DNA from: Siphonodentalium dalli
Lineage: Eukaryota; Mollusca; Scaphopoda; Gadilida; Siphonodentaliidae
Assembly: GCA_032622095.1 (NCBI GenBank)
Contig: CP136067.1
Span: 134,791,990 to 134,855,989, forward strand
DNA: 64,000 nt
Direction of reading: 5' to 3'
A program made the translations under genes and the position numbers. How positions within the stretch are numbered: the stretch's first letter is position 1; each line of letters opens with the position of its first letter. The notes below the pieces were generated by a model. The model was not told the origin of the DNA. It was given only the letters and a program-made list of their open reading frames with translations, and did not search any database. Below are positions 1-64,000 of the stretch, one piece after another.

Positions 1-660
1 CACGGAGCAAATATATTCACATATATTAACTAAATCGCACATTAGGAGTGATATCAAAGAAAATTTGACAAATTTTAGTGATTTATCAATTTTGGCAACC
101 ATTTTGGACGCCATCTTGAATACAGATGCACTTTTTTGGTTGTAATTATATGGCAATCTATATGTTTAAACCTATTGCAAATGTTTGTCAACAAAATCAG
201 CTATTTTCTGGGTAACACTTGGCTTGAATTACAAAATCGATATTTGGTAAAATTTCATAGCATATATATGAATTCACATTTTGACGACATTTTGTAGGAA
301 TAAGACCCAAAATAAGACATATTGTCATGTGCAAATGGTTAGGTGTTCACGTGTATTTAAAATTAAGTTGCTATTAGCCACAGATTTCAAACAACCGTGA
401 ATGTTTTAAGAGAAATGTGTGAAAATTCATCATTTTCCCGAACTTCGGTCGCCATTTTGGCGGCCATCTTGGTTAAATGTGGTCAATTTTTCTGTCAAAG
501 TGAAGCCTGTTATCATAGTATCACAACAGTAGAGAAATATTATATTTCCTACCATAAATTCACTACTAGCTATTAATCAAACTAATTCAGTGCCTACTCT
601 GAAATGTTGGATGGCGGCCATCTTGATGACGTCATAAAACACCAAGTCGCGACCCCCAGG
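1..660. repeat. Dispersed repeat with GGCGGCCATCTTG core
   Basis: No gene is seen. The stretch carries repeated copies of a short core read as GGCGGCCATCTTG or CCATTTTGGCGGCCATC (near 105, 450 and 610), set in AT-rich sequence. The same core recurs many times in the large palindrome at 57-61.6 kb, so this looks like an edge or relic of the same repeat family. Family name unknown. Confidence 0.6.
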
Positions 661-825
661 TGTCTAACATTTGTTTTCTGGTGCCTCAGATATCAAGCAA
701 CATCATGAGCATAGTGGCTATATTTCTTCACAAAATGCACACGGGAGCCAAAAAAATGGACATAAGAGCCTCTACTAATAAGCATTAAAAGATTGTCTTT
801 ATTTTTTTAAAATGCATTTAAAGAG

Positions 826-1184
826 TTTAAATGGGTACTGTACACTAAATCCGACCATTTATGTGACCATCTCTTTTTATACTCAACAGAATATATGCAA
901 TAAATTAATGAATTTGAGCCATGAATTAGTGCAAAATACATGTGTGTGCTCTATGAACGACGCAAACAAGATGGTTGTTATAATGAAAATGAAAAAATGG
1001 CTGGAGTAATAAATTCATATTCATTATAATTGCCATATGGTTTGTATCGTTCATAGATCACACGAGTATATTTTTGCAATAATTCATGGCTCAAATTCAT
1101 ACATTTGTTGCATATATTCTGTTGAGTATAAAAGGAGATGGTCCCATAAATGGCCGGATTTAGTGTGCAGTACCCCTTTAAATA
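826..1184. mobile_element. Foldback (MITE-like) element
   Basis: Two ~165-bp arms face each other around a short centre near 1005-1020. The left arm begins TTTAAATGGGTACTG and the right arm ends CAGTACCCCTTTAAA. Both arms carry CACTAAATCCG, ACTCAACAGAATATATGCAA and TTTGAGCCATGAATTA in opposite orientation. There is no convincing ORF, so it is probably a non-autonomous DNA transposon. Target duplication and superfamily were not resolved. Confidence 0.75.
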
Positions 1185-1711
1185 GAACCATTATACATGT
1201 ATAAATGGGTGCCCCAAATCCTGATACTCCACTGACATCATGTCTCCTATGTATCACACGGAGAAACAAACCAACCTTATCCGCTATCATTGAGGGGCTG
1301 ACGTGCTATGGGGTATTATATACTATACATAAGATTTCCACGGGATAGACAAGATGGTACGCGCGATGGAATAATGTACTGTATAAATATTAATTTATAT
1401 TTATTGTGTACATACCCATGTATATGTTCTGTTTGCATGCTGCGTGCATTATTGTCTGCACATTTTTTTTTTGCAATAAATGATTGATTGAGCATGAACA
1501 ATTTGAATCTCGGTAAACATGCTATTCTATACCACGGGGACTATTTTCTCACCTCCAACCCACCGACTTCATCTTGGAACAACAAGGTCAATGTGAGATA
1601 GTCCGAGTGTTCACTGCACCGATCGGCTGTTTCAACGGGGCCTGTTTAATGAATAAGAATGTACATTTATCAATATACGTGGTATATACAATATTTAAAG
1701 AATGTAGGATA
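1185..1711. other. Non-coding, nothing recognised
   Basis: AT-rich sequence with no coding exon, RNA gene or element end that I can support. Confidence 0.5.
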
Positions 1712-2090
1712 AGCAAAACACCCAAGAACGTGGAGATTTATTTGGGAGAGTGATTCGAGATGTTACACTGTAAAACGAAAGCTTGAAGCAAAACACTCAA
1801 CAACGTGGATATTTATTTGGAAGAGTGGTTCGCGACGTTTCACTGTAAAACGAAAGCTTGAAGCAAAGCACTCAACAACGTGGAGATTTATTTGGGAGAG
1901 TGATTCGAGAAGTTCCACTGTAAAACGAAAGCTTGAAGCAAAACACTCAACAACGTGGAGATTTATTTGGGAGAGTGATTCGAGACGTTCTACTGTAAAA
2001 CGAAAGCTTGAAGCAAAACACTCAACAACGTGGAGATTTATTTGGGAGAGTGATTCGCGACGTTCCACTGTAAAACGTAAGCTTGATTGT
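1712..2090. repeat. 75-bp minisatellite, about five copies
   Basis: A 75-bp unit (containing ACTCAACAACGTGGAGATTT, TTGGGAGAGTGATTCG and CACTGTAAAACGAAAGCTTG) is repeated about five times with few differences. Because 75 is divisible by three, the minus strand stays open for 114 codons as a 25-residue protein repeat. I read that as a by-product of the period, not a gene. Confidence 0.85.
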
Positions 2091-2598
2091 CGAGGATTAG
2101 CCAACATTCGCAGCAGAACACACCATGAATGCGCAACAAAATTGCTGCTTTTGTCAGTCGGTGACGGACAAGGCAGGTCTAACAGTCTCGATCCGAAACA
2201 CGGAAACAGGAAGTGACAAGAAAGCTGATTCTTCGTTTACTCGCTGACTAGGCTTCAAATTGTTACAATCGTGCCCTGATTTTTGGTAAAGCACACCAAT
2301 CCCAAGCCTGGCGAAGGAATAGTTAAGTGATTACCCCATTGTTAGGCACACGCAACTCATAACAGACAAATAGCATAGTTTCGGACATATCTATTCACAT
2401 TCAACGGCGATACATTCATGTTAATTACGTTGTTGGGCGTGGCTAACCGGCTATTGTGTCCAATCGCGGCCAGCGCAAGGATTGTGCGTCGTGGTCAAAA
2501 TACGCTCAAAGGCACATTTCCAGTTGATTGTATTATGTGGGATCAATTGTGCTCAAAGTCGGTCAAAGCACGCGAATAGTTCTGTACCAGAATAAATC
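2091..2598. other. Non-coding, nothing recognised
   Basis: Single-copy-looking sequence without a supported gene, RNA or element boundary. Confidence 0.45.
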
Positions 2599-3025
2599 TC
2601 GTCTTCGACTCGATTGATTCTGGTAAAGAACAATTCTTGTGCTCTAACCCTTACTTTGCGAAGATATCGCGTGTGTTCAGTCGCTACACAGTTGGTAGAT
2701 ACATACACTACCCGGAGTTATCAAGCTGTGGCAAAAAATATTTTTGTTATGTTATTCATACTTTTACGCATGTTTTGTTCAAGAAGGGCTATGTTTCAGT
2801 TTGGCATATTACCCGAGTCGATCAGTTGATTTTATAAAGAGGCTACTGCCCACATAAATAAGTAGTATTATGAGTGCCCACCCACCACCCCATCCCGCAA
2901 CCCATAGTATCTTAAGCGCCACAGGCGCCCGTATAGAGGCTACTGCCCACATAAATAAGTAGTATTATGAGTCTTCGACTCGATTGATTCTGGTAAAGAA
3001 CAATTCTTGTGTTCTAACCCTAATT
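2599..3025. repeat. Nested direct repeats
   Basis: Two blocks are each present twice in direct orientation. One ~52-bp block starts TCTTCGACTCGATTGATTC (near 2600 and again near 2971). A ~38-bp block, AGAGGCTACTGCCCACATAA and on, occurs near 2838 and 2935. The pattern suggests local duplication or slippage. No gene. Confidence 0.7.
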
Positions 3026-4340
3026 ACTTATAAGCTAAATATCAGCTTGTTGACATTACAATAGTATGGGCTCTCATTGGTCGAGCTAGGTGTTACCAGA
3101 AATGGGAATTTCCATAATTAATATAGCCTATAGTTATTCTAATTTCATGATTCGGTTGTTGCGGCTGTGAATATAAGGTGCATTTTCCTCATGCTACCAA
3201 AACTTAGTGGCACAGGGTGTTTAATGTTGCACCAGCGCAGCCCCCATCATGAAAGTGATAAGAGCCCATAATACAATGCATCACCGCGACACACGTCACA
3301 CACCGTGTATTTTCTTATTGTGTTCACGTTCTCGTTAAACTAGTTTTATTATTTGAATTCTATTCAATATACATGTATATGGACGACAGAAAGACGACAC
3401 AACTGGCCATGTCACTCTTGTACACTCTAGATTATATATATCACGAACCTTCTATATATTCAACGGAAATCGCATCGCCATTATAAAATGTTACATATCC
3501 ACTTCATGTTGCACATTTTATAATTGCCAGTTCTGCTCTCGTACGTGATAGGAAGGATAACTCTAGACTTTTCTAATAAGGGTTTATTGCACCAAGGTGC
3601 TTTCTAATCTCGTCCAACATTGACATTAATACCATAGCAACCACTTAACAATTGGATGACGTGGTGGCAGTGGTGGGATTATTGTCGATTTTGGACTTGA
3701 CTGGTCAACAAATGAACTTCTCTGATATCTTCCCAGCAGCACACTGTATTGGGCTACATAATCACAATCCAAGTGCTCAATCAAAAGCTCCGCAATTTTA
3801 CACCCACTTCAGTCACACCTGAACATGATCACATACAGAACAGAACTTTGTCATCAGTGCCTTGAATATGTCTACAATTTCCGTAACTTGTCAATTTAGT
3901 GGTGATTAACAGTTTGAACAAGTCAATGTCACAAAGAGGGTACATACTAAACTACTATAACTATAAGCGAATATATATACGATATGCACTAATCGAACTA
4001 CACCGGGAAACAGCATGGACGTGGTTAATAAACACATTAAAAGAGTTAACTTAGTACATCTTGAGGCTAATAACAATAATCACATTCTATTGGATAATAT
4101 GTTTCCCGCCCATGTACTCTTTTATGCCGGGTAGCACATGGTACGCTCTTTCTCTCTACATATTCTCCATTGTGGGTGGGGCGATGACCACCTTGCAATT
4201 TCTAACTTCACACCCTTGAATCATACCAAACTCACATGTTCGCGAATTTCCATTGCCCCCCCCCCCCCCTTTGTGTTGGAATTTCCAACTGGCACCTTAA
4301 ACTTTCCAACTGTTGGAATTTCCCACCTGACACCGGGTGA
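3026..4340. other. Non-coding, no oxygenase exon found
   Basis: I searched the minus strand here for the missing H-x-D-containing exon of the dioxygenase gene and found nothing convincing. From about 4140 the sequence belongs to a dispersed repeat that ends in a poly-C tract; a related copy is at 17.94-18.18 kb. Confidence 0.45.
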
Positions 4341-4630
4341 CCCCCCCCCCCCCCTAAAGGTTGGACAACTTACAACTGATGGCCAGCAGTAGAAATATAT
4401 GCTGATGTTGATCTAAAAAGAACATTTCCCCGAGTAATATTAATTACTCTTCAGGTCAGTTCAGGTCAAAAACCAATGACCCCAATCGATATTCAAGTCA
4501 TTTGTTATGTATACTACGCTCTTTATGTATGTTTTATTGAATGTTATATACCGCTGTGGCATCTGCATTGTATACTGAAATGTGTTACAAAGGCTAAAGC
4601 GACATACCCATCTATATCTATATTTGCGAA

Positions 4631-4664
<34 letters not shown>
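4631..4664. repeat. (TGTC)n microsatellite
   Basis: About eight uninterrupted copies of a 4-bp unit just inside the left end of the Helitron. Confidence 0.95.
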
Positions 4665-4665
<1 letters not shown>

Positions 4666-5718
4666 GTTCTATAGAAATTCGCAGGGGACCACCTAGATGA
4701 CAAAAAAGGGGTCTAATAGGGGTAACTTTTTACGAGAAAGATAATGGCGAGGGTTAGAATTTTATAAAGTGACGCCGTTGTTGTCAGGGGCAGAAAAGGG
4801 GGAGGGGCAGAACACAAATTGTCGCCGATTCCCACCAAACTTATAGATAATCATTCCCATAATATGAGGAATCTAATGGTGTGGTTTAAATATGTCAAAA
4901 GTCGCACCGTTCGCGCCAGGGATGCCCGGAAGGGGAGAGGGGCACCAAAATTGATCAAAATAATTTTAGCGACGAAATCCACCAAATTTATGCACATTCT
5001 TCTGAGATCTTCTCCATGATACAAGGAATCTTATTGCGTGATTTAAAGACGCCAAATTGGTGTCGTTGGGATTACAGATTTTGGGGGCGGTAGGTGGGTA
5101 CTAAAGCTGATAAGAATTGGTTTAGTCGCCGATTGCCACGAAACTTATACAAATTCATCCCATGATATGAGGTGTCTAATGGCATGGCTTAAAGCTGTCA
5201 AACGTGGCGTCATTCGAGTCAGGGGCGCCCTGAAACGGAGAGGGGCACCAAAATTGATACACATTATCTTTAGCGCCAATTGCCACCAAATTGATACACA
5301 TTCTTACCCATGATATGAGGTATATAATCGCGTGACGTCATATTGGTGCTGCTTTGGTGAGAGATGTGGTGGGATGGGGTGATCACTAAATTTGATAAAA
5401 AATTGTTTAGTCGCTTATTAGCACCAAACAAACAAATAATAATATCCATGATATAAAGAGTCCAACCAAATTAAACTTATAAAAAATATGTTTAGTGCCA
5501 ATTACCATCAAACTCATACACGTTCTTCTCAAATGATACAATGAATCAAATATTTGCGAATATCTAGCTTTCTGTGTTCTATATATAACTTTAAGGGTAC
5601 AATCGAGATGGCACCAAGGCGGTCTGACAGGGGTAACGTTTTACGAGTAAGATAATGGTCAGGGTTAAACTTTTCTAAAGTTACGTTGTTGATACGAGGG
5701 ATATAAACGTGTGATTTA

Positions 5719-5972
5719 GTGCCACCGCACACGCGTAGCCAAATCGTAGCAATCAAGCACTGTTTGATTTTACCAGGAAAATCGTGGCGTGACTTTGGCA
5801 ACGCGCGCGATCGTAGCTGTCACATGACCACTGTCGCACTGGTCATGTTGTAAATACCACGAAAATCGTAGCTGCAAAGATCGCAGCACCGTAGCGTCTG
5901 CGGGCAAGCTACGATTTCTCCACCTACGATTTTCCCCACTTACGATTTTAATCGTAGCGTCTGCGGTGGCAC
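5719..5972. mobile_element. Harbinger-like MITE nested in the Helitron
   Basis: A 254-bp element with terminal inverted repeats GTGCCACCGCA / TGCGGTGGCAC, flanked by the 3-bp duplication TTA (5716-5718 and 5973-5975). The interior is rich in inverted copies of ATCGTAGC. A paralogous Helitron-internal repeat near 5035-5070 (GCGTGATTTAAAGACG) shows the uninterrupted state, which supports the ends. A 3-bp TWA duplication is typical of PIF/Harbinger; the superfamily assignment is inference. Confidence 0.82.
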
Positions 5973-7191
5973 TTAAGACGTGAAATTGGTGCCGTTTGTG
6001 TGAGAGATGCATGGGGGGGGGTAATAAATATGATAAGAATTTGTTTAGTTGCCGAATACCACCAAACTTATATATAATCATCTACATTATATATAGCACG
6101 CATGAGTCTAATATACCTGGTTTATATATTATAAAAGTGGCGCGTTTCAAGTCATGCATGAGGGGAGTTGCACCAAAGTCGATACAAATATATTAATAGC
6201 ACTGATTCCACCAAATTCATGCACGTTCGTATCTAATGATATGATTAATTAAATCACATTTGGGGCCGTTTGGGTATTGGATGGGGAGAGGAGATTCACT
6301 AGCATATATAAGAGTGTTCAATTCGCCGATATCCAACAAAGTTATATATAGTCATCTCCCAGGCCATCTCCATGTCGTTATGAGGAGTGGTTGGCATTCC
6401 AATTTCACAATCTCGACAAAATTTGGTGACCGAATTAAGTCACTTGAACAATTATATCTTTTCAACTGTCATATTTATATGGGGATGGAAATCAGGGCAT
6501 TCCTATAATAATCTAGCAGATACAAAGAAGAAAGCATTAAAAGTATAGTTATATCAATCTATTTATGAGCTACATATATTCATTCAAACTGAGGGACCTT
6601 GAATCGTCAGAGGATAGCATATTAGAATTGACAAGAGCTATGGAAATGTAGTGCAGGCCTGTTCAAAAATAGTGGTCACAGTGTGCAGTCAAATATGGTT
6701 ACTTCTGAGATAAAGGAAAACGCAGTCCGTAGCACATGACTTTTCAGGATCCTCTGACAAGGGTATATCTGCCCGATACAGAGGATTTCTTTCATATAAA
6801 CAATTCAAAATATTGCTGTGTCGGACACATGTAGCTGCTAAATACATGCTTACCATCATTTCTTTTAAACTGAAAATGATTAGCCAGTATATATATAGCA
6901 CCAGAACAGAGGAGCACCTGGACATATCTTTAAGACATCTGTATCTTCATGAAGATGTGATAAATTGGATTGATTGATTGATTGATACATCTCTATGTAA
7001 AACGTAATTGTCGTCTTTTATTGTTTCGAACTAATGTGTTTATGATGTTCATGTTTCATGCTATAACGTCTGAAGTATACGCAGTTGTAAATAAATAAAT
7101 ACTTCTTTATTGTGGGAGGGAATAAACGCGATAAACAAAATTATAATTGCTCCGATCTGACAAGGTGAGCCCTACTTATATTCCAAGTGTA

Positions 7192-7233
7192 ATAATCATG
7201 TAATCATGTAATCATGTAATCATGTAATCATGT
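7192..7233. repeat. 9-bp tandem repeat TAATCATGT
   Basis: About five direct copies of a 9-bp unit near the right end of the Helitron. Confidence 0.9.
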
Positions 7234-7582
7234 TTTGTGATGCCATTTTGATATACAATTTATGAGAATACGTGTACTACTTTGAGAGAAAGAGTATTCT
7301 CTATTCCCACTATATATCCACAGAGGGTTTCACATCACTTTAACCTGTGCAACGCCGGGTAACCCTGCTAGTACATCAATAAAACACACTCAAATTATAT
7401 TCATTTCTTATATTTATATAGCTTCTTATTAATTTTTGTATAAAATAAACTCAACTTATTTTGTTTTCCTAAATCTGGCTGCAGTTTGGATAGTATACCA
7501 TGCATTATACCATGATATTTAGCTCAATATTCTACGTGTGATTTATCGATTGATTAGTCTATGGCCGCTCACTTAAAACACA

Positions 7583-7992
7583 CACTCTAAATCGCGTTGA
7601 ATTTTACCCAACACAATGGTGCATATAGCACGTTGGGTAAATTTTGCCCAATGTTGGGCAATGTTTAGTCAACGCAGGGTAACAATTTACCCAATATTAA
7701 TTTACGGGTACAAAAAAATCGCCCAACGCAAACGGGAAATTACTATTTGTTACCCTACGTTGAGTAAAAACATTGCCCAATATTGTGTAAAATTACAAAA
7801 CGTTCGCGTGGTGCTATACGCACCATTGTGTTGGGTAAAATTTACCCAACGTTCGCGTGGTGCTATATGCACCATTGTGTTGGGTAACATTTACCCAACG
7901 TTCGCGTGGTCCTATATGTACCATTGTGTTGGGTAAAATTTACCCAACGTTCGAGTGGGTTGAGAAAATGTTATCCAATGAGATTTAGAGTG
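7583..7992. mobile_element. MITE with TTGGGTAAA repeats, copy A
   Basis: A 410-bp element with inverted ends CACTCTAAATC / GATTTAGAGTG. The interior is a series of ~55-60-bp units built around the palindromic TTGGGTAAAATTTACCCAA plus GTTCGCGTGGTGCTATATGC. The 106-codon plus-strand ORF inside it is just the repeat read in frame. Target duplication and superfamily unresolved. It was present before the duplication because both copies carry it (24239-24648). Confidence 0.8.
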
Positions 7993-8136
7993 CATGCCCA
8001 GTTATTATACTTACCGCTTTTAGTCATATGTAAACAATTTGTGAAGCCGGCTATGTTATATGGTGTATTGTAGTTAGTATGACACAAACGGGCTACGTAA
8101 ATATACATAGATTCGTGTAAAGACCTATATACTCAC

Positions 8137-8251
8137 CACCGATATCGTTGCCGTCAATCTTGGGGTACCAGTGTGTCCGTATGGCTAGCCCACATTGCTC
8201 ATGTGAAGGTGTCCCTAATGCTTTGTGGTAATTGCGCATCATGTTGCGATC
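8137..8251 (-). CDS. 2OG-Fe(II) dioxygenase exon 5, copy A
   Basis: A coding exon of an isopenicillin-N-synthase-like 2-oxoglutarate/Fe(II) dioxygenase. It starts in phase 0 after acceptor TTCTCTCGTTGAAG and ends in phase 1 before donor GTGAGT. The 115 bp encode 38 residues that include KALGT, CGLAIRTHWYP and IDGNDIG. The R-T-H-W-Y-P stretch fits the conserved L-R-x-x-x-Y-P strand just before the catalytic H-x-D of this family. It is read after exon 4A (11972-12085). The next exon, with H-x-D, is not in the window. It differs from exon 5B by one visible change, Pro to Ser (position 15). The enzyme should hydroxylate or oxidise a small substrate, but the substrate cannot be told. Confidence 0.82.
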
Positions 8252-8826
8252 CTTCAACGAGAGAACAAAGTAAGGTTGTGTCACACCATATCAGGGATAA
8301 ACCTGAAACAACTAGGTATTGTAGCAATACGATATTTATATTTCATGATCAGATTAATCTGTTTTATCAATGATAATGTAATGAAAGTACATGTAGCTGA
8401 TATAGCAATATATTAATCAACCTAAAGTCTAATCAAGTGAAAACCAGCTAGAAAGTGTGTCACAACAATAGGATTACGAGAAACCATTGGTGCGGTTGAG
8501 AGGTTCAATAAAAACTTAATTCGGATAACACTAAACGGATATCCGGTTATCTACGTGCATATGTGTGTCATCGGCACGCTTCAGTCTGTGTAGAAGATGA
8601 TATCATCACTTTGATTAACTTTCAGGTTACAACGCCTTTAGTGGCTGATGAGGCCGACCAGGGAAAGACAATTCCTTTTTTGTCTTTAGAGCCCATGTGA
8701 AAAGTTGGGATGTCTCTCGTTTGTTTCTCTTGTATGTGGTATGAGAAAGGAACTTATTCTCGGCTAAGTAAAATCCTATCTGCACAGATGCTCTCCAGAC
8801 TGACATTTGAACTATGCTCCAAATTA

Positions 8827-9018
8827 CAGTAATGCCCTAGTTAATCGACTTCTTAACCACAGCAGAATTATGGGTAACTTTTCAGGATTTAGTCGGGTTG
8901 GAAAGCTCTCGGCGGGTGCTTTCCGATGAATGGCAACAAGCCATATTTCCGACTAAATCCCGAAAAGTTACCCATAATTCTGCTGTGGTTAAGAAGTCGA
9001 TTAATTAGGGCATTACTG
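8827..9018. mobile_element. Tc1/mariner-type foldback MITE, copy A
   Basis: An inverted-repeat element starting CAGTAATGCCCTA and ending GGGCATTACTG, flanked by TA on both sides (8825-8826 and 9019-9020). The arms share CAGCAGAATTATGGGTAACT in opposite orientation. This copy is 192 bp because 21 bp of the left arm are missing compared with the intact 213-bp copy at 29608-29820. TA duplication and CAGT-type ends suggest Tc1/mariner. Confidence 0.87.
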
Positions 9019-9169
9019 TAGATAAGCTCACATCTGTCATCTTCATGTCACGTTTGATGGTGTCCTTGGAACGAGGACATGTACGATCTCGTTGTCCAGT
9101 ACCTGACCCAAGTTTGTCATTCGGGATATATAGCCTTGGGAATTCGACCATCGTCCATCTTGTACACAT

Positions 9170-10135
9170 GTCCTGGCCATCTGAGTTGGAGTTGGATAGA
9201 TTAGTCCATCGTCCATGTTATATATAAGCTCTAGCCATATGATTCGGCGTTTGGTGGATGCGACCATCGTCCATGTTGTATACATGTCCTGGCCAACTGA
9301 GTCGGAGTTGGATAGATTAGTCCGTCGTCCATGTTGTATATAAGCCCTAGCCATATGATTCGGCGTTTGGTGGATGCGACCATCGTCCGTGTTGTATACA
9401 TGCACGCCGTTGGATAGATTTGACAATCGTCCATGCTGTACACATGTCCTGGCCACCTGAGTCGGCGTTGGATGGGTTCGACCATTGTCCTTGTTGTACA
9501 CACGCCCTAGCCATCTGAGTCAGCGTTGGATATATTCGACCATTGTCCTTGTTGTACACACGCCCTAGCCATCTGAGTCAGCGTTGGATATATTCGACCA
9601 TTGTCGTTGTTGTACACACGCCCTAGCCATCTGAGTCAGCGTTGGATAGATTGACCATTGTTCGTGTTGTAAACACGCCCTAGCCATCTGAGTCGGCGTT
9701 GGATATATTTGACTATCGTCCATGTTGTACACATGTCCTGGCCATATGCGTCGGCGTTGGATGGATTCGACCATCATCTATGTTGTATACACGCCCAAGC
9801 CATCTGAGTCAGCGTTGGATAGATTCGACCATTGTCCGTGTTGTACACACGCCCTAGCCACCTGAGTCAGCGTTGGATAAATTCGACCATTGTCCGTGTT
9901 GTACACACGCCCTAGTCATCTGAGTCGGCGTTGGATAGATTCGACCATCGTTCATTCTATACACATGCCCTAGTCATCTGAGTCGACGTTGGATGGAATC
10001 GACCATCGTCCATGTTGTACACACGCCCTGGCCAGCTGAGTCGGCGTTGGATAGATTCGACCATCGTTCATTCTGTACACATGCCCTAGCCATCTGAGTC
10101 GGCGTTGGATATATTTGTCATCGTCCATGTTGGCG
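9170..10135. repeat. 58-bp minisatellite, copy A
   Basis: About 16-17 degenerate copies of a 58-bp unit containing GAGTCGGCGTTGGATAGATT, CGACCATCGTCC and GTTGTACACACGCCCTAGCC. The minus-strand ORFs here are repeat frames only. Copy B (29970-30878) has about one unit fewer. Confidence 0.93.
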
Positions 10136-11971
10136 TTGGATGTGTATGCAGAACAAGCTACATGTCGGTGCCTGCTTGTTGCAGCACCTCGGTGTTGGAA
10201 TTTTGTCCTGCCATTTTATTCCTAGCGCATGTCAGTATACGAGTATGATTAAACAGTCACCAATAGCGTACACCATATGCATTGCGTACTGTCGCCTGTT
10301 TGCGTTTGCGGGGAGGCTTCGCAAGAAGTTTCACTTCTAATCACACGTATCAATAGAGTCCATGGCCACCGTGATCTGCGAGGGTCTCGTTTCTCTTCCA
10401 GCTGATGGGTTTCCACAGTCACAAATGTGAGTTTAAGCATACATGTACACGAGATTAGTGGTTTCCCAGAAAGATTCAAGAATCAATTGAATCTTTCGAA
10501 CACCATTAACACATATTAACACAATACATGTGTCTCATGGTTTTTCATCAGAGTTGTGTTCAGCTATATTGATCCATACAAGCGTTAAAAACAGTAAGAT
10601 TACCGATGTTATTACCCCCAAACAACAAAATACACAAACAGGAGAAGCATCTGGTGTTACTCATATTTTATTTGAACGTGTTTTAATAACTAGATTTCAA
10701 TAACATTTATTACATGATCTTACCATTATTCCATTCAATAAACCATTCTATAAATTGTGATGTGCAACGATCGTTGCATAACAGGAAATAGTGCCAAGTT
10801 TACCAAAATGAATGTATTATTGTTCCGCAAACGTGACCTTTGTCTTCCGGTTTGTCGTCTGTTTACGCTATGTCTCAAAATAATATGGGTCCAATAATCT
10901 TCCAACAAACTCTGATGAATGAAGAGTTTGAAAAGTTATTAAATTTTCATTAAATTTACGCCATTACATACGTTCAAGAGTCTTTATTTATCTGGGACTA
11001 TTTCTTTACGCGGACAGACAACGCAAAGTTACGTGAAACGTCACCTCACGCTTCATAGAAGCCAGAAAATTCGTCCAGTAAATTAGGTCTGGACCTCGTC
11101 ACATATTGCAGCTGAAAAATGCATTGTTCTGAAAATAATAATGGTACACAATCCGATTCGATGGTGCCCATATCATCAGATTCCAACAACTTCAACATTT
11201 CATGAAATTCCGCTTCAGCTATCAAAAATCTATTAATTGCCAAAACAAAACAATAATGCTAACCACTGTGAACTATAGTTTAAAATTGCCCAAAAAGTGT
11301 TATATAGATCAACATTTTGTTCAACGCAATTTGGTATCGAGAGTATGTCGGTCGACGGTCGTCGTAAATTTTCCAGGCCGCCAAATATTCGAGGTGTTGA
11401 AAATAACAGAATTAATAACTCGAAATATGATCACTCTGGGCTTTGATGGGTGGGTTCCTCGATTCAAATCTAATGTGTTTTACCCCCCGAAACGAAGAAA
11501 TAGTAACAAAGGGATAAATCGGATTATGCATATTTAACATATTTCTTGTCTCAGTTCGTGGGAAGTAGTTCGCAATTACATAATATCTTGTTGACTGATT
11601 TCTGGCACACAATTGTTTTATACACCCGAAGCAGGAAAACAGTTCCAGGAAGAGATATAACACCATTAACCCATTCTTTACTGAAAACTCATTGGTGAGT
11701 AGTCGTCCTAGAAAATGTTCATATAATAAGTTCAACAAACAGCCATATTTGCTGAATGTATTACCTGAACATTTCCCTCCAACAACTTGGACTCCTTCTG
11801 CACTTTTATTATCTGTCGTCTGCTTATTTTCCCTGAACATTCATTCATATTAGATGAACAATATACCATTCCAATGTATACTGTTGTAATTGAGTGGGTT
11901 AATCCATTTAGTGTAGAAAGGGTGAACGTAACTATATACAAGAGGATAATTATACGTAACTAAAATCTTAC
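10136..11971. other. Oxygenase intron 4 sequence, copy A
   Basis: No exon of the oxygenase is seen here. The minus-strand ORF at 11046-11243 (65 codons) is also open in copy B but shows no splice frame or family match, so I do not call it. Near 11420-11510 lies a diverged relative of the TTAA-ended element at 47317-47727. Confidence 0.5.
11420..11510. repeat. Relic of the TTAA-ended element family
   Basis: Shares GATCACTCTGGGCTTTGATG, TTCCTCGA and a run of CCCC-GAA-AGAAATAGTAA with 47620-47695 at roughly 80% by eye. It also occurs in copy B at about 32170-32260. Confidence 0.6.
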
Positions 11972-12085
11972 CTCTGGACAAAAATTTAATGAGATCATAT
12001 CAAAGACACGGTACGCTAGTTTGGTCGCTTCCTTGTTGAATTCTCTGAAAGTTTCCTCGAATTTCTCAGCTTCGTGTGGCCAAGT
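11972..12085 (-). CDS. 2OG-Fe(II) dioxygenase exon 4, copy A
   Basis: A 114-bp exon, phase 0 at both ends, 38 codons. The acceptor is TTACTTTTTGCAG and the donor GTAAGA. It encodes a helical segment beginning TWPHEAEKFEETF and ending DMISLNFCPE. That matches the family pattern in which W-P precedes a helix (E-x-x-F-x-x-T-F-x-x-F/Y) linking the N-terminal DIOX_N region to the jelly-roll core. Exon 3A (19748-19814) splices into it in frame, and it splices into exon 5A in frame. The two base changes I see against exon 4B are both synonymous. Confidence 0.85.
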
Positions 12086-12164
12086 CTGCAAAAAGTAATT
12101 TAAAATACGTTTTCAGTCCAGCTGTCCTAAATCCTGATCAAAATCAAATGGTAAAGATACAAGA

Positions 12165-12241
12165 GCGTAGAGTCGTCACATCATTTTAGTTAGTAATCTT
12201 TTTAAACAGATTACTAACTAAAATGATGTGGCGCTCTACGC
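12165..12241. repeat. Short foldback hairpin, copy A
   Basis: About 34-bp arms (GCGTAGAG...CACATCATTTTAGTTAGTAA and its inverse) around an ~8-bp loop. The arms match almost perfectly. It lies in intron 3, 80 bp upstream of exon 4A, so on the minus-strand transcript it would form a hairpin near the acceptor. Also present in copy B (32914-32990). Confidence 0.9.
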
Positions 12242-12731
12242 TTCCGTACAAATACCCATGCAAGTGTCGTTTAATATTGAGAGAAATTATGTGTAATGTG
12301 AATATAACTGCAACCTCTATAAGGACAGCAAAACAATAACAAGTTTTCAACGTTGGAAAAATAAATATTATCGATATAGCATATGATGAATCCCTACTCT
12401 ACTAGAAAGCTCCAAAACAGAGTTCAGTCCCCTCGCTACGCTATGTCTGAGCTCTGCCGGCGTGTTTATTTTCTTTATTAAATCTAACATTTTTTTGTTG
12501 AAGTGTTTTGTCAGTTACAATTCATTCTGGCTTGATCTAGACAATTTTCAAATGAATATAGACAGTTCAGTTTCTCAGAATAATGCAGAATGAACTGTAA
12601 CCTACAATCTTCTCAAATAAATAAATGAGTGATTTCTTCACATTAAGTGCAGGTGCTGACAGCGGTAAGTCATGCGTAACAGGGGACTGAACTGTGCATG
12701 GAGCTTGCTCTACTGGCTACAGGGTGTAGCC

Positions 12732-14590
12732 TGAGCCGTAATTTCGCTAAAATCCGGATTGAGAATCCAAAGCCGATTACGGGGGGCGGAGCTAATTTCG
12801 GATTCTAGGTCAGATTTTGAAATCCACGTGGTCTCCGAAACTCTCTCCCAGCGTCAAACATGGCTCATGTATTTGACACAAATATCATTTGTATCTTATA
12901 TTTATAAAGTGCATGTTTGTTGTGAAAGTCATGATTTTCTTCTATGTGTATATACACGGCACATAATTTGCTGCCAATCCGACTTAATCGCATCTTTTTT
13001 TTCAAGTTAAAGTGTGTTTATTGATGATGGCAAGCATATCTAAACATGACAGCTCTAGGCCTCCTGAATCAAATTCCGAAGATGTAGTGAAGAACACACG
13101 AAACTTGTCAGTTGAACAGGGACGTGACGACAGGGGTTGATTGGGTGTCTCGACCCCCACCCCGAACTTTGGTACAATTTGCTAAGCTGTGCAGTCATTC
13201 ATACGTGAGGAAAATCAGGATTATTTTGACTAACTGTTTCAAATAATGATACGTACTAACCAACATATGCAACAAACAAACCCGATTTTAAATAAATACA
13301 TATACAAACTTATGACTAACTCGGGAGAGGGGGTGTCCAGTGATCTGTATATATGTTCAACTTGTTTTGGTAGTCATGTTGCTTTAAATTGCCATTACTA
13401 ATTATTTATTTTTTCAGTGTAATAACATATGGGAGAGGGGGTACCCTTAAGTGAGTCAGTACTTGTCCCACAATTCCTTTGTATGTATAAACAAATGTAT
13501 GTGTTATATATCATGTGTTATCTAAATTTGACATATATATTTGAAATAAATATATCTAAACTAAACTTTGGTACATTCCAGCAGTCGGAAATTTCATGCA
13601 TGACACAACATTAGTTGGACATTAATTTGACACCATATATAGGTTGGCATTGTTCTCATTGTTTTATTTTTTTCAACCAGTAAAAGTTGGTAATTTTCCA
13701 ATCTTAGTGTTTGTCAGATTGGATATTTCCATGGGGAGCAAATTGAATTCTGCGAACCTGTGAGATTGATGTTTGGCTCAATGGGGGGGGGGGGGGGTGT
13801 GCAGTTGGCCGGAAATTTGAGGAAACTTCTAGCCACGTCCCTAGAACATGTGTCTGTTGTCTATACAGAGACTATTGTGCAAAACGACTGCATTTAACGA
13901 AACAAAACATGTTAAACATGAAATTGCTATAACTTTAAGACTAGATGATAGTACATACGTGTATCTGATAATTCATCGATACCATATAATCCTACTATTT
14001 CTTGAATAAGAAGAAACATTATAATAACACAGCGCAGAAGACATATCCACGAATTCCGTCAATGGTGACGTATCCGCCGAATTCGAAATCGACATGCGTT
14101 CGGGCGGTATTTTAAGGATGGAATTATGAAATGGACATATGAAAGTGACAATCAACAATGATTTGCAATTTCTTCGCCATCAACCGAAGTGCTCCCCCAG
14201 CGTTACTATCAATGGCGTTATTATTTGGCTAATTTCAGTAATATTCTCCCAGTTTACATTCAATAAAACAAATTTGTCTCCGCATTTAAAATTCTTTGAT
14301 ATAGATCGTTTATATTCTGCAATAATTTGTACACAAGAGACGGATTCTTATGTTTTATTGTGTTTTTAAACTCTGAGGTGGCGAAATCTCGGTTTGTTTA
14401 CATTACGAACATTTGAGTCCGTAATCGGAATCCGAATCCCAATCGGATTACCACCAAATTAGGATTACGGTCTGTTCGTTTACTGATTCTGCAAATTTGT
14501 GGTCTGTTCTTTTGCCGAACCAAGTCGTACGGGGACCAATCTGTAATCTGGATCCAGAATCTGAAACGGATTTTAGCGAAATAACGCATC
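12732..14590. mobile_element. Copy-A-specific TIR element, 1859 bp
   Basis: Absent from copy B, where flanks equivalent to 12731 and 14591 are joined directly (near 33478). The ends are inverted: left TGAGCCGTAATTTCGCTAAA, right TTTAGCGAAATAACGCATC, followed inward by copies of CGGATTACGG-like and GGATTC-like subterminal repeats on both sides. No transposase ORF is seen. No target duplication is evident, so deletion from copy B cannot be excluded. A poly-G run is at about 13785-13799. Confidence 0.72.
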
Positions 14591-14688
14591 AGAGGAGACA
14601 TTCGTGGCATGATACATCCTCTCCAATGAGAATTGCGTGAGTCTTTCAACCGAAATCATGTCCATGTAGTTGTGAACGTTGATCATTA

Positions 14689-14694
14689 TACAAC
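14689..14694. other. Empty Polinton target site
   Basis: TACAAC is present once here in copy A. In copy B the same hexamer flanks the mini-Polinton on both sides (33575-33580 and 38283-38288). This proves the element's ends and its 6-bp target duplication. Confidence 0.95.
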
Positions 14695-14933
14695 CATGTG
14701 CATACCTGTATTTACTATACAAACTATTGGCTGATAAATTACTACACCAGAACTCACGACTAAATTTTCCATCTGAAATCCCCAAATGTTGTGGAGACAT
14801 TATATATTTTAACTGCTGGCAATTTTTGTCCAGACTATAGCTGAATCTATAGATATAGATTGAATAGGTGCACGCAATTGTATTGATACGTGATTGATAT
14901 ATAGCTATTTTAATAACAAGACAGAGTTATCTG

Positions 14934-15115
14934 GGGCTCCCGGTGGCTCAGTATGTAAGGATAGGTTTGCATAGCGCATAAGGCTAACATAAGCCGTAGG
15001 GCGATGGCGAAACTGGTTTTACATGCAATCCCAATAAGCAAGAGTGTCGCCCCTAACCCCCAGAATCACGAATACCAGATAAAATGGAGGGCTGAATCCT
15101 GCGTACCAGATAAGA
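14934..15115. repeat. Possible tRNA-like SINE head, copy A
   Basis: GGTGGCTCAGTATGTAAGG resembles an RNA polymerase III A box, and a weak B-box-like GGTTTTACATGCAATCC follows about 65 bp later. The downstream part holds diverged versions of the satellite monomers (CACGAATACCAGATAAAATGG, GAATCCTGCGTACCAG). Copy B: 38525-38706. This is a weak call. Confidence 0.3.
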
Positions 15116-15288
15116 TACAATACAATGCAAGTGATAGATATTCCACACAAATATGATCATTTTCACACATTTGCTGATGTAATGGTCAAACTTTCAACAT
15201 AATAAGATGTACGATACTGAATTACATCAAACTATGCCTTTTGGCTAAGAAACAATCAAATGTTGAATACATGGTGCTATAAAAGCTG

Positions 15289-17602
15289 AGCCCTGAATAC
15301 CGGTTAAAATGGACATATGAATCCTGAATACCGGTTAAAATGGGCATATGAATCCTGAATACCGGTTAAAATGGGCATATGAATCCTACGTACCATTTAT
15401 ACAAAAGAGGGTTAGGAATCCTGAATACCGGTTAAAATGGGCATATGAATCCTACGTACCATTTATACAAAAGAGGGGTAGGAATCCTGAAAACCGGTTA
15501 AAATGGGCATATGAATCCTACGTACCATTTATACAAAAGAGGGGTAGGAATCCTGAATACCGGTTAAAATGGGTATATGAATCCTACGTACCATTTATAC
15601 AAAAGAGGGGTAGGAATCCTGAATACCGGTTAAAATGGGCATATGAATCCTACGTACCATTTATACAAAAGAGGGATAGGAATCCTGAATACCGGTTAAA
15701 ATGGGTATATGAATCCTGAATACCGGTTAAAATGGACATATGAATCCTACGTACCATTTATACAAAAGAGGGGCAGGAATCCTGAATACCGGTTAAAATG
15801 GGCATATGAATCCTACGTACCATTTATACAAAAGAGGGTTAGGAATCCTGAATACCGGTTAAAATGGGCATATGAATCCTACGTACCATTTTTACAAAAG
15901 AGGGGTAGGAATCCTGAATACCGGTTAAAATGGGCATATGAATCCTACGTACCATTTTTACAAAAGAGGGGTAGGAATCCTGAATACCGGTTAAAATGGG
16001 CATATGAATCCTACGTACCATTTATACAAAAGAGGGGTAGGAATCCTGAATACCGGTTAAAATGGGCATATGAATCCTACGTACCATTTATACAAAAGAG
16101 GGGTAGGAATCCTGAATACCGGTTAAAATGGGCATATGAATCCTACGTACCATTTATACAAAAGAGGGGTAGGAATCCTGAATACCGGTTAAAATGGGTA
16201 TATGAATCCTGAATACCGGTTAAAATGGACATATGAATCCTACGTACCATTTATACAAAAGAGGGGTAGGAATCCTGAATACCGGCTAAAATGGACATAT
16301 GAATCCTACGTACCATTTTTACAAAAGAGGGGTAGGAATCCTGAATACCGGTTAAAATGGACATATGAATCCTACGTACCATTTATACAAAAGAGGGGTA
16401 GGAATCCTGAATACCGGCTAAAATGGACATATGAATCCTACGTACCATTTTTACAAAAGAGGGGTAGGAATCCTGAATACCGGTTAAAATGGGCATATGA
16501 ATCGTACGTACCATTTATACAAAAGAGGGGTAGGAATCCTGAATACCGGTTAAAATGGGCATATGAATCCTGAATACCGGTTAAAATGGGCATATGAATC
16601 CTACGTACCATTTATACAAAAGAGGGGTAGGAATCCTGAATACCGGTTAAAATGGGTATATGAATCCTACGTACCATTTATACAAAAGAGTGGTAGGAAT
16701 CCTGAATACCGTTTAAAATGGGCATATGAAGCCTGAATACCGGTTAAAATGGGCATATGAATCCTGATTACCGGTTAAAATGGACATATGAATCCTACGT
16801 ACCGTTTATACAAATGAGGGGCAGGAATCCTGAATACCGGTTAAAATGGACATATGAATCCTATGTACCATTTATACAAAAGAGGGGTAGGAATCCTGAA
16901 TACCGATTAAAATGGACATATGAATCCTACGTACCATTTATACAAAAGAGGGGTAGGAATCCTGAATAACGGTTAAAATGGACATATGAATCGTACGTAC
17001 CATTTATACAAAAGAGGGGTAGGAATCCTGAATACCGGTTAAAATGGGCATATGAATCCTGAATACCGGTTAAAATGGGTATATGAATCCTGAATACCGG
17101 TTAAAATGGGCATATGAATCCTGAATACCGGTTAAAATGGGCATATGAATCCTGAATACCGGTTAAAATGGGTATATGAATCCTGAATACCGGTTAAAAT
17201 GGGCATATGAATCCTGAATACCGGTTAAAATGGGCATAATTATGAATCGTACGTACCATTTATACAAAAGAGGGGTAGGAATACTGAATACCGGTTAAAA
17301 TGGGCATACGAATCCTACGTACCATTTATACAAAAGAGGGGTAGGAATCCTGAATACCAGTTAAAATGGGCATATGAATCCTACGTACCATTTATACAAA
17401 AGAGGGTTAGGAATCCTGAATACCGGTTAAAATGGGCATATGAATCCTACGTACCATTATACAAAAGAGGGGTAGAAATCCTGAATACCGGTTAAAATGG
17501 GCATATGAATCCGAGGGGTAGGAATCCTGAATACCGGTTAAAATGGCACATGAATCCCGAGTACCATTTATACAAAAGTGGGGTAGGAATCCTGAATACC
17601 GA
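15289..17602. repeat. 66-bp two-monomer satellite, short array (copy A)
   Basis: Tandem array of a 66-bp unit made of two related monomers: a 31-bp one (GAATCCTGAATACCGGTTAA plus AATGGGCATAT) and a 35-bp one (GAATCCTACGTACCATTTAT plus ACAAAAGAGGGGTAG). A run of 31-bp monomers alone sits at about 17030-17230. Because 66 is 3 x 22, long ORFs appear on both strands; they are not called as genes. Diverged relics flank the array on both sides (15060-15115 and 17590-17715). Confidence 0.96.
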
Positions 17603-17649
17603 TTAAAATGAGCATACATGTATATATGAATCCCGAGAATCAGTTAACA

Positions 17650-18327
17650 GAGGGATGTGAATCCTGCGTACCGCCTTGAAGTGACCTGAATCCCGCGTAC
17701 CAAAAGAGGGGGGTGATACCATCATAAGCGCGGAATTTATAATCAAATCACATGGAAGTTAACCTGGTCCGTGTGGCTGGACAAGTGTGTCAGTTATATT
17801 ACGGGGGCCAGTGTATTCCACGTGAAGTTGCTTGATTTGCAAGTGACAGTAACCATCTCCCCTAATACAATAACCATGCATGGACGTGGCTAGAGGGTTC
17901 TCGTTGGGGGGGTCGGTCCACATGGAAATTTCGAACTGCAACCACCATGAGCCAGCCCAAACTACCAGATTCACACGATATGCACCCCTTTGATCGGAAC
18001 TTTACAACTGGCACTATCTTTCATAATGTTAGAAATTTTAAACATGACCCCACCCCCCCCCCCCCCATAAGGTTGGAATATATAAGTTCGAGGCCATTTC
18101 AGACCAAACCTTTGATCAAAAGTAGAAAAATTCGCTACTTCATGTTGATCTGAAAACAACAAATTCACCACTAATTACTGTTTGGAAAATCAGACAATGA
18201 GAATAGGCTCAACATATATGTGGTGTAAAATTGCAGTCATGGAGATAATAATCGACGCCGTGATAAATTATGCATGGAAGAGCTGATAAAATGACGATAT
18301 ACAACAATAAACCAATCATACAGTACC
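17650..18327. other. Intronic sequence with dispersed poly-C repeat
   Basis: No exon found. The part around 17940-18180 (poly-C run at about 18052-18066) is a diverged relative of 4140-4440. The copy-B equivalent is 44690-45100. Confidence 0.5.
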
Positions 18328-19170
18328 AGTCAGAAGAAGTGGTATCATAGTATTGAGGCGCGTCTTTATTGCGATATTGAGCGCGCTTAATTTCGAAAAA
18401 GCGCGATTATATATTACATTTACAACTATAATTATATACAAATCTAAACATTGTCTCTATTTAAAGGTACGGTTGGCCTTGACGGTGGGTATCCTGTGAA
18501 AACATTTCCACCCGTCAATAACCGCCACAAACAGAAAGAACATCAAAATGTAGACAGACTTTGTCCGTATATAAATAAGAAATATCGCATAAGCATTATG
18601 TTATTCTCATAACCATTGTTATGTAAAGAAAAGCATAAAAAGTTACTTTTCTGGTGTTTGTTTATATTATGATGGTAAACATAAAGAGCGTTCTTTGTTG
18701 GTGAATTCCTGATATGGAACTAATAAAGAGTGTTTATGCCATTTGTGTGTGATTAGCCAGTAGCATTGTGCTGTCCTCTGTAACCCAATCAGGCTCTTGC
18801 TTAGGTAAAATATAGTAGGTATTTATGATAACATGCTGTTTACGCGATGGTCATGGTATATATGAGCGAAACTGTATGCGTTTTAATGTTTTTCTCTTTA
18901 CGGTGTTTGGAGCAAATATGAATATTTTCGACAATTAAGGCCTCGTGTGCCTTTAAGCAATAAATAATTTATAAAAGAAGCAATAATTTTCTTTAAATGT
19001 CACAATTTTGAGCGCGCGATATCGCAATATTGAGCGCGAAATATTGTGATATTAAGCGCAAAATATTGCAATAATATCGTAAGCGGCGCGCTTATAAGAG
19101 TTTCCACTTGCAATATTATTGCGATATTGAGCGCGAAAATAGCGCCCTTAATATACCATTTCTTTTGACT
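18328..19170. mobile_element. GCGC-rich foldback element, copy A
   Basis: The ends are inverted: left AGTCAGAAGAAGTGGTAT, right ATACCATTTCTTTTGACT. Near both ends lie repeated GCGATATTGAGCGCG motifs in opposite orientation, separated by ~500 bp of unrelated AT-rich sequence. No ORF. It is probably a non-autonomous DNA transposon. Copy B: 45250-46098. A related TTAAGCGCAATA repeat lies at about 53000. Confidence 0.75.
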
Positions 19171-19747
19171 AGCCATATAATATTGAGTTTCTGTTGTACT
19201 TTTTGAATAATTATAAATGTGTAGCTATTCAAGGGTGATATATGAAGTCAGTTATGAGTATATCAACCCTAATATTATACATGACTATCGCTCATAACAA
19301 CTAGTAAGTTGGACGACTGATTGCATAACATATATGATTGTGTCATGCACATTTGTTTTATATAAACACAAAAGTATATCATTTTATGTTAGTGTTATCA
19401 AAATTAAATATGTTTCTTAAAAAAAATTGGCCCTCAATAAGTTGGAATATATTCTGACCTAAGTTTTGTATATTAAATGTACATTGATACTTTGCAAAAC
19501 TGTGTAGATTCTTGTTTTCATGTGTATATCGTAAATAAAATTATAATGTCCTATAGCTATGATCCCAGTTCAACAAGACGTTGTTCGTAAAATTAATGCA
19601 TCCTTATTTTGTTCAAAATTTGTCATTCAAGTAGGCTATATGACCAACCGAACGGTTCAAGGTCATCGCGTTACATGTAACACTGTCAAGAGCATATTGG
19701 CTGGACCGCTTGACTATATATGTATAGGACTCAATATGCTAACTTAC

Positions 19748-19814
19748 ATAATCTTTACCAAAATTGATAGAGAACGCCTCTTTCTCATCCCCGGTGGATT
19801 TATCCGGATTTAGC
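19748..19814 (-). CDS. 2OG-Fe(II) dioxygenase exon 3, copy A
   Basis: A short 67-bp exon, identical in copy B. The acceptor is CTTTGTTTCCAG; its first base completes the codon opened by exon 2, giving Gln. The donor is GTAAGT after GATTAT, phase 0. The 22 residues include LNPDKSTGDEKEAFSINFG, which fits the family's L-N-P-x-x-x-x-G-D-x-K-E-x-F segment. It is too short to be found as an ORF; I found it by the phase requirement between exons 2 and 4. Confidence 0.87.
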
Positions 19815-20374
19815 CTGGAAACAAAGAATATTAGACGGGGAACATTATATTATAGTGAGAACAGCTTTTGTCGATTACCCTATATCTGAACCACGCCTTC
19901 GACGCACACCATTGGGGTTTAAATCCGGCTGTGTATATTCTATATGTCGTCGGGACTTGGATTATTAGCACCACGAGGACTATTCCGAGTAACTGGTACA
20001 GGAGCATGTATCTACATGTATAAATTGATTTTCTCACGCAATGAAACAATATATATTATCACGTCATTCGAAAGCATAGCATACCTCCTTCATGAATATA
20101 TTGCAACATTTAAACACTACTTTGACAATTAAGCGTACAACTGACAAGGAACGTCGAGTGGTGAATCGGCATTAAGCACTCCGAATAATGTTACATATTA
20201 TTCGAAGAAAGTCGCCAATTATATATATATATAACTTAATTTTCAAAAGAAGTGTCAAATGTTGCAATATTCAAGAGACATGCTATGCGTTCGAATGATG
20301 TATAACATGTATTGTTTCGTTTCGTAAAACGCGAGAAAATTGAGTTTATATCTCTATTTCTGTTCATGTTACTC

Positions 20375-20708
20375 TTAAAGGTACTCGATCCGATCAGACC
20401 CTCATAAATTACTATTTCTTTGGCTTCGGTGGTAAAAAATATTTGATTCGAGTCGAGGAACCTACCCATCAACGCTCAGAGTGATCAGATATCAATTTTT
20501 GAAGTTTTGTTACATCTATTGTTTGTGGCCCAGAAACACGCCATCAAAAGGAAGGTCTCGGTCAAAATTGCGTTATTATTACCACTTGATTTTAAAATTA
20601 TCCATCTTCGTCCGTTTGAATAAGTGTTTCTGTGGCAATTATTAGTACACATCTCGAGAAATAACAAACTTCTAAAATCAATATCTGATCACTCTGAGCT
20701 TTGATGGG
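20375..20708. mobile_element. TTAA-ended foldback element, truncated (copy A)
   Basis: The left part starts TTAAAGGTACTCGATCCGAT and is the same element as 47317-47727. About 150 bp, covering the right inverted end and some flank, are deleted after GCTTTGATGGG. Confidence 0.75.
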
Positions 20709-21136
20709 TAGTAAATCCCTTTATATCGCTCATTGCATTCCTATAGTATGCAACCTTATAGAGCATCATAGGTGCTCCTATGATGATCTCATGACATTTT
20801 CTAAAAGAATTACATACTTATCTAGAATCGCACTGAGTGAATTGTATCACGGCGCTCCTCCTGTACATACAAAGACTTAGTGTCAACCAATCAGCAGTCT
20901 CGTTTTCGGTGCCATTTATTCCATGAGAACGTTGTTTGAAATGTATGTGCATGTAAGAAGAATTGATTTCATTAACATATTTTATTTCTACAACAGAATA
21001 CAAAGACTTGGAGATTGGATGACATATCATAGTTACACATTAAGCTAAAAAGGCCATATAATGTGTTCGAGTGTATATTCGATGATGTACATGCGTTGCA
21101 GCTGAATATTTTCGATAAAGTCACATAAACACTCAC

Positions 21137-21252
21137 TGTTCTCGTCCCATATGGTCGTAACCGTGGAAACCGTCATGTGGTCGTTTGTACTTCATTTTCG
21201 TCTCCGTATTGAGGCAGAAGAACTGTTTTGAAACATCGAATGCGTCATCAAT
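21137..21252 (-). CDS. 2OG-Fe(II) dioxygenase exon 2, copy A
   Basis: A 116-bp exon, phase 0 in and phase 2 out. The acceptor is TTTCTAATATAG and the donor GTGAGT. It encodes 38 residues from IDDAFDVSKQFF through KMKYKRPHDGFHGYDHMGRE, the family's A-F-x-x-S-x-x-F-F-x-L-x-x-x-x-K-x-x-Y segment with the following G-Y loop. It differs from exon 2B by one synonymous change I can see (His CAT/CAC). If transcription runs through both sets, exon 5B (phase 1 out) precedes it. Joining those two gives an immediate stop, so it cannot be used after set B. Confidence 0.87.
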
Positions 21253-21390
21253 CTATATTAGAAACAGACAAGCTAGTAATAACCCTATATACTATACGTA
21301 AATAGTGTGCGACAAACAAAACACTCAATCCCGGGTGACCCCACCGTGGAACACCAGAATTCACGGTGAATGTTTCCGCGGCGTTCGATC

Positions 21391-23760
21391 CAGGGGTGGC
21401 ACCAGAAAATACCCGACAGGGGAGCTGTGCTCCCCGACAGGGGGGCTACACAAATTACACCATATTGCCTGTTGGTATGTGAAATGAGCGACATATTGTG
21501 TGTGGCGAACCAATGAACAAAACCATATTGAAGTAATTATAGTCTCTTAGCTGGAGCTTGGAGAATTATAATAGATCTGCAGTTGCTTATGGTTGATGAA
21601 CATTATCACATATGTAAATAATAACACATATATTATGGTGGTGTCAATTAAACTTGAATTAAGGCTTCGCCACACTAATATTTGACCTGAGACAAGTCAG
21701 TGCTATGATAATTAAATTTCTTTTAAATTATTGCCAATATTGGCACATGTGATACATCAAACTGGCCGTATATCTACATGTTTGCATTAGCTTATATATA
21801 ACAGTGATATTTTAGCTTAATGTATTGTTGCGAGGAACTGCATGTATTTGACATATTGGTTAGTGTTAAGTGATCCTATTTTAAATATAAAAAACATGTC
21901 TTACTGATGGGCCATCATGTCACGATGACACTCATATCCACCCCAGTAGGCCTATTGTGCATGTATTGTGATAATGGTGTCAAAGTCGGGGAAATTCATG
22001 CAATGATATAAGGTCGTGGGCCATGCACTCATGTGTTAAACGCATGCTTTACATGCATATACAGTTAATTGGGTAAATGAAAATGTGCTTACCTGAAGTT
22101 AGCTCCTATATGTGCACACGAAGTTTGAACAAAACACGGTTAATCCATAATAAGAAACACACACACAATGAAATTCTGTACACTTTTGTCAATTTGTCTC
22201 TATATACATATGACATCTGAAGTTTGTTCACAAGTTCACAATCTATATATACATGTATCATTTAACAAATGACACAATGGTGGTTAGTTCCACGGTAGTA
22301 ACAGAAGTTATATCGAAATTCTGCACTTTGGGAATTTCGCCTTAAACATATTAATAACGACATCCAAGTCAATCCTGCTGCCACGTTCTCGGTGGATTCC
22401 TAACATCATCACACTGTCCAAACGCTGATCCTTCATCACAGATCGGAGATCATTTTTTATCAGTCGCATTGAACTAAAGTTTCTTTCACACTCTGCTGTG
22501 GACACAGGCAATATACATGCAATCGTAGCAATGCGTTCTAGCTCGAAAAATGCTTCTCTTGATTTTACCAAATAAGATCTTAATTGGAGCAGGCTGGTCG
22601 GTTGTTGTTCTTTTGGTTTTCTTTGAATCGTGCGCTTCAATGTAGCTATTTCACATGTGAGTGCATCTGTGTCTGAGTCAAACAATTTAGCAAACTCCAC
22701 AAGCAATGCTGTATCCAGGTAAACTTGAGAACTAGGACATAAAGCTGTTATTCCTTTCATCATTGAAATATTGTTATTGTCAAATCTTTTTTCCAGTTCG
22801 GCGTTAACCCTGTCTATAATTTGATACACATCTTGTACATATGCATCAAACCCAACTTCGGTTCGCTTTCCGATAGTGCTCTCCACGACAAAGTCTCGAA
22901 GACCCAATGGTGGTGTTACCTTTCTAGTAGGGCGGGCATTCTCAGGTAAATTTAATTTGGTGGAGACCGCTTCTGCTGCATTCCAAAATTCTTGACATGT
23001 GTCTCTTGTGCGACAGTCGTTAACTTCACTTTTCAAAGTGGCAATTAATTCGACAGCATTAGTTAGGTCGTTGGTAGCTTTCTGTAACATATCAGATGCA
23101 AATTTAGCTTTCTTTAGAATGTGTTTGATTACAGCTAGGTATCGAACAAAGCGGCGGTCTATCTGGAGCATGAATCCAGTGGCTTCGGTTATCCGTTCTG
23201 GTTTGTCGTCGTTATCTATGACATCCTGCAGCACTTCATACACGATGTCCAAATGTTTCCAAATGACATTAAACTGTTTGGCCTGACATGACCATCGGGT
23301 GTCGGACACCTTCCCAACTTCAACTTTCTTCCTTTTATGCAGTTCTAATTTGTTGACCCATCTCACATGAACAGTGCTGCTGCTTATAAATGAATGAAGC
23401 TCCTTGAAGAGCGATATCATGTCGGCTACGCATTTTACATCAGTGACAACATCAACTATCACCAGATTCAGTATGTGGCAAAAGCAGTGAACATAGTACG
23501 CCATTTTGGATCCAGTTTTCTCTGGATTTATTTTATTAACTCCGTTCAAATGCCCGGAAACAACTGCTGCTCCATCGTAACCCTGTCCAACACAATAAGT
23601 GGTCATGTTGGCATCGACTCTCTGTAGCCTTCGAATGATTGTTTCAGAAAGTCCATCAGCATCTAAAGAGTCTGCTTCAGCCACGCCAATAAACTCCTCG
23701 TGAATTGCATTCTCAAAACAGTAACGCACTGCCACAACAACCTGCTCCTTGTGGCCTGTA
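21391..23760 (-). mobile_element. hAT transposon, cut by duplication break (copy A)
   Basis: The left end is CAGGGGTGGC, preceded by GTTCGATC, as in the complete copy at 48467-52722. The element stops abruptly at 23760, inside the transposase gene, where copy B of the duplication begins. It keeps one extra subterminal CCCCGACAGGGG-type repeat (21408-21440) that the complete copy lacks. Confidence 0.93.
22308..23760 (-). pseudogene. hAT transposase, C-terminal part (copy A)
   Basis: An open 475-codon frame covering the C-terminal half of a hAT-superfamily transposase of the ZMYM1-like type. Visible parts are the CVGQGYDGA block with the second catalytic Asp, the DTRWS motif of the RNase-H-like/helical domain, and the C-terminal dimerisation block with CERNFSSMRLIKNDLR, which carries the last catalytic Glu. 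The N-terminal zinc fingers and first catalytic Asp are missing because the tandem duplication break lies upstream. No start codon context belongs to it. It is complementary to copy B, which has the front but a shifted end. Not functional alone. Confidence 0.93.
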
Positions 23761-24238
23761 CCCCCCCCTAAAGGTTGGACAACTTACAACTGATGGCATG
23801 CAGCAGTAGAAATATATGCTGATGTTGATATAAAAAGAACATTTCCCCGAGTAATATTAATTACTCTTCAGGTCAGTTCAGGTCAAAAACCAATGATCCC
23901 AATCGATATTCAAGTCATTGTTTATGTATAATACGCTATTTATGTATGTTTTATTGAATGTTATATACCGCTGTGGCATCTGCATTGTATACTGAAATGT
24001 GTTCCAAAGGCTAAAGCGACATACCCATACATCAATAAAACACACTCAAATTATATTCATTTCTTATATTTATATAGCTTCTTATTAATTTTTGTATAAA
24101 ATAAACTCAACTTATTTTGTTTTCCTAAATCTGGCTGCAGTTTGGATAGTATACCATGCATTATACCATGTAATTTAGCTCAATATTCTACGTGTGATTT
24201 ATCGATTGATTAGTCTATGGCCGCTCACTTAAAACACA

Positions 24239-24648
24239 CACTCTAAATCGCGTTGAATTTTACCCAACACAATGGTGCATATAGCACGTTGGGTAAATTT
24301 TGCCCAATGTTGGGCAATGTTTAGTCAACGCAGGGTAACAATTTACCCAATATTAATTTACGGGTACAAAAAAATCGCCCAACGCAAACGGGAAATTACT
24401 ATTTGTTACCCTACGTTGAGTAAAAACATTGCCCAATATTGTGTAAAATTACAAAACGTTCGCGTGGTGCTATACGCACCATTGTGTTGGGTAAAATTTA
24501 CCCAACGTTAGCGTGGTGCTATATGCACCATTGTGTTGGGTAACATTTACCCAACGTTCGTGTGGTGCTATATGTACCATTGTGTTGGGTAAAATTTACC
24601 CAACGTTCGAGTGGGTTGAGAAAATGTTGTCCAATGAGATTTAGAGTG
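24239..24648. mobile_element. MITE with TTGGGTAAA repeats, copy B
   Basis: Same element as 7583-7992, same ends CACTCTAAATC / GATTTAGAGTG, with a few point differences. Confidence 0.8.
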
Positions 24649-24792
24649 CATGCCCAGTTATTATACTTACCGCTTTTAGTCATATGTAAACAATGCGTGA
24701 AGCCGGCTATGTTATATGGTGTATTGTAGTTAGTATGACACAAACGGGCTATGTAAATATACATAGATACGTGTAAAGACCTATATACTCAC

Positions 24793-24907
24793 CACCGATA
24801 TCGTTGCCGTCAATCTTGGGGTACCAGTGTGTCCGTATGGCTAGCCCACATTGCTCATGTGAAGATGTCCCTAATGCTTTGTGGTAATTGCGCATCATGT
24901 TGCGATC
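24793..24907 (-). CDS. 2OG-Fe(II) dioxygenase exon 5, copy B
   Basis: A 115-bp exon, phase 0 in and phase 1 out, acceptor TTCTCTCGTTGAAG, donor GTGAGT. It carries CGLAIRTHWYP and IDGNDIG, just ahead of where the family places its iron-binding H-x-D. It follows exon 4B (32721-32834), with the LINE in the intron between. The next exon on the strand is 2A (phase 0), which cannot be joined in frame. A productive message from set B would have to skip all of set A to reach exon 6 beyond the window. Confidence 0.83.
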
Positions 24908-25826
24908 CTTCAACGAGAGAACAAAGTAAGGTTGTGTCACACCATATCATGGATAAACCTGAAACAACTAGGTATTGTAGCAATACGATATTTATATTTC
25001 ATGATCAGATTAATCTGTTTTATCAATGATAATGTAATGAAAGTACATGTAGCTGATATAGCAATATGTTAATCAACCTAAAGTCTAATCAAGTGAAAAC
25101 CAGCTAGAAAGTGTGTCACAACAATAGGATTACGAGAAACCATTGGTGCGGTTGAGAGGTTCAATAAAAACTTAATTCGGATAACACTAAACGGATATCC
25201 GGTTATCTACGTGCATATGTGTGTCATCGGCACGCTTCAGTCTGTGTAGAAGATGATATCATCACTTTGATAGGATAGGATAGGATATTTTATTTAAATA
25301 TACACATATTATTGCATAATACATTTGACAAATATTATGTTGTATATTCGAGGGGTGGCATAGTCAGGCTAGACTGTCTTACTGCCACCCCCTTAAAAAT
25401 GAAAAGATGTTATGATAGGCGGTCATGATTTCTTGTACAATGCACGGCTATATAATTATGTATCACAAAATGGTTGTATTATATACATGGAGGGTATACG
25501 TCTAGATAAATTGTTTATTGGTTACTCGATGGTTTGTCTCTTTCTTGTCAGTGGGTTGTTCCTTGAAAGTCGAGTAGGAATGTACTGAGTGAGGTTGAGG
25601 ATTGCGGTATAGGGGAAGTCACTTATTGAGGAGCTACTACACAGTCGGGACATCTTTGATTGTTGCATTTAATTGTTGCAGCATATTTTTTAATGCAATC
25701 GGCATGTAAACGTCGTTTAGATGTGTGTCTGGATTGGTATGATGTAAATTCGTTATCTAAGTTGTTCCATATGGTTGGAAAGGAATGAAATGGTAGTTGT
25801 TGGGACCAAGATGTTCTTGGTTTTTT

Positions 25827-28760
25827 TTAAAATAGTGGGTGCTTTTGTCGGGTGGCTGGTCCTGTTTTCCGTTTGGAAAATATGTCGGTAAATGATTCTA
25901 TTAAACGCATATGATACCAATCATGCATGAAAACAGCCGCTTGTACTTTGTGGATGTCGTAGATTTTGAGTATATTTTCTTTTTTAAAGAGAGGTTCTGT
26001 GTGGCTTCTATATTTCTTATTACATATAACTCGTATTGCGCGTTTTTGAAGCATGAAAATTTTTTGGACCGCAGGGACGTGTCCCCATATTTGAACAGCG
26101 TAGACTAAATGGCTTTGTATTAGAGCATAATATAATGTTTTAAGTGCGCTACCAGGAAAGAAGTGTTTAACTTTATTGATGTGGTATATGGCATTCACCA
26201 TTTTTGAACAAACAGAGGACACGTGTTTTTTGAAAGTCAGGTTTTCATCTATATGGATTCCTAGGAATTTTGTGGAGGATTCGTGCTCAAGATTTCCTAT
26301 CTTGTTTAGTTCCGTATTATTTAAGTAAACCTTTATAAAGTTCCATTTGTCATCATTGTTCTCTGGGTGTATCAGCATATAGTTGCTTTTTTTAGTATTG
26401 ATCACTAACTTATTGCTACAGCACCAAGCAAATATGTTGCGTAACTCATTATTCACATAACTTTCTACAAGGATGCCATTTTTTCCACCAGTTACTAGAG
26501 TCGTATCGTCCGCGTATGATAAGATATCCATTGTTGTCGAATTTGACATATCGTTAACGTAAATTAAGAAAATTATCGGTCCCAGAATTGATCCCTGGGG
26601 CACTCCACACGTCACTTCCGTCAATTTAGATTTGATACCATTGAGTTCAACATATTGCCTTCTATTTTTCAGGTAGCTCTGAAACCATGAGTATGCTGTG
26701 CCTCGTATACCATAGTGATCTAGTTTATGAAGTAAAATATCGTGATTTATCGTGTCAAATGCTTTTGAGAGGTCGAGAAATAGAGCTAAAGTGGAATCTC
26801 TTGTCATTTTGTCATTATTTGAGACAACTTGATCGAGGAGGTGTAATACAGGATGGAAGGTTGAATGATTAGGGCGGAAGCCGTATTGGTGTTTATAAAG
26901 TATGTTTTGTTCATTTAAGAAGTCTAGTAATCGTTTATGCATTATTTTTTCGAGAAGTTTAGAGATAGCTGGAAGAATGCTGATAGGTCTGTAGTTGGAA
27001 ATTTCATGAGTGGTATTATTTTTTGGGATCGGAACTACTTTAGAAATTTTCATTTTGTCAGGGACTATTCCATGCTCTAAGGACAAGTTAAAAATATGCA
27101 ATAATGCTGGGGCTATTTCCTCAATTGTTTCCTTGATAAGTTTAGTTGATATACCATTGAAATCCCTTGATACTTTCCCTGTCATAGAGAAACGTGTGAG
27201 GATGATTTCCTGCATAGAGGTCGGAATTATTTTGAAATTGATGTCGTCTGGTCTGCGGTTATGGAGAAAATCTGTAAAATGAGAGTCATTTTCATGTTCA
27301 TTGAGTTGGCTAGTTTCCCGCCCAATTTTTGAGAAAAAGTCATTGAACTTTTCCGATATGAGTTTGGAATTTTCAAGTTCTATTCCGTTTTCGGTAAATG
27401 TCTTGGGGTTATTATTTGTGTTTCCATTCATCTTCAATGCACCCTTAAGTATTTCCCATGTTTTCTTTAAGTTATTTTTATTTACTTCTAGAATATTTGT
27501 ATAGTATATATTTTTACTCTTTCTGATTAGTTTATTATATAAGGTACGATAACTCAAATATTTATTTACGTTCGTTTCCGTGGGTTTATTTAATTTGCGT
27601 AGATATAGCTGGTTCTTAACAATACTTGACTTAATCAATCCGGATGTCATCCAAGGATTGCGTTTTATGAATTTTTTGGGTATATGTCGGCTTTTGATAG
27701 GGAAAGCTAGTTCATATGCATTCATATAGATATCTAAGAAGATTTCATATGCTTGGTCGACACTTCTACAAGATGTGACGGAGTCAAAGGTACACGATTT
27801 TAAAAGATTTTTGAATATAATTATGTTATCAGGACTAAAACTTCTTTGATTAGTGGTTGCTTCGTTATTATTGGTGCTGTTTTGTCTCTTTTGGTTAGAT
27901 TCTGAATAAAATATGCCGAAGTGATCGGAAACATCGCATGTGATTATGCCAGATTTACAGTCGCCTTGTAGGTTATTGGTATATATATTATCGATGAGAG
28001 TTGCTGAATGATCAGTCATTCGGGTAGGTTTAGTAATCCTTGGCACGAATCCTCTTGTGAAAATGTTATTTATGAAATCATTCGTTTTTGTATGCGAGTT
28101 GAAATTGAGTAGGTCAATATTAAAGTCTCCTGATATATATGATTTGTGGTTACAAATTTTTTCTAAAATATCGTCGAATTTTTTCAAAAATTGATCAATG
28201 TTGGCCTTTGGTGCGGTATTTGGTCTGTAAACGCAGCCGATTATCCGAGAGTCATTTTTTCCTGGGTTAATTTCCACGAATATTGTTTCTATTACGTGTG
28301 GAATAAATTCACTAAGGTCGGGTCGATTTTTATAGTCAATGGAATCTTTTATGTAAAGGCATACACCACCTCTGCCATCATCGTCGTCAGCTCTGCACTT
28401 GAATTCCATAGGGTGATATCCCGGTATCTGAAAGTGCGATGCTTGTCTTATTTTAAATGTTTCAGTTAAAGCAATAACGTCGAATGAATTATTATTCGAC
28501 TTTAAATCGCATAGGAGATTACACAAAGAATCGAAATTTGCATTGATGCTTCGACAGTTGAGGCTGAATATTGAAAATTTTGTTTTTTTATTTGATTGAT
28601 CTATAGTGTCTGATGGTGAGATGTATCCACATTCATTGCAGGTATTAATAGCAGAATTTAAATTATCGTCATTTTCCTGTTCCGCTTCGTTCCATTTCAT
28701 TGTAAAGTTATATTCATCAGAATCCCGAACCTCACTCAAATTTACGTTAGGTGTAGCCAT
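25827..28760 (-). CDS. LINE ORF2: AP endonuclease and reverse transcriptase
   Basis: An intact 977-residue frame from an ATG at 28760. An AP-endonuclease-like domain runs from about residue 62 to 285: LNCRSIN near 67, LTE at 98-100, GDFN at 211-214 and SDH at 278-280. The reverse transcriptase spans about 570-800: NYRPISILP near 589, FLDLSKAFDT at 661, GVPQGSILGP at 719 and the catalytic YADD at 749-752. The C-terminal ~180 residues match the usual thumb/connector of Jockey/CR1/L2-like elements; I cannot choose among these clades. It nicks target DNA and primes reverse transcription of its own RNA. No stop or frameshift, so it was recently or still active. Confidence 0.96.
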   Translation of the reverse strand: MATPNVNLSEVRDSDEYNFTMKWNEAEQENDDNLNSAINTCNECGYISPSDTIDQSNKKTKFSIFSLNCRSINANFDSLCNLLCDLKSNNNSFDVIALTETFKIRQASHFQIPGYHPMEFKCRADDDDGRGGVCLYIKDSIDYKNRPDLSEFIPHVIETIFVEINPGKNDSRIIGCVYRPNTAPKANIDQFLKKFDDILEKICNHKSYISGDFNIDLLNFNSHTKTNDFINNIFTRGFVPRITKPTRMTDHSATLIDNIYTNNLQGDCKSGIITCDVSDHFGIFYSESNQKRQNSTNNNEATTNQRSFSPDNIIIFKNLLKSCTFDSVTSCRSVDQAYEIFLDIYMNAYELAFPIKSRHIPKKFIKRNPWMTSGLIKSSIVKNQLYLRKLNKPTETNVNKYLSYRTLYNKLIRKSKNIYYTNILEVNKNNLKKTWEILKGALKMNGNTNNNPKTFTENGIELENSKLISEKFNDFFSKIGRETSQLNEHENDSHFTDFLHNRRPDDINFKIIPTSMQEIILTRFSMTGKVSRDFNGISTKLIKETIEEIAPALLHIFNLSLEHGIVPDKMKISKVVPIPKNNTTHEISNYRPISILPAISKLLEKIMHKRLLDFLNEQNILYKHQYGFRPNHSTFHPVLHLLDQVVSNNDKMTRDSTLALFLDLSKAFDTINHDILLHKLDHYGIRGTAYSWFQSYLKNRRQYVELNGIKSKLTEVTCGVPQGSILGPIIFLIYVNDMSNSTTMDILSYADDTTLVTGGKNGILVESYVNNELRNIFAWCCSNKLVINTKKSNYMLIHPENNDDKWNFIKVYLNNTELNKIGNLEHESSTKFLGIHIDENLTFKKHVSSVCSKMVNAIYHINKVKHFFPGSALKTLYYALIQSHLVYAVQIWGHVPAVQKIFMLQKRAIRVICNKKYRSHTEPLFKKENILKIYDIHKVQAAVFMHDWYHMRLIESFTDIFSKRKTGPATRQKHPLF

Positions 28761-29396
28761 GAGTTCCTATCATGGAATGAATGAAATGTATGCCCTCCGC
28801 TTCAGAATGAATTAAAGATGTAAGCATGAATATGTATAGTCCGTGCATTGTTACTAGAGCTAACCGTAATATGAAATACATATTATTTTAATAATGTTTT
28901 GTATTCGGCGGGTATGTGTTTCTGGTAAGTCCTCGAATGCGTGTCAATCGACGGTCAATGAACATTTCAAATTCCGCTTGTTATTTTCTCATGAAAGTAT
29001 TGCCAAAAATCGCATATCTGTGATTTGACGTGTAGGCTATCTAATTGACCCACAACGAGGACTTACGTCATAGTTGAAATAGATAACTCCATAATATATA
29101 TGTAGGTATATAGACCTATGTGGCTAAATGTATGAGTGTATGCCAATAGTATGTTGAAAATACATGAACAAGAACCTATAATTAATAAAACTTTGAAGAT
29201 TCAAAAATGATTGCATATACGTGTATAAATGGTACACCGACTTCTGGTTGTATTTGACAAAGTATAATTTGTTTTTAAAAGAAATCTACTGGACACAAAG
29301 TCCCAAACACAAGGCCTCATCGAGCCTACAAATCGGTATCCCTATAAAGAAGGCTTTATATGGATACCGATCTATAATCCCGACAAAACCCTACCC
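28761..29396. other. Probable LINE 5' region
   Basis: Unique to copy B and upstream of ORF2. No gag-like ORF, zinc knuckle or RRM is seen. The boundary at 29396 is set by comparison with copy A. Part of this could instead be host sequence deleted from copy A. Confidence 0.5.
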
Positions 29397-29607
29397 TAAC
29401 TTTCAGGTTACAACGCCTTTAGTGGCTGATGAGGCCGACCAGGGAAAGACAATTCCTTTTTTGTCTTTAGAGCACATGTGAAAAGTTGGGATGTCTCTCG
29501 TTTGTTTCTCTTGTATGTGGTATGAGAAAGGAACTTATTCTCGGCTAAGTAAAATCCTATCTGCACAGATGCTCTCCAGACTGACATTTGAACTATGCCC
29601 CAAATTA

Positions 29608-29820
29608 CAGTAATGCCCTAGTTAATCGACTTCTTAACCACAGCAGAATTATGGGTAACTTTTCAGGATTTAGTCGGAAATATGGCTTGTTGCCATTCGT
29701 TGGAAAGCTCTCGGCGGGTGCTTTCCGATGAATGGCAACAAGCCATATTTCCGACTAAATCCCGAAAAGTTACCCATAATTCTGCTGTGGTTAAGAAGTC
29801 GATTAATTAGGGCATTACTG
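29608..29820. mobile_element. Tc1/mariner-type foldback MITE, intact (copy B)
   Basis: A 213-bp near-perfect palindrome with ends CAGTAATGCCCTA / GGGCATTACTG and flanking TA dinucleotides (29606-29607 and 29821-29822). Arms are ~90 bp with a short centre. It shows the state before the 21-bp arm deletion in copy A. Confidence 0.9.
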
Positions 29821-29969
29821 TAGATAAGCTCACATCTGTCATCTTCATGTCACGTTTGATGGTGTCCTTGGAACGAGGACATGTACGATCTCGTTGTCCA
29901 GTACCTGACCCAAGTTTGTCATTCGGGATATATAGCCTTGGGGATTCGACCATCGTCCATCTTGTACAC

Positions 29970-30878
29970 ATGTCCTGGCCATCTGAGTCGGAGTTGGATA
30001 GATTAGTCCATCGTCCATGTTATATATAAGCTCTAGCCATATGATTCGGCGTTTGGTGGATGCGACCATCGTCCATGTTGTATACATGTCCTGGCCAACT
30101 GAGTCGGAGTTGGATAGATTAGTCCGTCGTCCATGTTGTATATAAGCCCTAGCCATATGATTCGGCGTTTGGTGGATGCGACCATCGTCCGTGTTGTATA
30201 CATGCACGCCGTTGGATAGATTTGACAATCATCCATGCTGTACACATGTCCTGGCCACCTGAGTCGGCGTTGGATGGGTTCGACCATTGTCCTTGTTGTA
30301 CACACGCCCTAGCCATCTGAGTCAGCGTTGGATATATTCGACCATTGTCGTTGTTGTACACACCCACTAGCCATCTGAGTCAGCGTTGGATAGATTGACC
30401 ATTGTTCGTGTTGTAAACACGACCTAGCCATCTGAGTCGGCGTTGGATATATTTTACTATCGTCCATGTTGTACACATGTCCTGGCCATATGCGTCGGCG
30501 TTGGATGGATTCGACCATCATCTATGTTGTATACACGCCCAAGCCATCTGAGTGAGCGTTGGATAGATTCGACCATTGTCCGTGTTGTACACACGCCCTA
30601 GCCACCTGAGTCAGCGTTGGATAAATTCGACCATTGTCCGTGTTGTACACACGACCTAGTCATCTGAGTCGGCGTTGGATAGATTCGACCATCGTTCATT
30701 CTATACACATGCCCTAGTCATCTGAGTCGACGTTGGATGGAATCGACCATCGTCCATGTTGTACACACGCCCTGGCCAGCTGAGTCGGCGTTGGATAGAT
30801 TCGACCATCGTTCATTCTGTACACATGTCCTAGCCATCTGAGTCGGCGTTAGATATATTTGTCATCGTCCATGTTGGC
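29970..30878. repeat. 58-bp minisatellite, copy B
   Basis: About 15-16 copies of the same 58-bp unit as 9170-10135. One unit is missing relative to copy A in the stretch around 30300-30360. Confidence 0.93.
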
Positions 30879-32720
30879 GTTGGATGTGTATGCAGAACAA
30901 GCTACGTGTCGGTGCCTGCTTGTTGCAGCACCTCGGTGTTGGAATTTTGTCCTGCCATTTTATTCCTAGCGCATGTCAGTATACGAGTATGATTAAACAG
31001 TCACCAATAGCGTACACCATATGCATTGCGTACTGTCGCCTGTTTCCGTTTGCGGGGAGGCTTCGCAAGAGGTTTCACTTCTAATCACACGTATCAATAG
31101 AGTCCATGGCCACCGTGATCTGCGAGGGTCTCGTTTCTCTTCCAGCTGATGGGTTTCCACAGTCACAAATGTGAGTTTAAGCATACATGTACACGAGATT
31201 AGTGGTTTCCCAGAAAGATTCAAGAATCAATTGAATCTTTCGAACACCATTAACACATATTAACACAAAGTGATACATGTGTCTCATGGTTTTTCATCAG
31301 AGTTGTGTTCAGCTATATTGATCCATACAAGCGTTCAAAACAGTAAGATTACCGATGTTATTACCCCCAAACAACAAAATACACAAACAGGAGAAGCATC
31401 TGGTGTTACTCATATTTTATTTGAACGTGTTTTAATAACTAGATTTCAATAACATTTATTACATGATCTTACCATTATTCCATTCAATAAACCATTCTAT
31501 AAATTGTGATGTGCAACGATCGTTGCATAACAGGAAATAGTGCCAAGTTTACCAAAATGAATGTATTATTGTTCCGCAAACGTGACCTTTGTCTTCCGGT
31601 TTGTCGTCTGTTTATGCTATGTCTCAAAATAATATGGGTCCAATAATCTTCCAACAAACTCTGATGAATGAAGAGTTTGAAAAGTTATTAAATTTTCATT
31701 AAATTTACGCCATTACATACGTTCAAGAGTCTTTATTTATCTGGGACTATTTCTTTACGCGGACAGACAACGCAAAGTTACGTGAAACGTCACCTCACCC
31801 TTCATAGAAGCCAGAAAACTCGTCCAGTAAATTAGGTCTGGACCTCGTCACATATTGCAGCTGAAAAATGCATTGTTCTGAAAATATTAATGGTACACAA
31901 TCCGATTCGATGGTGCCCATATCATCAGATTCCAACAACTTCAACATTTCATGAAATTCCGCTTCAGCTATCAAAAATCTATTAATTGCCAAAACAAAAC
32001 AATAATGCTAACCACTGTGAACTATAGTATAAAATTGCCCAAAAAGTGTTATATAGATCAACATTTTGTTCAACGCAATTTGGTATCGAGAGTATGTCGG
32101 TCGACGGTCGTCGTAATTTTTCCAGGCCGCCAAATATTCGAGGTGGTGAAAATAACAGAATTAATAACTCGAAATATGATAACTCTGGGCTTTGATGGGT
32201 GGGTTCCTCGACTCAAATATAATGTGTTTTACCCCCCGAAACGAAGAAATAGTAACAAAGGGATAAATCGGATTATGCATATTTAACATATTTCTTGTCT
32301 CAGTTCGTGGGAAGTAGTTCGCAATTACATAATATCTTGTTGACTGATTTCTGGCACACAATTGTTTTATACACCCGAAGCAGCAAAACAGTTCCAGGAA
32401 GAGATATAACACCATTAACCCCTTCTTTACTGAAAACTCATTGGTGAGTAGTCGTCCTAGAAAATGTTCATATAATAAGTTCAACAAACAGCCATATTTG
32501 CTGAACGTATTACCTGAACATTTCCCTCCAACAACTTGGACTCCTTCTGCACTTTTAATATCTGTCGTCTGCTTATTTTTCCTGAAAATTCATTCATATT
32601 AGATGAGCAATATACCATTCAAATGTAGGCGTTTGTAACTGGGTGGGAGAATCCATTTAATATAGAAAGGGTGAACGTAACTATATACAAGATAATAATT
32701 ATACGTAACTAAAATCTCAC

Positions 32721-32834
32721 CTCTGGACAAAAATTTAATGAGATCATATCAAAGACACGGTACGCTAGTTTGGTCGCTTCCTTGTTGAATTCTCTGAAAG
32801 TCTCCTCGAATTTCTCAGCTTCGTGCGGCCAAGT
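32721..32834 (-). CDS. 2OG-Fe(II) dioxygenase exon 4, copy B
   Basis: A 114-bp exon, phase 0/0, donor GTGAGA (GTAAGA in copy A), acceptor TTCGCAG (TTGCAG in copy A). It encodes the same 38 residues as exon 4A, beginning TWPHEAEKF and ending LNFCPE. Two third-position changes are silent. Intron 3 upstream of it contains the mini-Polinton and the 5.7-kb satellite array, so the intron spans 32835-46682. Confidence 0.85.
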
Positions 32835-32913
32835 CTGCGAAAAGTTTAAAATAATACGTTTTCAGTCCAGCTGTCCTAAATCCTGATCAAAATCAAATGG
32901 TAAAGATACAAGA

Positions 32914-32990
32914 GCGTAGAGTCGTCACATCATTTTAGTTAGTAATCTTTTTAAACAGATTACTAACTAAAATGATGTGGCGCTCTACGC
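32914..32990. repeat. Short foldback hairpin, copy B
   Basis: Same hairpin as 12165-12241, again about 80 bp upstream of exon 4. Confidence 0.9.
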
Positions 32991-33580
32991 TTCCGTACAA
33001 ATACCCATGCAAGTGTCGTTTAATATTGAGAGAAATTATGTGTAATGTGAATATAAAAGCAACCTATATAAGGGCAATAAAACAATAACAAGTTTTCAAC
33101 GTTGGAACAATAAATATTACACCCCTCTCGATATATGATGAATCCCTACTCTACTAGAAAGCTCCAAAACAGTCCCCTCGCTACGCTATGTCTGAGCTCT
33201 GCCGGCGTGTTTACTTTCTTTATTAAATCTAACATTTTTTTGTTGAAGTGTTTTGTCAGTTACAATTCATTCTGGCTTGATCTAGACAATTTTCAAATGA
33301 ATATAGACAGTTCAGTTTCTCAGAATAATGCAGAATGAACTGTAACCTACAATCTTCTCAAATAAATAAATGAGTGATTTCTTCACATTAAGTGCAGGTG
33401 CTGACAGCGGTAAGTCATGCGTAACAGGGGACTGAACTGTGCATGGAGCTTGCTCTTTTGGCTACGGGGCGTAGCCAGAGGAGACATTCGTGGCATGATA
33501 CATCCTCTCCAATGAGAATTGCGTGAGTCTTTCAACCGAAATCATGTCCATGTAGTTGTGAACGTTGATCATTATACAAC

Positions 33581-33853
33581 AGTAGTATTGTCTACCCTTT
33601 CGGGTAGATGGTTTGATCATGATTTGCTCCCCTCCTGTTCCTGTGCCATCAGGGGATTATAGGTCACGCCGCGTGGGTGTATATATCGGTGAAGGTTATC
33701 GCCATAATAATCGTGGCGGGTACCACTAGGTCAAGGACGAACAAAATATTTCCGCAACAAGTGAGCGACGGTTATCACGAGAATAACGCGTGATCGGGGG
33801 ACCAGTACGTGTAGGTTATATATATCTATTCGGCCAAGGTTATCACCATAATA
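33581..33853 (+). repeat. Polinton left terminal inverted repeat
   Basis: 273 bp, matching the inverse of 38010-38282 with about two mismatches. It begins with a small hairpin (TCTACCC TTTC GGGTAGA) ten bases in. Confidence 0.96.
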
Positions 33854-34080
33854 CGTCTAGGTCCCGGGCAAACAAATCGGCGAAGGTTATCACGAGAATA
33901 GCGCGTGATCACGGGTGTATATATCTAGGTCACGGGTAAACGATATATTCCGTAACAAATCGGCGAAGGTTATCACGACATTAGCGCGTGAACGGGGGGC
34001 GTATGCGTCTAAGTTATAGGCAAACAACAATTTTCGCAACAACTCGGTCAAGGTTATCACGAGAATAACGCGTGATCGAC
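33770..34080 (+). repeat. Polinton subterminal iterons
   Basis: Four direct copies of GGTTATCACGAGAATAACGC followed by GTGATC or a variant start at 33770, 33885, 33968 and 34052, spaced 115, 83 and 84 bp. Each is preceded by a CAACAA(g/atcgg/ctcgg) stretch. The right TIR carries the inverse of the first. Such regular subterminal repeats suggest binding sites for a replication or integration protein; this is inference. Confidence 0.75.
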
Positions 34081-34159
34081 AAACAGCACTTCAGTTACAA
34101 CAACTCGGTTAATGAGATAAGCACGCCGCAACAAGGTCACACACTACAGTAACACGTCT

Positions 34160-34167
34160 TATATAAA
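34160..34167 (+). promoter_or_regulatory. Candidate TATA box for the rightward Polinton genes
   Basis: TATATAAA lies 89 bp before the ATG at 34256, outside the inverted repeat and just after the iterons. It would serve the first ORF and possibly the closely following kinase. Confidence 0.5.
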
Positions 34168-34255
34168 TCCCCCCCAGCATCAAAAGTAGTACAGCTAACA
34201 ACGTATTATCATAGCGGCTATCATCACAAAGGGGAAGATATTATATAGAAGATAA

Positions 34256-34660
34256 ATGAAAGCCGTTCGAGTAACCGAATTATTAGCCGATATCGCTGAT
34301 AAAAAGATCCCTATGCTATATATTGGTACTATAAAAGGAAAATATAACGCGGTTATATTACGAGCATATATAATAGATCAAAGAATAAAGAATAATACCA
34401 AGAAAGCAAAGGCCAACACTCTATATCGACCGGCTATTCTGCGTCAAAAAAGAAAAACCGCGGTATCAACCCAGCAATATAGCGTACTATCAAAAGTATC
34501 AAGGAGGCGCAAACAAATTATTCAACCCAGAACAGACATATATCCGGAAAAAGAACCTATAATGGATAATATAGCATCACCGGAGGACCAACCAGATCTA
34601 TACTGGGACGTTATACCGGATATAGATACAAAATTACCTTTTACCGAAATTTTTATATGA
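34256..34660 (+). CDS. Polinton ORF, unknown basic protein
   Basis: 134 residues, not recognised. The first ~45 residues look folded (MKAVRVTELLADIADKKIP, then alternating hydrophobics LYIGTIKGKYNAVILRAYI). The middle is strongly basic with RQKRK and SRRRKQ clusters, a possible nuclear localisation or DNA-binding tract. The end is acidic and proline-rich. No membrane span or zinc motif. It is the first ORF after the left TIR, 18 bp ahead of the kinase, so the two may share a transcript. The start is the first ATG after the TATA box. Function unknown. Confidence 0.7.
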   Translation: MKAVRVTELLADIADKKIPMLYIGTIKGKYNAVILRAYIIDQRIKNNTKKAKANTLYRPAILRQKRKTAVSTQQYSVLSKVSRRRKQIIQPRTDIYPEKEPIMDNIASPEDQPDLYWDVIPDIDTKLPFTEIFI

Positions 34661-34678
34661 TTCTAGGAGGGAAACAAA

Positions 34679-35341
34679 ATGGAAGGAAGTAAATACACAG
34701 TGTGCGTAGAAGGCAATATAGGGGCGGGAAAAACGACTTTCCTTAGTTATTTTCAAGAGGATCCGCGAGTGAGTATAAACGCGGAACCTGTTGAACGATG
34801 GAGGAATATAGGAGGCGTCAACGCTTTGGAATTAATGTATACGAACGCAAAAAGGTGGGCAATGACGTTTCAATCCTACGTTCAATTGACGTCTACCGAA
34901 CGCCACAAACAAGAAACTACCGAGCCGATAAAAATTATGGAAAGGTCACTATACAGCGGACATTATATATTTACAGAAAATATGTTTCGAAGCGGCAACC
35001 TGACCGAAATAGAATATAATATTTTGACGGAATGGTTCGTGTCCCTTTTGGAAAACTCGTATATAAAAGCCGACCTTATTATATATTTACGAACAAAACC
35101 GCAAGTTGTCGCTGACAGGATTAAAACACGAGCCAGAAAGGAGGAAGAGACGATAAATTTGGAATATATTCAATCGCTTCACCAATTGCACGAGGAATGG
35201 CTTATAAAACAAACAAAGTTTTTAGTACCGGCTCCCGTTATCATACTCGATGGTAACGTAAATGCGGCAGAGATGAAAAATATTATCCGACGTAATATAG
35301 ACAGAATTTTATGCGGGTATTCCGAAACCTCGCAAAAATAA
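34679..35341 (+). CDS. Deoxynucleoside kinase carried by the Polinton
   Basis: 220 residues, full length for the dNK/TK2/dCK-type family, intact and intronless. The P-loop GNIGAGKTT is at residues 12-20. EPVERW at 36-41 fits the substrate-site Glu-x-Val-x-x-Trp. The ERS motif (the family's D/E-R-S) is at 88-90, after IMERSLYSG. The LID arginines lie in RARKEEE at 151-157, followed by the conserved L-x-Y-x-x-x-L-H-x-x-x-E-x-W helix at 161-174. It should phosphorylate deoxynucleosides with ATP, raising dNTP precursors for element replication in non-dividing cells. The role in the element is inference; the enzyme family is certain. It is not a spliced host gene in place, and capture from a host or large DNA virus is likely. 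Confidence 0.95.
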   Translation: MEGSKYTVCVEGNIGAGKTTFLSYFQEDPRVSINAEPVERWRNIGGVNALELMYTNAKRWAMTFQSYVQLTSTERHKQETTEPIKIMERSLYSGHYIFTENMFRSGNLTEIEYNILTEWFVSLLENSYIKADLIIYLRTKPQVVADRIKTRARKEEETINLEYIQSLHQLHEEWLIKQTKFLVPAPVIILDGNVNAAEMKNIIRRNIDRILCGYSETSQK

Positions 35342-35399
35342 ATACTTATAAGAAAATGCGAGGGCAGTACACCCGTCAGTTCCCTAATCACTTCGTGCC

Positions 35400-35660
35400 A
35401 TGGATGACGTTGACACCATAGAGAGAGCGACGTCCAACAGGTCGACTAAATGGGATTGGATGGGTAGAGAAATTTCTCGAGCGCAAATTGTATATTTCTG
35501 CCAGGTAACCGTTATTATGATAGTGATCGTCGTAAGCTTGGTAAATCTAAGTGCAGGAATAAATCAGACGGCGTTCTGGACGAGATTAGTAAGCGGATGC
35601 CTGGGTTATATGCTACCGGCCCCGTCTATACAACGCACCGTCGACGTACAACCTAATTAG
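35400..35660 (+). CDS. Polinton small two-span membrane protein
   Basis: 86 residues. A short acidic and polar N-terminus (MDDVDTIERA, then a KWDWMGREIS segment) precedes a strong hydrophobic span at about 28-52 (IVYFCQVTVIMIVIVVSLVN). A second, weaker span is at about 58-74 (FWTRLVSGCLGYMLPAPS). This layout resembles the small conserved membrane protein found next to structural genes in adintovirus/Polinton genomes, but I assign that from general memory of the pattern only. It lies 58 bp after the kinase on the same strand. Role unknown; a virion-membrane or membrane-penetration role is speculative. Confidence 0.72.
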   Translation: MDDVDTIERATSNRSTKWDWMGREISRAQIVYFCQVTVIMIVIVVSLVNLSAGINQTAFWTRLVSGCLGYMLPAPSIQRTVDVQPN

Positions 35661-35745
35661 GAAGTTCTATATATAACATACCCGCTATAACGCTGAGCGG
35701 GAGGTAATCTGGATAAAAACCGGTTCGAGCCAGTTCAGCTACCGG

Positions 35746-35753
35746 TATATAAA
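35746..35753 (+). promoter_or_regulatory. Candidate TATA box for the PC4-like gene
   Basis: TATATAAA lies 46 bp before the ATG at 35799. A CGGTTCGAGCCAGTTCAGCT stretch precedes it. The spacing suits a separate promoter with a very short leader. Confidence 0.55.
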
Positions 35754-35798
35754 GGAAGAACGTTTAGTATATTCTGTTATTTTATCCAGGGAACAAAA

Positions 35799-36554
35799 AT
35801 GTTTTACCTCGGTAGAGATATTTACGCAGACGTGTCGTCCTACGAGGGTATAGTGAATGTACATCTAAGGAAATATTATTCGCAAGATGGAACACTTAAA
35901 CCTTCTAAAACCGGGATCAGTCTGCATATCGGAGAATACGAAATTCTTAAAGCGAACTTAGCCGTTATTGAATACGAAATTCACAGTCGTATTCAAGGAA
36001 TAGACGGGACGGAAACGGATATGATTTATTTAGGAAGGGACAGATATATCAACGTTTGTATTTACGCGGGATGTACCCTAATACATATCCGCAAGTTTTA
36101 TCGAAACGACGGAAATCTCAACCCGTCATCGTACGGAATCACTCTCAAAACTAAAGAATTGGACGAATTGAAGAAGAATATGCAGAATATAGATCAAAGT
36201 ATAAAGGAACAGGAAGAGCTATTAACACCCGTTCCGGCCACACACTGTGACGATCTACGTGGAATGTTAATTACCATTTACGCCGAACTGGTTCGAAAGC
36301 AATTACGCGTTGAAGTGGAAAAAACTTGTTACGGCTGTATAAATAACAGACCCAGCCAAAACGATCACGACGTGTGTTTACAGCCGAACCAAATGTGGCC
36401 GGAGTTATTCGCTATCGCTTTCAATAGAACCGATGAAAGCGAGTTATTTCGTGTGTTTAAAGACGAAGCCAAAAACATTGAAAGGACGGTGACGTACGAA
36501 CAATTTCAAAATATCGTTATCACCGATTCTGATATTCGAAAAGAAGTACTCTGA
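35799..36554 (+). CDS. Tandem PC4-domain protein with Cys/His C-terminal domain
   Basis: 251 residues. Two repeats of the PC4/p15 coactivator fold are visible: residues 3-55 (YLGRDIYADVSSYEG, HLRKYY, DGTLKPSKTGISL) and 76-128 (YLGRDRYINVCIYAG, HIRKFY, DGNLNPSSYGITL). PC4 domains dimerise and bind single-stranded DNA; two in one chain could form that unit within a single protein. The C-terminal ~100 residues hold CYGC at 177-180 with H190 and C193, a possible zinc site. Likely an ssDNA-binding or transcription factor of the element. Its 3' end lies next to the deletion junction with polB, but the stop codon is normal. Confidence 0.82.
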   Translation: MFYLGRDIYADVSSYEGIVNVHLRKYYSQDGTLKPSKTGISLHIGEYEILKANLAVIEYEIHSRIQGIDGTETDMIYLGRDRYINVCIYAGCTLIHIRKFYRNDGNLNPSSYGITLKTKELDELKKNMQNIDQSIKEQEELLTPVPATHCDDLRGMLITIYAELVRKQLRVEVEKTCYGCINNRPSQNDHDVCLQPNQMWPELFAIAFNRTDESELFRVFKDEAKNIERTVTYEQFQNIVITDSDIRKEVL

Positions 36555-36608
36555 TGTTTATGAACACGTATCCCGAACACTGAACTAGGGGCTATCGGAT
36601 ATGTACAA

Positions 36609-36632
36609 CAAAAAAAAAACAAACAAAAAAAC
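36609..36632. other. A-rich deletion junction inside the Polinton
   Basis: A run of A with few C lies between the stop of the PC4-like gene and the broken 3' end of polB. Several kilobases normally present in Polintons are missing at about this point. Whether the A tract was templated or copied from RNA cannot be told. Confidence 0.55.
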
Positions 36633-36639
36633 AGAATAT

Positions 36640-37957
36640 GCATATGCTCGCCGATAGCGTCGAAGGGAATATCGGTGTTGCAGAAAATCGGGGACATTTC
36701 AGCGAAATATTCGCGAGGATCATCGTTCTTTCCGAACAGCGCGAAGTTCGCTTCGTTTTCACGCGCGGCACGAAAGGCCAATTGCCTGGCGATTCCGGGT
36801 ACTGATATAGCGGTTTTGAAGACGTCGATATTTTGATCGAAATAAAAAGTTTGCAAACGTTCGACCGCAGTCACGAAGGGTTTGACGTCTCTGTTGTTGT
36901 ACCATACCAGAAAGTCTTTAAAGGTCGACATGCCTTCAGTTTCCCACACGAGCTGACAGTAAGCGTAGTCGGCTTCGCTGATATTTGATTTTGACATCGA
37001 GTTGTAGAAGGCTTCGTGAGGCGGTAGTCGCTTCGCATTCAACTTGTCGATATCGTCAAAAAAGTCGTAGGGAAAGAAGCCTTTCGTTTCTTTGACGTCG
37101 TACGCCTTGAGGAATTTCACGTAAGACGAACCCGGCGACAGGTAATAAGATATATCGAGGAATTTGAGTCGCTTAGAAGCTATACACATGTACGAGTTGT
37201 TCTTCTTGACCACGAAAACTCGCTCCTCATCGTGTAAGTTCAAATATCTGGCTAGGCAAATCTTAATCAAATTCAAGTCATAGTTTGATGAGTTAAATCC
37301 CAAGACGGGGACTTGAGACATATATTGAGAGAATTTGCCGAGTAAACTACTTAAGGTTGTGTGCTTCTTCCTCTTCTTCTTACCGCCGTCTTCGTCATCA
37401 TCATCATCCTCATCATCATCATCATTATCATCATCATCATCATCATCATCATTCTCAGCCTTCATTTTCTCGTTAATTTCTTGCACCACCCAACCCCATT
37501 TATCCTCCGCCAACTCAGAGACGGTCGCGTATATCTCGTACATAGAAGCCACCATACATTCCACAAGAGTATTAGTGTCGGGTTCCACTATACAGAAAGG
37601 TTCGGTATGTCCTTCGATATTACTGCAGATAGATACGCTTACGGGTACGTGTTTCTGAATCCATTCCAGATTCTGACCGGGCTTGTCATTGTCCACCTTT
37701 TGAAGCAGCGACTCGTAATCGAAACAAATAAACCACGGATATATTCGCTCGTTCTTCGGTACGTGTATGCCTTGTTGTTCCAACTGGACGAAGATGCTTT
37801 CGAAATCCTTGTAAAAACCACCGGGATATACGAACTCCGTCTGGTTGACGCAAATTACTTGGTGTCGTCGTAAGTCACGAGCTTTCGGAAAGTGGCGATC
37901 GCAGTTCACGCATTGGTACTTGCTCGCATATTGAGGGAAATTCTTTATATACATCAT
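36640..37957 (-). pseudogene. Protein-primed PolB, exonuclease part only
   Basis: About 430 residues of a Polinton-type family B DNA polymerase. A C2HC zinc finger (C16, C19, H32, C36) is followed by the YPGGFY segment. The 3'-5' exonuclease motifs are ExoI FDYE at 79-82, ExoII NSSNYD at 221-226 and ExoIII YNNRDV at 352-357. All exonuclease acidic residues are present. The palm motifs (SLYP, KxY, D-T-D) are gone; the frame runs from the polB remnant into the A-rich junction and ends at 36506. Between ExoI and ExoII, residues 169-189 are almost all Asp/Glu, encoded by an ATC repeat at about 37394-37453. It cannot polymerise DNA. A free exonuclease or dominant-negative product is conceivable but unproven. 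Confidence 0.9.
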
Positions 37958-38009
37958 GTGATTTTCGTGAATATTGACGTATAGGGTTATACGCGCGTCG
38001 TTTATGCGC

Positions 38010-38282
38010 TATTATGGTGATAACCTTGGCCGAATAGATATATATAACCTACACGTACTGGTCCCCCGACCACGCGTTATTCTCGTAATAACCGTCGCTC
38101 ACTTGTTGCGGAAATATTTTGTTCGTCCTTGACCTAGTGGTACCCGCCACGATTATTATGGCGATAACCTTCACCGATATATACACCCACGCGGCGTGAC
38201 CTATAATCCCCTGATGGCACAGGAACAGGAGGGGAGCAAATCATGATCAAACCATCTACCCGAAAGGGTAGACAATACTACT
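38010..38282 (-). repeat. Polinton right terminal inverted repeat
   Basis: 273 bp, the inverse of 33581-33853. The near identity of the two ends points to a young insertion. Confidence 0.96.
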
Positions 38283-38524
38283 TACAACCATGTGCATACC
38301 AGTCTTTACTATACAAACTATTGGCTGATAAATTACTACACCAGAACTCACGACTAAATTTCCCATCTGAAATCCCCAAATGTTGTGGAGACATTATATA
38401 TTTTAACTGCTGGCAATTTTTGTCCAGACTATAGCTGAATCTATAGATATAGATTGAATAGGTGCACGCAATTGTACTGATACGTGATTGATATATAGCT
38501 ATTTTAATAACAAGACAGAGTTAT

Positions 38525-38706
38525 CTGGGGCTCCTGGTGGCTCAGCATGTAAGGATAGGTTTGCATAGCGCATAAGGCTAACATAAGCCGTAGGGCGATG
38601 GCGAAACTGGTTTTACATGCAATCCCAATAAGCGAGAGTGTCGCCCCTAACCCCCAGAATCACGAATACCAGATAAAATGGAGGGCTGAATCCTGCGTAC
38701 CAGATA
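38525..38706. repeat. Possible tRNA-like SINE head, copy B
   Basis: Same sequence as 14934-15115, with A-box-like GGTGGCTCAGCATGTAAGG. Weak call. Confidence 0.3.
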
Positions 38707-38883
38707 AGATACAATACAATGCAAGTGATAGATATTCCACACAAATATGATCATTTTCACACATTTGCTGATGTAATGGTCAAACTTTCAACTTAATAAG
38801 AGGTACGATACTGAATTACATCAAACTATGCCTTTTGGCTAAGAAACAATCAAATGTTGAATACATGGTGCTATAAAAGCTGA

Positions 38884-41800
38884 GTCCTGAATACCGGTTA
38901 AAATGGACATATGAATCCTGAATACCGGTTAAAATGGGCATATGAATCCTGAATACCGGTTAAAATGGGCATATGAATCCTACGTACCATTTATACAAGA
39001 GGGTTAGGAATCCTGTATACCGGTTAAAATGGGCATATGAATCCTACGTACCATTTATACAAAAGAGGGATATAGGAATCCTGAATACCGGTTAAAATGG
39101 GCATATGAATCCTACGTACCATTTATACAAAAGAGGGGTAGGAATCCTGAATACCGGTTAAAATGGGTATATGAATCCTACGTACCATTTATACAAAAGA
39201 GGGGTAGGAATCCTGAATACCGGTTAAAATGGGCATATGAATCCTACGTACCATTTATACATAAGAGGGGTAGGAATCCTGAATACCGGTTAAAATGGGT
39301 ATATGAATCCTGAATACCGGTTAAAATGGACATATGAATCCTACGTACCATTTATACAAAAGAGGGGTAGGAATCCTGAATACCGGTTAAAATGGGCATA
39401 TGAATCCTGAATACCGGTTAAAATGGACATATATGAATCCTACGTACCATTTATACAAAAGAGGGTTAGGAATCCTGAATAGCGGTTAAAATGGGCATAT
39501 GAATCCTACGTACCATTTATACAAAAGAGGGGTAGGAATCCTGAATAGCGGTTAAAATGGGCATATGAATCCTACGTACCATTTATACAAAAGAGGGGTA
39601 GGAATCCTGAATACCGGTTAAAATGGGTATATGAATCCTACGTACCATTTATACAAAAGAGGGGTAGGAATCCTGAATACCGGTTAAAATGGGCACATGA
39701 ATCCTGAATACCGGTTAAAATGGGCATATGAATCCTACGTACCATTTATACAAAAGAGGGGTAGGAATCCTGAATAGCGGTTAAAATGGGCATATGAATC
39801 CTACGTACCATTTATACAAAAGAGGGGTAGGAATCCTGAATACCGGTTAAAATGGGTATATGAATCCTACGTACCATTTATACAAAAGAGGGGTAGGAAT
39901 CCTGAATACCGGTTAAAATGGGCATATGAATCCTGAATACCGGTTAAAATGGGCATATGAATCCTACGTACCATTTATACAAAAGAGGGGTAGGAATCCT
40001 GAATACCGGTTAAAATGGGCATATGAATCCTACGTACCATTTATACAAAAGAGGGGTATGAATCCTGAAAACCGGTTAAAATGTGCATATGAATCCTACG
40101 TACCAATTATACAAAAGAGGGGTAGGAATCCTGAATACCGGTTAAAATGGGTATATGATTCCTACGTACCATTTATATAAAAGAGGGGTAGGAATCCTGA
40201 ATACCGGTTAAAATGGGCATATGAATCCTACGTACCATTTATACAAAAGAGGGATAGGAATCGTGAATACCGGTTAAAATGGGCATATGAATCCTACGTA
40301 CCATTTATACAAAAGAGGGGTAGGAATCCTGAATACCGGTTAAAATGGGAATATGAATCCTGAGTACCGGTTAAAATGGACATATGAATCCTACGTACCA
40401 TATATACAAAAGAGGGGTAGGAATCCTGAATACCGGTTAAAATGGGCATATGAATCCTGAATACCTGTTAAAATGGACATATGAATCCTACGTACCATTT
40501 ATACAAAAGAGGGGTAGGAATCCTGAATACCGGTTAAAATGGGCATATGAATCCTACGTACCATTTATACAAAAGAGGGGTGGGAATCCTGAATACCGGT
40601 TAAAATGGGCATATGAATCCTACGTACCATTTATACAAAAGAGGGGTAGAAATCCTGAAAACCGGTTAAAATGGGCATATGAATCCTACGTACCATTTAT
40701 ACAAAAGAGGGGTAGGAATCCTGAATACCGGTTAAAATGTGTATATGAATCCTACGTACCATTTATACAAAAGAGGGTTAGGAATCCTGAATACCGGTTA
40801 AAATGGGCATATGAATCCTACGTACCATTTATACAAAAGAGGGGTAGGAATCCTGAATACCGGTTAAAATGGGTATATGAATCCTGAATACCGGTTAAAA
40901 TGGACATATGAATCGTACGTACCATTTATACAAAAGAGGGGTAGGAATCCTGAATACCGGTTAAAATGGGCATATGAATCCTACGTACCATTTATACAAA
41001 AGAGGGGTAGGAATCCTGAATACCGGTTAAAATGGGTATATGAATCCTACGTATCATTTATACAAAAGAGGGGTAGGAATCCTGAATACCGGTTAAAATG
41101 GGCATATGAATCCTACGTACTATTTATACAAAAGAGGGGTAGGAATCCTGAATACCGGTTAAAATGGGCATATGAATCCTACGTACCATTTATACAAAAG
41201 AGGGGTAGGAATCCTGAATACCGGTTAAAATGGGCATATGAATCCTGAATACCGGTTAAAATGGACATATGAATCCTACGTACCATTTATACAAAAGAGG
41301 GGTAGGAATCCTGAATACCGGTTAAAATGGGTATATGAATCCTGAATACCGGTTAAAATGGACATATGAATCCTACGTACCATTTATACAAAAGAGGGGT
41401 AGGAATCCTGAATACCGGTTAAAATGGGCATATGAATCCTGAATTCCGGTTAAAATGGACATATGAATCCTACGTACCATTTATACAAAAGAGGGGTAGG
41501 AATTCTGAATACCGGTTAAAATGGGCATATGAATCCTGAATACCGGTAAAAATGGACATATGAATCCTGATTACCGGTTAAAATGGACATATGAATCCTA
41601 CGTACCGTTTATACAAAAGAGGGGCAGGAATCCTGAATACCGGTTAAAATGGACATATGAATCCTATGTACCATTTATACAAAAGAGGGGTAGGAATCCT
41701 GAATAACGGTTAAAATGGACATATGAATCGTACGTACCATTTATACAAAAGAGGGGTAGGAATCCAGAATACCGGTTAAAATGGACATATGAATCGTACG

Positions 41801-44540
41801 TACCATTTATACAAAAGAGGGGTAGGAATCCTGAATACCGGTTAAAATGGGCATATGAATCCTGAATACCGGTTAAAATGGGTATATGAATCCTGAATAC
41901 CGGTTAAAATGGGCATATGAATCCTGAATACCGGTTAAAATGGGCATATGAATCCTGAATACCGGTTAAAATGGGCATATGAATCCTGAATACCGGTTAA
42001 AATGGGCATATGAATCCTGAATACCGGTTAAAATGGGCATATGAATCCTGAATACCGGTTAAAATGGGTATATGAATCCTGAATACCGGTTAAAATGGGT
42101 ATATGAATCCTGAATACCGGTTAAAATGGTCATATGAATCCTGAATACCGTATAAAATGGGCATAATTATGAATCGTACGTACCATTTATACAAAAGAGG
42201 GGTAGGAATCCTGAATACCGGTTAAAATGGGCATATGAATCCTACGTACCATTATACAAAAGAGGGGTAGGAATCCAGAATACCGGTTAAAATGGACATA
42301 TGAATCCTACGTACCATTTATACAAAAGAGGGGTAGGAATCCTGTATACCGGTTAAAATGGCACAAGAATCCCGAGTACCATTTATACAAAAGAGGGTTA
42401 GGAATCCTGAATACCGGTTAAAATGGGCATATGAATCCTACGTACCATTTATACAAAAGAGGGTTAGGAATCCAGAATACCGGTTAAAATGGGCATATGA
42501 ATCCTACGTACCATTTATACAAAAGAGGGGTAGGAATCCTGTATACCGGTTAAAATGGCACAAGAATCCCGAGTACCATTTATACAAAAGAGGGTTAGGA
42601 ATCCTGAATACCGGTTAAAATGGACATATGAATCCTACGTACCATTTATACAAAAGAGGGTTAGGAATCCAGAATACCGGTTAAAATGGGCATATGAATC
42701 CTACGTACCATTTATACAAAAGAGGGGTAGGAATCCTGTATACCGGTTAAAATGGCACAAGAATCCCGAGTACCATTTATACAAAAGAGGGTTAGGAATC
42801 CTGAATACCGGTTAAAATGGGCATATGAATCCTACGTACCATTTATACAAAAGAGGGGAATGAATCCTGCATACTGGTTAAAATGGGCATATGAATCCTA
42901 CGTACTATTTATACAAAAGAGGGGTAGGAATCCTGAATACCGGTTAAAATGGCACAAGAATCCCGAGTACCATTTATACAAAAGAGGGTTAGGAATCCTG
43001 AATACCGGTTAAAATGGGCATATGAATCCTACGTACCATTTATACAAAAGAGGGGAATGAATCCTGCATACTGGTTAAAATGGGCATATGAATCCTACGT
43101 ACTATTTATACAAAAGAGGGGTAGGAATCCTGAATACCGGTTAAAATGGGTATATGAATCCTACGTACCATTTATACAAAAGAGGGGTGGAATCCTGAAT
43201 ACCGGTTAAAATGGGCATATGAATCCTACGTACCATTTATACAAAAGAGGGGTAGGAATCCTGAATACCGGTTAAAATGGGTATATGAATCCTGAGTACC
43301 GGTTAAAATGGACATATGAATCCTACGTACAATTTATACAAAAGTGGGGTAGGAATCCTGAATACCGGTTAAAGTGGGCATATGAATCCTGAATACCGGT
43401 TAAAATGGACATATGAATCCTACGTACCATTTATACAACAGAGGGGTAGGAATCCTGAATACCGGTTAAAATGGGCATATGAATCCTACGTACCATTTAT
43501 ACAAAAGAGGGGTAGGAATCCTGAATACCGGTTAAAATGGGCATATGAATCCTGAATACCGGTTAAAATGGACATATGAATCCTACGTACCATTTGTACA
43601 AAAGAGGGGTAGGAATCCTGAATACCGGTTAAAATGGGTAGATGAATCCTACGTACCATTTATACAAAAGAGGGGTAGGAATCCTGAATACCGGTTAAAA
43701 TGGGCATATGAATCCTGAATACCGGTTAAAATGGGCATATGAATCCTGATTACCGGTTAAAATGGACATATGAATCCTACGTACCGTTTATACAAAAGAG
43801 GGCAGGAATCCTGAATACCGGTTAAAATGGACATATGAATCCTATGTACCATTTATACAAAAGAGGGGTAGGAATCCTGAATACCGGTTAAAATGGGCAT
43901 ATGAATCCTACGTACCATTTATACAAAAGAGGGGTAGGAATCCTGAATACCGGTTAAAATGGGCATATGAATCCTGAATACCGGTTAAAATGGGTATATG
44001 AATCCTGAATACCGGTTAAAATGGGCATATGAATCCTGAATACCGGTTAAAATGGGCATATGAATCCTGAATACCGGTTAAAATGGGTATATGAATCCTG
44101 AATACCGGTTAAAATGGGCATATGAATCCCGAATACCGGTTAAAATGGACATAATTATGAATCGTACTTACCATTTATACAAAAGAGGGGTAGGAATACT
44201 GAATACCGGTTAAAATGGGCATACGAATCCTACGTACCATTTATACAAAAGAGGGGTAGGAATCCTGAATACCAGTTAAAATGGGCATATGAATCCTACG
44301 TACCATTTATACAAAAGAGGGTTAGGAATCCTGAATACCGGTTAAAATGGGCATATGAATCCTACGTACCATTATACAAAAGAGGGGTAGGAATCCTGAA
44401 TACCGGTTAAAATGGGCATATGAATCCTACGTACCATTTATACAAAAGAGGGGTAGGAATCCTGAATACCGGTTAGAATGGCACACGAATCCCTTGTACC
44501 ATTTATACAAAAGTGGGGTAGGAATCCTGAATACCGATTA
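38884..44540. repeat. 66-bp two-monomer satellite, long array (copy B)
   Basis: Same 31 + 35-bp monomers as copy A, with identical left and right edges, but about 5.7 kb against 2.3 kb. Runs of 31-bp monomers alone are at about 41840-42150 and 43960-44150. A 197-bp higher-order repeat is at 42340-43000, marked by a variant unit with GCACAAGAATCCCGAGTACC near 42360, 42557, 42754 and 42951; the first two and last two copies pair by shared variants. In-frame ORFs up to 145 codons result from the period. Confidence 0.96.
42340..43130. repeat. 197-bp higher-order repeat in the satellite
   Basis: Four successive blocks with a strict 197-bp period, each three 66-bp units less one base, marked by the GCACAAGAATCCCGAG variant. 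Blocks 1-2 share CCAGAATACC and blocks 3-4 share CCTGCATACTGG, so the growth appears stepwise. Confidence 0.88.
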
Positions 44541-45249
44541 AAATGAGCATACATGTATATATGAATCCCGAGAATCAGTTAACAGAGGGATGTGAATCCT
44601 GCGTACCGCCTTGAAGTGACCTGAATCCCGCGTACCAAAAGAGGGGGGTGATACCATCATAAGCGCGGAATTTATAATCAAATCACATGGAAGTTAACCT
44701 GGTCCGTGTGGCTGGACAAGTGTATCAGTTATATTACGGGAGCCAGTGTATTCCACGTGAAGTGGCTTGATTTGCAAGTGACAGTAACCATCTCCCCTAA
44801 TACAATAACCATGCATGGACGTGGCTATAGGGTTCTCTTGGGGGGGGTCGGTCCACATAGAAATTTCGAACTGCAACCACCATGAGCCAGCCCAAACTAC
44901 CAGATTCACATGATATGCACCTCTTTGATCGGAACTTTACAACTGACACTATCTTTCATAATGTTAGAAATTTTAAACATGACCCCCCCCCCCTAAGGTT
45001 GGAATATCTAAGTTCGAGGCCATTTCAGACCAAACCTTTGATCAAAAGTCGAAAAATTCGCTACTTCATGTTGATCTGAAAACAACAAATTCACCACTAA
45101 TTACTGTTTGGAAAATCAGACAATGAGAATAGGCTCAACCTATATGTGGTGTAAAATTGCAGTCATGGAGATAATAATCGACGCCGTGATAAATTATGGA
45201 ATAGCTGATAAAATGACGATATACAACAATAAACCAATCATACAGTACC

Positions 45250-46098
45250 AGTCAGAAGAAGTGGTATCATAGTATTGAGGCGCGTCTTTATTGCGATATT
45301 GAGCGCGCTTAATTTCGAAAAAGCGCGATTATATATTACATTTACAACTATAATTATATACAAATCTAAACATTGTCTCTATTTAAAGGTACGGTTGGCC
45401 TTGACGGTGGGTATCCTGTGAAAATAGTTCCACCCGTCAAAAACCGCCACAAACAGAAAGAACATCAAAATGTAGACAGACTTTGTCCGTATATTAATAA
45501 GAAATATCGCATAAGCAGTATGTTATTCTCATATGTTTAACCATTGTTATGTAAAGAAAAGCATAAAAAGTTACTTTTCTGGTGTTAGTTTATATTATGA
45601 TGGTAAACATAAAGAGCGTTCTTTGTTGGTGAATTCCTGATATGGAACTAATAAAGAGCGTTTATGCCATTTGTGTGTGATTAGCCAGTAGCATTGTGCT
45701 GTCCTCTGTAACCCAATCAGGCTCTTGCTTAGGTAAAATATAGTAGGTATTTATGATAACATGCTGTTTACGCGATGGTCATGGTATATATGAGCGAAAC
45801 TGTATGCGTTTTAATGTTTTACTCTTTACGGTGTTTGGAGCAAATATGAATATTTTCGACAATTAAGGCCTCACGTGCCTTTAAGCAATAAATAATTTAT
45901 AAAAGAAGCAATAATTTTCTTTAAATGTCACAATTTTGAGCGCGCGATATCGCAATATTGAGCGCGAAATATTGTGATATTAAGCGCAAAATATTGCAAT
46001 AAAATCGTAAGCGGCGCGCTTATAAGAGTTTCCACTTGCAATATTATTGCGATATTGAGCGCGAAAATAGCGCCCTTAATATACCATTTCTTTTGACT
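45250..46098. mobile_element. GCGC-rich foldback element, copy B
   Basis: Same element as 18328-19170, inverted ends AGTCAGAAGAAGTGGTAT / ATACCATTTCTTTTGACT, with minor indels. Confidence 0.75.
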
Positions 46099-46682
46099 AG
46101 CCATATAATATTGAGTTTCTGTTGTTCTTTTTGAACAATTATAAATGTGTAGCTATTCAAGGGTGATATATGAAGTCAGTTATGAGTATATCAACCCTAA
46201 TATTATACATGACTATCGCTCATAACAACTAGTAAGTTGGACGACTGATTGCATTCATATATGATTGTGTCATGCACATTTGTTTTATATAAACACAAAA
46301 GTATATCATTTTATGTTAGTGTTATCAAAATTAAATATGTTTCTTAAAAAAAATTGGCCCTCAATAAGTTGGAATATATTCTGACCTAAGTTTTGTATAT
46401 TAAATGTACATTGATACTTTGCAAAACTGTGTAAATTCTTGTTTTCATGTGTATATCGTAAATAAAATTATAATGTCCAATAGCTATGATCCCAGTTCAA
46501 CAAGACGTTGTTCGTAAAAGTAATGGATTCTTATTTTGTTCAAAATTTGTCATTCACGTAGGCTATATGACCAACCGAACGGTTCAAGGTCATCGCGTTA
46601 CATGTAACACTGTCAAGAGCATATGTATGTATTGGCTGGACCGCTTGACTATATATGTATAGGACTCAATATGCTAACTTAC

Positions 46683-46749
46683 ATAATCTTTACCAAAATT
46701 GATAGAGAACGCCTCTTTCTCATCCCCGGTGGATTTATCCGGATTTAGC
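46683..46749 (-). CDS. 2OG-Fe(II) dioxygenase exon 3, copy B
   Basis: A 67-bp exon identical to exon 3A, acceptor CTTTGTTTCCAG, donor GTAAGT. It joins exon 2B (two bases of Gln codon) to exon 4B (phase 0) and supplies the G-D-x-K-E-A-F segment. Perfect identity over 67 bp while the surrounding introns differ at a few percent is compatible with constraint but too short to prove it. Confidence 0.87.
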
Positions 46750-47316
46750 CTGGAAACAAAGAATATTAGACGGGGAACATTATATTATAGTGAGAACAGC
46801 TTTTGTCGATTACCCTATATACGAACGACGCATTCGACGCACACCGTTGAGGTTCAAATTCGGCTGTGTATATTCTATATGTCGTCGGGAATTGGATTAT
46901 TAGCACCACGATGACTATTCCGAGTAACTGGTACAGGAGCAGGTATCTACATGTATAAATTGATTTTCTCACGTTTTACGCAATGAAACAATACATATTA
47001 TCACGTCATTCGAAAGCATAGCATACCTCCTTCATGATTATATTGCAACATTTAAACACTACTTTGACAATCAAGCGTACAACTGACAAGGAACGTCGAG
47101 TGGTGAATCGGCTTTAAGCACTCCGAAGAATGTTACATATTATTCGAAGAAAGTCGCCAATTATATATATATATAACTTAATTTTCAAAAGAAGTGTCAA
47201 ATGTTGCAATATTCAAGATACATGCTATGCGTTCGAATGATGTATAACATGTATTGTTTCGTTTCGTAAAACGCGAGAAAATTGAGTTTATATCTCTATT
47301 CCTGTTCATGTTACTC

Positions 47317-47727
47317 TTAAAGGTACTCAATCCGATCAGACCCTCATAAATTACTATTTCTTTGGCTTCGGTGGTAAAAAATATTTGATTCGAGTCAAGG
47401 AACGCTCAGAGTGATCAGATATCAATTTTTGAAGTTTTGTTATTTCTATTGTTTGTGGCCCAGAAACACGCCGTCAAAATGATGTCTCGGTCAAAATTGC
47501 GTTATTATTACCACTTGATTTTAGAGTTATCCATCTTCGTCCGTTTGAATAAGTGTTTCTGTGGCAATTATTAGTACACATCTCGAGAAATAACAAACTT
47601 CTATAATCAATATTTGATCACGCTGAGCTTTGATGGGTGGATTCCTCGACTCGAATCAAATATTTTTTACCCCTGAAGCCAAAGAGATAGTAATTTAAGA
47701 GTGCTTAATCGGATCGAGTACCTTTAA
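47317..47727. mobile_element. TTAA-ended foldback element, complete
   Basis: 411 bp beginning TTAAAGGTACTCAATCCGAT and ending ATCGGATCGAGTACCTTTAA, with long imperfect arms (AAATATTTGATTCGAGTC against GACTCGAATCAAATATTTTT). TTAA may be the target site, as in Kolobok or piggyBac relatives. No ORF. Confidence 0.78.
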
Positions 47728-48212
47728 TAGTCACTTGTTACTCGGAAACTGTTTCCCTTCCTGGTTCCATCCTGTTACTCGAAATAGTAAATCCCTTTAT
47801 ATCGCTCATTGCATTCCTATAGTATGCAACCTTATAGAGCATCATAGGTGCTCCTATGATGATCTCATGACATTTTCTAAAAGAATTACATACTTATCTA
47901 GAATCGCACTGAGTGAATTGTATCACGGCGCTCCTCTTGTAAATACAAAGACTTAGTGTCAACCAATCAGCAGTCTCGTTTTCGGTGCCATTTATTCCAT
48001 GTGAACGTTGTTTGAAATGTATGTGCATGTAAGAAGAATTGATTTCATTAACATATTTTATTTCTACAACAGAATACAAAGTCTTGGAGATTGGATGACA
48101 TATCATAGTTACACATTAAGCTAAAAAGGCCATATAATTTGTTCGAGTGTATATTCGATGATGTACATGCGTTGCATCTGAATATTTTCGATAAAGTCAC
48201 ATAAACACTCAC

Positions 48213-48328
48213 TGTTCTCGTCCCATGTGGTCGTAACCGTGGAAACCGTCATGTGGTCGTTTGTACTTCATTTTCGTCTCCGTATTGAGGCAGAAGAACT
48301 GTTTTGAAACATCGAATGCGTCATCAAT
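48213..48328 (-). CDS. 2OG-Fe(II) dioxygenase exon 2, copy B
   Basis: A 116-bp exon, phase 0 in (joins exon 1 after Leu) and phase 2 out, acceptor TTTCTAATATAG, donor GTGAGT. It encodes the same 38 residues as exon 2A, with SKQFF and KMKYKRPHDGFHGY. The hAT transposon begins 138 bp away, in intron 1. Confidence 0.88.
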
Positions 48329-48466
48329 CTATATTAGAAACAGACAAGCTAGTAATAACCCTATATACTATACGTAAATAGTGTGCGACAAACAAAACAC
48401 TCAATCCCGGGTGACCCCACCATGGAACACCAGAATTCACGGTGAAGGTTTCCGCGGCGTTCGATC

Positions 48467-51400
48467 CAGGGGTGGCACCAGAAAATCCCCGACAGGGGGG
48501 CTACACAAATTACACCATATTGCCTGTTGGTATGTGAAATGAGCGACATATTGTGTGTGGCGAACCAATGAACAAAACCATATTGAAGTAATTATAGTCT
48601 CTTAGCTGGAGCTTGGAGAATTCTAATAGATCTACAGTTGCTTATAATTGATGAACATTATCACATATGTAAATAATAACACATATATTATGGTGGTGTC
48701 AATTAAACTTGAATTAAGGCTTCGCCACACTAATATTTGACCTGAGACAAGTCAGTGATAAGATAATTAAATTTCTTTTAAATTATTGCCAATATTGGCA
48801 CATGTGATACATCAAACTGGCCGTATATCTACATGTTTGCATTAGCTTATATATAACAGTGATATTTTAGCTTAATATATTGTTGCGAGGAACTGCATGT
48901 ATTTGACATATTGGTTAGTGTTAAGTGATCCTATTTTAAATATAAAAAAACATGTCTTACTGATGGGCTATCATGTCACGATGACACTCATATCCACCCC
49001 AGTAGGCCTATTGTGCATGTATTGTGATAATGGTGTCAAAGTCGGGGAAATTCATGCAATGATCTAAGGTCGTGGGCCATGCACTCATGTGTTAAACGCA
49101 TGCTTTACATGCATATACAGTTAATTGGGTAAATGAAAATGTGCTTACCTGAAGTTAGCTCCTATATGTGCACACGAAGTTTGAACAAAACACGGTTAAT
49201 CCATAATAAGAAACACACACACAATGAAATTCTGTACACTTTTGTCAATTTGTCTCTATATACATATGACATCTGAAGTTTGTTCACAAGTTCACAATCT
49301 ATATATACATGTATCATTTAACAAATGACACAATGGTGGTTAGTTCCACGGTAGTAACAGAAGTTATATCGAAATTCTGCACTTTGGAAATTTCGCCTTA
49401 AACATATTAATAACGACATCCAAGTCAATCCTGCTGCCACGTTCTCGGTGGATTCCTAACATCATCACACTGTCCAAACGCTGATCCTTCATCACAGATC
49501 GGAGATCATTTTTTTATCAGTCGCATTGAACTAAAGTTTCTTTCACACTCTGCTGTGTACATGCAATCGTAGCAATGCGTTCTAGCTCGAAAAATGCTTC
49601 TCTTGATTTTACCAAATAAGATCTTAATTGGAGCAGGCTGGTCGGTTGTTGTTGTTCTTTTGGTTTTCTTTGAATCGTGCGCTTCAATGTAGCTATTTCA
49701 CATGTGAGTGCATCTGTGTCTGAGTCAAACAATTTAGCAAACTCCACAAGCAATGCTGTATCCAGGTAAACTTGAGAACTAGGACATAAAGCTGTTATTC
49801 CTTTCATCATTGAAATATTGTTATTGTCAAATCTTTTGTCCAGTTCGGCGTTAACCCTGTCTATAATTTGATACACATCTTGTACATATGCATCAAACCC
49901 AACTTCGGTTCGCTTTCCGATAGTGCTCTCCACGAAAAAGTCTCGAAGACCCAATGGTGGTGTTACCTTTCTAGTAGGGCGGGCATTCTCAGGTAAATTT
50001 AATTTGGTGGAGACCGCTTCTGCTGCATTCCAAAATTCTTGACATGTGTCTCTTGTGCGACAGTCGTTAACTTCACTTATCAAAGTGGCAATTAATTCGA
50101 CAGCATTAGTTAGGTCGTTGGTAGCTTTCTGTAACATATCAGATGCAAATTTAGCTTTCTTTAGAATGTGTTTGATTACAGCTAGGTATCGAACAAAGCG
50201 GCGGTCTATCTGGAGCATGAATCCAGTGGCTTCGGTTATCCGTTCTGGTTTGTCGTCGTTATCTATGACATCCTGCAGCACTTCATACACGATGTCCAAA
50301 TGTTTCCAAATGACATTAAACTGTTTGGCCGGACATGACCATCGGGTGTCGGACACCTTCCCAACTTCAACTTTCTTCCTTTTATGCAGTTCTAATTTGT
50401 TGACCCATCTCACATGAACAGTGCTGCTGCTCATAAATGAATGAAGCTCCTTGAAGAGCGATATCATGTCGGCTACGCATTTTACATCAGTGACAACATC
50501 AACTATCACCAGATTCAGTCTGTGGCAAAAGCAGTGAACATAGTACGCCATTTTGGATCCAGTTTTCTCTGGAATTTTTTTATTAACTCCGTTCAAATGC
50601 ACGGAAACAACTGTTGCTCCATCGTAACCCTGTCCAACACAATTGGTCATGTTGGCATCGACTCTCTGTAGCCTTCGAATGATTGTTTCAGAAAGTCCAT
50701 CAGCATCTAAAGAGTCTGCTTCAGCCACGCCAATAAACTCCTCGTGAATTGCATTCTCAAAACAGTAACGCACTGCCACAACAACCTGCTCCTTGTGGCC
50801 TGTATCTTTAGACTCATCGGCAAGGATGGTGAAGTATTTAGCTTCACGAAGTTCATTCTTCACCTGATCCAAAACGAGATCACTCATAATAATTAGCAGA
50901 GCATCCTGTACGGCATGGTGTGTGTACTTGGCATTTCGTGGTCCGGAACGAATTTTTTCAGCAATTATTGGATCGCTTCTTGCCACTAATGACAGAATGG
51001 CCAGAAAGTTACCACACGACGGTCCATAGTCAAGTGTTTCAACATCGGTTCCCTTATTGCGAAAAGACCTGCCAGTTTCACGTTGTGCAATCTTTCTCTG
51101 AGCTGTTAGCAGCAATATGTCAGATATTATACGCATGTAGTGTCTGTTATCTTCAACAAGCTTTGTGTGTGCAACGTCCTGAAGTTCCAATACGGACTGA
51201 AATGCTCCGGACTTAACATCGACGTAGTGGGAATTGGCATCAACACATTCTGCGTGATTGAAACTTGTTTGATGCTGCAACAGTTTGTTATTTTTTTTCG
51301 CACCATAGCATTTTTTCCAATGAGATAATCCATGACCAACGAATGTCGATTCCACTCGGTCTATGGAAAAATGCCTGCAATGGAAACAATAGATGGAATC

Positions 51401-52722
51401 TTCTTTTTGAGAATACTCTATCCAGGGATATCTCTCATATAAAGCCGGATCGAACGCCCTGTACTGTTTACCACTCAAATGTGATGGAAACTTTATATTA
51501 TGTGGTTGGTGTGGAATGTCATCTTTGGATGTCGAAATATCGTTAGGTCCGGGTATTTTCGTTTGTGGTTGCGAGTCTGTCGTATCAGAAACTTGGTCTA
51601 ACCCAGATGGGTCGATTTCTTCCTCGTCCTCTTTTTCGTCACCAGATTCGTCTTCGTGTTCACTTTCAGTCACTTGACTAATGTCTTCGTGGTTGTCATC
51701 TTCTGTGTTTTCTTGTCCTTTAATCGCTGTACGTTGATTTGTTTCAATGCACTCCTGAACTCCTAATACAGCATTATCATGTGTCTCTATATCATCGATT
51801 CTGCGCTTTTTTGATGAATGTGCAGCTGGTTTTGAAAAAAATACATCCATCTTTGGTTGTTGTCCGTCATTTTCATCCATAAGAAGGGCTGTTGGTGCTA
51901 TGCGACCAGAATCGTGTAGATCTTTGTGTTTTGATTTGGTGTGTCGCGTAACATAGTCATTTTGGAAAATGTCGTTACATATAGTGCACCTCACATTGAA
52001 TCGCACAGCCTTTGCCATTTTATACAGTAGAAATAGAAATGAACTGAACGTCCCATGTATACCGGTATTAGTAAATACAAAATTAATGCCTTGCTTCTTA
52101 TATATTTGAATGTAACACATGACACATGATGGTTCCGGGGCCGGGCCAAAATGCGAGGGAGTCGTCATAAAGTTTAGCAATACATCAGTCATAATTAGCA
52201 GATGAGATAACTCGAAGATTAAAACCCATGAATTGTTGTGAAAATTCCTATATTCTAGGGAGGCCACTTGTCTTATGTGTCAGTTCTAATTTATAATTTC
52301 ATTAGTTGCAAGTGCCAGCATGGTGTTTCACTGTCGGGGATATAGCTAACATGTGGTTATATAGACCAATGTGGCCATTGTGACGAATGCCAGAGTAACT
52401 AGCAATGATAAAACTCACATGTTTGAATAGATTTTCATTACCACTAAAAGGCTGATGGTGTAACAATACAGGGGAATACCCCCGGATTTAATGGGAACAT
52501 GTGCCATGAATATTTTGTGTGGGATATATTCCGCTGTATGTTCTCTTTCTGACACTTTCCCACACTGACAGTCTGTACATGATTACTTCATCTTATACAC
52601 ACAACCGACCTACATATAGAAAATCCCCGACAAGTCCTCCCCGACGAGGGGGCTAGAGCTCCCCGACAAGGGGGCTATAGCCCACCCCCCCCCCCGTGCC
52701 CCACCCACTGGCGCCACCCCTG
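48467..52722 (-). mobile_element. Complete hAT transposon, 4256 bp
   Basis: The ends are CAGGGGTGGC / GCCACCCCTG, flanked by the perfect 8-bp duplication GTTCGATC (48459-48466 and 52723-52730), the hallmark of hAT. Subterminal CCCCGACA(A)GGGGGCTA repeats sit inside both ends (about 48485-48505 and 52625-52685) and are likely transposase-binding sites. It carries one minus-strand transposase gene, now frameshifted. It was inserted before the tandem duplication, since copy A has its left part. Confidence 0.96.
49367..52018 (-). pseudogene. hAT transposase, ZMYM1-like, frameshifted (copy B)
   Basis: The ATG at 52018 is preferred because it starts MAKAVRFNVRCTICNDIF, a C2H2 finger (C-x2-C...H-x4-H); the 83 upstream codons look untranslated. 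Next come an acidic linker, then a TTF-type zinc finger region (YPWIEYS, IYCFHCRHF, HQTSFNH), then the catalytic core with ILADESKD (first Asp), CVGQGYDGA (second Asp) and DTRWS. The frame breaks at about 49554, where 14 bp present in copy A are missing, and a T run is one base longer (T7 against T6 at 49510-49516). The CERNFSS block with the catalytic Glu is therefore out of frame. It would cut and join DNA if intact; as it stands it is dead. Confidence 0.93.
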
Positions 52723-52996
52723 GTTCGATCCACGGTGAATTTGCGTTGAACGGATTAATATGAATCGAGATAAATCATGGCGACTGACCAGGGCTCACAA
52801 AGAATCACCGCAAAATACCGACAACTCTCCGGAACTTAGAATAGTTCACGAAATTTCGATTCATTTTATAACAATACTAGCTGGAACAGGCTACCAACAA
52901 GAGTCTTTATTCAACGTCGGATGGGTCTGCGGCCCCTTTGTCCGTTAATTTAAGGGCCTGTGGCCAGACAGTTCCTACTCTTATATATTGATAAGT

Positions 52997-53115
52997 ACAA
53001 GCGCAATAAGAATATTCCCTATTGCCCTTAAGCGCAATAAGGAATATCGTATTGCACTTAAGCGCAATAAGGAATATCTTATTGCGGTATCTCTAATTGC
53101 GCTTAAGCGCTATTA
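52997..53115. repeat. ~33-bp minisatellite TTAAGCGCAATA
   Basis: About three to four copies of CTTAAGCGCAATAAGGAATA plus a variable end. The motif resembles the GCGC-rich foldback elements at 18.3 and 45.3 kb. Confidence 0.75.
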
Positions 53116-53315
53116 TCTATTAAATGTCAATTTGACTTCCCATAAAATAGGCCCATTATAAGCGTACTTGGTTTTTTGTTATTTATTTAATAAAAATTGT
53201 TTAAACCAAACTTCTTTTTTTTTAAATAACGGCGCGTTATAATCTTCACCAGGGTACCCCCAGTCACCACACCAAGTCGCTTTAAATCGGACCAACAGTC
53301 TGGGATAAAAATTCG

Positions 53316-53329
53316 GACAGACAGACAGA

Positions 53330-53363
<34 letters not shown>
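53316..53363. repeat. (GACA)n then (TA)n microsatellite
   Basis: A short GACA run is followed directly by about 15 TA dinucleotides. Confidence 0.95.
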
Positions 53364-53365
<2 letters not shown>

Positions 53366-55115
53366 TTAACTAAATATTGACAATTGTCATATCTTGACTT
53401 GTTTAAACTTTTAATGGCCACGAAAATGAAAAATTGTGGAAACAGTTACTGTAGACCTATGCAATACATGTATACATACGTTTCGTGGTAATTACCGTGA
53501 TCCATGGAGTGTCGCGGTGATTCTGGGTCGTATGTAGTGACGTTGGATAAAACTGCCACCATGTTAATTACAACATATAGCGCTAGCTAATTTAATATTT
53601 TCTGCGTTATATCTAGCCGAAAATCATTGTCTAAACGCCTTGAAAGAGTAGCAAAACTGGAAGGGGATAACCATTGCATGACTGGATCTTCCTATAATTT
53701 TGCGAAACCCCTGTACCAATGCACAAATCAAACATTACTTATGAAGAATGTTAAGTCCAAATTGAAGTCCGTATTTCGAATACGGAGTGTGGTCGCGTCA
53801 CTGTGCATGGTTTTGCTCCACCAATGTCATATTCATGGTCACGTTCTTGCCACGGGAAACTTGTAGCAAAAACATATTGAAATATATACCTCATATACAT
53901 ACCACAGGGGGGGGGGCACTAATTCGGTACGAATAGCGCCGAACGCCGTCAACGTTGATTTTCTGATTCACTGCACCGATTTTGGTTGGATAAACGGTAT
54001 TGTCGCGTATATTGCTACTTCCAAAAGTTATATAAACCCTCCTTACCATGCAAAGTGCTGTAGAATGCCGATATAAACCTGTTTTATACGTTCAAGTGTT
54101 AGAAATCTTTCTAATCTGAGCACAAACATGTGACGGTTCACCATTAATCGTGGCAACATAATCTTTCTGATTGGTCGATATTCACGTGGCTTTGTTTACG
54201 AAAAGACAGTCCGAAAAAAAATATTGTGTATATCGACCAATGTGAAAGAGTCACATTTGCTAATACCGTGTGCGTAACGTAACTATCACAAGTATAACGT
54301 ACTCTTAATTATCGCCAATATCATGCTTAAGACATTTTAAACATATCATTTTCGGCTTGTTTTATATTATTTTTATGAAAAGGAATAACAAATGGCGTAA
54401 TAAATATATATAACGACAAATAGAATCAAATTGGTCATTTTCTTGGTACAGGCAAGGTACGAAAATTGGTGAAATCTGAGTACGAACGTCGGAGTGTTCC
54501 AATATCGTATTGCGATAATCACCAACCGTAGAGTGCATGTTACTGCTGCGATTTGAAGCAATTTTCTCACTTCAAAGTATACAAAAGTTGTTTTTAGACC
54601 TTCCACTGCATTTGACAGTGTAAGGAGGTTTTTATTCACTTTTGAAAGAAGAAAAACAAGCGACAATGCCGTTTACGCGGCCATAATCGGTTCGGTGAGT
54701 CAGAAATGCAACGAATTTCGGGAATTGGAAACCGAACATTGTCTAGCCTTGTCTTATATATTATATATTATGTAAATACTGTTTTCTACAAAGTGCCTGT
54801 GGTTCGTGCGTGTTCGGCCCATATTGTGAAGGTTTTTGAGAACATTTTTCAAACGAATGTGATGTACGCCGTGTAGTTTTTTTGTGGCGTGTGTATACAT
54901 CTTACTGCGTTATACTCAATCTTTATGACTGGAAAAATTCACTCTTCTAACGAAACTCTCATTCGTGTGTTTATAAGCAAATACCGAGATTCCACACGCG
55001 GCAAGGCTCTTGTGGAAATCGGTATTTAAATCTCGTATTCAGTCAAAATCCGTCGGTATCCTGTATGTATTGTTTTTGTGACTGAGAAAATATGTAGCAA
55101 GTCGAGTGAACTTAC

Positions 55116-55271
55116 CAGTGGTTGCTTGATACCATGGTTCTTGATATAACAAAATCCTGTTGTTGTTAAAGCATTGAAAATATCAGAAGCAAGGGGCTTC
55201 AGTAGTTCGCTCGATACGTCATCAGATTGATTCACGCTAAAACTGGAGAAATCAACCAGTGGAATGGACAT
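55116..55271 (-). CDS. 2OG-Fe(II) dioxygenase exon 1 (start of gene)
   Basis: The first coding exon, 52 codons from the ATG at 55271 to donor GTAAGT at 55115-55110, phase 0. It encodes MSIPLVDFSSF and, 25 residues on, TTGFCYIKNHGI, the signature start of the DIOX_N domain of isopenicillin-N-synthase-like dioxygenases (I-P-x-x-D-F ... G-F-x-Y-x-x-N-H-G-I). No signal peptide, so probably cytosolic. With exons 2-5 it gives about 189 residues, roughly the N-terminal 55-60% of a family member. The exon occurs once; it lies outside the duplicated segment. Animal members of this family mostly lack known substrates. Confidence 0.92.
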
Positions 55272-56130
55272 GATTTGCAAGCTTCAAGAAGTCAGAACTA
55301 GAGGATTATCGAAATGAGATCCTGAGCACATGCATATACGAAAAGCAAACAGATAGTAAAATCGTGCATGTATGATACAAGCATCAATAGCACAGACTTT
55401 ATCTCAATATCACATGAAATCCGGTCGTTAATGTTGAGGTAAAAATTACACCAACGTCTTCGTCGCTTGCATGCATAAATATAAACACTATTTAATTCTG
55501 CTGAACAATATATTTGAATAGGTTGCGCACTGCCCAATGATATGGTTAATATCTCATGGTGTATTGTTGAAATGTGCAGCAACATGCGACAAGAACACTG
55601 TGAATTTCATGGCTCTAATTGTGTAATTTGTTCGCGGAATGCATGCGTAACGAGAGCACTGAGACACAAATATGCGTTGTGTCTCTATATTTCACCGTAC
55701 CTGTATACAACAAATAACGTACCGTAGCCCAGTGACTCAGTTGATATGGTGCATGTCACGTGATCCACGCAAACTTATTCGTGTACATTGACATGTTTGT
55801 CAGTTACTTATCGGGTTTGGTGGTTTCTACGTGCATTGTGGTGATTTATTGGTTAGATCAACCTTTACGCTACACAGCCTCCAGTATTGACAAGCCCATT
55901 AAGGGTACGTTCATACACTGGCAGGTTAGCACGGCATTTTTTGAAGGTATTTTCTACCAGAAATCCCTATGGTGCAAGAATATGAACGGCAACATGCATA
56001 TACCATGCATATACCATACATATTAACCAATGATAGCGACATGTGAGGTAATATTTCGGCAGTCACACACGTAACGGTGATACTAACACATTGCCTTATA
56101 TAACTGTATGACTGATTATTGCGATGTTAT
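55272..56130. other. Upstream region of the oxygenase gene
   Basis: Should hold the 5' UTR and promoter of the minus-strand gene. No TATA box or other element is convincing, and no upstream coding exon is seen. Confidence 0.45.
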
Positions 56131-56132
56131 TG

Positions 56133-56310
56133 CAGGATATTTACAGGCACCGCTACTATTGGAACTACATAGTTTTCACTTCGCATGTAGTTAGCTGTGG
56201 TACAGATGCAAGTGCAGGATATTTACAGACACATTTCGATAGCATCGCTACTACTGGAACTATACAGTTTTCACTTCGCATGTAGTTAGTTGTGCACATG
56301 GTACAGATGC
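56133..56310. repeat. ~85-bp direct repeat, two copies
   Basis: TGCAGGATATTTACAG, then a CGCTACTA(T/C)TGGAACTA(C/T)A block and TTTTCACTTCGCATGTAGTT occur twice in tandem (56133-56214 and 56215-56310), the second with a small insertion. Confidence 0.85.
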
Positions 56311-56589
56311 ATGTTATAAGCATTTTTGCATTAGGTTTCTGACCCATTGTAGCTTTCTTTTCAGAAATACGTGCAAAATAATGCCTGTCAAATTATCGAG
56401 TGTTTGTACGTACCCTAACACATATGTCGTTATGTGCTTAATACATGCAACCCGTCCTAGAATACGTGAATTAAAAAAAAAAGACTTTAAAGGTTTATTC
56501 AGGCACATACATGGCTTGTTTGTCGTCGTGTGTGATTATACTTCCATTTTATAGTTCCGGATTCATTGTTGAGGGGAACGTCATGTGGC

Positions 56590-56765
56590 GTGAACGTAGT
56601 CAGGGATCTAATAAGGGTACCCTTGCACCCCCTGGGACTTAACTTCACCCCACTCATTTTGTTCCTTATTGTGTCCTTCAACTTTTAAGCAATGTTAACA
56701 AGAAACAAAAGTGGCTGTGTAGACTCCAGACAAGATGGCGGCCATCATGGCCGCCGTTTTTCAGA
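56590..56765. repeat. Extra direct copy of the palindrome's outer segment
   Basis: ACTTAACTTCACCCCACT, GTTAACAAGAAA and AGACTCCAGACAAGATGGCG repeat here in the same order as at 57134-57245, at lower identity. This is an older direct duplicate about 500 bp upstream of the palindrome. Confidence 0.75.
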
Positions 56766-57082
56766 CTAGGCCCTAAGTCAGTTTGATGCAAATTATAGCG
56801 GGAAACTCTTATAAAATGTATACAAATGTATATATTTTCGTGAAGCTAAGACATAATGACACTTTTATAGGGCAAAATTGAAACTTAGAAATTAGACATT
56901 ATTTTGTATTTTTTATATTAATTTAGCATTGAAGCAATGATATATGTAATTATTTGGGTCCGATCCCTCAAAATTTCGATTTTACAGAATGCGGTATAAC
57001 ATTTCACAAAAAATCACAATTGGGATTCTAGTCATATTACAACATGAAATTAGCAGAATTGTGTAATGTAAATGAGGCATAT

Positions 57083-59203
57083 TAGTCCAGGAGATATTGG
57101 TCGACCTCTTCAACCCCCCCCCCCCCCCCCCCCCAGTACTTAACTTCACCCCACTAATTTTCTTCCTTAAGGTCTCTTCTAATTTTTTTCACTTGTTAAC
57201 AAGAAAAAAAAGTGGCCGCAGAGACTCCAGACAAGATGGCGTCCATCATGGCGGCCATTTTTTTTAAATGCACCAGGTCTCTTTGATCGCCATTATAGTA
57301 AAGATGATAGCACATGCGGTCTTGTTTTCCGCTCGATTCGTTATGCTAATATACAACCCTTACAAATTAGCCAAAACTCCGACCCCAGAATCCAATATGG
57401 CGGCCAAGATGGCCGCCGAAATGTGAAAATATGCTATTTTTCTGACATGTTACCACCTTTCGTTTGTCTCTGTGGGAAAATGTTAGAATTTTTGCGTCAT
57501 GTTATACATTTATCATATAGAGAAGTCATTGGCGAATACATGGGGACCATAATATGCATTCATTGCGGGATATTTTTGTCCGATATCACGTTTTCCCAAA
57601 TGCCGGTATCATAGGTCAAAGCCGAATCTCCGTTAATAACGCGATGTTATGTTTCGAATCAATGAATGTTATTGCTATTATAACAACACCCATGCATATA
57701 TATTTGCAGGAGATACTCGAGCTAGGATTCCTCTTATACCTGAGTTGAGGAATATTTACCCAAATCCAAGATGGCGGCCAAAATGGCCACCAGAAATAAA
57801 AAATCGCCGAAAATCGCTGATTTTAACATCAGTGAGCATTATTGTCATGACAACTCCACACCTGCTTACTATTGTAAGTTGGGAACACTTAGGCGAAGAA
57901 CTTTCCTTGTACCATATCCAAATAAAAGTCCCCCAAATCCAAAATGGCGCCCACAATGGCGGACAGATTTTGAAAAATCACCGAAATTCCCTCATATTCA
58001 CATCATTGGGCATTATTGTCGAGACAACTCCATCCATGCGTACAGTTGAGTTGGAAATACTGAGGTGAAGTAATTACCTTACATCTCATGCAAGAAATGG
58101 TTTTCCAAATCGAAGATGGCGGCCAAAATGGCGACCGAAATTTGAAAATAAGTCTACATTACTTTACTTTCTTAGGATGGGCGTTATTGTTTCGCGATTT
58201 CTACCCACCATTACATGTTGATATGTATGAATTATTCATTAGGGTTTGGCAAGTGATACTCACAGTCAATATGGCGGCCAACTGGCGGGCAGAAATTGAA
58301 AATAAGCCGATATTATCACATACTAATTTCAACTTTTTGTCATAATATTGATTTGTATGAACGAAACGGTACATAATATAAGCCATATATTAGTTCCAAT
58401 GTAAGTCGTAGCCTTTTGGAAGGATGAAAACCCACAATCGCAATGTGGCATTTCAAAATCCATTCTCCACTAAGGGCTCATACTGGCCGTAACCGTATAT
58501 AGGTGCGCCGAATAGTCATATTATGACTTCCAAGAATCAAAACAACAGTACCTGAGCTTATTCTGAATTGCCACATTCAGCATTATCTAGACTCGTTTCC
58601 GTCTCTTCGTCAGATTAATCTATCTCACTCACAACAACAGTTCAGTACTCTTCTTTGTAGGAGTGTGCCACTAATCGGAATGTTTCAAACAATACATATG
58701 CCGGTGTCCAGCTCACGTGTTGGTTTCGAAAGCTTGGAATTCTTAGCGAGCTTCATTCGTGGTATAGCTTATGGTATAATTCAGATGCTACATATGGGGT
58801 ATATGCGTCATCTTGTGCGATACACTATACAGGTATTCGGTGACCTAATGGGGCTAACAACGTGTACAGCTGGTGATCTTCCAAAAGAGCCACTTCTCAA
58901 TATATGGTTCATCAATTCACATACTCATCTAATGCACTGACGTACCCGGACAACTTCTGTATATGGCTTCGAATGTTGAAAGCCCGATATTTGACGGATG
59001 CATTTCTGCTAAGGCGTAGAAGACCATAATGCATAATATATCCAAACTCCTTGAACATGATCATAAGAACAAGCTTGTTGGCGTCCAGCAATCGTCTCAC
59101 CGAACAGATCCAAGCAGATGATAACAATACACACGGTGCTAGTTTGTGGGTATGTGTCATGATAGTGGAAATGAAATTGGACCATGACTGCACCGCCCCT
59201 TAA
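57083..59203 (+). repeat. Large palindrome, left arm
   Basis: Inverse of 59571-61608. The outer half (57083 to about 58100) is near-identical to its partner; the inner half (58430-59203) is diverged, roughly 70% by eye. The outer part is a series of ~170-bp repeats, each opening with a CCAAGATGGCGGCCAAAATG-type core. A 21-C run is at 57114-57134. The open frames here, up to 139 codons, are repeat frames. Confidence 0.9.
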
Positions 59204-59570
59204 GTTATATATATATACAGCTATATGATCATAAAGGTCGCGTTCCCCAACGGCCACAGCCATTGCCATCGAGACTGTAAATTGTTCTTTAAATACATAG
59301 TGAAATAAATGCACCACAGTTCCTGACATTTTCTTGAATAATACCGCCCACATACTGACACTAACCCCGAGAGCGGATAACAAAACACGCATACATTCAT
59401 GCTATAAAGACATTATCCTTTAGTCCATCCGACTGTTTTGAGGGAGGCTAGCATATTATTATCCAGACAAAGGTGTACGTAGTTGAATCAGAAAGGCTTC
59501 GAAACGGATGTGGAAATACAATCTTACCACACCAAATAAAACCGACACGCACGACATTCGATATCTTAAA
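59204..59570. other. Palindrome spacer
   Basis: About 370 bp between the arms. No gene recognised. Confidence 0.7.
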
Positions 59571-61608
59571 CATGCACCAGGTGTAGGGGTGGTGTATACA
59601 GTGGCCCATTTCATTCCCACTATCATGGCGCATGTCCACAAACTAGCACCGCGAGCATTGTTCTTCTCTGCTGGGAGATATTCGACGAGACAACTGCGGG
59701 GCGTCACACAGTTTGCTTCGGATAATGGTCAAGAAGTGTGGGTAGTCTGTACACTCGGGTCTTCTCCTTACCAGATAGACATCTGTCCAAGGGAATGAGA
59801 CAGCTAGCAACCTTCGAAACACTGTCGAAGTTGTCCACATATGCCAATGCGTTCGCTGAGTTTGTGAGTTGACGAACCATCTATTGAGAAGTGACTAGCT
59901 AACTGGTTCGCCAGGTGTACATGTCGTTATCCCATGGGGTATGAGACACATACATAGAGATGACCTTCTGTAAGCTAGACACCGGAAAATGAATTGTTTG
60001 AAACGTTAAGATTAGAGGGACCCTACTCCCAGGAAGTGGTGAATACTTTGTCGGTGTGCGCGACCTAGATTTTTCAGACAAAGAAATGGAAGCTGGTCCA
60101 GATAATTATGGACGTGACGTGGCATATCAGAATCTGTTATCATGTAATTGTTCTGATATAACTATTCGGCGCACCTACGCTTACGGCCATTATCGGCGCT
60201 AAGTAGAGACTGGATTTCGAAATGCCACATTGCGATATTAATTGTGGTGTTTCATATTTCCAGAAGGATACGAGCTATGTTATGCGTTTTTATACCTTTA
60301 AGTTAAATAGTAGATGGTTTATGTACAGTTTCGTACATACATACCGATATTATGACAAAAAGTTGAAATTAATATGTGAAAATATCGATTTCTTTTCAAT
60401 TTCTAGCCGCCAATTTAGCAGCGATATTGGCTGTGAGTATCAATTGCCAAACCCTAATGAATACTTCATGTCACTATTCCATATCAACATGTAATGGTGG
60501 ATAGAAATCGCGAAACAATAACGCCCATCGTAAGAAAGTAAAGTAATGTAGACTTGTTTTCAAATTTCGGTCGCCATTTTGGCCACCATCTTCGATTTGG
60601 AAAACAATTTCTTGCATGAGATGTAATGTAATTACTTCACCTCAGTATTTCCAACTCAATTGTAAGCATGGGTGGATTTGTCTCGACAATAATGCCCAAT
60701 GATGTGAATATGAGGGAATTTCGGTGATTTTTCAAAATCTGTCCGCCATTGTGGGCGCCATTTTGGATTTGGGGGACTTTTATTTGGATATGGTACAAGG
60801 AAAGTTCTTCGCCTAAGTGTTCCCAACTTACAATAGTAAGCAGGTGTGGAGTTGTCATGACAGTAATGCTCACTGGTGTTAAAATCAGCGATTTTCGGCG
60901 ATTTTTTATTTCTGGTGGCCATTTTGGCCGCCATCTTGGATTTGGGTAAATATTCCTCAACTCAGGTATAAGAGGAATCCTAGCTCGAGTATCTCCTGCA
61001 AATATATATGCATGGGTGTTGTTATAATAGCAATAACATTCATTGATTCGAAACATAACATCGCGTTATTAACGGAGATTCGGCTTTGGCCTATGATACC
61101 GTCATTTGGGAAAACGTGATATCGGACAAAAATATCCCGCAATGAATGCATATTATGGTCCCCATATGTTCGCCAATGACTCCTCTATATGACAAATGTA
61201 TAACATGACGCACATATTCTAACATTTTCCCACAGAGACAAACGAAAGGTGGTAACATGTCAGAAAAATAGCATATTTTCACATTTCGGCGGCCATCTTG
61301 GCCGCCATATTGGATTCTGGTGTCGGATTTTTGGCTAATTTGTAAGGATTATATATTAGCATAACGAATCGAGCGGAAAACAAGACCGCATGTGCTATCA
61401 TCTTTACTATAATGGCGATCAAAGAGACCTGGTGCATTTAAAAAAAATGGCCGCCATGATGGACGCCATCTTGTCTGGAGTCTCTGCGGCCACTTTTTTT
61501 TCTTGTTAACAAGTGAAAAAAATTAGAAGAGACCTTAAGGAAGAAAATTAGTGGGGTGAAGTTAAGTCCTGGGGGGGGTGCAGAGGTCGACCAATATCTC
61601 CTGGACTA
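59571..61608 (-). repeat. Large palindrome, right arm
   Basis: Inverse of the left arm. The outer limit is set by CTGGACTA at 61601-61608 against TAGTCCAG at 57083-57090. Where the left arm has 21 C, this arm has only a short G run near 61570. Two open frames in the inner part (59459-59707 and 59643-59840, minus) share protein-level traces with the left arm but are broken. Confidence 0.9.
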
Positions 61609-62400
61609 TATCATTACCTATGAATATTCCAACTCATTGGAACCAAAATCGTTGCTGTGGCTCAAAATGGCTGCCAAGATGGCCGCCAAAATATGGAAAA
61701 TGGTAGATATTGCCCAAGTGTATCCTGCAATCGCTTACAAGTTGTGGTTGATGTATACAATTGGCTACTCTGCCTTCGTTTCATTGAATACTAACATGTA
61801 TGATGCGCCATGGTTAATTGTTACTATTGTCACCACTGACATCATCAGAAATATTGGATTTTCTCACAAACTTGACAAAAATATCGGCAAAAATCACTTT
61901 TCAGAATTCGACCATTTTTTTTTAATTTAAATGTAACTATCTTTGGTATGAAAGGTGTTTTTGATCTATCTTAAATGTCTCACACTACGGTGTATGTAGA
62001 CCAAATTGCTGAAGATGGCTTCCAAAATGGTAACCAAATTTGGTAAAAAGTTCATTTTTTACATAGATCCCGAATATTGTTCTCTGCGTTATCCGAAAAG
62101 GTAGCAAATTGTTACTCACTTGGCTATTATAAGTGTATGTTAATTAATTGACAACTACATGTTATATTCTGGTTGTCCCATCTCCATATGGAGTATGACA
62201 AATTCATTTTAAAGTTGCAGTTTGGAATTTTGCCGAGAACCTCTTTTGTGATTCTGGCCATATTATTGAAAGGAAATGGCCAGAACTTTGAGACGAACTG
62301 AGATAAACCATAATATATGGCTATTCTGGCCCACTAAAAATTGATCAACTGGATACAGTGTGGATGCCAAGATGGCAGCCAGTGAGTTACTGTATGATCA
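61609..62400. other. Further GATGGC-type repeat sequence
   Basis: More degenerate units with CAAAATGGCTGCCAAGATGG and GCCAAGATGGCAGCC. The 124-codon plus-strand ORF (61556-61930) is not recognised and starts inside the repeat. Confidence 0.5.
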
Positions 62401-63567
62401 TAGGTGATGTGCATGTATACAGGGAGTTATTGTATGGTTATGGATGATGTGAATATGTATACAAGGAGTGACTATAAGGTTATGAGTGGGGTGTCCATGG
62501 TGATATGTATATGTATACAAGGAGTGGCTGTATGGTCATGTGTGATGCGAATCGGTATACATGGAGTGAATGTACGGTGTATGGTTGTGTGTACCCAGTA
62601 CCAGTGTACCCGATGTGGCTGTATGGGCATTGGTGTGGTGTATGGATACGACGAGATTAACTACATGGTCATCTGTGTGTTGATTATGTATATATGGAGT
62701 GACTGTAAGGTCGTGGTGGGATTACAGGTGTACCTTGCGTGGCTGTATTGTGATATGTGGGTGTATATGTATAAATGTGCTGTCTGTTTGATCATGGATG
62801 GAGTGTGTGGATAAATAGGGAGTGATTTTCTGGTTATGGGTAATGTGTATAGGTGTATATGGAATGACTGTACGGTCATGATTGAAGTGTATATGCATAC
62901 TTGGAGTAAGCTGGATGGTCATTGGCGAGCGTGTGGGTATATAGGGAGTGTCTTTTTGGTAATGGTTGGGATGTATATTTATATATGTCGAGGATGTATT
63001 ATCATTGGTGGGTGCATAGGTAGTAGCTGTATGATCATGGATGAGTATACGTAAGTTGCTGAATTGTCATGTGGGAGGTGTACATGCACGTATGGCAGGT
63101 ATTAATGGTCGTGCCTACGGGTATTGGTATATCTGGAAGGGCTGAATGGCCATTGGTGAGATGTATATGTATACCTGGAATGAATCGATGGTCATGGGTG
63201 GGTTGTATATATATATATATCGAGTGGTTATATGACTATGGGTGTGGAGAATAGGTATACAGGTAGTGACTGTATGGTTAATGGTGAGGTAAATAGGCAT
63301 ACAAGGAGTGACTGCATGATCCTGAATGTGGTGAATATGTATACAGGGAATGACTATATGGCCACGCGTCAGGTGTGGGAGTATACCTGGTGTTCCTGCA
63401 TGGTGACTCGTGGCTGTACTGTCATTTGTGGTGTGTACGGGTATATCTATGGCTGTATGGTCATGGGTCAGATGTACGTGTATAAATTTGGTGACTATAT
63501 TGTCATTTGTGTGGTGTTTATGTACATATGGAGTGACTGTAAGGTAATGGGTGTGTTGTACATGTGA
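62400..63567 (+). repeat. ~45-56-bp degenerate minisatellite
   Basis: Irregular tandem units around GTATACA(A)GGAGTGACTGTA and TGGTCATGGGTG, at variable spacing (44-56 bp in the first four units). The open frames (up to 136 codons) have a low-complexity, repeat-derived composition rich in Met, Tyr, Val and Gly. Confidence 0.85.
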
Positions 63568-63689
63568 AACCTTCTGTGTCTATCGCTTTCCACAATAACT
63601 CAAGGATATGTTAATCAGATATGTTGACCATCCAACAGAGAGGTAATGTCATAGAGTTCTCCATCTTGATGGTGTTTATGTACAATTGA

Positions 63690-64000
63690 TGAAAACGATA
63701 GTCACCGATTACCACACAGTCACTCCATATATACATAAACACAACACAAATGACAATATTGTCACCCACTGTATACACGTACACATGACCCATGACCATA
63801 CAGTCATACTTGGTTATACCCGTACATACCACAACACATATGACCATACAGCCATGAGTCAGTCACAATGCAGGCACACCGGGTACACTCCTACATGACC
63901 CATAACCATATAGTCACTCCCTTATACATATTCACCACATTCATGATCATAAGTCAATTCTTGTATACCCATTTACCTCACCATTGGCCATACGGTTACC
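63690..64000 (-). repeat. Same minisatellite in inverse orientation
   Basis: Units now read CCATACAGTCACTCC and CATGACCCATGACCATACAG, the inverse of 62400-63567. The centre of symmetry is near 63.63 kb. The array continues past the window edge. Confidence 0.85.

Follow-up and report, generated by a model that had tools for sequence, protein, structure and literature searches.

The stretch analysed here, a 64,000-nucleotide window of the genome of the scaphopod Siphonodentalium dalli, contains a short element of the Polinton (Maverick) family at positions 33581-38282 (4702 bp). It keeps its two ends and the genes near the left one, whereas integrase, capsid and polymerase function have been lost through three deletions. 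The features are as follows:

14689..14694: empty site, where the sister duplicate of the flank has TACAAC only once
33575..33580: left target site duplication (TSD), TACAAC, 6 bp; compare the empty site
33581..33853, forward strand: left terminal inverted repeat (TIR), 273 bp, starting AGTAGTATTG
34256..34660, forward strand: ORF of 134 aa, without Pfam match
34679..35341, forward strand: deoxynucleoside kinase (dNK), 220 aa, PF01712 at 7e-54
35400..35660, forward strand: ORF of 86 aa with a hydrophobic stretch, a putative membrane protein judged by eye only
35799..36554, forward strand: ORF of 251 aa matching PC4 (transcription coactivator p15) in two stretches, PF02229 at 1.4e-22, and also matching PC4 structures
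36632..36639: junction 1, about 6.56 kb missing relative to copy E1; adjoins an A-rich tract
36639..36721: 83-bp remnant of the 3' half of PolB, 98.8-100% identical to other copies
36721..36722: junction 2, an internal loss from PolB of about 762 bp (254 codons)
36722..37988, reverse strand: PolB fragment without the polymerase DTD motif
37988..37990: junction 3; relative to copy E2, about 4.0 kb separating PolB from the right end are lost
38010..38282, reverse strand: right TIR, 273 bp
38283..38288: right TSD, TACAAC, 6 bp

The TIRs are long, with AGT-type ends, and differ from each other at exactly 2 of 273 bp (TIR positions 196 and 213); 99% identity over this length excludes chance. Beside the right TIR, another 20 bp (37990-38009) agree with inner TIR sequence in other copies. 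Around the empty site, the duplicated flank extends leftwards for 105 bp (100% identity) and rightwards for 1128 bp (98.2%). Given the 2 mismatches between the TIRs and near flanks 98-100% identical to the empty sister, the element is a recent insertion with a fresh 6-bp target duplication. The first-pass annotation, which had described 273-bp TIRs with about two mismatches, the TACAAC duplication and the empty sister site at 14689-14694, is thus borne out. It was also right in counting four open rightward ORFs (134, 220, 86 and 251 aa), which are followed by the leftward PolB fragment, and in holding that the core genes had otherwise been lost: neither an rve integrase (Pfam) nor a double-jelly-roll major capsid protein was found among the ORFs of the window copy. 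Its PolB ORF has lost its two ends, about 254 internal codons and the catalytic DTD motif; only this fragment represents the protein-primed-type PolB of Polintons. Influenza-domain Pfam matches in tandem repeats of the window were dismissed as repeat noise.

Among the payload genes, the dNK, whose structural relatives in the PDB include 6ybh and 1ot3, is stop-free in six other gene copies from five elements, with pN/pS values of 0.09-0.18 in six comparisons against the window copy. This purifying selection mostly reflects the history of the family and gives no sign of function after the deletions. For the 134-aa ORF, pN/pS is 0.70-1.10 in five of six comparisons, namely those with a synonymous change.

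A single internal junction near 36.6 kb had been proposed previously; in fact, the interior contains three deletion junctions (36632/36639, 36721/36722 and 37988/37990), and in other copies the 83-bp remnant lies about 762 bp away from the PolB block. No second occurrence of junction 2 or junction 3 was found in the 2.23-Gb genome with up to 3 mismatches allowed, and junction 1 is spanned by the window copy alone among the 40 scored of 152 candidates. By eye, the joins share little or no sequence, as in end joining. An assembly join is an unlikely source of the element, because other copies are collinear with the left block, with the PolB block and with the right end, and the empty sister site agrees with the flanks.

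The first-pass annotation had suggested seeking full-length relatives in the same animal genome, and longer copies are present there. In 13 of 22 collinear clusters, the payload and PolB blocks are separated by 7298-7521 bp, and this spacing points to a full-length class of about 16 kb. Element lengths over the 17 TIR pairs run from 4.7 to 20.6 kb. Both ends were read in 17 other copies, of which 16, including two that represent a single duplicated insertion, have an exact 6-bp TSD; E2 lacks an exact TSD. E1 encodes an integrase (rve at 6.2e-10, plus chromo) and a 383-aa ORF modelled with a pLDDT of 89.1, whose fold matches the capsid proteins of SGIV, PBCV-1, Sputnik and mavirus; on the strength of this model, the family carries a double-jelly-roll capsid ORF. 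A 213-aa ORF of E1 resembles the ATPase Pox_A32 at an E-value of 0.0054, under the Pfam cut-off. In E3, a 1289-aa PolB ORF with the motif EMDTDSAY shares 52-58% identity with four named bivalve proteins; it has no PolB Pfam match of its own, and several relatives carry PF03175. No protease, including the adenovirus-like type, was recognised by Pfam in the family ORFs scanned, and no terminal protein was identified in the family. Scanning viral contigs with the PolB and capsid ORFs returned no relative.

The element was initially interpreted as either a young deletion or a satellite contributing enzymes to its helper. The former part stands, as a young deletion derivative of the Polinton family, and the latter is not supported for this copy. 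An amplified 4.7-kb family, which many copies of about 4.7 kb sharing one junction would have shown, was rejected: the searches described above turned up no further copy carrying the junctions of this element. Because junctions 2 and 3 were found once in the genome and junction 1 recurs in none of the other places scored, the window copy is, as far as its junctions indicate, a one-off defective derivative and not an amplified satellite. Another short element, X222 (5914 bp, TSD GTCATC), sits at a separate site and keeps the four payload ORFs; it does not represent the same deletion, having junctions of its own (A3188/B653 and C820/C3650). That X222 retains the same ORFs, together with the open payload and the low dNK pN/pS of the window copy, might suggest a helper-dependent satellite living by the loan of dNK and PC4 to intact Polintons. 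This is very improbable, since the long copies E1 and E2 have payload genes of their own and need no such loan, the purifying selection was measured chiefly along the lineages of other copies, and the searches revealed no repeat of the junctions. Spreading non-autonomous relatives seem to exist, but as palindromes.

Eleven of the 17 TIR pairs are palindromes, in which one element end is repeated inverted at the opposite end, with TIRs and a 6-bp duplication outside. Inverted arms of at least 1.0 kb were found in nine of 12 fetched copies, and two more were judged by their ends; the 6-bp duplications are present in 11 of 11. The sample of 17 pairs is biased towards symmetric copies, because both ends were required among the best 40 TIR matches. 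The window copy itself is not a palindrome. In nine palindromes, the arms diverge by 0.13-0.93% (3-28 mismatches). Short-loop turn-arounds include A8083/A8276, A8157/A8326 and A8739/A8835, and E3 has arms of 7.6-7.7 kb around a loop of 186 bp. The turn-around common to E3 and E10 occurs exactly twice in the genome (control, 0), and the TSDs at the two sites differ (ACTGCA and ACTGGG). Because one turn-around sits at two sites with different duplications, one palindrome has apparently transposed as a palindrome.

In a right-arm tree, palindromes form tight clades; fold-back events are therefore fewer than palindromes. A single origin of all right-right palindromes is unsupported, as well-supported branches force at least two label changes (the tree minimum is four, with bootstrap not fully settled). 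An independent origin of every palindrome is likewise unsupported. Compared over 630 bp, the arms of E3, E4 and E8 match a sister element as well as they match each other, or better, by one to three changes, which speaks against a fold-back origin. The centre of E6 was rejected as a turn-around private to Polintons, because the same centre lies in no fewer than 40 loci, with 40 of the 383 candidates scored. Left-left palindromes have an inner segment in common with Q, a 14.3-kb element that is palindromic throughout, is present in high copy number and has 6-bp duplications.

Taken together, we favour, with a probability of roughly 0.75, a reading in which the window element descends, in defective form, from a Polinton, a virus-like element of about 16 kb that was active recently, and deletions and palindromes arose by replicative template switching followed by integration. 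Polinton DNA would be copied outside the chromosome from protein-primed ends, and the polymerase would sometimes switch template. A forward skip would yield deletions, as in the window element, and folding back on its own strand would yield palindromes. Any two-ended product could then be inserted by integrase from intact copies, and at least one palindrome would later have replicated and transposed in palindromic form. For the window copy only, a full-length Polinton may instead have been inserted at 33580 and its interior later removed in place by host repair. The TSD and TIRs fit deletion before or after integration alike, and the unique junctions and end-joining-like joins suit this possibility equally well. 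However, it would require three separate losses in a young insertion, and X222 holds the same gene set elsewhere with other junctions, which makes it rather unlikely.

For the palindromes, template switching in extrachromosomal protein-primed replication, then integration, is the best reading of the sequences. They might instead have been made within the chromosome, through inverted duplication by the host or through gene conversion acting on the two ends of a normal insertion, and conversion would likewise leave near-identical arms. Such an origin is improbable in view of the long arms and 186-bp loop of E3 and of the turn-around shared by E3 and E10 at different TSDs, from which it follows that the palindrome predates at least one integration. 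Fold-back chimeric reads are a known sequencing artefact and could in principle mimic such structures. Nevertheless, the mismatches between arms in nine copies, the exact TSDs in all 11 palindromes and adjoining flanks that, over the stretches read, show no inverted repetition of one another leave an assembly or sequencing artefact barely credible.

Several known systems offer comparisons. Protein-primed linear DNA gives rise to symmetric derivatives in the yeast linear plasmid pGKL1 (palindrome hairpins) and in adenovirus, and the palindromes may be analogous to them; those are free DNA molecules in culture, whereas these are inherited insertions. Copy-back or snap-back defective viral genomes likewise have one end duplicated inverted at the other around a single-copy loop, and most palindromic relatives are shorter than their parent. 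The likeness is one of topology, as the relatives here are DNA, chromosomally integrated and flanked by target duplications. Like MITE-like non-autonomous derivatives of DNA transposons, the window copy has kept its ends, lost its interior and was moved, or is movable, in trans; unlike such families, no sibling with its junctions was found. Polintons and Mavericks (polintoviruses) share the 6-bp TSD and the ends AGTAGT...ACTACT, as given for vertebrate Mavericks (PMC8097293). The long relatives add PolB, an rve integrase with chromodomain and a double-jelly-roll capsid protein. The window copy differs in having no core function and in its 4702 bp, against the usual 15-20 kb, and the family differs in its dNK and double-PC4 genes and its many palindromic copies. 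Among the literature matches listed, the one linking Polintons with a deoxynucleoside kinase concerns algal viruses, five concern thymidine kinase, PC4 is named in none (30 of 95), and no printed report of palindromic Polintons appears.

To our knowledge, it is an open question whether Polintons in animals undergo free, protein-primed viral DNA replication or move only as transposons. Palindromic integrations with clean TSDs are difficult to produce within a chromosome but form readily when synthesis folds back on a displaced strand; the palindromes therefore count as indirect evidence for free replication. On the assumption that both arms began as identical sequences, the divergence between them offers a clock for each event. 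We lean towards the view that fold-back palindromes are heritable parasites, which form extrachromosomally, integrate, replicate and spread, so that chromosomes record the defective genomes of Polintons. The turn-around at two sites in E3 and E10 would be one case of such spread, and the left-left palindromes sharing an inner segment with Q would be a second, strongly amplified one. The palindromes also present a testable case for defective genomes turning into chromosomal parasites.

The first-pass annotation had described a Polinton derivative of about 4.7 kb with intact TIRs, a TACAAC target site duplication (TSD) and an empty sister site. This was borne out by TIR comparison and by aligning the two flanks, once joined, with 14.6-15.4 kb, where the empty site, with a single TACAAC, is seen directly in the sister of a local duplication (window 10257-15814 versus 31001-39408 as minimum extents, ~97-100% alike in matched pieces). 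The genome searched comprised 2,226,750,531 bases in 9 contigs, with the window at G000:C7:134791990-134855989. The window copy, a second short element (X222) and the other features of the window are as follows:

Window 33581-38282: window copy, 4702 bp, 273-bp TIRs with 2 mismatches, TACAAC flanking both ends
Window copy, rightward: ORF of 134 aa, no match
Window 34679-35341, rightward: deoxynucleoside kinase (dNK), 220 aa (PF01712, 7e-54, and structure relatives)
Window copy, rightward: ORF of 86 aa
Window copy, rightward: ORF of 251 aa with two PC4 stretches (Pfam scan and structure relatives)
Window 22308-23735, leftward: hAT C-terminal dimerisation ORF, 475 aa
Window 25827-28760, leftward: 977-aa ORF, reverse transcriptase plus endonuclease domain
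Window 49517-52267, leftward: DUF4371 ORF, 916 aa
Window 15292-17616 and 38881-44551: 66-bp repeat unit in tandem arrays
Contig C2, 222499635-222505548: X222, 5914 bp, TSD GTCATC

An influenza PB2 Pfam match fell on a mechanical ORF in one of the 66-bp arrays and looks spurious.

In coordinates of E1, another copy of the family, the window copy consists of 1-3067, 9624-9706 and 10469-11729, followed by the right TIR; the losses amount to ~6.56 kb and 762 bp relative to E1 and ~4.0 kb relative to a further copy, E2. Junction 1 sits at an A-rich tract; at the other two a by-eye reading shows a few shared bases at most, and the remaining PolB ORF is without the DTD motif. An amplified family with a common internal junction, as had been envisaged, was not found: for junctions 2 and 3, each pattern matched the genome once with up to 3 mismatches allowed (reversed controls 0), and junction 1 was spanned by no copy but the window's among the best 40 of 152 candidates scored. 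X222 carries the same four payload ORFs, every one open, but its junctions (A3188/B653 and C820/C3650 in family reference blocks A-C) are unlike those of the window copy, and it is a separate event.

The dNK is stop-free in the window and in six further gene copies from five elements. Its pN/pS was 0.09-0.18 in the 6 pairs with the window copy and 0.09-0.53 over all 21 pairs, the maximum coming from a single palindrome, between whose two arms there are 3 differences. For the PC4 ORF, pN/pS was 0.26-0.46 (10 pairs, two partial hits left out); for the 134-aa ORF it was 0.70-1.10 in 5 of 6 pairs, the remaining pair being without synonymous change (2 of 6 hits with an indel and 1 partial hit left out). 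Changes in the 86-aa ORF, with two partial hits left out, were too few for a verdict. The best-scoring dNK relative is P0121 (53%), whose longest contig, at 15.3 kb, is about Polinton size. The window copy is a one-off defective Polinton, ordinary for its kind.

Among the best 40 of 417 candidates scored in the TIR search, 17 TIR pairs, including the window copy, spanned 4.7-20.6 kb. The payload search gave full-length matches at 91-99% (best 40 of 210 candidates scored); together with the 40 PolB places (best 40 of 275), these merged into 53 clusters. Payload and PolB were collinear in 22 clusters, with 7298-7521 bp between the blocks in 13 and with 39 (window), 154, 2891, 3174, 5146, 6234, 6536, 7248 and 11584 bp in the other nine. 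From the predominant spacing and the flanking parts, we infer a full-length class of ~16 kb. E1, at 20.6 kb, carries the payload and a 213-aa ATPase-like ORF (match below the Pfam cut-off), a 368-aa integrase (rve 6.2e-10, chromo 7.1e-8) and a 383-aa capsid-like ORF. The last has a Pinctada 'Capsid protein' among its relatives, and its predicted model (pLDDT 89.1, pTM 0.89) resembles capsid proteins of SGIV, PBCV-1, Sputnik and mavirus. PolB is a 1289-aa ORF with an EMDTDSAY motif in copy E3; the ORF itself had no PolB Pfam match, several of its relatives bear PF03175, and the named animal proteins nearest the family PolB are bivalve (Tegillarca, Solemya, Mytilus, Pinctada), with 52-58% identity. 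In the family's rightmost 3.6 kb (L004:201-3864 and matching right ends), neither E2 nor the E3 left piece had an ORF of at least 100 aa, although this part aligns at ~90-96% between copies. About 4.6 kb of E1 between PolB and the right end (L002:2600-7200) had no match in the reference blocks.

Unlike the window copy, the family as a whole is out of the ordinary. Twelve of the 17 TIR pairs, the window copy apart, were first fetched whole, and in nine of these inverted arms ran well past the ~330-350-bp TIR, with an arm divergence of 0.13-0.93%. Two further palindromes were read from their ends (C7:12517851, 99.7%, and C8:159677627, 99.4%, each over 1.0 kb). Arms of at least 1.0 kb were present in 11 of the 17 pairs, a sample skewed to symmetric copies because both ends needed to rank among the best 40 TIR matches. 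C3:268912574 and C3:270082738 are borderline, with 429-bp arms, and, having the TSD CGTGTG in common, are taken as duplicates of a single insertion; the window copy, E1, E2 and E5 have different ends (left-right). Exact TSDs flank 11 of the 12 copies fetched whole (E2 being the exception) and five others read. By gene content, 3 of the 53 clusters are overtly back to back (two PolB pairs, one payload pair), one combines a payload with two PolB blocks, and 27 have a single block; six single-PolB clusters are the palindromes E4, E7, E8, E9, E10 and E11.

The right-right copies E3, E4, E8, E9, E10 and E11 run from an inverted right end through a loop into the right half, and several have deletions in an arm; E7 is more complex. 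Turn-arounds with short loops were read in three elements:

E3: A8083/A8276
C2:112178: A8157/A8326
E11: A8739/A8835

In E10, a 26-bp piece preceding A8083 is, by eye, the complement of A8276-8301; E10 therefore has the E3 turn-around with one arm shortened. The 35-base junction pattern had two genome matches, E3 (0 mismatches) and E10 (1), and none for the reversed control, and the two copies have different TSDs (ACTGCA and ACTGGG). The E3/E10 and C2:112178 turn-arounds both lie in L001:8000-8650. This short stretch, with the capsid ORF on one side and the leftward ORFs on the other, separates convergent ORFs, has A, T, C and G runs, and is a possible fold-back hotspot.

A tree of right ends was built from 33 rows. 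Symmetric copies supplied 19 arms, that of the borderline C3:268 among them, and left-right copies supplied 14 ends, 11 of which were newly fetched and classed by gene order in clusters. The exact end motif was visible in just 7 of the 12 stretches fetched for it, and L032 (no match) and four short matches are absent. Right-right copies formed tight clades (E11; E4+E8; E3+E7; C2:112+C7:125; E9+E10), and the C3:268 arm was placed within a left-right clade. The end-type label needed 4 changes, at least 2 being forced by supported branches, against a shuffled mean of 10.8. In an earlier 20-row set, own arms differed by 0-0.63%; for copies with two arms, the closest element apart from themselves was 0.16-2.25% away. 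For E3, E4 and E8, a sister element equals or beats the own second arm by 1-3 changes over a 630-bp stretch. This closeness fits palindromic lineages, although separate origins are unproved by it, and weighs mildly against very recent arm-to-arm copying.

Left-left copies comprise E6, E12, C8:159677627 and C5:236839-236852, whose arms are 98.9% alike over 1.6 kb and extend to A4292. An E12 segment outside the reference blocks (L019:2262-3920) had matches in 21 clusters, of which 14 are inverted pairs (best 40 of 192 candidates scored). The E6 centre matched 40 loci on both strands (best 40 of 383 scored), and all three others sampled were palindromic across the entire 5-6 kb fetched (99.46-99.65%). 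One of these three is the complete high-copy element Q (C8:19558848-19573147), a 14,300-bp palindrome bounded by TGATGATAACG, with TSD TGACAC and a mirrored 206-aa ORF whose family is not clear; its arm probe found 17 inverted pairs plus 6 places that stand singly, at 98-100% (best 40 of 1104 candidates scored). AGTAGT-ended palindromes share an inner segment with Q. The Q arms matched neither the fetched proteins nor any of 11 Polinton ORFs from the same genome; thus, the only Polinton ties are the 6-bp duplication and the inner segment.

Palindromic derivatives have parallels in pGKL1 and adenovirus. No palindromic Polintons appeared in published titles or abstract openings among the matches listed, and the available portions of PMC8097293 and PMC11071296 do not contain 'palindrom'. 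The steps observed here are the palindrome structure, the target duplications and a turn-around common to two copies. Replication would be protein-primed and would take place on free, extrachromosomal Polintons, template switching before integration would yield the copy-back palindromes, and integrase would be supplied in trans. For this family, copy-back palindromes with clean TSDs point to template switching that preceded integration.
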